Part shown: positions 1 to 41,039 of the stretch, piece after piece
How positions within the stretch are numbered: position 1 is the first letter of the stretch
How the letters are laid out: each line of letters starts with the position of its first letter
NCBI GenBank assembly: GCA_017435965.1
Contig: JAFSEA010000050.1
Span: 1 to 41,039 of the forward strand
DNA length: 41,039 nucleotides
Origin: Oscillospiraceae bacterium
Lineage (GTDB): Bacteria; Bacillota; Clostridia; Oscillospirales; JAAYXM01
Direction of reading: 5' to 3'
Translations under genes and position numbers: made by a program
The notes under the pieces: generated by a model
The model's database searches: none
What the model was told of the DNA's origin: nothing
The model's input: only the letters and a program-made list of their open reading frames with translations

Positions 1-190
1 TGCGAGACGGCGTGGCTTGTGGGCGGAATTACCTTTCTGAGCGGCTTTGCTGAACGTTTTTTAGTAGGTAAAGACGGGTTTGCCCGATATAGCTTTTCAA
101 TGAGGCTGTGCCATAAGCGGCACGGTAAACTGAGGTGGTACCACGAAATTTTTTCGTCCTCTGCTTTTGGGCAGGGGATATTTCTGTTTT
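1..190 (+). promoter_or_regulatory. T-box riboswitch leader (5' part outside the window)
   Basis: The 3' half of a tRNA-sensing T-box leader is visible. A 7-bp hairpin (106-112 with 119-125) looks like stem III, and a CGGG/CCCG hairpin lies at 75-86. The T-box core GAGGTGGTACCACG begins at 132. Its GAGG pairs with CCTC at 158-161 to make the antiterminator, mutually exclusive with the terminator at 158-177. The bulge TGGT would pair with a tRNA ending ACCA, that is discriminator base A; this fits Phe, Tyr, Leu, Ile, Val or Met tRNAs better than bacterial Trp tRNA, which usually carries G. The specifier codon cannot be assigned because stem I is cut by the window start. It should induce the downstream ligase-iorAB operon when the cognate tRNA is uncharged. 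Confidence 0.88.
158..190 (+). terminator. T-box attenuator terminator
   Basis: CCTCTGC (158-164) pairs with GCAGGGG (171-177) with one G-U pair and a 6-nt loop, followed by a T-rich stretch up to 190. It overlaps the antiterminator 3' strand, as expected for a transcription-attenuating T-box. Confidence 0.85.
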
Positions 191-219
191 CTGCCAAAAT
201 AAGAAAAGGAGAAAAGAAA

Positions 220-1857
220 ATGGTTATTACAGATTTTCTTGAAAGAAACGCCAGATTATATGGAGCTGAAACCGCTCTTGTTGAACTTAACCCATCAGAG
301 GAAAGGGATCGGATAACAACCTGGTGGGATTTTAATCTTATTGAAAGTGCCGGTACAGATGTTCCGTATCGCCGTGAGCTTACGTGGAAGGATTTTGACA
401 GACGTGCAAACCGTTTTGCAAATCTTCTGCTCAGCCGTGGTCTTAAAAGGGGAACAAAGGTTGCAGTTCTTCTTATGAACTGCATTGAGTGGCTTCCGAT
501 TTATTTCGGAATTCTCAAAGCAGGTTGTATTGCAGTACCTATGAATTTCAGATATTCAAGTGATGAAATCAAATATTGTCTTGATCTTGCCGATGTTGAA
601 GTCCTTGTTTTCGGACCTGAGTTTGTAAGCCGTATGGATGCAATTGCTGATAATCTCGGCAATGTCAAAACTCTTTTCTTTGTTGGCAAAGATGCGCCTG
701 CATATTCGGAGGATTGCCTTGCACTTACAGGCTATTGCTCATCAAGTGCTCCTCCGGTAGCATTGGAAGAGGATGATTACGCGGCAATTTATTTTTCTTC
801 GGGAACAACAGGTTTCCCGAAAGCGATTTTGCATAATCACAAGGCTCTTGTCTGCTCCTGCAAAACAGAGCAGAATCATCATGGTCAGAAAAGGGATGAT
901 GTTTTCCTCTGCATTCCGCCTCTTTATCATACAGGTGCAAAAATGCATTGGTTCGGATCTCTTCTTTCGGGAAGCCGTGCGGTTCTTCTGCGTGGCGTAA
1001 AGCCTGAATGGATTCTCCGTGCAGTAACGGAAGAAAAATGCACAATAGTTTGGCTTCTCGTTCCGTGGGCACAGGATCTTCTTGATGCAATTGCATCGGG
1101 AAAACTTGATATGGAAAAGTATCAGCTTTCGCAATGGCGCCTTATGCACATCGGAGCACAGCCCGTTCCGCCGAGTCTCATAAAGCGTTGGCTTGAAGTT
1201 TTCCCCCATCATCAGTACGACACAAACTATGGTCTTTCTGAGTCTATCGGTCCCGGCTGCGTACACCTCGGTGTCGAGAATGTACATAAAGTCGGTGCAA
1301 TAGGCAAAGCAGGATATAATTGGGAAACAAAAATTGTTGATGAGAATGGAAAAGAAGTAGAACGCGGCGATGTCGGAGAGCTTATAGTTCGCGGTGATGG
1401 AGTTATGCTCTGCTACTATAAAAATGAAGAAGCAACAAATGATGTTCTCAAAGACGGCTGGTTGTATACCGGAGATATGGCAAGAGAAGATGAAGACGGC
1501 TTCATTTTCCTTGTAGACCGTAAGAAGGATGTTGTTATTTCCGGTGGCGAAAACCTCTATCCGGTTCAGATTGAAGATTTCCTTCGTGCCTATGATAAAA
1601 TCAAGGATGTTGCGGTAATAGGTCTTCCCGATGCCCGTCTCGGTGAAATTTGTGCGGCGATTATAGAAATCAAGGAAGATATGACTTGTACAGAGGATGA
1701 GATAAATGAATTCTGCGGTCAGCTTCCGAGATATAAGCGACCGAGAAAGATTTTCTTTGATAAAGTTCCCCGTAACCCCACGGGTAAGATTGAAAAACCG
1801 GTTCTTCGTGAAAAATATTGTAAGGGAAGCCTTGTTGAAGCGCAGATTACAGGCTGA
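220..1857 (+). CDS. AMP-forming acyl-CoA / aryl-CoA ligase
   Basis: A 545-residue member of the ANL (AMP-binding) superfamily that would activate a carboxylic acid with ATP and CoA. The phosphate-binding loop SSGTTGFPK is at residues 193-201, the adenine/hinge region YTGDMAREDEDGF with the RKKDVV segment follows, and the C-terminal catalytic lysine sits in NPTGK (K523). The ATG at 220 follows an AGGAGAAAAG site; the longer open frame upstream runs through the T-box leader and is not coding. The gene is followed by iorA after about 60 nt and is under T-box control. Context suggests an arylacetate (phenylacetate, indoleacetate, 4-hydroxyphenylacetate) substrate whose CoA ester IorAB could carboxylate to the 2-oxo acid; that is inference. 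A branched-chain or medium-chain acid substrate is the alternative. Confidence 0.9.
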   Translation: MVITDFLERNARLYGAETALVELNPSEERDRITTWWDFNLIESAGTDVPYRRELTWKDFDRRANRFANLLLSRGLKRGTKVAVLLMNCIEWLPIYFGILKAGCIAVPMNFRYSSDEIKYCLDLADVEVLVFGPEFVSRMDAIADNLGNVKTLFFVGKDAPAYSEDCLALTGYCSSSAPPVALEEDDYAAIYFSSGTTGFPKAILHNHKALVCSCKTEQNHHGQKRDDVFLCIPPLYHTGAKMHWFGSLLSGSRAVLLRGVKPEWILRAVTEEKCTIVWLLVPWAQDLLDAIASGKLDMEKYQLSQWRLMHIGAQPVPPSLIKRWLEVFPHHQYDTNYGLSESIGPGCVHLGVENVHKVGAIGKAGYNWETKIVDENGKEVERGDVGELIVRGDGVMLCYYKNEEATNDVLKDGWLYTGDMAREDEDGFIFLVDRKKDVVISGGENLYPVQIEDFLRAYDKIKDVAVIGLPDARLGEICAAIIEIKEDMTCTEDEINEFCGQLPRYKRPRKIFFDKVPRNPTGKIEKPVLREKYCKGSLVEAQITG

Positions 1858-1919
1858 AAACTTATCTGAGCAAGCACTTTGTTTGAAGACGAGTTGATAA
1901 ACGAACAGGAGGAATAAAA

Positions 1920-3659
1920 ATGAAAAAACTTATGCTCGGCAATGAAGCCGTTGCAAGAGGTCTTTATGAGGGTGGCTGTAGCTTTGTTTCAAGCTATCCG
2001 GGCACACCAAGCACCGAAATTACCGAGATTGTGGCAAAGTACGATGAAATATATGCAGAGTGGGCACCTAATGAAAAGGTTGCAATGGAGTCGGCTTTCG
2101 GCGCTTGTATGGCAGGAAAGCGTAGCTTCTGCGGTATGAAGCACGTTGGACTCAACGTTGCGGCAGACCCTCTCTTTACAATTTCTTATACCGGAGTCAA
2201 TGCAGGTATGGTTATCGCAGTTGCAGATGACCCCGGTATGCACAGCTCACAGAATGAGCAGGATTCAAGACATTATGCAAAAGCAGCAAAAATCCCGATG
2301 CTTGAGCCGGCTGATTCAATGGAGGCTATTGAGTTTACAAAGCTCGGTTATGAAATTTCCGAGAAGTTTGACACTCCCGTGCTCATAAAGATGTGCACCC
2401 GTGTTGCTCACTCACAGAGTGTTGTTGAAACTTCCGACAGAATAGAAGTAAAAAAGGATTACGAAAAGAATCCGGCAAAATATATTATGATGCCCGGCAA
2501 TGCAAAACGTCGCCATCCTGTTGTTGAAGAGAGAACAGCAGCTCTTGTCGAATATGCAGAAACTGCATCCTTTAACCGCGTTGAAGAGGGAAGTGATAAG
2601 AGTGTTGGTATTATTACTTCGTCAACTTCCTATCAGTATGTAAAAGAAGTTTTTGGTGACAAATTCCCGGTTCTTAAGCTCGGTATGATTTGGCCGCTTC
2701 CGGTAAAGCTTATCGAAGATTTCGCAAAGAGCGTTGAAAAAGTCATTGTTGTTGAGGAACTTGACGGCTTTGTTGAAGAGCATTGCAAGAATCTCGGCAT
2801 TGAGGTTTCGGGTAAGGATATGTTCTCCTGCATTGATGAGCTCAGCCAGAATCTTGTTGCAGATAAGTTCGGCAAGGAAACTGCCTGCGGAGTAAAGCTC
2901 TCCGATGCAATTCCTCCGCGTCCTCCGGTTATGTGTGCAGGATGTCCTCACAGAGGTCTTTTCTACACTCTTGCAAAGAATAAAATTACCGTTCACGGCG
3001 ATATCGGATGTTACACCCTCGGTGCTGTTCCGCCACTTTCGGCACTTGACAGCACAATCTGTATGGGCGCTTCGATCTCGGGACTTCACGGTTTCAATAA
3101 GGCAAACGGTGGCGAGAGTGACGGAAAAACTGTTGCAGTTATCGGTGACTCAACCTTTATGCATTCCGGTATGACAGGTCTTGTCAATATCGCATATAAT
3201 GCATCAAATTCCACCGTAATTATCCTTGATAACTCTATCACGGGTATGACAGGTCATCAGCAGAATCCAACTACGGGCTATAACCTCAAGGGCGATCCTG
3301 CTTCAAAGATTGACCTTGAAGCACTCTGTAAGGCTATGGGAATTGCCCGTGTGCGTGTTGTTGACCCATATAACCTTAAAGAATGCGAAACTGCAATAAA
3401 GGAAGAACTTGCAGTTGCAGAGCCGTCTGTAATCATTTCAAGACGTCCTTGTGCATTGCTTAAATATGTAAAACACAACAAGCCTCTTGTTGTGGAAGCA
3501 GATAAGTGTAAGAGCTGTAAGATGTGTATGAAGATCGGATGCCCGGCAATCAGTATGATTGGCGGAAAAGCTAAGATTGACAATACCTTGTGTACAGGTT
3601 GCGGAGTATGTGAACAGCTCTGTAAGTTTGATGCACTTCACGCACCGAAGGAGGATTAA
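1920..3659 (+). CDS. iorA: Indolepyruvate:ferredoxin oxidoreductase, alpha subunit
   Basis: The large subunit (579 residues, close to the usual 580-600) of the thiamine-diphosphate enzyme that interconverts aryl pyruvates and arylacetyl-CoA with ferredoxin. The N-terminal pyrimidine-binding domain begins LMLGNEAVARGLYEGG. The diphosphate-binding domain carries GDIGCYTLGAVPP and the GDSTFMHSGMTG segment. The C-terminus has two 4Fe-4S motifs: C530, C533, C536, C541 and C558, C561, C564, C568. An ideal AGGAGGAATAAAA site precedes the ATG. The gene is co-oriented with the upstream CoA ligase and separated by only 4 nt from iorB, so the three form one T-box-regulated operon. The reaction is reversible; the amino-acid-responsive leader argues for the carboxylating, biosynthetic direction here (inference). 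Confidence 0.95.
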   Translation: MKKLMLGNEAVARGLYEGGCSFVSSYPGTPSTEITEIVAKYDEIYAEWAPNEKVAMESAFGACMAGKRSFCGMKHVGLNVAADPLFTISYTGVNAGMVIAVADDPGMHSSQNEQDSRHYAKAAKIPMLEPADSMEAIEFTKLGYEISEKFDTPVLIKMCTRVAHSQSVVETSDRIEVKKDYEKNPAKYIMMPGNAKRRHPVVEERTAALVEYAETASFNRVEEGSDKSVGIITSSTSYQYVKEVFGDKFPVLKLGMIWPLPVKLIEDFAKSVEKVIVVEELDGFVEEHCKNLGIEVSGKDMFSCIDELSQNLVADKFGKETACGVKLSDAIPPRPPVMCAGCPHRGLFYTLAKNKITVHGDIGCYTLGAVPPLSALDSTICMGASISGLHGFNKANGGESDGKTVAVIGDSTFMHSGMTGLVNIAYNASNSTVIILDNSITGMTGHQQNPTTGYNLKGDPASKIDLEALCKAMGIARVRVVDPYNLKECETAIKEELAVAEPSVIISRRPCALLKYVKHNKPLVVEADKCKSCKMCMKIGCPAISMIGGKAKIDNTLCTGCGVCEQLCKFDALHAPKED

Positions 3660-3663
3660 GATT

Positions 3664-4239
3664 ATGGCAACGAAAAATGTTATGATAGTCGGCGTAGGTG
3701 GACAGGGAAGCCTTCTCGCTTCAAAGCTTCTCGGCCGTCTTCTTCTCACAAAGGGATATGATATCAAAGTATCTGAAGTTCACGGAATGAGTCAGCGTGG
3801 CGGAAGTGTTGTCACATATGTTCGATATGGTGAGAAGGTATATTCTCCCATTATTGATAAGGGTGAGGCTGATTTTATTGTATCTTTCGAGCTTCTTGAA
3901 GCTGCCCGTTGGACAGAGTATCTCAAAGCCGGAGGAAAGATAATAACAAACACTCAGCAGATAAATCCAATGCCGGTTATAACGGGTGCTGCAGAGTACC
4001 CTGCAAAGCTTGCGGAGAAAATGTCGGATGCTGGTATTGACCTTGATGCATTTGATGCATTGAAGCTTGCTGAAGAGGCGGGCTCATCAAAGGCGGTAAA
4101 TATTGTTCTTATGGGTCGTCTTTCAAATTATTTTGATGCAACCGTTGAAGAATGGATGCAGGCTATTGAGCAGAGTGTACCGGTGAAATTTCTTGAAATG
4201 AACAAAAAAGCATTCGAACTTGGCAGGAATTCTCGATAG
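3664..4239 (+). CDS. iorB: Indolepyruvate:ferredoxin oxidoreductase, beta subunit
   Basis: The 191-residue gamma-type (POR_gamma) subunit partner of IorA. It begins MATKNVMIVGVGGQGS, the family's glycine-rich GVGGQGS signature, followed by the conserved SEVHGMSQRGGSV segment. The ATG at 3664 is chosen over a longer frame that would overlap iorA deeply; the start is 4 nt after the iorA stop and its ribosome site (AAGGAGG) lies within the last codons of iorA, implying translational coupling. A strong terminator follows, closing the operon. No other subunits (delta or separate ferredoxin) are present, consistent with the two-subunit IOR type whose iron-sulfur clusters are on IorA. Confidence 0.94.
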   Translation: MATKNVMIVGVGGQGSLLASKLLGRLLLTKGYDIKVSEVHGMSQRGGSVVTYVRYGEKVYSPIIDKGEADFIVSFELLEAARWTEYLKAGGKIITNTQQINPMPVITGAAEYPAKLAEKMSDAGIDLDAFDALKLAEEAGSSKAVNIVLMGRLSNYFDATVEEWMQAIEQSVPVKFLEMNKKAFELGRNSR

Positions 4240-4262
4240 TAAGAATTTTATACAAAAAATAT

Positions 4263-4305
4263 GCACCTCCAAAGGCTGTTGCTTTTGGAGGTGCGAGTTT
4301 TTGTA
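4263..4305. terminator. Bidirectional terminator between iorB and the AI-2E family gene
   Basis: The arms at 4263-4276 and 4281-4294 make a 14-bp stem with a 4-nt loop. A T-run follows on the + strand (4298-4302) and another lies on the - strand side, so it can end both convergent transcripts. Confidence 0.9.
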
Positions 4306-4324
4306 TTTGTGAAATATAGCTTAA

Positions 4325-5497
4325 TTAGTAGTAATCTTTTGTTTTTGGAGATAAATTTCTTTCTTTTAATCGCTTTTCAACATATCGTTTTGCAAACGTG
4401 TAAAGAACGGAGAAAGCGGGTACTGCGAGAAAAACACCCATAACACCGAAAAGAGCTCCTCCGATTATAACAGATAAGATAACCCAAAAAGAAGAAAGAC
4501 CGGTTGTTTTTCCTACTATTTTAGGTTGCATAACGTTTGCATCAAATTGCTGAAGTACAAGAATCATAACAAGGAACCAAAGAGCCTTGATGGGATCTAC
4601 CATTAAAAGAATGCAGAAACTGGGAATAGTTCCAATTATGGGGCCGATGAAGGGAATTAAGTTGGAAATGGTTATTATGAGGCTTATCAACAAGGCATAT
4701 TCCATACCAAAAATTGACATACAAATAAAGACTAAGAAGCCGAGAATTATAGAATCAAGAATCTGACTGGATAAATATTTTCCGAATGTCTCGTGCAAAA
4801 AGCGGAAAGTGGATAGGGTCTCTTTGGTGGCTCTTTTCGGGAAAAAAGCATAAATTATTTTTTTTGTTTGTGCGGCAAATAACTCTTTGTTGCTCAACAT
4901 ATAGAGAGCAAGAATAAAACCGATGAAAAAGTTGGAAATTCCTGAACCGATTGAGATGGAAAAGTCTAAAATTTCAGGTAAAGCATCTGCTGCGTAACTC
5001 ATTATATTTTTGAACAATTCCTGAGAAGAGCCTATAAAATCGGATAAGTGAGTATATTTGATTCCGTGCTTATTTGCAATTCCGGAAAGAAATTCATTCA
5101 CGCCATTGATATAACCATCGGCATTTTTTGCAAGGGAAAGAACGCTTTCGATGATCTCGGGGATAATCAATGATATTATGAAAGCAAACAAAGCCAAAAA
5201 GAAAATGACAACAATGCCTATTGATAAACCGCGGATGGCAACTTTTTTTTTGCTTTTTTTGAAAACATATTTCTCCAGAAAGGATTCGACCGAGCATACG
5301 GGACGAACAAAAAGGTAAGCTATTACGAAACCGATGAAAAATGGAGAAAGAAGATCAAAAAGAGCATTTACAGCGTCCCATAAGATGGTAATCTTTCCTA
5401 TGAGAAAATAAAAGGAAATTGCAATAATCGCAATCAGTGAATTTGAAATTATTTTTGTTTTAACTTCATCAGACCAATTAAATTTCACAAAAATCAT
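4325..5497 (-). CDS. AI-2E family (YtvI/PerM-like) membrane transporter
   Basis: A 390-residue polytopic membrane protein with about eight hydrophobic segments: a pair near residues 15-65, one near 85-115, then the cluster FFIGFILALYMLSNKELF, a long C-terminal block with SNLIPFIGPIIGTIPSF, and a final segment before a basic tail. The NLIPFIGPIIG motif and the length are typical of the AI-2E/PerM family, whose members are implicated in autoinducer or small-molecule export and in Na+/H+ antiport; the substrate here cannot be told. It is a single-gene unit transcribed away from the cysteine-rich small gene, with a consensus promoter about 25 nt upstream. Confidence 0.88.
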   Translation of the reverse strand: MIFVKFNWSDEVKTKIISNSLIAIIAISFYFLIGKITILWDAVNALFDLLSPFFIGFVIAYLFVRPVCSVESFLEKYVFKKSKKKVAIRGLSIGIVVIFFLALFAFIISLIIPEIIESVLSLAKNADGYINGVNEFLSGIANKHGIKYTHLSDFIGSSQELFKNIMSYAADALPEILDFSISIGSGISNFFIGFILALYMLSNKELFAAQTKKIIYAFFPKRATKETLSTFRFLHETFGKYLSSQILDSIILGFLVFICMSIFGMEYALLISLIITISNLIPFIGPIIGTIPSFCILLMVDPIKALWFLVMILVLQQFDANVMQPKIVGKTTGLSSFWVILSVIIGGALFGVMGVFLAVPAFSVLYTFAKRYVEKRLKERNLSPKTKDYY

Positions 5498-5520
5498 CCA
5501 ATCAAATATTTTATAATGTT

Positions 5521-5549
5521 ATTATACCACCTTAGAGGAAATATGGCAA
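5521..5549 (-). promoter_or_regulatory. Sigma-A-type promoter for the AI-2E family gene
   Basis: On the - strand, TTGCCA (5544-5549) and TATAAT (5521-5526) are separated by 17 bp, upstream of the start codon at 5497. Confidence 0.75.
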
Positions 5550-5634
5550 ATAAATTTGCAACAAAATTTCTGTTTTTTCATATATTGTATTGGACAGAAA
5601 GTTTGTCCCGAAAAAATCGGAGGGAGGATAATGT

Positions 5635-5841
5635 ATGAATCTTTTAAATTCTCTGTTTGGCAGATCAATGTGTTGTAAAAAATCAAGAGAAGTGCGAATG
5701 CGATACGTTGATGCAGGAGGAAGAGAAAGTTGTTGTGACAGTTATGCAAAATGCAGATGTATAGATTGTTGCGGATGTCCGTGCAATTATCGGTTGAGTG
5801 ATAATTGCCACGAGAAGCGTTTTGGAACTTGTTTTGACTGA
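5635..5841 (+). CDS. Small cysteine-rich protein of unknown function
   Basis: I do not recognise this 68-residue protein. It has 12 cysteines: residues 13, 14, 33, 34, 40, 42, 45, 46, 48, 50, 58 and 66, including three CC pairs and a dense C-R-C-I-D-C-C-G-C-P-C core. There is no signal peptide or membrane segment. Reality of the gene is supported by a strong GGAGGGAGG site 6 nt before the ATG and a good terminator right after the stop, so it looks like a monocistronic unit. A short dyad, GGACA/TGTCC at 5592-5608, lies between the presumed promoter and the ribosome site. Possible roles are metal binding (metallothionein- or zinc-finger-like) or a modified-peptide precursor; neither is shown. 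No radical SAM or LanM-type gene lies nearby. Confidence 0.65.
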   Translation: MNLLNSLFGRSMCCKKSREVRMRYVDAGGRESCCDSYAKCRCIDCCGCPCNYRLSDNCHEKRFGTCFD

Positions 5842-5850
5842 TGTTTTTCT

Positions 5851-5889
5851 CCGGTATCGCATTAAATTTGCGGTACCGGTTGTTTTTTG
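5851..5889 (+). terminator. Terminator after the cysteine-rich gene
   Basis: Arms 5851-5861 and 5869-5879 pair over 11 bp with one G-U, loop of 7 nt, followed by TTGTTTTTTG. Confidence 0.9.
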
Positions 5890-5941
5890 TGTCAACATAT
5901 GGTAAAATAAGTTTAATTATATTTTGTTGGGGCTTATGGTT

Positions 5942-6988
5942 ATGATAAAACGAGTTACACAGGCTGATTACGATAAATACACCGCATTTCTTGAAGAAAA
6001 TGAGCATTCTCATTTTATGCAATCTGCTCAATGGGGAGAGTTTAAGAAAAAACAGAAAAGCTTTATGATTATGTCCCTTGATGATAGTGAAAATGTCAGG
6101 GGAGTAATGCTTCTGTTTTTGCAAGAAGTGCGCCACACAAAGAAAAAGTACTTGTATGCTCCTCGAGGTCCGATATGCAACAGAAACAATACAGAAGTGT
6201 TGGCGGAACTTTTGGAGGAAGCAGAGAAAATTGCAAAAGAAAATAAGGCCTATAAGCTTACTCTTGATCCTGATATAACAACCTCCGATGAAGTGTGGTT
6301 GGAATATTTTGAGACGATAGGTGCAAGAATCGGAGAAAATCGATGCGATAACGGAATTCTTCAACCGCTTTCTGTTTTTCGCATAGATGTTAATAAGACT
6401 GATGATGAGCTTATGACATCTTATCATTCAAAAGCTCGATATAGTGTACGTTCTTCCATTAAAAGTGGTGCGGTTTGCAGAGTTGGCGGTCGTGAGGATA
6501 TTCCCGTTTTTTGTGAGCTTCTTGCAAATACTGCGAAGAAAGACGGCTTTACCGCTCGCGGTTGTGAGTATTTCTATGATATGTATGATGCAATGGGAAA
6601 AGAATGTTTCAAAGTGTTCGTTGTGGAATATGAAGGCACTCCGATTGCGGCATCTGTTCTCTTGAAGTTTGGTAAAAAAACATGGCATATGTATGCCGGA
6701 AGCAGCGATGAATATAAAGAAACCTCTCCCAATTTTTTGATGCAATGGGAAATGCAACGTTGGTCAAGGGATAATGGGGCTTTTCTTTATGATATGCGTG
6801 GAATAGCAGGAGAGGGCGATAAGCTCACACCCATTGAAGGTCTTGTCAGGTTCAAAAAGCGTTTCGGAGGAGAGCTTTGCTCTTTTGTCGGACGTATTGA
6901 TATAGTTTACAATAAGCTTGATGAATTGTATGTTAGGATAATGAGAAAGCTTGCGGCTTTTGTCAGAAGAATGAGAGGAAGGAAATAG
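5942..6988 (+). CDS. FemX/FemAB-family peptidoglycan bridge aminoacyltransferase (first copy)
   Basis: A 348-residue FemXAB nonribosomal peptidyltransferase with two GNAT-like halves. These enzymes transfer amino acids from aminoacyl-tRNA to lipid II or the stem peptide. Family marks include HSHFMQSAQWGEFKK near the N-terminus, the YAPRGPICNRNN segment, SYHSKARYSVRSS in the middle and FLMQWEMQRW followed by DMRGIAGE near the C-terminus. The ATG at 5942 is preferred because the GGGG at 5929-5932 is 9 nt away; an ATG at 5936 and a TTG at 5924 are possible. It lies 6 nt upstream of a clear paralogue, so the two are an operon closed by the terminator at 8145. The amino acid added cannot be predicted from sequence alone. 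Confidence 0.88.
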   Translation: MIKRVTQADYDKYTAFLEENEHSHFMQSAQWGEFKKKQKSFMIMSLDDSENVRGVMLLFLQEVRHTKKKYLYAPRGPICNRNNTEVLAELLEEAEKIAKENKAYKLTLDPDITTSDEVWLEYFETIGARIGENRCDNGILQPLSVFRIDVNKTDDELMTSYHSKARYSVRSSIKSGAVCRVGGREDIPVFCELLANTAKKDGFTARGCEYFYDMYDAMGKECFKVFVVEYEGTPIAASVLLKFGKKTWHMYAGSSDEYKETSPNFLMQWEMQRWSRDNGAFLYDMRGIAGEGDKLTPIEGLVRFKKRFGGELCSFVGRIDIVYNKLDELYVRIMRKLAAFVRRMRGRK

Positions 6989-6994
6989 TTTGCT

Positions 6995-8137
6995 ATGATA
7001 GTTTATGTGGATAGTAAAGATACCGCAAAAAAATATGAGGATTTTGTGGCGGGACATCCTCGCGGACACTTTGTAAAATCTCTTAAATGGGCTGCATTCA
7101 AAAAGCCGTGGAAATGTGATGCATATATGTCCTGCGATGAAAACGGAAATGTTCTCGGCAGTATGCTTATTATGACAAGCAAAGTTCCGAAAACAAGGTA
7201 TACTCATATGTATTGTCCAAGAGGTCCGGTAACTTCAGACGGAGATACAAATACTTTGCTTGAACTTCTTGCTGAAGCAAGAAAACTTGGTGATAAGTAT
7301 AATGCATATGAATTGTCAATTGACCCTGATATACTGGATGATGACCCTTATTTAAATGATCTTTGTTCAGCCGGATTTGTTGTCCATAATACAAAACATC
7401 GTCCGGAATATCTTCAGGCAAGATACGTTTACAGACTTCCCATAAATGGCAGAAATGAAGAAGAGATTTTTGCAGCATTCCATTCAAAAACCCGTTATAA
7501 TGTCCGCCTTTCTGCAAAAAAAGGAGTAACCTGTCGCATAGGAACAAAGGAGGATCTCCCTGCTTTTGTGGAGGTTATGAAAGAAACAGCTGTTCGTGAC
7601 GGCTTTATGGCAAGAAGTCTTAAATATTTTGAGGATATGTATGATGCGTTGGCACCAAATAATCTTCGACTTTATTTAATTGAATATGAAGGTCAGTTGC
7701 TTTCAGGTGCAGTTGCAATTCTTTACGGAGATAAGGTCTGGTATCTCTATGGGGCAAGCAGTAACCGTGAGCGAAATCGTATGCCTAATTATATGATGCA
7801 ATGGGAAATGATTAAGTGGACTATTGAAAATAATTGCAATATTTATGATTTCCGAGGAATAACGGGCGATATGGAAAAAACAACTCTCGACGGACTTATT
7901 CGTTTTAAGGCAGGTTTTGCAGGTGAAAGATGCGATTTTGTCGGAAAGCTTGATATGTTCTTCAAACCGAAAACTGCAAAGATAATTGAGAGCGTTCAGT
8001 CGAACTATCGTGCAGTCGTAAGAAAAATCGGCGTCTGGAAAGAAAAAATAGATGCTAAAGTAAGTGCAAAAAAAGAAGACCCGGCAAGTGAAAATATTGC
8101 CGAACAGCAGAATAACGAAGAGAATCAGGGTGAATAA
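6995..8137 (+). CDS. FemX/FemAB-family peptidoglycan bridge aminoacyltransferase (second copy)
   Basis: A 380-residue paralogue of the preceding gene. Matching blocks are FVKSLKWAAFKK, YCPRGPVTSDGD, AFHSKTRYNVRLS, DGFMARSLKYFEDMYDA, MMQWEMIKWTI and DFRGITGD. It differs by a charged C-terminal tail of about 40 residues rich in Lys, Glu, Asn and Gln. The ribosome site (GAGGAAGG) lies in the last codons of the first copy. Two consecutive FemX-like genes usually mean two successive additions to an interpeptide bridge (as with FemA/FemB or MurM/MurN); this is inference from family precedent. Confidence 0.88.
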   Translation: MIVYVDSKDTAKKYEDFVAGHPRGHFVKSLKWAAFKKPWKCDAYMSCDENGNVLGSMLIMTSKVPKTRYTHMYCPRGPVTSDGDTNTLLELLAEARKLGDKYNAYELSIDPDILDDDPYLNDLCSAGFVVHNTKHRPEYLQARYVYRLPINGRNEEEIFAAFHSKTRYNVRLSAKKGVTCRIGTKEDLPAFVEVMKETAVRDGFMARSLKYFEDMYDALAPNNLRLYLIEYEGQLLSGAVAILYGDKVWYLYGASSNRERNRMPNYMMQWEMIKWTIENNCNIYDFRGITGDMEKTTLDGLIRFKAGFAGERCDFVGKLDMFFKPKTAKIIESVQSNYRAVVRKIGVWKEKIDAKVSAKKEDPASENIAEQQNNEENQGE

Positions 8138-8144
8138 ATGACTG

Positions 8145-8188
8145 GCGTGTCACGATTTGTGAAAATCACAAATTGTGACACGCTTTTT
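8145..8188 (+). terminator. Long-stem terminator of the FemX pair
   Basis: A 17-bp stem (8145-8161 with 8167-8183) with one G-U pair and a 5-nt loop, followed by TTTTT. Confidence 0.93.
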
Positions 8189-8211
8189 GAATCGAAATAA
8201 ACTTGTGGTTT

Positions 8212-8262
8212 AGTAAACTCTACCTCGCTTCGGTTTACTTTTGAAGAATGGGGCGCTATACT
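8212..8262 (+). promoter_or_regulatory. Promoter of the XRE gene with an overlapping inverted repeat
   Basis: TTTACT (8234-8239) and TATACT (8257-8262) are spaced 17 bp. AGTAAAC at 8212-8218 and GTTTACT at 8233-8239 form a perfect 7-bp inverted repeat (14-nt gap) covering the -35 box, a plausible autoregulatory operator for the XRE protein encoded just downstream (inference). Confidence 0.7.
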
Positions 8263-8288
8263 GAATACAAAAATATAAAGGAGAGAAA

Positions 8289-8687
8289 ATGTGTATGTCA
8301 ACTAAATCTATGGGAGAAATTATCAGCACATTACGAAGGGAAAAAGGGAAGACTCAAAAAGAACTTGCGGATATGCTGAACATTACCGATAAGGCAGTTT
8401 CAAAGTGGGAGAGGGATGTTGCGTGTCCGGACACACAAACAATCCCTAAATTGGCGGAAATTCTCGGCGTTTCGGTTGAAGAACTGATGAATGCAAAATC
8501 CGTGCCGCCAACCGGACATAAAGGAGCATCTTATTTGTTTGAATTTCTTTTGAAGGTCGTTCCTCTTGCAATGGGAATAGCAGTTGTTGTAACTTCATTG
8601 TTAGATAAACTTGATGTAACATCAGGATTCACAATGCTTGGAATTGGTATCGCTTGTACCGGAATACATTTGCTTTTATATAAGTAA
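8289..8687 (+). CDS. XRE-family transcriptional regulator with two C-terminal membrane segments
   Basis: A 132-residue protein. Residues 8-65 form a Cro/C1-type helix-turn-helix (LRREKGKTQKELADML, then ITDKAVSKWERD recognition region and ILGVSVEELM). Residues about 84-104 and 112-131 are hydrophobic and could span the membrane as a hairpin, so the DNA-binding domain would be membrane tethered. The start ATG has AAGGAG 5 nt upstream; a second ATG two codons later is possible. The 3' end overlaps the convergent flavodoxin gene by 12 nt. Targets are unknown; the inverted repeat over its own -35 box suggests autoregulation. Confidence 0.88.
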   Translation: MCMSTKSMGEIISTLRREKGKTQKELADMLNITDKAVSKWERDVACPDTQTIPKLAEILGVSVEELMNAKSVPPTGHKGASYLFEFLLKVVPLAMGIAVVVTSLLDKLDVTSGFTMLGIGIACTGIHLLLYK

Positions 8688-9125
8688 TAAAGATTCGAAA
8701 AAGCTGACAGCTTCAGCGATTTCCGTTTCGGTCGGATGCTTCTTATTCATTCCGCCGATTATCTTCCATGGTCCGTAAGTGTTGTAACCTTTACAGCCGT
8801 ATTCGCCTAACAAAATCGCTTCTTTTTGTTTTGCTTCAGCAATTATAGACTTTGTAAACCGATTGCTCGTTTTGGCGCAAGTATATAAGAAAAATACTTT
8901 TTTGTGTTTAGGTAAATTCTCTTTCAAGAAATTTTCGACAGAACTATAAAACTTTCCGAAATCAATGCCGGAAGCAAACCCTATTATATCATATTCCGAA
9001 AGATCAGCTTGTTTTTGTTGCGTGGCGTCAATCAGCACAACATCGTGCTTTTCGGAAATTGCATTGACCAATTTGAGTGTATTGCCATGATGCGTTGATG
9101 CATAAACAATAGCCGCTTTTTTCAT
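8676..9125 (-). CDS. Flavodoxin-domain protein
   Basis: A 149-residue single-domain flavodoxin fold. The N-terminal strand and FMN phosphate loop read KKAAIVYASTHHGNT, followed by DIIGFASGIDFGKFY (second FMN loop) and VFFLYTCAKTS. The length is standard for short-chain flavodoxins and related flavodoxin-family electron carriers. The gene is alone, converges with the XRE regulator (12-nt overlap) and lies downstream of the rpsI terminator. The ribosome site is weak (GGTGG). The redox partner is not evident. Confidence 0.85.
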   Translation of the reverse strand: MKKAAIVYASTHHGNTLKLVNAISEKHDVVLIDATQQKQADLSEYDIIGFASGIDFGKFYSSVENFLKENLPKHKKVFFLYTCAKTSNRFTKSIIAEAKQKEAILLGEYGCKGYNTYGPWKIIGGMNKKHPTETEIAEAVSFFESLLLI

Positions 9126-9161
9126 TTTTCATACCACCATTTATTTTAGATAAGTGTAATG

Positions 9162-9190
9162 ATTATAGCATAAAGCAGAATGAAATTTAA
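9162..9190 (-). promoter_or_regulatory. Possible promoter of the flavodoxin gene
   Basis: On the - strand a perfect TATAAT (9162-9167) is preceded at 17 bp by a poor -35, TTAAAT (9185-9190), between the rpsI terminator and the start codon. Confidence 0.4.
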
Positions 9191-9228
9191 ATAAAGAAAT
9201 CCCCGAAAACCGTGATGGTTTCGGGGAT
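9190..9228 (-). terminator. Terminator of the rplM-rpsI operon
   Basis: On the - strand the stem is formed by positions 9217-9228 and 9200-9211 (about 12 bp) followed by a T-rich TTTCTTTATTT tract. Confidence 0.9.
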
Positions 9229-9252
9229 ACATTTGTCTTTGTAAGATAATAA

Positions 9253-9657
9253 TTATCTCTTTGAGAACTGGGGAGCACGACGTGCAGCTTTGAGACCGTA
9301 CTTCTTGCGTTCCTTCATTCTCGGGTCACGAGTGAGGAAGCCTTCCTTCTTGAGTACTGCACGGAACTCTTCGTTTACATTGAGAAGAGCACGAGCGATA
9401 CCATGACGGATAGCACCTGCCTGACCTGTAACACCGCCACCGATAACTGTTGCATCAATGTCAACCTTATCAAGCATATCTGTTGAAACGAGGGGCTGAC
9501 GAACGATGAGCTTAAGTGTATCGAGACCGAAATAGTTGTCAATCTCACGGTTGTTGATTGTTATTTTACCGCTACCATTGGGGTAAACATGAACTCTTGC
9601 AACAGAAGACTTTCTTCTTCCTGTGCCGTAAAAATAAGGTTTCTTAGGCTTATACAT
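9253..9657 (-). CDS. rpsI: 30S ribosomal protein S9 (uS9)
   Basis: A 134-residue S9 protein with the family's [15 protein letters not shown] start, the [19 protein letters not shown] core and the basic C-terminus ending FSKR that reaches the P-site tRNA. The start codon overlaps the rplM stop by one base (TAATG), with GAGGAGG a few bases upstream inside rplM, so translation is coupled. Confidence 0.98.
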
Positions 9658-10100
9658 TATTTTACCTCCTCATACGAAGTGAATGCTACCGGCTTCTGAG
9701 CTGCATGGATGTGCTCTGCACCTGCAAATACCTTGAGGCGGCTGAGAGCCTTTCTGCCGATAACTGTTCTCGGAATCATTCCCTTAACAGCAAGCTCCAT
9801 AGCGAGCTCGGGCTTTTCCTTCATGAGAATGCGATACTGAACCTCTTTGAGGCCGCCAACGTATCCGGAGTGAGTGCGGTAATACTTCTGGTTGAGCTTG
9901 TTTCCTGTAAGGATTGCTTTTTCAGCGTTGATGACGATTACGAAATCTCCGCAGTCAACATGCGGTGTGTAATCTGTCTTGTGCTTTCCACGAAGAAGAA
10001 CAGCAGCCTGAGCAGCGGTTGCACCGAGGGGCTTGTTAGCAGCATCAAGGATGTACCACTTGCGGGTAACTGTCTTTTCGTTTGCCATAAATGTAGACAT
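9657..10100 (-). CDS. rplM: 50S ribosomal protein L13 (uL13)
   Basis: A 147-residue L13 with [12 protein letters not shown], the [16 protein letters not shown] block, and [13 protein letters not shown] near the C-terminus. The ATG at 10100 follows GGAGGTAGCAAA; an ATG four codons inside is also possible. It is first gene of the rplM-rpsI operon, driven by a near-consensus promoter and preceded by a structured leader. Confidence 0.98.
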
Positions 10101-10126
10101 TTTGCTACCTCCGTTATTTTTTGTTT

Positions 10127-10210
10127 CGCAACGGATTTTCTAAGTGTCGGGAAAAAAGAATGTAAAAAAACATTCCCTTTTACCGTCACTTAGTATATAA
10201 TCTAATTGCG
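10127..10210 (-). promoter_or_regulatory. Structured rplM leader (candidate L13 autoregulatory leader)
   Basis: In the about 110-nt 5' UTR three nested pairings can be drawn: an outer CGCAA/TTGCG (10206-10210 with 10127-10131), a middle CTAAGTG/CACTTAG (10187-10193 with 10140-10146), and an inner hairpin between GGGAATGT and ACATTC...CCC. Firmicutes rplM operons are known to carry an L13-binding leader of this kind; assignment to that family is by position and shape only. Confidence 0.6.
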
Positions 10211-10220
10211 AACAGGTTAT

Positions 10221-10249
10221 ATCATACACACTTTTGAGAAAAAAGTCAA
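10221..10249 (-). promoter_or_regulatory. Promoter of the rplM-rpsI operon
   Basis: On the - strand TTGACT (10244-10249), 17-bp spacer, TATGAT (10221-10226). Confidence 0.85.
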
Positions 10250-10290
10250 CAACAATTTTTGATTTTTTTAATTTACACTTTTCAATCTCT

Positions 10291-10330
10291 CGATTTCTCT
10301 CGTTTTCTCTCGATTTCTCTCGTTTTCTCA
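10291..10330. repeat. 20-bp pyrimidine-rich tandem duplication
   Basis: The unit CGATTTCTCTCGTTTTCTCT occurs twice in tandem (second copy ends CA instead of CT). Each unit is itself two related 10-mers. It sits between the rplM promoter and the ttcA ribosome site. Confidence 0.85.
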
Positions 10331-10363
10331 AATTGCAATTTAAAATTTTTGGAGGTTTTTTCG

Positions 10364-11125
10364 ATGCAACGTATGCTAAGTTTGGTCAGAAAGTGCGTGG
10401 CTGAGTACAAAATGATAGAAAATGGCGACATTATCGCCGTAGGAGTTTCGGGTGGCAAGGATTCTGTTATGCTCCTTGTTGCTCTTGCGGAGCTTCGGAG
10501 ATTTTATCCCAAGAGCTTTGAAATAAAAGCTATAACCGTGGATTCTGATCCGGGAAAAAGTGATTTTTCTCCCATAAGGGAAATCTGCGAGAAATATAAT
10601 GTAGAATACTCCGTGGTTGAAAGCAATATTTTTGATATCATATTCAATATAAGAAAAGAAGAAAACCCCTGTGCTCTCTGTGCCAAAATGAGAAGGGGAG
10701 TTCTTCACGATGAATTATTGCGTCTCGGCTGTAACAAAATTGCTTTGGGACACAATTTCAACGATGCAGTTGAAACTTTCGTTATGTCACAGATTTTCGA
10801 AGGCAGAATTTCTTGTTTTTCTCCCGTAACACATCTCGACAGAAAAGGGATATGGCAGATAAGGCCGCTTTTATATGCCGATGAGAGAATCATACGCGGA
10901 ACGGTGCGGCGTTTAAATCTTCCGGTAGTCAAAAATTTATGCCCTGCGGCAGGGAATACCAAGCGGCAGGAGATAAAAGAATTTGTCGCACAGATGAACT
11001 CAAAGTATCCCGGATATTCCGTTAAAATATTCAATTCCATGCAAAGACTTCCTTTAAAGGGATGGGAAGTCCTTGAGCACGACCCGAGAAGAGTGAAAAA
11101 AGAAAAAACTCAGACAAACGATTAG
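10364..11125 (+). CDS. ttcA: TtcA-family tRNA 2-thiocytidine biosynthesis protein
   Basis: A 253-residue PP-loop ATPase. The SGGKDS ATP-pyrophosphatase loop is at 29-34. C103 and C106 in PCALCAKMRRG and C193 in NLCPAAG correspond to the three iron-sulfur ligands of the TtcA family, which thiolates cytidine 32 in the anticodon loop. The ATG at 10364 has GGAGG 8 nt upstream; the longer frame upstream only reads the pyrimidine repeat. The last codons overlap the convergent tcdA gene by 4 nt and contain that gene's terminator. Some Firmicutes PP-loop homologues of this subfamily have untested specificity, so the exact target base is inferred. Confidence 0.85.
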   Translation: MQRMLSLVRKCVAEYKMIENGDIIAVGVSGGKDSVMLLVALAELRRFYPKSFEIKAITVDSDPGKSDFSPIREICEKYNVEYSVVESNIFDIIFNIRKEENPCALCAKMRRGVLHDELLRLGCNKIALGHNFNDAVETFVMSQIFEGRISCFSPVTHLDRKGIWQIRPLLYADERIIRGTVRRLNLPVVKNLCPAAGNTKRQEIKEFVAQMNSKYPGYSVKIFNSMQRLPLKGWEVLEHDPRRVKKEKTQTND

Positions 11126-11138
11126 TCATTTGTCTGAG
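11094..11138 (-). terminator. tcdA terminator embedded in the 3' end of ttcA
   Basis: CTCAGACAAA (11109-11118) and TTTGTCTGAG (11129-11138) are perfect 10-bp arms around the overlapping stop codons. On the - strand the stem is followed by TTTTTTCTTTTTTC, a good terminator for tcdA. On the + strand no T-run follows. Confidence 0.85.
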
Positions 11139-11808
11139 AAATGAGGTCTTTAATTGCTTCTCCTGCGAGAATGAGACCGGCAGTACCAACAACCCATGCA
11201 GCACTTCCGGGTGTTCTTGTGTTGATGACGGGTGTCTCTTCTGAATAAACGACCTTCAGGTGTCGGACTCCACGGACACCTAACTCTTTTCGCATAATCT
11301 TTGCGAGGGGACACATTTTTGTCTTTGAAATGTCTGAGACCCGAAAAGCTGTTGCATCAAGCTTGTTTCCTGTACCCATAGATGATATAACCGGAATGTC
11401 ACGTTCTTTTGCTGAACACAAAAGATGAATCTTATCGGTGACACAGTCGATGGCATCTATGATATAATCCGGCTTCATTGCAAAAAAATGTTCGCAGGTA
11501 TCTTTTGTATATCTTTCGGGATCGACTGTGATTTCCGCATCGGGATTTATACTGCGAAGTCGATTTGCAACCACTTCGGCTTTGAACTTTCCGACTGTAT
11601 CGGTAAGTGCACAAAGCTGCCGGTTTAAGTTGCTTTCATTTACGGTATCGAAATCAACAAGGGTGATTTTACCCACTCCTGAACGGGCAACGGCTTCTGC
11701 GGCATACCCGCCTACACCACCAAGACCAAATATCATAACGTGACACTTTGATAATTTTATAAGAGCATCATCGCCTAAAAGCATTGATAATCGTGAAAAC
11801 TTATTCAT
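11122..11808 (-). CDS. tcdA: tRNA threonylcarbamoyladenosine dehydratase (TcdA/YrvM, ThiF/HesA fold)
   Basis: A 228-residue E1-like enzyme that uses ATP to cyclise t6A at position 37 of ANN-decoding tRNAs. The nucleotide-binding GLGGVGG is at 28-34 and is followed by LVDFDTVNESNLNRQL, both typical of the TcdA/MoeB/ThiF fold; IIDAIDCVTDK and the N-terminal RLSMLLGDDAL mark the TcdA branch. It is somewhat shorter than the 250-270 residues of characterised members, mainly at the C-terminus. The ATG at 11808 follows a GGGGGA site; the longer frame upstream runs into the 6S-like RNA. It has no separate promoter that I can see, so it may be read from the RNA's promoter. Confidence 0.9.
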   Translation of the reverse strand: MNKFSRLSMLLGDDALIKLSKCHVMIFGLGGVGGYAAEAVARSGVGKITLVDFDTVNESNLNRQLCALTDTVGKFKAEVVANRLRSINPDAEITVDPERYTKDTCEHFFAMKPDYIIDAIDCVTDKIHLLCSAKERDIPVISSMGTGNKLDATAFRVSDISKTKMCPLAKIMRKELGVRGVRHLKVVYSEETPVINTRTPGSAAWVVGTAGLILAGEAIKDLISQTND

Positions 11809-11817
11809 AATAAAATT

Positions 11818-12023
11818 CCCCCGCAACTGCCGTGTGTACCAGTTTATAACCTGCACGAACGCAGGTGGGTTTCCTCTCCGAAAATTCATGTGCTTCCAAC
11901 GTCCGATGCGCAAACGGCACATCAGGAGGCCTGCTATCCGTTCCGGAAGGCGGGAATCCCGTTATAGTAATGTGGGTTTAAAATGATACATCACGCACAG
12001 AGCAGGGTGGTTACCTACCTTAC
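11818..12023 (-). ncRNA. ssrS: Probable 6S RNA
   Basis: A roughly 205-nt RNA is predicted by three observations. First, a strong promoter (TTGCCA-17-TATAAT) sits at its 5' end. Second, 11985-12007 and 11819-11840 pair as a long interrupted closing stem of about 19 pairs, and internal hairpins follow (UCCUGAUGUGC with GCGCAUCGGA; ACCUGC/GCAGGU near the 3' side), matching the closing stem, open bubble and terminal stem layout of 6S RNA. Third, in Bacillus the 6S-1 gene lies next to yrvM (tcdA), the same neighbour as here. 6S RNA binds sigma-A RNA polymerase as a promoter mimic. I could not run a covariance model, so a structured tcdA leader of another kind remains possible. The 3' end abuts the tcdA ribosome site. 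Confidence 0.7.
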
Positions 12024-12029
12024 GTTTAA

Positions 12030-12058
12030 ATTATAACATTGGAATAATTGAATGGCAA
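12030..12058 (-). promoter_or_regulatory. Promoter of the 6S-like RNA
   Basis: On the - strand TTGCCA (12053-12058), 17-bp spacer, TATAAT (12030-12035). Confidence 0.85.
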
Positions 12059-12077
12059 TAGTCTGCCTGTACACAAA

Positions 12078-12362
12078 TTATTCCTCGTCTTCCTCTAAAG
12101 CTTCTTCCATAAAGGCTTCATAAGCAGCTTCGAGCTCTGCTTCATCATCAACGGTAGATAAAACTTCTTCGCCGTTCTCGTCCTTGTCGAGACGGAGAAT
12201 GATGATTTCCGAAACGTTTTCGTCATCATCGGATGCATCAGCTTCTGTGAAGGCAAGGTACATCTTTGAATTAAGCTCTATTGTATCAATATGCTCAAAT
12301 TCATATTCGTTTCCTTCGTCGTCGGTAAGTGTAATGATATCTGCACCGAATTTGTTGTCCAT
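12078..12362 (-). CDS. DUF1292 family protein
   Basis: A 94-residue, very acidic small protein of the DUF1292 (YrzB-like) family, recognised by DIITLTDDEGNEYEFEHIDTIE and the following EIIILRL strand, and by the Glu/Asp-rich C-terminal tail. Function unknown in the family; in Firmicutes it often sits near ruvX/yrzL and tRNA-processing genes. The ATG at 12362 has AAGGAG 9 nt upstream; a TTG three codons earlier falls too close to that site. A TATAAT lies just upstream of the ribosome site but no convincing -35 was seen. Confidence 0.88.
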   Translation of the reverse strand: MDNKFGADIITLTDDEGNEYEFEHIDTIELNSKMYLAFTEADASDDDENVSEIIILRLDKDENGEEVLSTVDDEAELEAAYEAFMEEALEEDEE

Positions 12363-12449
12363 ATTTCTCAACTCCTTTATTATAGGATACCTCGAAGTGT
12401 TGAATAAATCAATAAAAATTTTGTTAAATAAAAATTTTTTATTTTACTG

Positions 12450-12478
12450 TTGACTTTCGGGAATAATGATGGTATACT
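12450..12478 (+). promoter_or_regulatory. Promoter of the infC-rpmI-rplT operon
   Basis: TTGACT (12450-12455), 17-bp spacer, TATACT (12473-12478). Confidence 0.88.
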
Positions 12479-12484
12479 ATCATC

Positions 12485-12615
12485 TGTTAAAAGAAAGTAG
12501 GGCTATCCCGTCCTCACCTCAAGCATTGTAAAGAGGTCAAGATTGTTTTTGCACTTTTGTGTAGGAGTCTGTTTGAGCACGGGTAAGTTTTGCCCGTGCT
12601 TTTAAGTTTTGGAGG
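12485..12615 (+). promoter_or_regulatory. L20-type attenuator leader upstream of infC
   Basis: The 5' UTR of about 140 nt carries a terminator just before the infC ribosome site. In Firmicutes infC-rpmI-rplT operons are autoregulated by L20 through such a leader. Family membership is inferred from position and terminator; the upstream L20-binding helices were not resolved by eye. Confidence 0.7.
12577..12603 (+). terminator. Attenuator terminator in the infC leader
   Basis: GCACGGG (12577-12583) pairs with CCCGTGC (12593-12599), extendable by a T-G pair, loop about 8 nt, followed by TTTT. Confidence 0.85.
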
Positions 12616-12624
12616 TGCTTTAGT

Positions 12625-13152
12625 ATCAGCAAGTTAGAACATCAAATCAATGAAGAAATTCGCGATAAGGAAGTTCGTCTTATCGATGCCGAGGGAAATC
12701 AGGTCGGAGTCGTTTCTGCCGATGAAGCGTTAAAGCTGGCAGATGAAAGCGGTCTTGACCTTGTTAAGATTGCTCCTCAGGCAGTTCCGCCGGTTTGCCG
12801 TATTATGGACTATGGTAAATTCAAATTTGAACAGGATAAGAGAGAAAAAGAGGCGCGAAAGAACCAGCGTGTAATCGACATAAAAGAAGTTCGTATGACG
12901 CCCAGCATTGATGTCCACGACTTTGAAGTCAAAATGAACAATGCAATCCGTTTCCTCAAATCCGGATGCAAGGTCAAAGTTGCCGTTCGTTTTAAAGGAC
13001 GTGAGCTTGCACACACAAACTTGGGAACAGAGTTACTTAAAAGATTTTCGGACGGTTGTGCCGAATTTGGTAATCTTGATAAAGTGCCCAAGCTTGAAGG
13101 TCGTCAGATGGTTATGTTTCTGACATCTAAAGTTCCACCTAAATCAAATTAG
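12625..13152 (+). CDS. infC: Translation initiation factor IF-3, initiated at an AUC codon
   Basis: A 175-residue IF-3. The N-domain reads SKLEHQINEEIRDKEVRLID and the linker and C-domain contain CRIMDYGKFKFEQDKREKEA and the ending KLEGRQMVMFL. The first in-frame ATG is internal (12805) and would delete the N-domain. The upstream frame is open and conserved to ATC-AGC-AAG at 12625, with GGAGGT exactly 8 nt before the ATC, and contains no ATG, GTG or TTG. IF-3 genes are known for AUU starts, which IF-3 itself discriminates against (autoregulation); AUC here fits the same logic. rpmI and rplT follow. Confidence 0.95.
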   Translation: MSKLEHQINEEIRDKEVRLIDAEGNQVGVVSADEALKLADESGLDLVKIAPQAVPPVCRIMDYGKFKFEQDKREKEARKNQRVIDIKEVRMTPSIDVHDFEVKMNNAIRFLKSGCKVKVAVRFKGRELAHTNLGTELLKRFSDGCAEFGNLDKVPKLEGRQMVMFLTSKVPPKSN

Positions 13153-13180
13153 TAATTAATTTACGAGAGGAGAAATTTAA

Positions 13181-13378
13181 ATGCCTAAGATCAAAACACA
13201 CAGCGGTGCTTCCAAGCGTTTTAAGGTAACAAAAAACGGCAAGGTTAAAATCAACCGCGCAAACAGACGTCACATTCTTAACAAGAAGAGCACAAAGCTC
13301 AAGAGAGGTCTTCGTCAGGCAGCATATGCTTCACCTGCTAACGAAGCAACACTTAAGCGTTTGGTCCCGTATAACTAA
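13181..13378 (+). CDS. rpmI: 50S ribosomal protein L35 (bL35)
   Basis: A 65-residue basic protein with the L35 signature [20 protein letters not shown] and the [13 protein letters not shown] segment. GAGAGGAG precedes the ATG. Middle gene of the infC operon. Confidence 0.98.
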
Positions 13379-13405
13379 GATTCACGACATAGGAGGTAAA
13401 TTAGA

Positions 13406-13759
13406 ATGGCTAGAGTTAAAGGCGCAATGATGACGCGCAAAAGAAGAAAAAAGATTTTAAAGCTTGCTAAGGGTTACTGGGGTGCAAAATCCAAGCACTT
13501 CAAGATGGCCAACCAGGCTGTTATGAAGTCCCTCACATATGCATATGTAGGACGTAAGCTCAAAAAGCGTGATTTCCGTCGTCTCTGGATCACCAGAATT
13601 TCTGCAGCTGCAAAGATGAACGGCATCAACTATTCACGTTTCATGAACGGTCTCAAGAAGGCAAACGTTGATATCAACCGTAAGATGCTTGCTGACATTG
13701 CACACAACGATCCCGCAGCTTTCACAGCTCTTGTTGAGCTTGCAAAGTCCAAAATCTAA
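13406..13759 (+). CDS. rplT: 50S ribosomal protein L20 (bL20)
   Basis: A 117-residue L20: [20 protein letters not shown], then [15 protein letters not shown] and the globular C-terminal half [19 protein letters not shown] precedes the start. As in other Firmicutes it is the likely feedback repressor acting on the infC leader. No clear terminator separates it from the ldh-like gene 58 nt downstream. Confidence 0.98.
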
Positions 13760-13817
13760 CCTTTTTATTCAAAAGAAAAATAACACGCATCAATAATCAT
13801 ATGAGGTATTTAACGAT

Positions 13818-14765
13818 ATGAAAAAGAAAAAGTCAAAGGTAGCCATAATTGGAGCAGGTTTTGTCGGTGCTGCATCTGCATATGCAATTGCACTTAAGAA
13901 AATTTGCTCAGAGCTCGTTCTTATTGATGTTAATGCAGATAAAGCCATAGGTGAGGCGGCAGATATTGCACACGGTCTTCCTTTCCTTGGTTCAATGGAT
14001 GTCTATGCAGGAGATTATTCCTGTGTTAAGGATTGTAATGTTATAGTAATTACTGCAGGTGCAAACAGAAAGGTCGGCGAAACTCGCCTTGACCTTGCTA
14101 AGAAGAACACCGCTATTGCAAAGGATATTACAGCTAACATTATGAAGTACTACAACGGTGGTGTTATCCTTGTTGTAGCAAATCCTGTTGACATTCTCAC
14201 CTATATGATTTCAAAGTGGACAGGTCTTCCAAAGGGTATGGTCATAGGAAGCGGTACCACACTTGATACAATTCGTTTCAGAAGCTCCCTTGCAAATATA
14301 ACCGGTATTGACTGTACAAACATTCACGGTTATATCATCGGTGAGCACGGCGATTCTCAGGTTCCCGTGTGGAGTAATACTCACATTGCGGGTATTGAAA
14401 TCGAGGACTATTGCAGCTCTAACGGAATCCGCCTTGACGATGAAGTTAAGGATAATATTCTTGAACAAATCAAGACAGGCGGAGCTGAGATCATCAAGAG
14501 AAAAGGTGCAACCTATTATGGTGTTGCAGTATGCGTAGCAACTCTTGTTGATTCTCTTATGAGAGACAGCGATACAATCAGAACTGTAAGTACGGTTCTT
14601 GACGGAGAGTTCGGCATCCATGATGTTGCACTTTCCTTGCCAACAATAATTGGTTCAAGCGGTGCAAAGAGAGTTCTTCTTCCGAAGATTACAGATAAAG
14701 AGCTTGAACTCTTCTGTAAGTCGGCGGATGCTTGTAAAGCAGTTCTCAAAGGTTGCGAAGAATAA
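13818..14765 (+). CDS. ldh: L-lactate dehydrogenase family enzyme, with Arg at the substrate-specificity position
   Basis: A 315-residue NAD-dependent LDH/MDH-family protein: IGAGFVGAASAYA Rossmann loop (11-23), GETRLDL (87-93), SGTTLDTIRFR (145-155), catalytic His177 in GEHGDSQVPVW and KGATYYG. These LDH-type blocks support reduction of pyruvate to L-lactate. However the residue that is Gln102 in Bacillus LDH numbering, in the loop normally ANQKPGETR, reads ANRKVGETR, giving Arg84; Arg at this place is the malate dehydrogenase residue and Gln-to-Arg is the classic LDH-to-MDH switch. Substrate is therefore uncertain. The ribosome site (GAGGT) is modest. A bidirectional terminator follows. Confidence 0.87.
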   Translation: MKKKKSKVAIIGAGFVGAASAYAIALKKICSELVLIDVNADKAIGEAADIAHGLPFLGSMDVYAGDYSCVKDCNVIVITAGANRKVGETRLDLAKKNTAIAKDITANIMKYYNGGVILVVANPVDILTYMISKWTGLPKGMVIGSGTTLDTIRFRSSLANITGIDCTNIHGYIIGEHGDSQVPVWSNTHIAGIEIEDYCSSNGIRLDDEVKDNILEQIKTGGAEIIKRKGATYYGVAVCVATLVDSLMRDSDTIRTVSTVLDGEFGIHDVALSLPTIIGSSGAKRVLLPKITDKELELFCKSADACKAVLKGCEE

Positions 14766-14775
14766 TTTAACAATA

Positions 14776-14809
14776 AAAATGAGTCCGATAAAAAATCGGG
14801 CTCATTTTT
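14776..14809. terminator. Bidirectional terminator between the ldh-like gene and the AraC gene
   Basis: AAAAATGAGTCCGAT pairs with ATCGGGCTCATTTTT (one G-U pair), 5-nt loop, with T-runs on both strands. Confidence 0.9.
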
Positions 14810-14855
14810 GTTTTGTTTATATTTGAAAGAAAGGTGAAGTGTATTCGTGTTCTTC

Positions 14856-15683
14856 TTAAATAACGGTACAGTCGGCGGTAAGCTCGTATTTCTTTGACAT
14901 TTTTTTTGCATATTCCCGAGGGGTGAGCTTAATTCGTCTTTTGAAAGCATAACTGAAGTAACTTTGGGAGGCGAATCCACAGGAATATGCAATTTCCGTA
15001 AGGGTGCAGGAAGTTGAGATGAGCATATTTACAGCTTTTTTTATGCGTTGTTCCTCAACAAAAGCACGCAGCGTTTTTCCCGTGGAGGCTTTAAAGCATT
15101 TGTGGAAATGAATGGGACTGAAACCTGCAAGCTTTGAAATAGATTCCAAAGATAAGTCTGATGTCAGATTTTCTTTTATGAATTTGATGGTGTCTTCCAC
15201 GACCTTATGATTGTTTCTTTTTGCGTTGTGCAGTAGCTTTGTTTTTTCTGAATCACCATAAAGGGTGTAAATCAATTCAAGCAAAGTACTTTGAAGCATT
15301 ATTTCATCGGATTCAATGCCGCTTTCAAAAAGCTTCTCCATTGTTTTGAAAAGTCCGGTGTATATTTCTGTCTTTTCGGTTTTGATGAAATCGGGGAGTG
15401 TTGTAAGCATATCAAAAAGCACCCCCTCCGTTACTATCATATGGATATAGCGACACTTGAACGGAAGCTTTGTGTGTCGGAGTTGACCCGGTTTTACACA
15501 TATAATGGTATTTGTACGTATCGGTGCTTCATCGGTGTTGATGTAGGAAACGCCACCATCTTCCAACGGTATTTCTATTTCAAACATTGTTGTCTTGCGC
15601 TTTTTTGAAACAGTCACATTTTTTTGAGAGATATCCGTATTATAAATTCCGATGGCGACGATTTCGGGAAGAATAATTTTCAT
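14856..15683 (-). CDS. AraC-family transcriptional regulator
   Basis: A 275-residue regulator with an N-terminal cupin-like ligand-binding half (PGQLRHTKLPFKCRYIHM) and a C-terminal double helix-turn-helix: DLSLESISKLAGFSPIHFHK and then TLTEIAYSCGFASQSYFSYAFKRR with LTPREYAKK. The ATG at 15683 has GAGG 9 nt upstream. It is transcribed divergently from the sugar-acid gene set starting at 15795, and its -35 box overlaps the ribosome site of that set, so it is the likely local activator. Effector unknown. Confidence 0.9.
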   Translation of the reverse strand: MKIILPEIVAIGIYNTDISQKNVTVSKKRKTTMFEIEIPLEDGGVSYINTDEAPIRTNTIICVKPGQLRHTKLPFKCRYIHMIVTEGVLFDMLTTLPDFIKTEKTEIYTGLFKTMEKLFESGIESDEIMLQSTLLELIYTLYGDSEKTKLLHNAKRNNHKVVEDTIKFIKENLTSDLSLESISKLAGFSPIHFHKCFKASTGKTLRAFVEEQRIKKAVNMLISTSCTLTEIAYSCGFASQSYFSYAFKRRIKLTPREYAKKMSKKYELTADCTVI

Positions 15684-15751
15684 TTTAAAAACCTCGATGA
15701 TAAAATTTCTAATAAAAATCACAAGAATATTGTATTATTCCGATAATAAAT

Positions 15752-15781
15752 ATTATAAAATTGATTTATATTATTTGTCAA
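15752..15781 (-). promoter_or_regulatory. Consensus promoter of the AraC gene
   Basis: On the - strand a perfect TTGACA (15776-15781), 18-bp spacer and TATAAT (15752-15757). It lies in the very AT-rich divergent intergenic region; no equally good promoter was seen for the + strand genes, consistent with activator dependence. Confidence 0.8.
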
Positions 15782-15794
15782 GGGGGAGATATAA

Positions 15795-16472
15795 GTGCAG
15801 ATTATATGGCTTGGACAAGGTGGGCTTGTCTTTAAAAATGATAACGCTGTAATAATGGTTGACCCGTATTTTTCAGACAGCGTAGGAAAAACAGATGCTT
15901 CAAAACATAGACGTTCGGAGGTTCCGGGGAATCTGCTTGATGTAAGACCTGATGTTTTGATATTTACTCATAATCATCTTGATCATTATGACCCTGAAAC
16001 GATAAAAGATTTGATTGGAAAAGACACAGAAATACTTGTGCTTGCACCATACTCCGTTTTTGATGATGTGAGAAAATACGGGGGAAAAAACAACTATGTT
16101 ATGTTCAGAGCGGGCACGGTGTGGTCGGAGAACGGAATAAGCTTCAAAGCCGTAAAGGCTGAGCATAGTGATATACACGCTATCGGTGTAATTATAAACG
16201 ATGGAGATAAAAAGTATTACATAACCGGTGATACGCTCTATAATGAAAACATATTTTCAGAAATCCCCGATGATATTCATGCGCTGTTTCTTCCGATAAA
16301 CGGAGTGGGAAACAATATGAACTTTACAGATGCAAGGAGGTTTTGTGAGAGGGTAAATCCTGATGTTGCAATTCCCATCCATTGCGGACTTTTTGATGAC
16401 ATTGATATGAATGAGTTTTCCTATGAGAAAAAAATAATACCGGAAATTTATAAGGAGATTGAGATTATATGA
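15795..16472 (+). CDS. Metallo-beta-lactamase-fold hydrolase (UlaG-like)
   Basis: A 225-residue MBL-fold enzyme starting at GTG, 8 nt after AGGGGGA. Metal motif THNHLDH gives H59, H61, D63 and H64; further ligands are in AEHSDIHAIG, ITGDTLY and PIHCGLF. This compact form without insertions resembles the UlaG/lactonase-like branch (for example ascorbate-6-phosphate lactonase relatives), so opening of a sugar lactone is plausible. The stop overlaps the next start by 4 nt (ATGA), tying it to the sugar-acid dehydratase; a lactonase ahead of a dehydratase makes a coherent pathway (inference). Confidence 0.87.
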   Translation: MQIIWLGQGGLVFKNDNAVIMVDPYFSDSVGKTDASKHRRSEVPGNLLDVRPDVLIFTHNHLDHYDPETIKDLIGKDTEILVLAPYSVFDDVRKYGGKNNYVMFRAGTVWSENGISFKAVKAEHSDIHAIGVIINDGDKKYYITGDTLYNENIFSEIPDDIHALFLPINGVGNNMNFTDARRFCERVNPDVAIPIHCGLFDDIDMNEFSYEKKIIPEIYKEIEII

Positions 16473-17629
16473 AGATAGTTGATATTAAAATATTTGTTGT
16501 AGATTGTTTTCGCACAAACTGGGTGTTTGTAAAGGTTTACACGGACGAAGGGATAAACGGCGTTGGGGAGGCGACTCTTGAATATAAGGAAAAAGCACTT
16601 CTCGGTGCGATTGAGCATATAAAAGAATACCTTGTAGGTAAAAATCCCTTTGAAATTGAAAAGCATTGGCACGCCATATATCGTGATGCATACTGGCGTG
16701 GCGGAGCCGTGCTTATGTCAGGGCTTTCCGCTGTAGAAATGGCGTTGTGGGATATTCTCGGAAAAAGCCTCGGTGTGCCTGTTTATCAGCTTCTCGGCGG
16801 TAAGGTAAATGACAAGGTGAGAATATATGTAAATGGTTGGTTCGCGGGGGCAAAAGAGCCTGAGGAATTCGGTGAAAAGGCAAAACTTGCTATGGAAAGG
16901 GGAATCTCGGCACTTAAGTGGGATCCTTTCGGAAAGAGCTATCTCAATATTTCAAATGAAGACCTTGAGAAAGCCTTAAGATGCATAGCTTCTGTCCGTG
17001 AAGCCTGCGGAAATAAGGTTGACCTTCTTATTGAGGGTCACGGAAGATTCAATATTCCGACTGCTGTGAAAATTGCAAAGGAGATTGAACAGTTCAAACC
17101 TATGCTTTTTGAGGAGCCTGTTCCTCCCGATAACCTCGATGCTTTGAAAGAGGTTAAAGAAAGATCAACTGTTGCAATTTCAGCAGGTGAGAGATTGTAT
17201 ACACGCTGGGATTATCGACCGCTGTTTGATAAGATGGCGGCAGATTATATACAGCCTGATATTTCCCACGCAGGCGGAATTATGGAGCTTAAAAAAATCG
17301 CGGCAGAGGCAGAAAGCAGATATATCCCGTTTGCCCCCCATAATCCATCGGGACCTATTGCCAATGCGGCAACTCTGCAGCTTGCGGCAACGTGTCCGAA
17401 CTTTGAAATACTCGAAATAATGTATTCTGATGTCGAATGGAGACACGATGTAACAAACGAAGCTCTTGTGTATAAGGATAGCTATATGACAATTCCGTCA
17501 AAACCGGGTCTCGGTATCGAAATCAACGAGGAGGAGTGCTTGAAGCATCCTTATCAGGTACATACGCTAAGACACTACACAGGAGCACTTACCGATATCC
17601 GCCCGGCAAAAACAGAGTTTTATTTCTGA
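16469..17629 (+). CDS. Enolase-superfamily sugar-acid dehydratase (mandelate racemase/galactonate dehydratase-like)
   Basis: A 386-residue MR/MLE-type protein. The capping domain ends with GGAVLMSGLSAVEMALWDILGK. Barrel metal ligands appear as E189 in IEGHGRF, E215 or E216 in FEEPVPP and E241 in AGERLY; the general acid/base His291 is in FAPHNPSGP. The HGRF and SHAGGI blocks point to the galactonate dehydratase subgroup, which converts an aldonic acid into a 2-keto-3-deoxy acid. The first metal ligand is Glu rather than the Asp of DgoD, so the exact substrate (galactonate, gluconate, an unsaturated uronate derivative) is open. It is embedded in an operon with MBL-fold hydrolase, cupin and SDR. 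Confidence 0.88.
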   Translation: MKIVDIKIFVVDCFRTNWVFVKVYTDEGINGVGEATLEYKEKALLGAIEHIKEYLVGKNPFEIEKHWHAIYRDAYWRGGAVLMSGLSAVEMALWDILGKSLGVPVYQLLGGKVNDKVRIYVNGWFAGAKEPEEFGEKAKLAMERGISALKWDPFGKSYLNISNEDLEKALRCIASVREACGNKVDLLIEGHGRFNIPTAVKIAKEIEQFKPMLFEEPVPPDNLDALKEVKERSTVAISAGERLYTRWDYRPLFDKMAADYIQPDISHAGGIMELKKIAAEAESRYIPFAPHNPSGPIANAATLQLAATCPNFEILEIMYSDVEWRHDVTNEALVYKDSYMTIPSKPGLGIEINEEECLKHPYQVHTLRHYTGALTDIRPAKTEFYF

Positions 17630-17646
17630 TATAAGGAGTGATTAGT

Positions 17647-17997
17647 GTGATTGACACCGGAATTGAAATTCTTACATACGAAGGCGAAGGATTTTCAAAG
17701 GTTATGAGCTTTGAAGGCTGGCGCGTCGCTGTGATAAACTATTCCGAACGCTTTGAAGAAAAGAATCTGTCAATGCTGGAACGGCATCTATATACGGATG
17801 AAGTTTTCGTGTTACTTGAGGGAAGTGCAATTCTTGTTTCAGACCGTGACAGATACCAAATGAAGAAAAATACCATATACAATGTGAAGAAAGGTGTATG
17901 GCATGCAATATCTCTCGAACCTGATTCAAAGGTGCTTATTGTTGAAAATGCAGATACAGGAAAAGAAAACAGCGAATACAAAATTGCGGGGGAATAG
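17647..17997 (+). CDS. Small cupin-fold protein
   Basis: A 116-residue protein. The conserved core ERHLYTDEVFVLLEGSAILV, followed by KNTIYNVKKGVWHAISLEPDSKVLIVEN, fits the two cupin motifs (G-X-H-like ...E...G and P/G-X3-H). Start chosen at the GTG at 17647, 9 nt after AAGGAG; a GTG at 17638 touches that site. Such small cupins in sugar-acid operons are often sugar isomerases/epimerases or ureidoglycolate-lyase-like proteins; the function here is not determined. Confidence 0.75.
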   Translation: MIDTGIEILTYEGEGFSKVMSFEGWRVAVINYSERFEEKNLSMLERHLYTDEVFVLLEGSAILVSDRDRYQMKKNTIYNVKKGVWHAISLEPDSKVLIVENADTGKENSEYKIAGE

Positions 17998-18004
17998 ATA
18001 GCTT

Positions 18005-18784
18005 ATGAATTACACGCTTATAACGGGTGCCTGCGTAAATACAGGCGTTGCAATAGTCAAAAAGTTTCTTTCGGAGGGTAAAAACGTAGTATTTACGGGA
18101 AGAAATGAGAATAAAGTTCTTGAAGCTGAAAGAAAATACAAAAGTGAGTTTTGTGATGCGGATGTAATCGGATATACCATTGATTCGCTTCTTGACAGGA
18201 AAACAGTTGATGAGAAAGCGATTGAAGAACTGTTCGATTTTCTTGATGAAAAAGATATTTTTATAGATACGCTTGTTCTCAATGCTGCGGATCAGGGGCT
18301 TGATGTTGTTCCTCTCGAAAGTCCTATTGAAGATTTTATGAGGGTAATCAACACCAATATGGTATGGAACTATTGCATCTCGGAATACGCTGTAAAGCGT
18401 ATGAGAGAAAACGGCGGCGGTAACATTGTTTTTGTAAACTCCAATACTGCATATCGTGCAATTCCGGGAAGAGTAGCATATTCTGCATCCAAAAGCGGTC
18501 AGCTCGGAATGATGCGCGCAATGGCACTTGAGTTCGGAAAATATAGCATAAGGGTTAATGCCGTGCTCCCGGGTATGATAAAAACAGACCGGTGGGAGAA
18601 AAATCCCGAATTCTATGAAAATGTGCCATCACGTTTCACACCCATCGGAGATGTTGCCGTTGGCGAAGACATTGCCGATGCTGTGTGGTATTTTGCCGCA
18701 AATGCACGGAATACAACAGGTGCAGAACTTGTAGTGGATGGAGGAAACACAATCCAGCTTTATCCTGTTTGTGATAACAGGTAA
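18005..18784 (+). CDS. Short-chain dehydrogenase/reductase (SDR)
   Basis: A 259-residue classical SDR. The cofactor loop is TGACVNTGVA (7-16), the NAAD segment at 93-96 replaces the usual NNAG, Ser146 precedes the YSASK catalytic pair (Y159, K163), and a C-terminal TGAELVVDGGNTI is typical. The ribosome site is weak (GGGGGAA within the cupin stop region). It is last gene of the MBL/dehydratase/cupin set and probably oxidises or reduces a sugar or sugar acid (gluconate- or uronate-type dehydrogenases belong to this family). Confidence 0.9.
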   Translation: MNYTLITGACVNTGVAIVKKFLSEGKNVVFTGRNENKVLEAERKYKSEFCDADVIGYTIDSLLDRKTVDEKAIEELFDFLDEKDIFIDTLVLNAADQGLDVVPLESPIEDFMRVINTNMVWNYCISEYAVKRMRENGGGNIVFVNSNTAYRAIPGRVAYSASKSGQLGMMRAMALEFGKYSIRVNAVLPGMIKTDRWEKNPEFYENVPSRFTPIGDVAVGEDIADAVWYFAANARNTTGAELVVDGGNTIQLYPVCDNR

Positions 18785-18797
18785 AAGTGTTTCTTTG

Positions 18798-18827
18798 TTG
18801 ACTTGAGTTTGAGGCGTGTGCTATAAT
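18798..18827 (+). promoter_or_regulatory. Promoter of the SGNH hydrolase gene
   Basis: TTGACT (18798-18803), 18-bp spacer, TATAAT (18822-18827). The expected transcription start is near 18834, at the GAGGTG ribosome site itself, so the 5' UTR is only about 13 nt. Confidence 0.8.
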
Positions 18828-18846
18828 TCTGCATGAGGTGAGCATT

Positions 18847-19479
18847 ATGAAAAAGATACTCCTGCTTGGAGATTCAATACGGATCGGATATGATAAGCAT
18901 ATAAAAAAGTCTCTTGAGAAGGTTGCAGAAGTGTATTATCCGGAGGAAAATTGCCGATTTACAACTTATCTTATGCGGGCATTGAACGGATACAGAAAAA
19001 AACTCGGTATTACAGAGCTTGATCTTATCCATTGGAATGTGGGTCTTTGGGATAATCTCGTTATGCAGGACGGGAAAAATCTTGTTGCGATTGATACATA
19101 TGGAGAGAACATTGACAGACTTTGCGATATCTTTAAAAATGTTTTCCCGGGCGTTAAAATGATTTTTGCAACATCCACTCCGGTACAGGAAGAACTTTAC
19201 GGAGATTTTAAACGGTACAATAAGGATATAGAGGCATATAACAAAGTGGCGGTGGAAGTTGTAAAAAGTCACGGTGGTGAAATAAACGATTTATATGAAC
19301 TCCTTAAAGATACTCCGAGCTCATACCATTCCGATGCAACTCATTATTACACAAGACAAGCAACAGAACTCATAACAAATCAGGTCCTCGCCTGTATCGA
19401 AAAAGCTCTCGGAATCAAAGGAGAAATTCTTGATTTCGACTCTCTGTTTGAAGAAGAAAAAAATATTGTCGGTATATAA
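18847..19479 (+). CDS. SGNH/GDSL-family hydrolase
   Basis: A 210-residue protein with GDS (8-10) directly after the first strand, the HWNVGLWD block carrying the Asn, and a SDATHY segment near residue 160 supplying the Asp-His pair: the S-G-N-H set of the esterase/lipase superfamily. No signal peptide, so cytoplasmic. Start at ATG 18847 with GAGGTG 6 nt upstream; a GTG at 18838 overlaps that site. Likely removes acetyl or other acyl esters from imported sugars in this glycan locus (inference). It has its own promoter. An IS relic begins about 25 nt after its stop. Confidence 0.87.
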   Translation: MKKILLLGDSIRIGYDKHIKKSLEKVAEVYYPEENCRFTTYLMRALNGYRKKLGITELDLIHWNVGLWDNLVMQDGKNLVAIDTYGENIDRLCDIFKNVFPGVKMIFATSTPVQEELYGDFKRYNKDIEAYNKVAVEVVKSHGGEINDLYELLKDTPSSYHSDATHYYTRQATELITNQVLACIEKALGIKGEILDFDSLFEEEKNIVGI

Positions 19480-19504
19480 CAGAAAGAACTGTAGCAAACA
19501 AATG

Positions 19505-19701
19505 ATATGCTCCCTGTAGAGTAGACACTCGAAAAAACAAAAATTCGAGACTACACTATAGGGAGCATATTTATGATTAAAAAAGGAATATCAGCAGAAG
19601 AAAAGATAAAAATTGTGGAATTACATATCCGCGACGGAATAGGATATGGAACAATTTCAAGGAATTATGACATATATCGTCTCAAAACCCTGGCTGCATA
19701 A
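19505..19701 (+). mobile_element. Relic of an IS3-type insertion sequence (left end and start of orfA)
   Basis: A large imperfect hairpin (19505-19533 with 19544-19570; outer 15 bp almost perfect) is followed by the first codons of an IS3/IS150-type OrfA. Nothing of orfB or a right end is present before the GH20 gene at 19737. The element is thus internally deleted and inactive. Confidence 0.7.
19573..19701 (+). pseudogene. Truncated IS3-family transposase OrfA
   Basis: The 42 codons read MIKKGISAEEKIKIVELHI and then RDGIGYGTISRNYDI, the first helices of an IS3/IS150-group OrfA helix-turn-helix. The homology appears to end after this and a stop follows at 19699. The ribosome site GGGAG (19561-19565) lies in the 3' arm of the upstream hairpin. 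Confidence 0.7.
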
Positions 19702-19736
19702 AAATTTAGTGACAACTATCCTTAAATGTATGTGCG

Positions 19737-21608
19737 TTATTCCGACAAAAAGACAGTTGCAATTCTCTTGTGAAAATGAACACCGTGAGAAGGGGTTTTA
19801 TTATCTTCCGCAAGACAATAAAGTCGTTCTGTCTCAAGCTCCTCAATTGAATCAATAACGCCATTTACATAAGCTTTGAGTTTTCTTATGGCGGTTTCTA
19901 TGCGTGCTTTTGTTCCGCCTGTGCGAAGGTCGTATACATCAAAACCGAAGGCTTTGTTTTCGGAGTGCCAGAGTGTTTCAAATTTAGAGCACATATCGTG
20001 ATAGTCAATGAGCAAAGTTTCAAGCTCGGATATAAGTTCTTTAAGGATGAAAATGTCGTGTTTGTCATAAGCTTGTTTGATTTCAATTCCAATCTCCGCT
20101 TTTTCATAAAGCACCTTCGTGAGGCTCAAGTAATAGTCAAATAAATTTTCAAGCCCCGGCTCGGAAATATGCTTTAGTTTCTCGTGTTTTTTCTTATAGT
20201 ATTCTTTGAGTTCCAGCCCTTCAAAGTTTTTATCAAATATGCCGCAAAGTATATCCTGATAGACAATTTCACGTGAAACGGCAGACAAATTCCCGGGAAT
20301 AGTGGGGATGTTGTCAATTTCAAGAGCAAGGAAATTCTCGAGATTATGCCCCATACATAGCCTGAATTGCTTTTTTAAGTGTTCTGTGTCCACTTTTTCG
20401 TAGTAATTGTATTCCGCAAAGAGCTGTATACCTCCGAGCATAGTGAGAATGTTGACTTCGGCACCATCATCACCCCACATAGTTGTTATTATGCTGTCGA
20501 TGTTCTTTTCATGGCATACATCGAGGGCGGTAAGGGTTGTGTCGAAGGTTTTTGTATACCCGGGACCCATTCCGAGCCATGTCCAGGCACCACCGACAAA
20601 TATAGTGTTTCTCTGCATTCGGAAATGCTCGTCTATCATAAAACGATACATTTTTTTATCGGTATTGTAATAGTCCCAATAAGCAAGTGTTATATCCTCG
20701 GGGATTTTTTTGTGTAAATCTCCGGGGATTTTTGCGTCTAGGTCATAATACCAGCCTTTCTCGGAACCCAGTCGGAAGAACATATCACTCCACATAATGG
20801 GTGCAAGGTCATTCTTTTTTGATATTTCGCAAACATGGGTGAGGTGTCTTGATAAAAGGTCGAATCTGTTGCTGTCACCGTGAAGGTCGTAATATTTTCC
20901 GCGCCCCACGAAGTGAGCTTCGTCCATACCGATAAGTATCTTGTTTGATGAATATGAGGCTTTGACAGCTTTAAACATTGCCTCAATGAACTTGTAAGTC
21001 TCTTCTTCATCAATGAGAAGAACATCCTCGTCATCACGCATATTTTCAGCATAACTCCAACGCAGAGTATTCCTCAGATGTGCAAGTGTCTGAATACAGG
21101 GAATCATTTCTATTCCGAGTGCCTGTGCCGCTTTGTCCATCTCCTGTATTTCTGCTGTGGTATACCGTCCGCGCATATATCCGAAATACGGATACTCTTC
21201 GATTTCGTATGTATCTTCTGTATAAAGCATAAGCGTATTCATACCTGCCGATGCCATTTTGCCCATAATTTTAATAACCGTTTCGACTTTCAAAACTGCA
21301 TTCCGAGAGCAATCGAGCATTGCGCCACACATTTTCATTTTCGGAGTTTCAACTTTGTGGATATCGGTTACACCATCTTCCAACATACCTACGAGCATTG
21401 AAACTGCGCGGAAAAAATCATTTTTCTCAGCCCAGGAAATCACATATTCTCCATCTTTTCCATCAATTGAAAGTCCGGTTGATATTCTTTTGGTAGTAAT
21501 TTTTATGCCATCGGATTCACCGAATTTAAAACCACGTGTTTTGGCAACTATTGAAAGTCCGTCCAAAAGCCCCTCTGTTTCTTCTCTCTTAAAACATAGT
21601 GAAATCAT
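19737..21608 (-). CDS. GH20-family beta-N-acetylhexosaminidase-like glycoside hydrolase
   Basis: A 623-residue glycosidase without a signal peptide. Residues 90-430 form the barrel: the MKMCGAMLDCSRNAVLK entry strand, MNTLMLYTEDTYEIEEYPYFG, the Q-T-L-A-H-L block near 173-178, and the catalytic Asp-Glu pair D229-E230 in LIGMDEAH, the GH20 hallmark (substrate-assisted acetamido mechanism). A short N-terminal alpha/beta domain precedes it and a helical domain follows. It would release terminal GlcNAc/GalNAc from imported oligosaccharides. It follows the AraC gene by 5 nt, so the two are one operon. The 3' end borders the IS relic. Confidence 0.87.
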   Translation of the reverse strand: MISLCFKREETEGLLDGLSIVAKTRGFKFGESDGIKITTKRISTGLSIDGKDGEYVISWAEKNDFFRAVSMLVGMLEDGVTDIHKVETPKMKMCGAMLDCSRNAVLKVETVIKIMGKMASAGMNTLMLYTEDTYEIEEYPYFGYMRGRYTTAEIQEMDKAAQALGIEMIPCIQTLAHLRNTLRWSYAENMRDDEDVLLIDEEETYKFIEAMFKAVKASYSSNKILIGMDEAHFVGRGKYYDLHGDSNRFDLLSRHLTHVCEISKKNDLAPIMWSDMFFRLGSEKGWYYDLDAKIPGDLHKKIPEDITLAYWDYYNTDKKMYRFMIDEHFRMQRNTIFVGGAWTWLGMGPGYTKTFDTTLTALDVCHEKNIDSIITTMWGDDGAEVNILTMLGGIQLFAEYNYYEKVDTEHLKKQFRLCMGHNLENFLALEIDNIPTIPGNLSAVSREIVYQDILCGIFDKNFEGLELKEYYKKKHEKLKHISEPGLENLFDYYLSLTKVLYEKAEIGIEIKQAYDKHDIFILKELISELETLLIDYHDMCSKFETLWHSENKAFGFDVYDLRTGGTKARIETAIRKLKAYVNGVIDSIEELETERLYCLAEDNKTPSHGVHFHKRIATVFLSE

Positions 21609-21613
21609 TGCGT

Positions 21614-22423
21614 TTAAATCCTTTCTTTGTTTTGATATTTGAGGAATTCCGTCGGTGACATTCCCGTATGTTTTTTAAATACCCTTGAAAAATAATACGG
21701 GTTACAGAATCCGACTTCAATTGCTGTTTGTGAAGCAGAAACAAGTCCGCTTCGTAAAAGTTCTTTTGCACGCTCAACTTTCTTTGTGTTGATGTAATCA
21801 ATGGGGGATTGACCGAAGTGTTGCCTGAATATCGTGCGAAAATATGCCTCTCCGATACCGCACATGGAAGCAAGCTTTTTAATTTTCATATCACGCTCAA
21901 AGTAGTTTTCCTGAATATAGACAATTGCGGGTTTGAGAATATTTACCTTTTTTGAAGGAATGTATTCACGATCGGAGCCGGAAAGCAACAATGCGAGTAT
22001 TTCGTAAAAATCACGCAGATTTTTTATCTGATAAAGATGAGGCTTGTGCAGAAGCCTGTTTTCGATTTTGGCAAATAATGCGATTATTTTACTGTTGTCG
22101 GAAACTTCAAAGGGGAAAAGTGTATTTGCCTCGGATAATGCCTGAAACTCTATAATCAGACACTCTCCCTGACGGAGACAGGAACGGCTGTAGGTAGAGC
22201 TGCGTGGAAGAATGATAATGTGATTTTTGTCTATTGTGTATGAACCGGAAGGCGTCTCGTATTGAGTACAGCCTTCCGCTTTGATAACTAATGCCCATGT
22301 TCTTCTTGAGTCATTGACAAGTCTGTTTTTTGAAACCGAGCCTTCTCCGTTTATACGTATTGCTGAATATATATCAGTGATCTTAATGTTTGTCAAAGTA
22401 TCGTTTTTTATATCCATCAGCAT
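21614..22423 (-). CDS. AraC-family transcriptional regulator
   Basis: A 269-residue protein: N-terminal cupin-type sensing domain (SGSYTIDKNHIIILPRSSTY) and C-terminal AraC DNA-binding domain (MKIKKLASMCGIGEAYFRTI and ASQTAIEVGFCNPYYFSRVF, then TGMSPTEFLKY). The ATG at 22423 has GGAGGTG 6 nt upstream; an upstream ATG at 22450 has no ribosome site. It leads the GH20 operon and is divergent from the operon containing the giant lyase, so it probably controls both. Confidence 0.9.
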   Translation of the reverse strand: MLMDIKNDTLTNIKITDIYSAIRINGEGSVSKNRLVNDSRRTWALVIKAEGCTQYETPSGSYTIDKNHIIILPRSSTYSRSCLRQGECLIIEFQALSEANTLFPFEVSDNSKIIALFAKIENRLLHKPHLYQIKNLRDFYEILALLLSGSDREYIPSKKVNILKPAIVYIQENYFERDMKIKKLASMCGIGEAYFRTIFRQHFGQSPIDYINTKKVERAKELLRSGLVSASQTAIEVGFCNPYYFSRVFKKHTGMSPTEFLKYQNKERI

Positions 22424-22475
22424 TTCACACCTCCGTTTTGTTTTATACATAATTGCGAAAAAAACGCTTTATTTC

Positions 22476-22504
22476 AGTATAAGGAATTTAAATTTGAAAA
22501 TCAA
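22476..22504 (-). promoter_or_regulatory. Promoter of the AraC-GH20 operon
   Basis: On the - strand TTGATT (22499-22504), 17-bp spacer, TATACT (22476-22481), continuing GAAA. Confidence 0.78.
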
Positions 22505-22555
22505 GACGGGCATTAAAAAAACTGTAGCGAATAAGACAAATCCACGAATTGGACA

Positions 22556-22584
22556 TTTACATTGAAACTTGAAGTGTCTATACT
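22556..22584 (+). promoter_or_regulatory. Promoter of the phosphatase-lyase-lipoprotein operon
   Basis: TTTACA (22556-22561), 17-bp spacer, TATACT (22579-22584), continuing GAAA, the mirror image of the - strand promoter about 100 bp away. Confidence 0.75.
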
Positions 22585-22635
22585 GAAATTAACAGTTGAT
22601 TACACTTTCTTAATATTTGTTTTATGGAGGCCGCA

Positions 22636-23400
22636 ATGAGGCTTAGAGTTATGACCTATAACATATGGGGCGGACAAAACTATGAAGAATACCTTCGTGG
22701 AGTTCCGGCGGAAGCGTGCAGCAGAGATGTTTCTCGTGTTGCAACGGTGATAAAAGAAAGCTCTGCAGACATTGTATCTCTCAATGAAATTTTCAACTGC
22801 GAGGCTTATGGCAATCAGGTTGAGCAGATTGCACGTCTTGCAGGATTTGAATATTATCATTTTGCTCCTGCACTTTTAAGAACCTATGTGGGAGGTTATT
22901 ACGGCAATGCAATTCTATCGAAATATCCGATCGTGAAAATGTCGGAGAAAAAAATCCCTGCAGAAGAAGGTGTAAGACTTTCTGAGCAACGTGGTGTTTT
23001 TTGTGCGACGATTGATTGTAACGGGAAACTGATTGATGTGATTATAAGTCATTTCGGTCTTGTACCTGAGGAAAAGGTCAGAGCTGTTGATGCAGTTTTG
23101 GATTTCAAAAGCAATTCCGATAACAAATGCATATTTATGGGGGATACAAACAGCGTTCGTGAGTCTGAACACATAGAAAAGCTATGCAAAGCTTTTTACA
23201 TAACAAATAACGCAACAGGCGAAATTACAACATGGCCGGTTGAATATGTGCCACCGGAACGTCAGACCTTTTCGTCTCCGCTCTGGAATCGCCAGATAGA
23301 TTTTATTTTAGCCGGCGATGAAATAAGTGTAAACAAAACCGAAGCGATTCATTCTCTTGCTTCAGATCATAAAGCCCTTTTTTCAGATATTGAAATTTAA
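22636..23400 (+). CDS. Endonuclease/exonuclease/phosphatase (EEP) superfamily protein
   Basis: A 254-residue EEP-fold metal-dependent phosphodiesterase/phosphatase. Motifs in order: MTYNIWGG with Asn, IVSLNEIF with the metal-binding Glu, VIISHFGL with His, FMGDTNSV (Asp/Asn) and the C-terminal SDHKALF. No signal peptide. Start at ATG 22636, 5 nt after GGAGG; the earlier ATG at 22624 precedes that site. It is the first gene of the operon that continues into the giant lyase (24 nt gap). In a glycan locus it may hydrolyse a phosphodiester or sugar phosphate; the substrate cannot be told. Confidence 0.87.
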   Translation: MRLRVMTYNIWGGQNYEEYLRGVPAEACSRDVSRVATVIKESSADIVSLNEIFNCEAYGNQVEQIARLAGFEYYHFAPALLRTYVGGYYGNAILSKYPIVKMSEKKIPAEEGVRLSEQRGVFCATIDCNGKLIDVIISHFGLVPEEKVRAVDAVLDFKSNSDNKCIFMGDTNSVRESEHIEKLCKAFYITNNATGEITTWPVEYVPPERQTFSSPLWNRQIDFILAGDEISVNKTEAIHSLASDHKALFSDIEI

Positions 23401-23424
23401 TTTAAATTATGAGGAGGATTTACG

Positions 23425-26400
23425 ATGAGATTGAAAAAGATTGTCAGCACTATGCTTGTGATTTGTATGATTGCATCACTTGCTCCGAATATGGTGCTCG
23501 CTAACGAACCTGAAACGGGAAATGTCGATTCCATAGTCGTGGATTTCACAAAAACAACCCTTACAACAAATACAAGTGGCAACACATCTTATGACGGATT
23601 GACAACGCCGGGGTACGAAGTGATTACTGATAAGAGCACGACCAAAGGCGTGCGGGTAAACTTTGTCGGAAACGGACTTAATACTGTTCACGATCAGGGG
23701 TATAGTCCTCTGTCTTCAAAAAAGACGTGGCCGGCAGAAAAAGATAAGAATACCGTGAAAAATCTGATGCTCACAATAAACATTGAAGCAGAGACCGCAG
23801 GTTATTATGTTCCGGAACTTGTTTACGGCACTCATAACGCCTGCGGAGATTTTGCTATATACATAAACGGTCAGTATGCAGGAGAAATAACCGATGCATG
23901 GGATGCTTCCGTGAGCGCAAAAACGAATATGCCTCCTGTGACGCTCAATACAGTTTATCTGAAAGCAGGTAAAAATGAAATAAGCTTTAAGTGCTTATCG
24001 CACAGAGGAACAAGAGTGCAGTCCTATCTCATTCTTAACAAACTCACTTTTCTTTATTGCGGAGATTCGCTTTCTCCCATTGAGTATTCTCATAATCTCC
24101 CGAAGATAATGTATATAGGGCAGACCGCAAGTTTCGCGGTTTCTGCAAAAATGAGTGATGGCAGTACAAAGATTTTCGGTAAATACAATGAAGATGGTTC
24201 GGAAGTAACAAATCCGTTTATATCTGTATCGGAAACCTCGGAAATTGCAGAAATATCCGATGTCGTACAGGATAACGATGCCACAACCGGAATTTTTTCT
24301 GCTGTGAGTGAAGGAACAGCGAATATAAACGTAGTTGTGAATATTGGCGGAGAGTTGCTTGAAAGAACAATCAATGTCAGAATACGTGCAGAGCAACCTC
24401 TTGAATATGTCACGCTTGATTTCGATAAAGACAGCATTCCTGAATCTCGCACGGCTATCGCTTCAATCGGAGTCTTTGACGATGAAGATGGTGTGTTTAC
24501 ATCGGAGTATGATACTTTATTTGAAAGTCTTGACCCGGAAATTGCAACCGTAGCATCGGGAGAAAACAAAAACGAAGCTGTAATAACCGGTGTGTCGAAG
24601 GGCACGGCAAGGATCAAGGTAACCGCAACTGCAAAAGGTAAAACGGTTGGAGTAACGAAAGAAAAACTCATAACTGTTACAGATGCCCCGGTCATAAAAG
24701 AACTTGCTCTTACCACAAATAAAGAAACCTATAAAGTCGGCGATGAAGGAACATTTGAGCTTTCCGGAACAATGTCCGATGGAGTTTCTGCCACCGAAGA
24801 AGAACTTGCAAAAGTAAGTCTCACATATGAGAACGATAACGAAGGTGTTATAGCTCTCAATGCCGATGAAAAGAGATTTACGGCTCTTGCTCAGGGTGAT
24901 GCGGAAATTAGTGCTATCGCAGAAGTTGGAGGAAGAAGGATTTTTGCAAGACGCATTGTAAAAGTTGTTGCAGAAGGCGAACCGATAGTGGCAAATTTCG
25001 CAAAAACAGTTGTGGGAGACGGAAATGTGCTTACAGGTGCTACCACAGACGGTTTTAAGATAATAGAAGAGAAAAGTTCAACAAGAGGTGCGAGAGTTGC
25101 ACTTGAAGGTATGGGACTTCAGATAAACCATTGGATTTCTCCGGCATCTGCAGGTCGTACATGGCCGGCTTATAAAGATCAGAATCTGATGTTCACAATA
25201 AGCGTTGATTGCGAAAAAGCAGGATACTATTCTCCTGAACTCATTTATGAAGCATATAACAAAAGCGGTGCATTTACAATATATGTAAATGATCAATTTG
25301 CAGGCGAAGTGAATGCATATCTCGCAGGTCAGACAAAGGGAATTCAACGTACCGCAACGCTCAATACAATTTATCTTGATTACGGTACAAACGAAATAAG
25401 CTTCAGGCTGACGAAGTCATATCCACGAGAGGACAGCGGAAAATATGACGGTGTATGGTTTATTCTTGATAAGCTCACACTCTCACCTTGCGGAGAAACT
25501 CTTTTGCCGAAGATGTTTTCCCACAATCTTCCTGAGAGAATATGCAAAGGTCAGACGGTTGATTTTGCTGTTTCGACTGTAATGAGCGATGGTTCAACAA
25601 AGATTTTCGGTAAGTATAATGAAGACGGCACGGAAATCACCAACATACCCATAACTCTTTCCGTAACCTCTGAAATCGGGGAGATAACAAATTGGGTGCA
25701 GACCGCAACCGGCGTAACCGGTAGCTTTTACGTCGGTAACGCAGGAGATGCAGAAATCACCGCAACAGTAAACGTTGATGGAAATACATTTGAAGACACA
25801 TTGGAAATCAAAGTGCTTGATGCCGAGCTTCAGACAACACGCCCCGAGATTTCACATACGGTGTTCAAGGATGATATTATAGAACTTGAAACAGTCAACA
25901 CGCTCACAAACGGAGAAGCCTGGGATATCCCTACATCATATACCGTTTTTACATCGGGCAATCAGGAAATTGCGAAAATAGAAGGAAACACGCTTACTGC
26001 ATCAGATGTCGGTACTGTTACAATCACCGCAAAAACAACTCTTGCAGGAGTTACAAAAGAAGGTTCTGTTGATATAACAATCCTTGATGAGGATGTGAAA
26101 ACTCTTGATATCACGGCAGGTGGAAGTTTTCATATTCGCCTTACGGATATCGAAGGTGACACAGTTCCTATGTACGTTAAGGGAATAACCAATAAGGGTG
26201 CAGAGGTTGAGTTTGATAAACACAATGTGCAGATAACATATGAAGCACTCACACCTGAATTTGCAACGATAGATGATGAGGGAATCATAACACCTGTTGC
26301 ACCGGGAGAAGCGGGATTTCGAGTAACCGTTCTGCATCGCGGAAGGGAAATAACCTCAGAGGTAATACTTTCTGTTGCAAAAGGAAAGTCTCACTCCACC

Positions 26401-29400
26401 TATTACACCAAAGAGAAAAAAGCAAATGCACTTGAAAATATTTCAAAATATTCCTGGGCAAGGTCAACGGCAAGAGCGACTGTTGCTGCTGCCGATAACT
26501 ATGTGGCGAATCTCGATGTATTGTATAATCTAATTACTTCAAATGAGATTCCGCGTTCGTCAACAGCGGGCGAATATGGAGATCCGGAAATGTATTTTTG
26601 CCGTTATTGCGGATGTGATATCCAAAATAAATACGGAGCATATGCATGGGGAATTAATCCTATTGCCCGTCCTTGGAAGATTCAGTGTCCCGATTGTAAA
26701 CGTGTGTTCCCGTCAAATGATTTTGAAAGCTTTTATGAGCTTGGACTTAACGAATACGGAGAATTCTCACGTGAGCGCGCGCTCATTCAGCATCACAAGA
26801 AGTTTGTTTGCAAAAACGGAGAAAATTGTAGCTGTGATGCACCCGATATGAGCAAGCAAACAAATTCCGACGGCACATTAAATAAAGAATTTTATAATTT
26901 CTACGGATATGGAAAAGAAGGCGGATATCTCTATAATGAACTTTATAAGGATGCGGCAACTTCCAAAACCGTAAACGGTGGAAGGGGAATCATAGCTGAA
27001 AACGGTGAGGATGTAAGCTTCTGGGGTGTTGATGACAGCCTGGGTTACCTCACAGGCTATAGATACAAAGATTCTAACGGAAATATCAAAGCTTATGAGC
27101 GCCATGGATATATTGCTGTATACGCTCATTATGGACTCTTCCGAAAGGCAACAAACGGCGGTGGTGTAATCGCAGATGCAATTTCCACTTGCTTCCAGGC
27201 TTACCTTTATTCAGGAGAGAAAAAGTACGGAAGGGTTGCGGCGATACTTGTAGACAGAATTGCGGATTTCTATCCCGATTATGATCTCACCGTGTTCTAT
27301 AAGGACAGACGAATTTTTGTAAACTCCGATGGAGGTAACAAAAATGGTAAAATTCTCGGCAATATATGGGAAACAGATACGGCAAAGTATTTCTGTGAAG
27401 CTTATGATGCGGTGTATGAACTTTACGATGATCCTGAAGTTTTGAATTTCATCCATAACAAGGGTAAAGTTCTGAAGTTCCGTCACGCAAAGGAAACCCC
27501 GTCACAGATCAGGACGAGCATTGAAGACGGAATACTTCGCACCGCCTTCGAGGGTCTTTCGGATGGTTCTATTGCAGGTAACTTTGGTTACGACCAGAGA
27601 ACAAATGCAATGGCTGCGGTGGTTCTTGATTCACAGCCTGAAACCAAAGAATGGCTCGAATTTATGATGGCTCCCGGCTGGAAGAGAATGGCGGCAGGCT
27701 CAACGGGAGGAAGCATAACGGAAAATCTCTATGAAAAGATTGACTGGGACGGTCAGGGAGATGAAGCATCAAGCTATAATGCAAACTGGCTTGATTATTT
27801 GATTGATGCATCCCTTATTCTTGCGGATTATGAAAACAACGAAGGAATCAACCTCTTTGAAAATCCGAAGTTTGTCAAAATGTTCTACGGTATGCTCAAT
27901 GTCACAATGACTGACTATGGCGTGCAGTCGGGTGATAGTGGCTCTTTTGCACACAATGGTCTCTGGCTTTCCAAAAAGCAGGCAATGGCGGCGTACAGGT
28001 ATATCAAAGATGATGTATTTCTTCAGGCACTCTATCTTATAAACGGATATTCATCAGATAGTATTTATGAGAATATCTTCACAAAGAATCCCGAGCAGAT
28101 TAAAGAAGATATGGAGCGCGTAATAAAAGAAAAGGGAACACTCTCCCTTGAATCCGAGATGCTTTCCGGCTTTGGATTTACAGCCCTTCGTGATGGCAAG
28201 CGTTATTCAGAGGAAGATGACACACGCCACGGCTTCTGGATGTTCTACGGTCTTTCCGGTGCAGGTCACGGACATCGTGATTCCCTGAACATCGGTATGG
28301 ATGCATTTGGTCTTAATTTCCTTCCTGATTTTGGTTATCCAACAACAGCAGATAGCCAGCCTCGTGTTCTTCAATGGGAAACACGAACACTTTCACACAA
28401 TACCGTTATGGTAGATGAAAGAATGCAGGATGTAACCCAAAAGAGAGGTAAAAGCCTCCATTTCGATGCTACGGAAAACGTTCAGCTTATGGATGTTGAG
28501 GCTCCCGATGCGTACCGTGGCAGCGGTGTTTCGGAATATCGCCGTTCTGTTATTATGATAAAGATAGACGAAGATAATTTCTATGGTCTTGATTTGTTCA
28601 GAGTAAAGGGCGGCTGGAGTCACGAATTCAGTCTGCACGCTCAGTCCGATGAAATCGGCTTCACAAGCGGTGTTGATTTTGTGCCTCAGGTTGACGAGAA
28701 TGGCAACTACAAGGGCAATTATGCGGGCGTAGATTTAGACAGCGATCCGAATAGTGACAGCTTTGCAGGACCTGATCCGAATTCACCGATTCAGGGTAGC
28801 TATGAAACAGTATATCCACGCGGATACACCTGGCTTGAAAATGTTGACCGTGGAACGCCGACATCCGATAAAATAGAGCTTGATTTTAACATCAAGGACT
28901 TCAGAAAGGTGCTTGCAAATTCAAACGGACTTCATCTCCGTGCAACAATGCTCGGAATTGAGTCCGACAGTCAGGTTAATACTGCCACCGGTTACGTGCC
29001 GAACAAGCCGGACAATAAATCTATACCCGGAATCCGATTTGCATTTGTAAAGCGCAAGAGTGAAGATAAGAAAACTCAACTCGACACACTCTTTACAACT
29101 GTCTATGAGCCTTACCGGGACATGAGAACACTCTCTGATATATCAGAGCTTCCGATGACTGTGACTTCCGGAACGGAAAACACAGACGACATCACTCGTT
29201 GCGTAAAGGTTACTCACGCAGACGGAGAACGGGTGGACTACATCTTCTATGCAACCAATAACAAGGTCACCTATACGGTAACCGATGGCGAAGATGCATT
29301 TACCTTCCGGGGATTTGTCGGTGTGATAACGTGCAGAAACGGTGCTGATATTTATAAATATCTCTGTGACGGTGACATTCTTGATGAAGAGGTTTCCGGA

Positions 29401-30684
29401 GGGGATGCAATAAATGCACGTGTTACATATTTCACGGAATCTTTGGGATTTGAAAATGAAATTCATATAAAACCCCTTTATCCGGTGGATGAGAATGTAA
29501 TACCAACGCTTACGGGACGTTATGTGTATGTTGAAAACGGAAATGTCCGCAACGCAGCATACAAAATAGAAAGTGCAAAGGCAAATGGTGACGAAATTAT
29601 TTTGAATATCGGAGACGCAACTCTTATAACTGCACAGCTTGACCCATATGCAGAGGATGCAGTCGGCAATTACAAGTACAACATAGCAAAACGTGCAGAC
29701 TGTGTGATACCGCTTTCGTGGAGTGAAAATAACGCACCGTGGGTAGAAGAAGTTTCCGACCAGTCAGTATCGTCGGGAAGTATATTGAACTTTGCAATCA
29801 AGGGCGAAAGTCCGATTGAAAATATGGGCACAACGCTTTCTCTTCGTACCGCACCGCGTGGTGCAAGCCTGGATAGTGAAACAGGTGTGTTCACGTGGAA
29901 GCCTTCATCTTCTCAGGTTGGAACTCACGTAATTACCGTAGCTGTAACAGATGAGCAAGGAAGACAGTCTGTAGAAAGTTTTGAAATTGATGTTTACGGT
30001 TCAACAACGGGAGGCGGAACATCCGGCGGTGGCACAACAACTCCGACCATACCTGCAACCCCCTCGGATGAAAAGGACGACACTAACGATTCCACAACCG
30101 ATGTAGGGGAGGATATCATCCTCCCGCCTGCAGAGTCAAATATCCGCTTCATGGACCTCGGTGCACACGTCTGGGCAGTTGATGCAATAAATGCATTGGC
30201 TGACAAGGGAATAATCAAGGGAACAAGCAAAACAACCTTCTCTCCGGGAAACAATATAACGCGTGCAGACTTTGCAATTCTTCTTGTTCGTGCATTCGGT
30301 CTTTCAAGTGAAAACACAGAAAACTTTGCAGACGTTCTTCCTACCGATTACTTTGCTGACGAGCTTGCAATCGCACGAAATTCAGGCATAATTAACGGCA
30401 TCGGAGATAACAAGTTCTCACCACGAAACACAATCACCCGTCAGGATATGATGGTAATTGTTTATCGTTCCCTCAAATCTGTAGGGGCGATTCACGAATC
30501 GCCCGTAAACACGCCGGAATACCCGGATTATGCTGATGTTTCCGACTACGCAAAAGAAGCAGTCGCTGCCCTCATCGGAGCAGGAATCGTAAACGGAAAG
30601 AACGGCAAAATCGCTCCCGATGACAATGCAACCCGTGCAGAAGTTGCCGTACTTATTAAGCGTGTATTGGATTCAATAAAGTAA
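23425..30684 (+). CDS. Giant secreted SLH-anchored heparinase II/III-like protein
   Basis: A 2419-residue surface protein. Residues 1-26 are a signal peptide (cleavage after VLA). Two homologous beta-rich, probably carbohydrate-binding modules start near 37 and 520 (AGYYVPELVYG, FAIYINGQYAGEI, LNTVYLKAGKNEISFK). Bacterial Ig-like repeats follow each. From about 989 a helical region begins, with a probable zinc site C1059, C1062, C1088, C1091, leading to a heparinase II/III-type catalytic region with GAGHGHRDS (H1615, H1617) and SHNT (1657-1660). A putative Ig domain is at about 2102-2190, then a Gly/Thr/Pro linker and three SLH domains (about 2240-2295, 2299-2352, 2366-2419) for cell-wall attachment. 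It should depolymerise an acidic polysaccharide by beta-elimination; the glycan is unknown. Confidence 0.88.
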   Translation: MRLKKIVSTMLVICMIASLAPNMVLANEPETGNVDSIVVDFTKTTLTTNTSGNTSYDGLTTPGYEVITDKSTTKGVRVNFVGNGLNTVHDQGYSPLSSKKTWPAEKDKNTVKNLMLTINIEAETAGYYVPELVYGTHNACGDFAIYINGQYAGEITDAWDASVSAKTNMPPVTLNTVYLKAGKNEISFKCLSHRGTRVQSYLILNKLTFLYCGDSLSPIEYSHNLPKIMYIGQTASFAVSAKMSDGSTKIFGKYNEDGSEVTNPFISVSETSEIAEISDVVQDNDATTGIFSAVSEGTANINVVVNIGGELLERTINVRIRAEQPLEYVTLDFDKDSIPESRTAIASIGVFDDEDGVFTSEYDTLFESLDPEIATVASGENKNEAVITGVSKGTARIKVTATAKGKTVGVTKEKLITVTDAPVIKELALTTNKETYKVGDEGTFELSGTMSDGVSATEEELAKVSLTYENDNEGVIALNADEKRFTALAQGDAEISAIAEVGGRRIFARRIVKVVAEGEPIVANFAKTVVGDGNVLTGATTDGFKIIEEKSSTRGARVALEGMGLQINHWISPASAGRTWPAYKDQNLMFTISVDCEKAGYYSPELIYEAYNKSGAFTIYVNDQFAGEVNAYLAGQTKGIQRTATLNTIYLDYGTNEISFRLTKSYPREDSGKYDGVWFILDKLTLSPCGETLLPKMFSHNLPERICKGQTVDFAVSTVMSDGSTKIFGKYNEDGTEITNIPITLSVTSEIGEITNWVQTATGVTGSFYVGNAGDAEITATVNVDGNTFEDTLEIKVLDAELQTTRPEISHTVFKDDIIELETVNTLTNGEAWDIPTSYTVFTSGNQEIAKIEGNTLTASDVGTVTITAKTTLAGVTKEGSVDITILDEDVKTLDITAGGSFHIRLTDIEGDTVPMYVKGITNKGAEVEFDKHNVQITYEALTPEFATIDDEGIITPVAPGEAGFRVTVLHRGREITSEVILSVAKGKSHSTYYTKEKKANALENISKYSWARSTARATVAAADNYVANLDVLYNLITSNEIPRSSTAGEYGDPEMYFCRYCGCDIQNKYGAYAWGINPIARPWKIQCPDCKRVFPSNDFESFYELGLNEYGEFSRERALIQHHKKFVCKNGENCSCDAPDMSKQTNSDGTLNKEFYNFYGYGKEGGYLYNELYKDAATSKTVNGGRGIIAENGEDVSFWGVDDSLGYLTGYRYKDSNGNIKAYERHGYIAVYAHYGLFRKATNGGGVIADAISTCFQAYLYSGEKKYGRVAAILVDRIADFYPDYDLTVFYKDRRIFVNSDGGNKNGKILGNIWETDTAKYFCEAYDAVYELYDDPEVLNFIHNKGKVLKFRHAKETPSQIRTSIEDGILRTAFEGLSDGSIAGNFGYDQRTNAMAAVVLDSQPETKEWLEFMMAPGWKRMAAGSTGGSITENLYEKIDWDGQGDEASSYNANWLDYLIDASLILADYENNEGINLFENPKFVKMFYGMLNVTMTDYGVQSGDSGSFAHNGLWLSKKQAMAAYRYIKDDVFLQALYLINGYSSDSIYENIFTKNPEQIKEDMERVIKEKGTLSLESEMLSGFGFTALRDGKRYSEEDDTRHGFWMFYGLSGAGHGHRDSLNIGMDAFGLNFLPDFGYPTTADSQPRVLQWETRTLSHNTVMVDERMQDVTQKRGKSLHFDATENVQLMDVEAPDAYRGSGVSEYRRSVIMIKIDEDNFYGLDLFRVKGGWSHEFSLHAQSDEIGFTSGVDFVPQVDENGNYKGNYAGVDLDSDPNSDSFAGPDPNSPIQGSYETVYPRGYTWLENVDRGTPTSDKIELDFNIKDFRKVLANSNGLHLRATMLGIESDSQVNTATGYVPNKPDNKSIPGIRFAFVKRKSEDKKTQLDTLFTTVYEPYRDMRTLSDISELPMTVTSGTENTDDITRCVKVTHADGERVDYIFYATNNKVTYTVTDGEDAFTFRGFVGVITCRNGADIYKYLCDGDILDEEVSGGDAINARVTYFTESLGFENEIHIKPLYPVDENVIPTLTGRYVYVENGNVRNAAYKIESAKANGDEIILNIGDATLITAQLDPYAEDAVGNYKYNIAKRADCVIPLSWSENNAPWVEEVSDQSVSSGSILNFAIKGESPIENMGTTLSLRTAPRGASLDSETGVFTWKPSSSQVGTHVITVAVTDEQGRQSVESFEIDVYGSTTGGGTSGGGTTTPTIPATPSDEKDDTNDSTTDVGEDIILPPAESNIRFMDLGAHVWAVDAINALADKGIIKGTSKTTFSPGNNITRADFAILLVRAFGLSSENTENFADVLPTDYFADELAIARNSGIINGIGDNKFSPRNTITRQDMMVIVYRSLKSVGAIHESPVNTPEYPDYADVSDYAKEAVAALIGAGIVNGKNGKIAPDDNATRAEVAVLIKRVLDSIK
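30485..30504. repeat. Palindromic repeat inserted in frame between SLH2 and SLH3
   Basis: GGGCGATTC-AC-GAATCGCCC forms 9-bp perfect arms with a 2-nt centre and is preceded by GTAG. It encodes GAIHESPV, a stretch foreign to SLH domains. Short repeats of the type GTAGGGGCGATTC..GAATCGCCC are dispersed in many bacterial genomes; identity to such a family is from memory. Confidence 0.7.
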
Positions 30685-30728
30685 ATAACCTTTGTTAAGG
30701 TTGAAATTTCTAAAAGGAGGATATAAAA

Positions 30729-32282
30729 ATGAAGAAAAAACTCTTGGCGTTTTCTCTCGCAACACTTATGCTGCTTTCGCTTGCCGGTTGTGGTGGCGAA
30801 AAGGTAGAAAATCAAACTGCAGGCGAACCGGAAGAGGGAAAAGCACTCCCCGCCGATGCAGAGCTTAACGTGGTAACGGTAAGCCATTCAAGCTGGCCAT
30901 ATAACGAAAATTGGGAGGTGTGTAAAGAAATCCGTGAGGGTGTTGGCGGAAAGTTGACCGTAAATGCATATCCGGAATCAGACTTTTCCACAAAATTTTC
31001 TTTGCTTATGGCAGACACGGATAATCTTCCCGATGTTATAGCATTCCAGAATATTTCTCTTGCTACCAGATACTTTGAACAGGGAGCATTCCTTGCGTTT
31101 GATGACAATCTTGAGCATTTGCCCAACTACGAAAAGTTTTGGAATTCCGTTTCTCCGGAGGAAAAGGCAAATACATATGATATACGCCGTGCGGCAGACG
31201 GAAAGATATATGCCGCACCGCCCATTGGCAATGAGAGGCAATTAAATGTTATGGCATGGTTGTACCGAAAGGATATCTTTGATAAACATAACCTCAAAGT
31301 TCCGGAAACAACCGATGAACTTTTGAAAGTGTGTCGCAAACTGAAAAGCATTTATCCCGACAGCTATCCGTTGGGACTTCGAGCTCCTTTTTCACGCATA
31401 AACACGATAGGCTCTCAATGGAAACCATATTTCCATTATTCGGTATATTATGATTTCAACAACGGAACATGGGAGTATGGTGCCTGTGAAGATACGATGC
31501 TTGAAATAGTGACGTTCTTGAGAAAATGCTATGAATACGAGCTTGTTCCTCTTAACTATTTTACCATCAACACGTCAGAATGGGAAAATCTTATAGCGAA
31601 TGATCGCTCTTTCATAACCTGCGATTACCAGACAAGAATAGATACATTCAATTCAAAAGCGCGTGAACACAACCCTGCTTTCAATCTTACTGCAATGAAG
31701 CCACCCAAGGCGGACTCTGCGACAGGCGGAGCACTTCTTGCAAAAGAAAACTTCGATAATCAGGGGATGGCTGCTTGCAACACCGGAAAAAATGCATCGC
31801 AGATAAATGCATTCAGATACATTGACTGGTTCTATTCAGATGAGGGTAGCGCGGCAGTAAGCTGGGGAAAAGAAGGAGTTACTTACGAAGAAGTTGACGG
31901 AAAGAGAAGATTCATTGCAAATGACGGTGCAGAAGTAAGAACCCGTTACGGCTTCACAACAATCGGCACATATCTTCGCCTTGACCCTGCGGCTGGTGAC
32001 GCATTGGTATCGGAAGAGCAGGCATCGACAACCGATATGCTTCTTGCATCCCAAACAGAGCATCTCAATCCTGTCCGATGGTTAAAGCCAAGTGAAGAGC
32101 AAGCAGCAAAAATCACGGAATTAAGCGGATACATACTTCCTTATGTTGAAGAAAACCTGAGCAAGTTCTTAAATGGAACAAAGCCATTATCGGAGTGGGA
32201 TGAATTCAGGGAAGGACTCAATGAACTTCCGATAGATGAACTTCTTGCAGTATATGACGATATGTATCAGCAATACTCATAA
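30729..32282 (+). CDS. ABC-transporter extracellular solute-binding lipoprotein
   Basis: A 517-residue family-1-type solute-binding protein. The N-terminus is a lipoprotein signal with lipobox LAGC (Cys21). DTDNLPDVIAFQNI, AAPPIGNERQLNVMAWLYRK and the RYIDWFYSDEGSAAVSWGKE region near the C-terminus match the carbohydrate-binding SBP group (LplA/YtcQ type) common in Clostridia and Paenibacilli. An AAAGGAGG site precedes the start. It sits between the lyase and the 902-residue secreted protein, so it probably captures the lyase products. No permease or ATPase gene is present in the window. Confidence 0.9.
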   Translation: MKKKLLAFSLATLMLLSLAGCGGEKVENQTAGEPEEGKALPADAELNVVTVSHSSWPYNENWEVCKEIREGVGGKLTVNAYPESDFSTKFSLLMADTDNLPDVIAFQNISLATRYFEQGAFLAFDDNLEHLPNYEKFWNSVSPEEKANTYDIRRAADGKIYAAPPIGNERQLNVMAWLYRKDIFDKHNLKVPETTDELLKVCRKLKSIYPDSYPLGLRAPFSRINTIGSQWKPYFHYSVYYDFNNGTWEYGACEDTMLEIVTFLRKCYEYELVPLNYFTINTSEWENLIANDRSFITCDYQTRIDTFNSKAREHNPAFNLTAMKPPKADSATGGALLAKENFDNQGMAACNTGKNASQINAFRYIDWFYSDEGSAAVSWGKEGVTYEEVDGKRRFIANDGAEVRTRYGFTTIGTYLRLDPAAGDALVSEEQASTTDMLLASQTEHLNPVRWLKPSEEQAAKITELSGYILPYVEENLSKFLNGTKPLSEWDEFREGLNELPIDELLAVYDDMYQQYS

Positions 32283-32321
32283 GGATATTTCGTCAGAACA
32301 AAAAATCAGGAGGAATACAAA

Positions 32322-35030
32322 ATGAAAAAACTAATAAGCGTTTTCCTTATCGTCTGTTTGGTGGCAACACTTCTGCCGTCAATTGCTTTTGCAACTGAAG
32401 CTGATATAGTAAGTGAAATAGTAATAGATTTCACACAAACAACACTCACTACCAACACAAGTGGAAATACGTCTTACGAAGGATTAACAACACCCGGTTA
32501 TGAGATAAATCCTGATAAGAGCACAACAAGGGGAGTTCGTGTGAACTTTATCGGCAACGGGCTTAACACTTGTCACGATCAGGGATATTCCCCTTTGTCC
32601 TCAAAGAAAACCTGGCCGGGAGAAAAGGATAAAGACACAGTGAAGAACCTGATGCTTACAATAAGTGTTGATGTTGAAGCTTCCGGCTATTATGCTCCCG
32701 AAATTATATATGGTACACACAATGCCTGCGGAGATTTTGTAATATACATAAATGGACAGTATGCAGGTGAAATAACCGATGCATGGAATGCTGATGTGAG
32801 TGCAAAAACAAATATGCCACCCGTGAAGCTCAATACCGTTTATCTCAAAGAAGGCAAAAACGAAGTTAGTTTCAAGTGTGTATTACATCGTGGAACGAGA
32901 ACACAATCTTACCTTCTTCTCAATAAACTCGCATTCACTCCTTGCAAAGAAGCATTTGTCCCGGTTACTTTTGTTTATGATTTCCCGGAAAAAGTAGTTG
33001 CAGGTGAGCCTGCAGAGTTTACTGTTTCAGCAAATTTCGATGAAAGTCAGACAAAGTTTTCCGGCACATATAACGAAGATGGCTCAACTATGGATAAGAA
33101 TCTTACCGTAGCATCGGAAAACGGCACTTTTGAGATAACAGAGCAGAGTGAAAATGCTCTGAAAGGAACATTCACCGCTACTTCCGGCGGTGCAGTAGCA
33201 ATAACAGCTACGGCAAATATCAACGGGAAAACATATTCTGAAACAATTGAAGCCACAGCTACTGCTCCCATAGTAGCAACCTTTTCAAAAACAGCAGGGA
33301 AGTCAGGAAACTACACTTTTGCAGACCTTGCAACAAATGGCTATACAGTAGATACGTCCAAAAGTTGTGAAACGGCAAAAGTTCAAAATAACGGAGATTA
33401 CATACAGGTAGAGATGTATTGTATCGGAAGCTCCGGAACTCCTTGGCCGACAACGGCTGCGGGAGCATATGGTTTGCTGTTTACAATAAATGTAACGGCA
33501 CCGACTGCAGGATATTACAGCACAAATTTTGAATATGGTGCGTGGAACTCAAGTGCAGACTTTACAATGTACATAAATGGTGTTGCAGCAGGCGTTGTTG
33601 ACGGATACATATGGGGCAATAATGCAACAGCAGACCGTGAAAAAGCATTTAACACAGTTTACCTCAATGAGGGAACAAACGAAGTAAGCTTCAGATTGAC
33701 AAAAACATATAAGCGAACAGAAGCAGACGGAACAGATGCTTTGAGATACAACGGATATTGGTTCCGTCCGAGAAAGCTCACTTTCACCCCTGTTGATGTA
33801 GCTCCCGCTCCTGTCGGATTCACATCCACACTTACAGAGACAAAAGTAGGTGAGTCGGTTGAGTTTACAGTAAAGCCTGTTATGAGCGATGGTTCGGCTA
33901 TGTATTTCGGCATATATGATGATGCAGGTACAAAAATTACCGACAATCCGATAACCCTTACCACAACATCGGGAACAATAACAAATCTCATAAGAACAAC
34001 CGATGGCGTAAACGGCACATTTACCGCAACGGAAGCAGGAAATGCGACAATAAGTGCATCAACAACCATCAACGGAACTTCATTCACAGATAGTTTTGAT
34101 GTAACCGTAACATCTGACGAAGATGAGGTTGTAACTCTTCCGACAACAATCACAATGTCTGTATCCACAGATTCCGCTTTTGCAGGAAATCTCACGGTAA
34201 ACGGAGAAGTTCAGGAAAGTGCAATAAGAACATATAGCGTCGGTACAGGCGATACCGTGATTGTAAAGGCAGAGGACATTGAAGGCAAAATCTTCCGTGG
34301 ATGGCTTCGCGGCGGTGAAAACGGTAAGGTAGTATGCCTTGATTCGGAGTATACCTTCACGGCGGCAACAAATGTTGCACTCTTTGCAAAGTATACAGAT
34401 GCTCCCGAAGAAGAGACTGTTTCAAACGAATATTACGACTGGAACGGCGAATTCCTCGCGTATACAGAGCCTGACCGTGCTACTCTTTCAAAATACGGCT
34501 TCAGCTTTAAGGAGTGGCTTGAATCAGCAGGTGGAATTATCACAAGATACGTAGCTGATTATACGGCTGCAAACACTTATACGATAACAAAGCCCGATAG
34601 CACAAAGCTTCAGAACGTTGCTCACGAGACCGAAATAACTTTGACGAACCCGACAGCAGTTTCGTGGTATGTAAATGATGTGCTTGCCGCTTATGGCACA
34701 AGCTACAGCTTCTATGCAACGGAGGATGCCATTGTAACGATTGACAACGAAGTGCAGACGGGGCCGATAGTAAAGCTTAATAATCCCAATGGCAATACAT
34801 ATATTCTTGAATACAACGTAAACGGTGCAGATGTAATTGAGAAGGGTATTATTATCGGAAACGGCGAGCCTACAGTCACAAGTTGCTTCTATAAGGTTAT
34901 TTCACAAAGAAGTGATGCTTTCGGCAAGCTTATGGCAAACAACGACACATCATATACAACCGTTCGCGGTTATGTGATTTATAATGACAACGGCACTTAC
35001 AGAGTGGTATATGCCGATATAGCTGAATAA
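32322..35030 (+). CDS. Secreted multi-module protein sharing the lyase's N-terminal modules
   Basis: A 902-residue protein with a signal peptide (cleavage after AFA, residue 24). Its first module (about 28-205) matches the first module of the giant lyase at roughly four of five residues by hand alignment. A second related module begins near 316. Ig-like repeats, a TIVKAEDIEGKIFRGWLRGG-type segment and a C-terminal domain of about 200 residues (YDWNGEFLAYTEPD to VVYADIAE) follow. There is no catalytic motif I recognise, and no SLH, LPXTG or transmembrane anchor. It is likely a released or non-covalently held glycan-binding partner of the lyase. AGGAGG precedes the start; a terminator follows. 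Confidence 0.83.
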   Translation: MKKLISVFLIVCLVATLLPSIAFATEADIVSEIVIDFTQTTLTTNTSGNTSYEGLTTPGYEINPDKSTTRGVRVNFIGNGLNTCHDQGYSPLSSKKTWPGEKDKDTVKNLMLTISVDVEASGYYAPEIIYGTHNACGDFVIYINGQYAGEITDAWNADVSAKTNMPPVKLNTVYLKEGKNEVSFKCVLHRGTRTQSYLLLNKLAFTPCKEAFVPVTFVYDFPEKVVAGEPAEFTVSANFDESQTKFSGTYNEDGSTMDKNLTVASENGTFEITEQSENALKGTFTATSGGAVAITATANINGKTYSETIEATATAPIVATFSKTAGKSGNYTFADLATNGYTVDTSKSCETAKVQNNGDYIQVEMYCIGSSGTPWPTTAAGAYGLLFTINVTAPTAGYYSTNFEYGAWNSSADFTMYINGVAAGVVDGYIWGNNATADREKAFNTVYLNEGTNEVSFRLTKTYKRTEADGTDALRYNGYWFRPRKLTFTPVDVAPAPVGFTSTLTETKVGESVEFTVKPVMSDGSAMYFGIYDDAGTKITDNPITLTTTSGTITNLIRTTDGVNGTFTATEAGNATISASTTINGTSFTDSFDVTVTSDEDEVVTLPTTITMSVSTDSAFAGNLTVNGEVQESAIRTYSVGTGDTVIVKAEDIEGKIFRGWLRGGENGKVVCLDSEYTFTAATNVALFAKYTDAPEEETVSNEYYDWNGEFLAYTEPDRATLSKYGFSFKEWLESAGGIITRYVADYTAANTYTITKPDSTKLQNVAHETEITLTNPTAVSWYVNDVLAAYGTSYSFYATEDAIVTIDNEVQTGPIVKLNNPNGNTYILEYNVNGADVIEKGIIIGNGEPTVTSCFYKVISQRSDAFGKLMANNDTSYTTVRGYVIYNDNGTYRVVYADIAE

Positions 35031-35041
35031 AGCAGAAAAAA

Positions 35042-35082
35042 GCGGCGGGGCTTGCGGTTCTACCGCGCCTCGCCGCAGTTTT
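35042..35082 (+). terminator. Terminator of the lyase operon
   Basis: GCGGCGGGGC (35042-35051) pairs with GCCTCGCCGC (35067-35076; one G-U), enclosing a smaller GCGG/CCGC hairpin, followed by AGTTTTATA. Confidence 0.85.
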
Positions 35083-35106
35083 ATAAAATTATATGGGTGA
35101 ATTACT

Positions 35107-36057
35107 ATGATAAAAGCAGGACTTATCGGATGCGGAAAGATAAGTGCAAACCACATATCGGCATTTGAAGAACTTCAGGATGCGAAAATAGTTGCAGTGT
35201 GCGATTTGATTGAAGAAAACCTTTCCGTAGCAATTCAAAAAACCGGTGCAAAAGCGTATAAAGATTATAGGGAGATGCTTTCAAAGGAAAAGCTTGACCT
35301 TGCGGTAATAACATTGCCACATTCTCTTCATTGCGAGGCTACTTGTGTTGCAGCGGAGTTCGGGGTCAATGTTTTCCTCGAAAAACCGATGGGCATAAGC
35401 GTCTCTGAATGTGAAAAGATGATTGAAATTTGCAGGAGAAATAATGTAATGCTGTGGGTTGGAGACCCTCAACGTTACCACGGCGGAAACATTGTTGCAA
35501 AAGAACTTATAAACTCAGGTGAGTACGGCTCTCTTATCGCAATTTCCGAAACTCGTTGTACAAACTATTTTTCGGAAAGCCGTCCGAAATGGTTTTTAAA
35601 TAAGAAAACAAGTGGCGGAGGGATTCTTATGAATCTCGGTGCCCATACGATAGACAGAATTAAATATCTTACCGATAGCGAAATTTGCGAAGTGCACGGG
35701 AAAATACATATCCGAGACGGATATGATGTGGAGGACACGGCACAGGTTTTTGGTGTTACCGAAAACGGAGTTTCCGTCACAATGAACCTGTCCGGAAATG
35801 CCGAAAGCGGACATTACGCAACATATCTTTATCTCACGGGCGGTGAAATTCGCATAACATCATACTGCTCACGGGTTTCTGCTTGCAAGGCGGACGGAGT
35901 ATTTGAGGATTTTGACGTGCCGCAGACTCCGGTTATGAAAGCACAGATTGCAGATGTAATCCGCACTTTGAAATCCGGAGAAAAACCGATTGTCAGCGGA
36001 GAATACGGAAAAGAAATCATCCGTGTAATCGAGAGCATTTATGATATGAATGCATAA
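35107..36057 (+). CDS. Gfo/Idh/MocA-family oxidoreductase
   Basis: A 316-residue NAD(P)-dependent sugar oxidoreductase. The Rossmann loop is GLIGCGKISANH at the N-terminus, the conserved EKPMG motif is near residue 95, and GGILMNLGAHTID supplies the His/Asp of the active site. Such enzymes oxidise or epimerise sugars, sugar acids or inositols, and some act as redox-neutral glycosidases. It opens a second run of catabolic genes after the lyase operon's terminator. The start codon has GGGTGAA upstream. Confidence 0.93.
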   Translation: MIKAGLIGCGKISANHISAFEELQDAKIVAVCDLIEENLSVAIQKTGAKAYKDYREMLSKEKLDLAVITLPHSLHCEATCVAAEFGVNVFLEKPMGISVSECEKMIEICRRNNVMLWVGDPQRYHGGNIVAKELINSGEYGSLIAISETRCTNYFSESRPKWFLNKKTSGGGILMNLGAHTIDRIKYLTDSEICEVHGKIHIRDGYDVEDTAQVFGVTENGVSVTMNLSGNAESGHYATYLYLTGGEIRITSYCSRVSACKADGVFEDFDVPQTPVMKAQIADVIRTLKSGEKPIVSGEYGKEIIRVIESIYDMNA

Positions 36058-36099
36058 AATTTGAAGATTTCAGTCTGATACAATTGGAGGTGTCAGTTC

Positions 36100-36771
36100 T
36101 TGACAGAAATATATTTTGTCCGTCATGCGGAATCCACCGGTAATATGACGGGGCGCGCCTATGGTTGGTATGACGGACTTGTTTCACTGCATGGATACGA
36201 GCAAATCAAATGTCTTGAAAAAAGATTTGAAGATATAGAAGTCGATGCCATATATTCAAGTGATCTCATAAGAGCTGTGAAAACTGCCGAGGCGATATAT
36301 AAGCCGAAAGGACTTGTTTTGAATAAAGATGTCGCGCTTCGTGAAATAAATCTTGGTGCTTGGGAAAATAAAAAGTGGGAAGAACTTCCGTCTGCTTTTC
36401 CGGAGGAACATAGACTCTGGACAAGCGACCCTTTGAATTTCAAAGTTGAAGGAAGTGAGACATATGACGAAGTATATACACGTATGAGAAATACGGTTGA
36501 ACGGATTGTCGGAGAGAATGAAGGGAAAACTGTTGTGATTGTAGGACATGGGGTTGCACTTCGTATGCTTATTTATGGCGTTTTGAATAATGGTGATCTT
36601 TCGGGCATTGTCGATTTCGGTTGGGGAGACAACACAAGTGTCAGTCACTTTGTGGCAAACGGTGGCGAGTTGACCCTTGATTTTATAAATGACAATTCCC
36701 ACCTTAAGGATTTGCCGGGCTTTAAGAAAAGTACGGTATGGGGAAGCACAAGAGAGTGCGTTCTGCTTTAG
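36100..36771 (+). CDS. Histidine phosphatase (phosphoglycerate mutase-like) family protein, TTG start
   Basis: A 223-residue branch-1 histidine phosphatase. FVRHAES carries the nucleophilic His9, and VIVGHGVALR carries the second His; the Glu proton donor is in REINLGAWE. The start is TTG at 36100, 9 nt after TTGGAGG, with no ATG in the correct place. In this sugar-catabolic setting it is more likely a sugar-phosphate or nucleotide phosphatase than a glycolytic mutase (inference). Confidence 0.9.
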   Translation: MTEIYFVRHAESTGNMTGRAYGWYDGLVSLHGYEQIKCLEKRFEDIEVDAIYSSDLIRAVKTAEAIYKPKGLVLNKDVALREINLGAWENKKWEELPSAFPEEHRLWTSDPLNFKVEGSETYDEVYTRMRNTVERIVGENEGKTVVIVGHGVALRMLIYGVLNNGDLSGIVDFGWGDNTSVSHFVANGGELTLDFINDNSHLKDLPGFKKSTVWGSTRECVLL

Positions 36772-36801
36772 ATGAACAAGACAAAACGGAGGTAAATTGA
36801 T

Positions 36802-38844
36802 GTGAAAAGCAAAGTAAATGATATTTTGTCGGGGCTTACCCTTGATGAAAAAATCTCACTTCTCACAGGTGGAGAATATATGGCAACTGTCGGATTAGAA
36901 CGCTTCGGACTTAAACCCAAAAGAATGGCAGACGGACCCCACGGTGTGCGTAAGGATTCTGTGACCGGACCCAACGGAATGTGTTCGGAGAGTAACTGCA
37001 CGGCTTTTCCGAATCTTTGCCTTGCCGCTGCAACGTGGGACAAAGCGCTTATACATAAAATGGGAGTTGCACTTGCAAAAGACTGCATTTACCACGATGT
37101 CGATATGCTTTTGGGGCCGGGAGCAAATATAAAACGCCACGCTCTTTGCGGAAGAAATTTTGAGTATTTCTCCGAAGACCCCGTTCTTGCAGGAGAAATG
37201 GCGGCGGCATACATAAACGGTTTGCAAAGCCTTGGTGTTGCGGCATCAATTAAACACTATGCGGTCAATAATCAGGAAAAGTACCGCCTTACAACAAGTG
37301 TGGATGCCGATATGCGAACACTTATGGAAATTTATCTCAAAGCTTTTGAAATTGCAGTCAAAAAATCCTCGCCTGCAACGATTATGTGTGCATATAATAA
37401 GCTTCATTCAATCTGGTGCTCGGAAAACAAATTTTTGCTTACGGAAGTTCTGCGTGATTCATGGGGATATGACGGAGTCGTTGTATCTGACTGGGGGGCA
37501 GTACATAATTCTGCAAAGGCCGTATGTGCAGGTCTTGATTTGCGAATGCCGAAAGGAAAAGATTTTGTAGAGGACATCAAAGAAGCCCTTTCGGAAGGAA
37601 GAATAACGGAAGCGGAAATTGAAATCTCGGCAAAAAGAATGATAAAGCTTCTTATGATGATTCCTGAAACGAATATAAACTATGACAGAGACGAACAACA
37701 CAAAATTTGCCGTGAGGTTGCGGCAGAGGGAATGGTTCTTCTCAAGAACCGTGACGACACCTTGCCTATAACACCTGAAAAATATAAAAAAGTTGCCGTT
37801 ATAGGTGAATTTGCAAAATCGCCGCTGATTTTCGGACAGGGAAGTGCCGAGGTTCACGTTTCCGGTGATTATATCGACTCACCTCTTGAGGAGATGAGAA
37901 AGCTTCTCGGAAACGAAGTGGAGTTCAAGTATATGGAGCTTTACAAAAAAGATGCTTTCTTAAAAGAAATGCTTTGGCTGAAGCATCCGGAGTTTTCAAA
38001 GTTCATAGCTGATACCGATTTAGTCGTTATGTTCGTGGGTGCAATGGAATCCGAGGATACCGAAAAGCTTGACAGAAGATGTGCCGAACTTAACCAAAAC
38101 TACGAAATGTTTATAGAATTTGCACTTCTGGACAATAAAAAAGTTGTTGTGGTGAATCAGTCGGGGTCTGCCATGACCTTTGGAAAATGGACTGAAGGTG
38201 TTGATTCAATTGTTCAGATGTGGCTCGGAGGCGAAAGTGCAGGCGGTGCGATTGCGGATGTTCTCTGCGGCGTTGTAAATCCATCAGGAAAGCTTTCGGA
38301 GACCTTCCCGACAAAAGTCAGGTCTGATATTGAGTTTCCGGGAAATGACCTCACCGTTGAGTATAATGAGCGCATTTTTGTGGGCTACAGATACTACGAT
38401 ATGCATCCGGAAGAAATTGTGTATCCTTTTGGTCACGGTCTCTCTTACACAAATTTTAATTACAGCAATATAGATGTATCAGAAAAGAACGACACTCTTG
38501 AAATTTCATTTGAAATAAAGAATACCGGTGATATTGACGGTGCCGAAATTGCCGAGGTTTACGTTGGTGATCCTATATCTACGGTCAAACGTCCGATAAA
38601 AGAACTAAAGGCTTTTGAAAAGGTTTTCCTGAAACCGGGCGAAACCAAAAAGGTAACGCTCAATGTTGATATCAGAGATATCGGTTATTATAACGTGGTT
38701 CTGAAAGACTGGATAACAGAACCCGGCAAATATGTAATCTATGTAGGTTCATCATCAAGAGATATTCGCCTTGAAAAGTCGATTGTTTTAAAACGTGACG
38801 TTCCTTACACAATCACGCCCACAGGTGCGGACATGATAGGATAA
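36802..38844 (+). CDS. GH3-family beta-glycosidase
   Basis: A 680-residue glycoside hydrolase family 3 enzyme with GTG start (GGAGGT 8 nt upstream; an overlapping ATG at 36800 leads straight to a stop). The barrel domain has ADGPHGVR (43-50), the KH motif K151-H152, and the nucleophile Asp230 in GVVVSDWGA. The alpha/beta sandwich domain follows (about 310-510) and then a fibronectin III-like C-terminal domain starting near SFEIKNTGDIDGAEIAEVYV. No signal peptide. Likely beta-glucosidase, beta-xylosidase or N-acetyl-beta-glucosaminidase type; the domain layout favours the glucosidase/xylosidase branch. Followed after 4 nt by the esterase gene. Confidence 0.93.
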   Translation: MKSKVNDILSGLTLDEKISLLTGGEYMATVGLERFGLKPKRMADGPHGVRKDSVTGPNGMCSESNCTAFPNLCLAAATWDKALIHKMGVALAKDCIYHDVDMLLGPGANIKRHALCGRNFEYFSEDPVLAGEMAAAYINGLQSLGVAASIKHYAVNNQEKYRLTTSVDADMRTLMEIYLKAFEIAVKKSSPATIMCAYNKLHSIWCSENKFLLTEVLRDSWGYDGVVVSDWGAVHNSAKAVCAGLDLRMPKGKDFVEDIKEALSEGRITEAEIEISAKRMIKLLMMIPETNINYDRDEQHKICREVAAEGMVLLKNRDDTLPITPEKYKKVAVIGEFAKSPLIFGQGSAEVHVSGDYIDSPLEEMRKLLGNEVEFKYMELYKKDAFLKEMLWLKHPEFSKFIADTDLVVMFVGAMESEDTEKLDRRCAELNQNYEMFIEFALLDNKKVVVVNQSGSAMTFGKWTEGVDSIVQMWLGGESAGGAIADVLCGVVNPSGKLSETFPTKVRSDIEFPGNDLTVEYNERIFVGYRYYDMHPEEIVYPFGHGLSYTNFNYSNIDVSEKNDTLEISFEIKNTGDIDGAEIAEVYVGDPISTVKRPIKELKAFEKVFLKPGETKKVTLNVDIRDIGYYNVVLKDWITEPGKYVIYVGSSSRDIRLEKSIVLKRDVPYTITPTGADMIG

Positions 38845-38848
38845 GGTT

Positions 38849-39745
38849 ATGAGTGACGTAAAAAGAAAATGGCTTGAGGCTTTGGGAACTCCGTCATATG
38901 AAATTCCAAAGGAACCCATAACTTTTATCAGGAGATATGAGTATGAGGGGTTTGACCTTGAGGTTTATGTTCAAAAAAATGACCCAAAATCCTTGCAACG
39001 GGTTATGATAGCATTCCCGAAAAAAATAACTTTGCCCTGTCCTGCCGTTGTTATTCCGTTCTACTTTCCGGAAGCAATGCTTGGCTTTGATCCTGTGACC
39101 GGTGAGACTCTTGCCAAATACACTTCGATATCCATGATGGAAGACCTTGTAAAGAGAGGATATATTACAGCAAGCGCTGATGCCTATTATCTTACATATA
39201 CGCAGAATATACACGAAAGAAACTCAGGCGAACTTTGGCGTGAAGCAGGAACATATCTCAGGAAGGATAACCCCGGTTGGAGTGGTATGGGAAAGCTTGT
39301 TTCGGACACAAAACTTCTCATTGATGCTGTAGCTTCTGACTACAGAGTCGAGACTTCAAGAATAGGCATTGCAGGACACTCTCTGGGTGGAAAAATGGCT
39401 TTTTACACAGGCTGTCTTGACGAAAGAGTAAAGGTTATGGTCGCAAGTGATTTTGGAATAGGCTGGAATCAAACCAATTGGGATGATATCTGGTACTGGG
39501 GTGACAAAGTAGAAGTGTTTATCGAAAATGGAATGGATCACTCCGGGCTTCTCGGCATTGCGGCCCCTAAACCGTTTTGTCTTATTGCAGGTCAATATGA
39601 TGATGAAACAAGTTGGGATATGATGCGCAAAGCCTCCGGGTATGCGGATGACGAACACTTGAAGTTTATCAATCACGCAACGGGGCACAGACCACCTCTT
39701 TGGGCTCTGGAGGAAGCTTATGATTTTTTAGATAAATGGCTATAG
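38849..39745 (+). CDS. Alpha/beta-hydrolase (dienelactone hydrolase/carbohydrate esterase-like)
   Basis: A 298-residue alpha/beta-hydrolase. The nucleophile elbow GHSLGG places Ser178, the acidic residue is D251 or D252 in GQYDDE, and the His is H280 in NHATGHRPP. No signal peptide. The layout resembles acetyl-xylan-esterase or glucuronoyl-esterase-like hydrolases found beside GH3 and other glycosidases. The ribosome site lies in the end of the GH3 gene, so the two are translationally coupled. Confidence 0.87.
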   Translation: MSDVKRKWLEALGTPSYEIPKEPITFIRRYEYEGFDLEVYVQKNDPKSLQRVMIAFPKKITLPCPAVVIPFYFPEAMLGFDPVTGETLAKYTSISMMEDLVKRGYITASADAYYLTYTQNIHERNSGELWREAGTYLRKDNPGWSGMGKLVSDTKLLIDAVASDYRVETSRIGIAGHSLGGKMAFYTGCLDERVKVMVASDFGIGWNQTNWDDIWYWGDKVEVFIENGMDHSGLLGIAAPKPFCLIAGQYDDETSWDMMRKASGYADDEHLKFINHATGHRPPLWALEEAYDFLDKWL

Positions 39746-39766
39746 TTTTTATCAAGGAGAAAAAAG

Positions 39767-40030
39767 ATGCTTGTCAGGAAAATTGACATTCATGTGCATA
39801 CCACATCGTGGAAAGATGACATGCCACGCTTTAACGGTGCAAGATTTGCCACTCCCGATGAACTTTGCGACATATATGACCGTATGGGAATTGAGCTCGG
39901 TGTGCTTTTGCCGGGTATAAATCCCGAATGTGCTTTTCATAACAACACAAATATGGATTGTTGCGAAATTGCAAAAAAATATCCCGGGAGATTTGTCATC
40001 GGGAAGCGGACGGAATGCAATTATGCGTGA
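39767..40030 (+). pseudogene. Truncated amidohydrolase-2 family protein
   Basis: Only the first 87 residues of a metal-dependent amidohydrolase remain: the HxH motif in KIDIHVHTT (H9, H11), then TPDELCDIYDRMGIELGVLLPG and KKYPGRFVIG. Full members have about 280-350 residues with later His and Asp ligands. After VIGKRTECNYA a stop occurs and I see no continuation in the other frames, pointing to a 3' deletion rather than a simple frameshift. AAGGAG is intact. Related enzymes include 4-oxalomesaconate hydratase- and uronate-pathway-like amidohydrolases, so its loss may matter for the locus. Confidence 0.75.
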
Positions 40031-40083
40031 CCCGAAATTCGGGTATCGTTTTAAAGCTTTTAAAAATTGATAAGTAAAACAAA

Positions 40084-40125
40084 AAGGTGATGTAAGGTGT
40101 GTTTGCTTTACATCATCTTTCGTTT
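40084..40125 (+). terminator. Hairpin/terminator after the amidohydrolase remnant
   Basis: AAGGTGATGTAA (40084-40095) pairs with TTACATCATCTT (40108-40119) with one G-U pair, followed by TCGTTTGTTTT. Confidence 0.7.
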
Positions 40126-40147
40126 GTTTTGTCAAAAGACAAAGCAG

Positions 40148-40178
40148 AAAAGACCGGCTTTCGCCGGACTTTTTTGAC
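40148..40178. terminator. Bidirectional terminator
   Basis: AAAAGACCGGC and GCCGGACTTTT pair around a TTTC loop with one A-A mismatch, extending into T-runs on both strands; suited to end the + strand operon and the - strand AraC gene. Confidence 0.8.
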
Positions 40179-40187
40179 AGTCTGGAG

Positions 40188-40218
40188 CTGTAGCAAACAT
40201 ATTGTTGCTGCAGTTCTT
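40188..40218. terminator. Third hairpin downstream of the convergent genes
   Basis: CTGTAGCAA (40188-40196) pairs with TTGCTGCAG (40205-40213), one G-U, followed by TTCTTTT on the + strand. Confidence 0.5.
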
Positions 40219-41039
40219 TTACATTTTTGTGTTTTTTCTGTATTCTCTCGGGGAAATTCCATAAAAACGCTTGAAAACGTCTCCGAAATAATTTCCGCTT
40301 GTAAAGCCGCATTTTTCGGCGATTTTGCTTATGGGAATATCGCTGTCGGAAAGAAGTGATGCGGCGGCTTTGACTCTTACCTGTGTGAGGTACTCAACAA
40401 ATCCGAAACCGGTCAGTTTCTTGAATTGCTTGCAGAAATAGGCTTCTTCGAGATATGCCATCCGGGCGGCATCGTGGAGCGTTATGGGAGATGCAAAGTT
40501 TTCTGTTACGAAATGTGCCACGGTCTGGATTCGCTCGGCGTTTTTGTCGGGTGAAATTTCTTTCGGTGAACCGTATCTCATTGCGTAGACAATCAGCTCG
40601 TTGAGTTTGTTTGAAAGCATAAGAGGTGTGTAACGGTCAGAAAGTCCGCTTTCATATTCCATCTCTCCAAGCAACTCTTTGAACTTTTCGGCGTGGGGGC
40701 GAGAAAGCTGAATACATCCGCAACCGAGAAAATTTTCAAAGTTATCGTTTCCGGCAGAAATACGCACGGCATCTGTGAGCATATCGGGGAAGTATACAAC
40801 ATAGCGGTCATAGCCCGATTCGTTGTATGTAACGGTACGGTGCAGTTCGTTCTTTGGTATAACAATAATATCATTTGCCGAAACATCGTAAATCGTATCT
40901 TTTATAAAATAGCGACGTGCACCGGAAAGAAGAAAATATATCTCGTGGTTTTCGTGGGCGTGCATCTGGGGCATATCCTCGGGGGATTTGGTCTTTTTTC
41001 TGTCTATTGATATTTTTTTGGCATTGTGTCTGCTGAGCA
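40219..41039 (-). CDS. AraC-family transcriptional regulator (5' end beyond the window)
   Basis: The frame is open to the window edge: codons upstream of the first in-window ATG at 40974 read RHNAKKISIDRKKTKSPED and run straight into MPQMHAHENHEIYFLLSG, the usual start of the cupin sensing domain, so the true start lies outside. The C-terminal DNA-binding domain has ITLHDAARMAYLEEAYFCKQ and IPISKIAEKCGFTSGNYFGD, ending SPREYRKN. Third AraC regulator of the locus; it converges on the esterase/amidohydrolase run and probably belongs to the neighbouring unit on the - strand. Confidence 0.9.
   Translation of the reverse strand, partial: LSRHNAKKISIDRKKTKSPEDMPQMHAHENHEIYFLLSGARRYFIKDTIYDVSANDIIVIPKNELHRTVTYNESGYDRYVVYFPDMLTDAVRISAGNDNFENFLGCGCIQLSRPHAEKFKELLGEMEYESGLSDRYTPLMLSNKLNELIVYAMRYGSPKEISPDKNAERIQTVAHFVTENFASPITLHDAARMAYLEEAYFCKQFKKLTGFGFVEYLTQVRVKAAASLLSDSDIPISKIAEKCGFTSGNYFGDVFKRFYGISPREYRKNTKM

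Follow-up and report, generated by a model that had tools for sequence, protein, structure and literature searches.

It is proposed that the open reading frame at 23425-30684 (forward strand) of the window, that is, of the whole 41,039-nucleotide stretch analysed here, encodes a secreted, SLH-anchored heparinase-fold protein; it is probably a lyase of acidic polysaccharides that is under AraC control, is paired with a matched companion and belongs to a repertoire of about 59 members. The frame is single and intact, has an ATG start and encodes 2,419 residues exactly where the original prediction placed it; 59 paralogues covering the same region in the same genome put it far beyond chance. The predicted order of domains (signal peptide, module, Ig repeats, module, Ig repeats, helical plus zinc region, heparinase domain, Ig and three SLH domains) is supported by Pfam, AF2 models and fold search, and structure prediction by domain, one of the checks suggested at the time, gives CBM6/35/36-like folds for the modules and a heparinase II/III fold for the catalytic region.

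The putative signal peptide (residues ~1-26, 23425-23502) is read from the sequence, without a signal-peptide predictor. It is followed by module 1, which extends to about residue 213 (23503-24063). The AF2 model of residues 27-325 (23503-24399; pLDDT 73) consists of a CBM6/35/36-like beta-sandwich and then an Ig-like domain (Z ~10); the sandwich matches CBM6, CBM35, CBM36 and MiXBM structures at Z 9-12.8, with MiXBM (7ehg) at 12.8, CBM6 at 10.5 and CBM35 at about 10. Going by its name, we take 7ehg to be probably the xanthan-binding module of a xanthanase. Pfam gives no CBM match in the N-terminal modules. Residues 27-325 align with a second copy at ~519-797 (217 bits, 48% identity), confirming that the modules are true duplicates; module 2 and the Ig-like domain after it occupy 24979-25815. 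Between the two lie Ig-like repeats (residues ~214-515, 24064-24969), the first with an Ig-like fold and another with a Big_2 match at 363-406 under the cut-off, and after them come Ig-like (Big-like) domains (residues ~798-984, 25816-26376; PF22359, 39 bits over two stretches, the best at 936-969). Downstream of the catalytic region are a He_PIG Ig-like domain (residues 2107-2190, 29743-29994; 42.5 bits, cut-off 24) and three SLH stretches (residues 2242-2413, 30148-30663; Pfam 108.7 bits, 1.3e-31) that provide the cell-wall anchor. PDB sequence matches of the lyase are to the SLH domain of the S-layer protein Sap and, weakly, to the alginate lyase AlgL17. A single match to the pyruvyl transferase family PF04230 in the genome (143.5 bits) may act as CsaB for the wall ligand.

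The functional unit exceeds this frame and spans at least 21614-39745. The original prediction of a complete surface-tethered depolymerase in one chain draws good support from the domains, the fold and the conservation of the active site, but the protein is not self-contained, as its loci include an AraC regulator and often a companion. In the window the AraC-family regulator (21614-22450, reverse strand) is divergent from the operon, 173 bp from its first gene, which encodes an endonuclease/exonuclease/phosphatase-family protein (22624-23400); a GH20-family hexosaminidase (19737-21608, reverse) is directly behind the regulator gene. The lyase is followed on the forward strand by the extracellular solute-binding protein of an ABC transporter (30729-32282; SBP_bac_8), so that regulator, binding protein and multimodular SLH enzyme lie together at 21614-32282. 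Beyond the companion described below, the operon encodes a GFO/IDH/MocA oxidoreductase (35107-36057), a histidine-phosphatase family protein (36100-36771), a GH3-family glycosidase (36802-38844) and an esterase with a weak match to glucuronoyl esterase (38849-39745; GCE_fung 28.7 bits, cut-off 27); all these assignments are from Pfam. Two further AraC-family genes of the window, both on the reverse strand, are found at 14856-15722, near enolase-superfamily and SDR genes (16469-18784), and at 40219-40974, beyond the lyase operon.

Enrichment of AraC genes by plain distance is unconvincing, because the 5-kb zones that hold 40 of 83 AraC genes cover up to 40% of the genome. The operon-head test, in which each lyase is followed upstream through same-strand genes, is for that reason the valid one. 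The head was visible in 36 cases, and the next gene was an AraC gene in 28 of these (25 divergent, with 44-227 bp between), against a background of 11% AraC genes among 364 genes in the fetched regions. Same-strand neighbours of the lyases encode solute-binding proteins, GFO_IDH oxidoreductases, glucuronoyl-esterase-like proteins, GH39, GH20 and GH127 enzymes, rhamnosidase, fucosidase and galactarate/altronate dehydratase. The accessory enzymes mostly occur at few loci each, which suggests differing glycans.

The gene at 32322-35030 (forward) encodes a secreted companion that lacks SLH domains and has a conserved C-terminal domain; its first module and module 1 of the lyase share 63% identity. 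Such companions, secreted, devoid of SLH, on the same strand and adjoining or near the lyase, are found in 33 lyase-neighbour pairs and are mostly 500-1,070 aa long where complete. Across loci, many of them have a common C-terminal region of ~280 aa; the most that Pfam detects in it is InlB-like repeats, and these in some members. This region (34122-35030 in the window, 3596-4540 at locus L086) ends like GILFG...GQFTAKP...RGYxIY...VIYSD, and is found again in numerous proteins encoded by the genome, as well as in relatives. The lyase of the own locus is the best N-terminal match for 20 of the 29 companions tested, where random pairing gives 0.87 own matches on average and a maximum of 8 in 20,000 shuffles. 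For the congener G003 the corresponding figure is 17 of 30, a partial replicate given that 25 orthologous lyases are common to both species. From this matching we infer that the companion and the lyase of one locus recognise the same glycan, the main alternative being local gene conversion without functional meaning. In the fuller form of that alternative, the family is an ordinary SLH-anchored lyase family, the companion is functionally unrelated to the lyase, and the module likeness is nothing more than a trace of local gene conversion or duplication; adjoining genes can indeed exchange sequence, 9 of the 29 companions match another lyase better, and some lyase loci show no companion. We nevertheless regard it as unlikely, since companions match their own lyase at the majority of loci that could be tested and again in a second species, different loci have the companion C-terminal domain in common, and shared ligand recognition is the simplest explanation. 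A literature search found no description of the companions as a class of secreted partners.

The catalytic region consists of a helical N-terminal half (26377-28134), with N1386, E1447, Y1451 and D1504, and a beta half (28135-29709), with H1615, H1617, D1635, H1658 and H1679; both are assigned by fold search and residue conservation, together with the AF2 model for the former and PF07940 for the latter. Hepar_II_III_C (PF07940) matches residues 1609-1740 with 44.8 bits against a Pfam gathering cut-off of 24. The AF2 model of residues 985-2095 is of moderate quality (pLDDT 71.5, pTM 0.64) and matches PL17 enzymes at Z 29-32 and the PL40 enzyme Uly1040 at Z 30.0 (rmsd 4.3, 699 residues aligned), with weaker matches to the PL39 enzyme Dp0100 (Z 24.1), dermatan sulfate epimerase (22.7) and PL15, PL12 and PL21 (Z 18-22). 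Fold scores of Z 20-32 with PF07940 above its cut-off indicate the heparinase II/III fold, a toroid plus beta-sheet. Identity across these matches is 11-18%, that is, at most 18% to any characterised lyase. A profile of 57 sequences finds AlgL17 (1.1e-9), PL17 enzymes (~1e-7), Uly1040 (6.6e-7) and Dp0100 (E 2.4e-4) in the PDB, and the NCBIfam oligoalginate lyase equivalog (PL17) scores 16.5 bits against a cut-off of 1400. The claim that the architecture is unmatched by a characterised lyase is correct in that no solved lyase is closely related, but the architecture is not singular, with 59 members here and 1-69 in congeners.

The key residues of Uly1040 have been tested by mutation (PMC12915356), and the whole set is found here as N1386, E1447, Y1451, D1504, H1615 and H1617, with identical E+4-Y, Y+53-D and H-x-H intervals; we mapped them by hand, using the order of the motifs and the distances between them, and the result is in line with the fold match. 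The catalytic Asn, Tyr, Asp, His and His of PL40 are thereby all present at an identity to Uly1040 of 12-16%. The Asn is followed by Phe1387, at a position where a Trp or His helps to neutralise the carboxylate. Residues of the tetrad type found in Dp0100 are also present. The Uly1040-type catalytic residues are kept in 58-59 of the 59 paralogues, and H1658, H1679 and R1706-R1707 are invariant in all 59, as are four cysteines in the helical half (C1059-x2-C1062 ... C1088-x2-C1091; 26599-26697). The part predicted to be a zinc region thus does contain a conserved four-cysteine site, which would probably bind zinc. As the His/Tyr/Asp/metal set occurs here at the intervals seen in Uly1040, the protein is likely a uronate lyase, as judged from sequence and model.

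A complete known pathway for unsaturated uronates was considered and does not emerge from the genome, in which only one or two GH88/GH105 (PF07470) genes stand against 59 putative lyases. This scarcity of enzymes for unsaturated uronates, together with the common fold of human dermatan sulfate epimerase (Z 22.7), could favour a non-lytic enzyme remodelling glycans at the surface, either a uronyl C5-epimerase or some other uronate enzyme with this fold; the clearly higher scores of PL17 and PL40 lyases (Z 29-32) and the complete residue set and spacing of Uly1040 make this improbable, and a lyase is the assignment preferred here.

The window's genome is a fragmented MAG of 2,649,286 bases in 119 contigs, 88% complete. 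A PF07940 search returns 59 matches, all of which align with the lyase catalytic region (two are cut by contig ends); their combined length is 151,428 aa, and the corresponding 454,284 bp make up 17% of the assembly. In 55 of the 59 the open frame measures 2,000-3,300 aa; the remaining four are two complete short copies (1,016 and ~1,240 aa) and the two cut ones. All copies with an intact 3' end have SLH domains, the stand-alone 1,016-aa copy being the one exception. Also encoded in the genome are numerous SLH proteins 300-1,300 aa long and a small number of giants without a heparinase match (e.g. C107 and C38). Among congeners there are 24 copies in G001, 1 in G002, 69 in G003 and 62 in G004, and over the five genomes, with rounded sizes, genome size correlates with copy number (r = 0.98, ~24 kb per copy). 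That G003 and G004 show the same expansion, and G001 a lesser form of it, speaks against an artefact of binning. Two pairs of lyases from the window's genome and G003 (L112/L169 and L118/L187) are 99-100% identical over the compared catalytic region, against an orthologue median of 78%, and may reflect recent horizontal transfer or cross-bin contamination.

Pairwise identity among the paralogues has a median of 41%, and the nearest own paralogue is at most 71% identical. For 25 members the reciprocal-best orthologue in G003 (median 78%) is a nearer relative than any paralogue in the same genome. Recent duplication is accordingly rejected as the source of the copies; the paralogues are old. In G003 the catalytic residues are kept in 65 of 66 (N1386), 67 of 67 (Y1451) and 69 of 69 (H1615) copies covering the site, with H1617 the least fixed (~64 of 69). 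Divergence is graded: identity of this lyase to the others is mostly ~24-38% in the N-terminal part and 37-50% in the catalytic part, and the SLH part has a median of 70% between paralogues. A very large family with its outward N-terminal regions most variable and its SLH anchor conserved might also consist mainly of antigenically varied surface coat or adhesion proteins whose enzymatic activity is of little importance, but adhesion alone gives no reason for the active-site residues to persist in 58-59 of the 59 paralogues, old as these are, and in another species as well, and operons with solute-binding protein, glycosidase and AraC genes also count against this very remote explanation.

Sequences of the catalytic subfamily (E <= 1e-30) are found in 4 of 391 sampled genomes of the class, the window's genome and three from two other bacterial families (G069, G106 and G092). 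Copies in these three are mostly ~1,000-1,900 aa, and of three C-termini read the one that is complete has no SLH, the two others being cut. Other Clostridia show broader heparinase expansions (56 candidates in G327, for example); that these belong to the same subfamily was considered and rejected, since among the loci fetched from eight such genomes 13 matched it weakly or not at all. These genomes (G327, G271, G085, G119, G087, G135, G235 and G181; L217-L229) hold large heparinase-fold sets outside the subfamily, some with proteins of 2,000-3,300 aa, which apparently represent independent expansions. Heparinase-fold expansion is thus not unique as such; among the genomes sampled, the giant SLH-anchored format at this scale is confined to this genus. 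Few bacteria known to us give over a sixth of their genome to a single enzyme family, and a literature search found no account of this lyase family or its expansion. Two species alone encode some 100 different lyases (59 and 69, with 25 in common) in which the active site is constant and the N-terminal binding regions vary. This allows direct tests of how the choice of modules determines the substrate, and of which acidic glycans have a hand in shaping the communities of herbivore hindguts.

For the operation of such a surface lyase system, gene order suggests that the AraC regulator would sense an oligosaccharide and switch on the divergent operon. The exported lyase would dock on the cell wall through its three SLH domains, as expected from the SLH family and consistent with the pyruvyl-transferase gene. 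Its CBM6/35-like modules would hold one particular glycan, which the companion, with the same locus-specific module, may help to capture or present. The heparinase-fold domain would then cleave beside a uronate by beta-elimination: H1615 would be the base, with D1504, H1617 and a metal activating it, Y1451 would serve as the acid, and N1386 would bind the carboxylate. Products may enter through the ABC transporter and be trimmed by the locus enzymes. With about 59 lyases, most differing in their N-terminal binding regions, the bacterium could harvest many acidic glycans. It is conceivable, and we put this forward tentatively, that in a gut Clostridia genus a single unclassified lyase family has been developed into a combinatorial repertoire of ~60-70 surface loci per genome. 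Each locus would comprise an AraC sensor, a giant SLH lyase and, in many cases, a module-sharing companion, the two proteins forming a glycan-capture machine; its targets would be acidic glycans of high variability, for example the capsules of bacteria or the side chains of arabinogalactan.

Several known systems resemble parts of this one. PL17 alginate lyases (Alg17c, 4nei; AlgL17, 9irq) give the best fold score (Z ~31) and the best profile match (1.1e-9), but are 14-18% identical and of single-domain scale (~700 aa). PL40 Uly1040 (PDB 9vtk; PMC12915356) has the same two-part fold and the Asn/Glu/Tyr/Asp/His/His residues with matching spacing; it differs in its Trp after the Asn, where the lyase here has Phe, and is described without a four-cysteine site, CBM or SLH from a marine, mostly Bacteroidota setting. 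The PL39 alginate lyase Dp0100 of Defluviitalea phaphyphila, in the part of its description consulted (PMC9971899), is likewise clostridial and multimodular, with a heparinase fold, CBM35-type modules and a His-Asp-His-metal tetrad; at 1,799 aa it is described there as the largest alginate lyase reported, that part mentions no SLH array, and it concerns one gene as against the family of 59 here. The SLH systems of Paenibacillus sp. JDR-2 (PMC4765114) follow the same working principle, with CBM, catalytic domain and three SLH domains alongside a regulator and transporter; they comprise 29 SLH carbohydrate proteins of diverse functions, in contrast to 59 copies of one lyase family, and secreted companions matched to the lyase at many loci are a feature of the present system. 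Our reading is that these surface lyase systems, each under its own regulation and matched within its locus, form a repertoire for diverse acidic glycans and represent a variant of the known strategy of SLH-anchored depolymerases.

Follow-up and report, generated by a model that had tools for sequence, protein, structure and literature searches.

A giant, SLH-anchored lyase of predicted heparinase II/III type and a smaller neighbouring protein, encoded together in an Oscillospiraceae bacterium of a ruminant-gut lineage, share a first module that is closely matched at the protein level. We propose that the two proteins make up a surface unit that captures and cleaves a single glycan by way of a module copied between neighbouring genes, and we put the probability of this reading at slightly better than even (about 0.52). 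In this model, the lyase would be fixed to the cell wall by its SLH domains, lyase and partner would each bind the same, perhaps acidic, polysaccharide through module 1, and the partner would gather or present that polysaccharide. Whenever the module of one gene changed, copying between the neighbouring genes would bring the other back into register, and selection would keep the matching copies.

The window, by which we mean the whole 41,039-nt stretch of contig JAFSEA010000050.1 (assembly GCA_017435965.1) that was analysed, encodes the two proteins on the + strand, as do all coordinates given here, in the same open reading frames as in the first-pass annotation. The lyase (2419 residues; 23425..30684) opens with a signal peptide, followed by module 1 (residues 36-211; 23530..24057), an Ig-like region, module 2 (residues 520-690; 24982..25494), assigned to the same family as module 1 with a profile built in this analysis, a second Ig-like region, a heparinase II/III-type catalytic region (residues 987-2088; 26383..29688), a He_PIG domain (E 9.1e-11), and three SLH domains (residues 2241-2419; 30145..30681). 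Both Pfam and profile searches recover the catalytic region (PF07940, E 1.4e-11) and the predicted cell-wall anchor (SLH, E 1.3e-31 in three stretches); Hepar_II_III_C at residues 1609-1740 scores 44.8 bits, above its curated cut-off of 24. With SLH domains at one terminus, the lyase has the layout of an SLH-anchored surface protein, and it is of heparinase II/III type by domain, with lyase activity predicted. Two CxxC pairs in the catalytic region (residues 73, 76, 102 and 105), whose cysteines are invariant across nine aligned lyases, look like a zinc knuckle. Between the lyase and its partner lies a solute-binding protein (30729..32282; PF13416, E 2.3e-12). The partner (902 residues; 32322..35030) consists of a signal peptide, module 1 (residues 32-207; 32415..32942), an Ig-like region, module 2 (residues 316-492; 33267..33797; 40% identical to lyase module 2 and 38% to lyase module 1), a second Ig-like region, and a C-terminal region (CT; 34209..35027) made up of InlB-type B repeats and a terminal domain that has no name; CT is common to partners of the lineage. 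Neither the Pfam scan nor a profile screen found SLH in the partner, in agreement with the first-pass annotation, which had described an unanchored partner beside an SLH-anchored lyase. Genes close by encode an endonuclease/phosphatase-family protein, an oxidoreductase, a histidine phosphatase, a GH3 protein and an esterase-like hydrolase.

The two copies of module 1 are identical at 142 of 176 aligned residues (81%; BLASTP E 2e-114, far from chance), and a 174-codon alignment gives 81.6% amino-acid and 76.2% nucleotide identity, with pS 0.707 and pN 0.100. Their synonymous sites are almost randomised and near saturation: the same codon is used at 68 of 138 identical residues (Met and Trp excluded), versus 55 expected from codon usage alone. 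This codon identity, with pS at 0.70, rules out recent gene conversion of the whole module in the window. The likeness is bounded by the module, with only 34% identity in the signal-peptide region, 36% in the following Ig region, and 41% in the second-module region. Bootstrap estimates of omega between lyase and partner, in which dS is close to saturation throughout and was capped at 3, are 0.057 (0.029-0.116) for module 1, 0.49 for the Ig region and 0.40 for module 2; module 1 is thus constrained about as strongly as the catalytic domain is when the two species are compared (omega 0.077). Low omega combined with saturated synonymous sites shows that selection acts on the protein sequence of both copies of module 1. 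On each of these points the first-pass annotation holds up: it had claimed agreement at about four of five residues, DNA differing at many synonymous sites, much more diverged second modules, and selection on the protein sequence of module 1, and the codon-based dN/dS comparison finds the two modules far from equally conserved. The module 1 subtype has no further strong match in its own genome beyond this pair; the lyase's own module 2 comes next at 46-47% (48% between the two lyase modules).

One sub-tract, at lyase codons 145-184, carries an excess of identical codons (23 of 34, versus 13.9 expected) that is confined to it and may mark a short conversion event of later date. Because synonymous sites are saturated, the age of the module 1 split is poorly known, yet the pair looks like an old copy that purifying selection would have kept as the flanking sequence drifted. 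Constraint focused on the binding loops was looked for but not seen, with 77 of 91 loop positions and 66 of 84 strand positions conserved (Fisher p 0.33).

Comparison with the congener SIG480 (G003) recasts this conservation as matching. SIG480 keeps the gene order of the window from 19737 as far as the oxidoreductase, its locus being divided between two contigs with the break in the solute-binding gene. Window and SIG480 sequences are 77% identical in the catalytic domain, 67% in CT, 57% in lyase module 2, and 44% in module 1 of either gene; within SIG480, the lyase and partner copies of module 1 are 61% alike, and in a tree of eight modules the module 1 copies cluster by genome (support 100 and 93). 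A module 1 that stays constant between species is ruled out, since the syntenic copies share 44% versus 77% for the catalytic domain. The 'unusually strong conservation' claimed in the first-pass annotation therefore applies to the lyase and partner of one genome and fails between species. As judged from these sequences, module 1 is matched inside each genome and not preserved between genomes, and the simplest account would be a replacement of module 1 in both genes, in one lineage or more, that left the copies matched. By codon identity, the window pair (68/138, 0.49) seems about as far apart as the two species (442/812 in the catalytic domain, 0.54), a comparison that is weak given saturation. 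Three further orthologous sets (catalytic domains 72-80% identical, partners with full N-termini) give a mixed picture: including the window, the own lyase is closer than the orthologous partner for five of eight partners by best-match identity and for four of eight by bit score.

In stretches taken from SIG480, other named MAGs and the genome of the window itself, we count 114 different lyases and 75 different partners. These form 69 neighbouring pairs, and the partner comes first in 61; six of the 75 partners have no lyase within 3 kb on their stretch, and three of the 69 pairs have too short an N-terminus. The own lyase is the best match in its genome for 47 of the 66 testable partners, versus at most 14 in 10000 shuffles, and ranks first of all 110 lyases for 39 of the 66; an earlier test on fewer loci placed the own lyase first for 16 of 26 partners (at most 6 in 20000 shuffles). 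In a module tree restricted to modules that score at least 35 bits and cover about 120 residues or more, the closest neighbour of 19 of 43 partner modules belongs to the cognate lyase, versus 0.62 expected. The comparison covers stretches and not whole genomes, and many loci end at contig ends, inside genes; the genomes are draft assemblies, mostly titled MAGs, in which chimeric contigs are possible at single loci but hardly across dozens. Two partners best match a lyase at another locus (L069 with the L074 lyase, 59% over 632 residues; L063 with the L068 lyase, 42% over about 520 residues), and these are possibly displaced pairs.

The tendency of neighbouring lyases and partners to carry like modules thus recurs over dozens of pairs in related bacteria. 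Which modules are matched varies by locus: partner module 1 or 2 may correspond to lyase module 1, 2 or 3, and partner module 3 to lyase module 1. Catalytic-domain matches number 62 in the own genome (G000), 65 in G003, 61 in G004, 25 in G001, 21 in G005, 12 in G007, and one each in G002 and G006; five other genomes of the order have no catalytic match. In the own genome, 51 listed lyase ORFs sum to about 0.40 of 2.65 Mb, so that roughly 15% of the genome may consist of giant lyase genes. A broader idea, which we regard as doubtful, is that of a genus-wide pairing code. Each of the many giant surface lyases would be matched to its companion by a module whose sequence changes from species to species, with the match restored inside every genome. 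The members of a pair would then recognise a common ligand, or one another, in the presence of dozens of other pairs carried by the same genome.

Several of these results argue for a unit that captures and cleaves one glycan. Module 1 has an omega of 0.057 versus 0.40-0.49 in adjoining segments of the same genes; the SIG480 and window copies pair within their genomes; and neighbours are matched in the rank test (47 of 66) and the tree (19 of 43). The two proteins also divide their labour: CT is absent from all 122 catalytic ORFs and SLH from all 80 CT ORFs (counts that include duplicates from overlapping stretches), while SLH is present in 81 of the 84 lyases whose 3' end is closed (duplicates included). 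Against it stand the 19 of 66 partners that fail the rank test, the modules within lyases that are about as alike as those of lyase and partner, the loops that are not significantly more conserved than the strands, and the absence of a Pfam match for the window's module 1.

The main rival to this reading is that recombination between neighbouring genes suffices, with duplication or gene conversion copying modules between adjacent genes and matching arising as a by-product without selection. Local copying of this kind, which the first-pass annotation left out, does account for part of the pattern. A codon scan covered the 53 pairs in which a stretch could be aligned. Apart from the window, nine of them reach 76% identity or more across 150 codons, with pS 0.25-0.53 and codon-excess z 5.9-10.4, and look recently copied, which makes copying recurrent; L067, L107 and L149 are among the pairs with the lowered synonymous divergence of recent gene conversion, and L071 is intermediate (90 codons only, 84% identity, pS 0.59, z 3.9). 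In the same scan the window pair shows 83% identity and pS 0.68. Modules have also been copied inside lyases, and the 40-codon window tract with its excess of identical codons fits the same process. A within-gene control by chunk alignments gives this rival further weight: the likeness between partner and lyase exceeds that within the lyase in 33 of 64 cases (Wilcoxon p 0.18), and since modules within a lyase are about as alike as those of lyase and partner, much of the matching could come from proximity alone. It is only at the high-identity end that matching across genes is favoured (identity of at least 0.7 in 11 cases across genes, 2 within lyases and 1 within partners), and the control counts against a wholly adaptive reading. 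Recombination alone nevertheless sits poorly with that same excess of high-identity copies across genes over those within lyases, and with the window itself, where the tract is synonymously as diverged as orthologues yet retains 81% protein identity and an omega of 0.057. Synonymous divergence at the between-species level alongside such protein identity suggests that the copy has since been held by protein-level selection, and we consider recombination without selection somewhat unlikely as the whole explanation. In the L164 partner, two internal modules are 93% alike, a likely recent internal duplication.

The predicted fold of module 1 gives the shared module a possible function. A model built from 40 aligned modules (pLDDT 86.8, pTM 0.85; 40 of 42 modules entered the fold alignment, as did 44 of 46 CT regions for the model discussed below, two of each being left out) is a beta-sandwich of the CBM6/35/36/84 type, with the fold shared over most of the module. 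It aligns best with the C-terminal module (763-904) of a Paenibacillus xanthan lyase (6f2p; Z 13.7, rmsd 2.9, 135 residues aligned) and with MiXBM (7ehg; Z 13.3 over 127 residues), and at Z about 9-10.5 with CBM6, 35, 36 and 29 structures. MiXBM, which we take to be a xanthan-binding member of CBM84, shares with the window module the predicted fold only. Like CBM6/35/36 and the xanthan-binding modules in predicted fold, module 1 has a weak family-level sequence relation to them: identity to the two best-matching structures is 13% and 17%, and the window copy has no Pfam CBM match, while the module profile matches CBM35-type parts of glucanotransferases (E 2e-7). Because the window's module 1 matches no Pfam family at E 0.1, including CBM35 (PF16990), and only 11 of 40 scanned modules match CBM_35, weakly (best 4.8e-5), we call it CBM-like and do not file it as CBM35. 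Only the likeness in fold suggests a glycan ligand for module 1. Two xanthanase modules are described as having improved xanthan binding (PMC10049358). A predicted fold of glycan-binding type, closest to 6f2p and 7ehg, would suit one glycan common to module 1 of lyase and partner, the first of two roles put forward in the first-pass annotation, and is consistent with capture and cleavage.

Module 1 might instead bind itself, the second of those roles, with the partner's copy recognising that of the lyase and thereby tethering the unanchored partner, so that co-resident pairs would follow a code of self-recognition. The partner's want of an SLH anchor would fit such a role, matching within genomes together with divergence between them is what co-evolving interfaces would be expected to show, and a genome with as many lyases as this one, with its 62 catalytic matches, would need specific pairing. 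The 19 of 66 partners that do not rank their own lyase first make general use of such a code less likely, however, and the numbers of the matched modules differ between loci; the predicted fold, moreover, is that of a glycan-binding module. We therefore consider homotypic binding improbable.

The working contact could also lie in CT and not in module 1: CT would dock all partners to a common surface component, the likeness of module 1 then reporting only common origin. In all 34 aligned rows CT stops no more than 8 residues short of the C-terminus, and regions like it are found on further large repeat proteins of the order, both as docking would have it, but this account leaves the omega of 0.057 in module 1 across both genes unexplained, and we hold it to be very improbable. 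The InlB B-repeat family Flg_new_2 is found in 18 of 20 CT regions (24.4 bits in the window partner, above the cut-off of 23.6) and Flg_new in 14 of 20. The CT model (pLDDT 90.5) has no Foldseek match at E 0.001; its terminal ~90 residues are unnamed, their best structural likeness (Z 7.9, to Ig/FN3-like folds) is not decisive, and we make no claim of a new fold. A likeness to WD-40 propellers, returned with low E-values by a PDB profile search, is treated as an artefact, as no stretch (about 22 residues) passes alone. Mantel tests of catalytic domain versus CT gave rho -0.01 (69 pairs) and 0.015 (64 pairs), and the same-protein control of catalytic domain versus SLH was no higher at -0.04 (53 pairs), so these values speak neither for nor against co-inheritance of catalytic domain and CT. 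Outside the family, CT-like regions lie on large repeat proteins at L188 (G015), L189 (G144), L190 (G078), L193 (G243) and L194 (G261), none with an M module or catalytic domain alongside; at L190, an SLH protein adjoins the CT-like protein.

Arrangements in which a separate non-catalytic glycan binder or a common scaffold stands beside enzymes are familiar from SusE/SusF-like surface glycan-binding proteins and from cellulosomes. The window system differs from both in that its modules are matched to one neighbouring enzyme, and a Pfam scan of the eight window proteins found no cohesin or dockerin. The lyase shares Hepar_II_III_C with heparinase II/III-type polysaccharide lyases (PF07940) such as the alginate lyase AlgL17 (9irq, its only PDB sequence match, E 5.4e-5), but departs from them in its length of about 2400 residues, its several N-terminal modules, its Ig domains and its SLH anchors. 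SLH-anchored multimodular glycanases are known in Firmicutes, for example ChiW (PMC5132251) and Cel5I (PMC4976890), and the window lyase resembles these as a predicted cell-surface enzyme with SLH and glycan-binding-type modules; it is unlike them in having a non-SLH neighbour with modules similar to its own, a feature that the opening lines of the abstracts on those enzymes do not mention. The literature searched, judged mainly by titles, held no description of a lyase/partner system of this kind.

If many loci of a genome set beside the enzyme a non-SLH neighbour with glycan modules similar to the enzyme's own, they would be the Gram-positive equivalent of units that combine an enzyme with a surface binder. 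The matched modules are not the same at every locus, so they could provide an internal key to the glycan attacked by each lyase. The matched modules also represent natural copies of many ages, in which to study how binding specificities move between genes.
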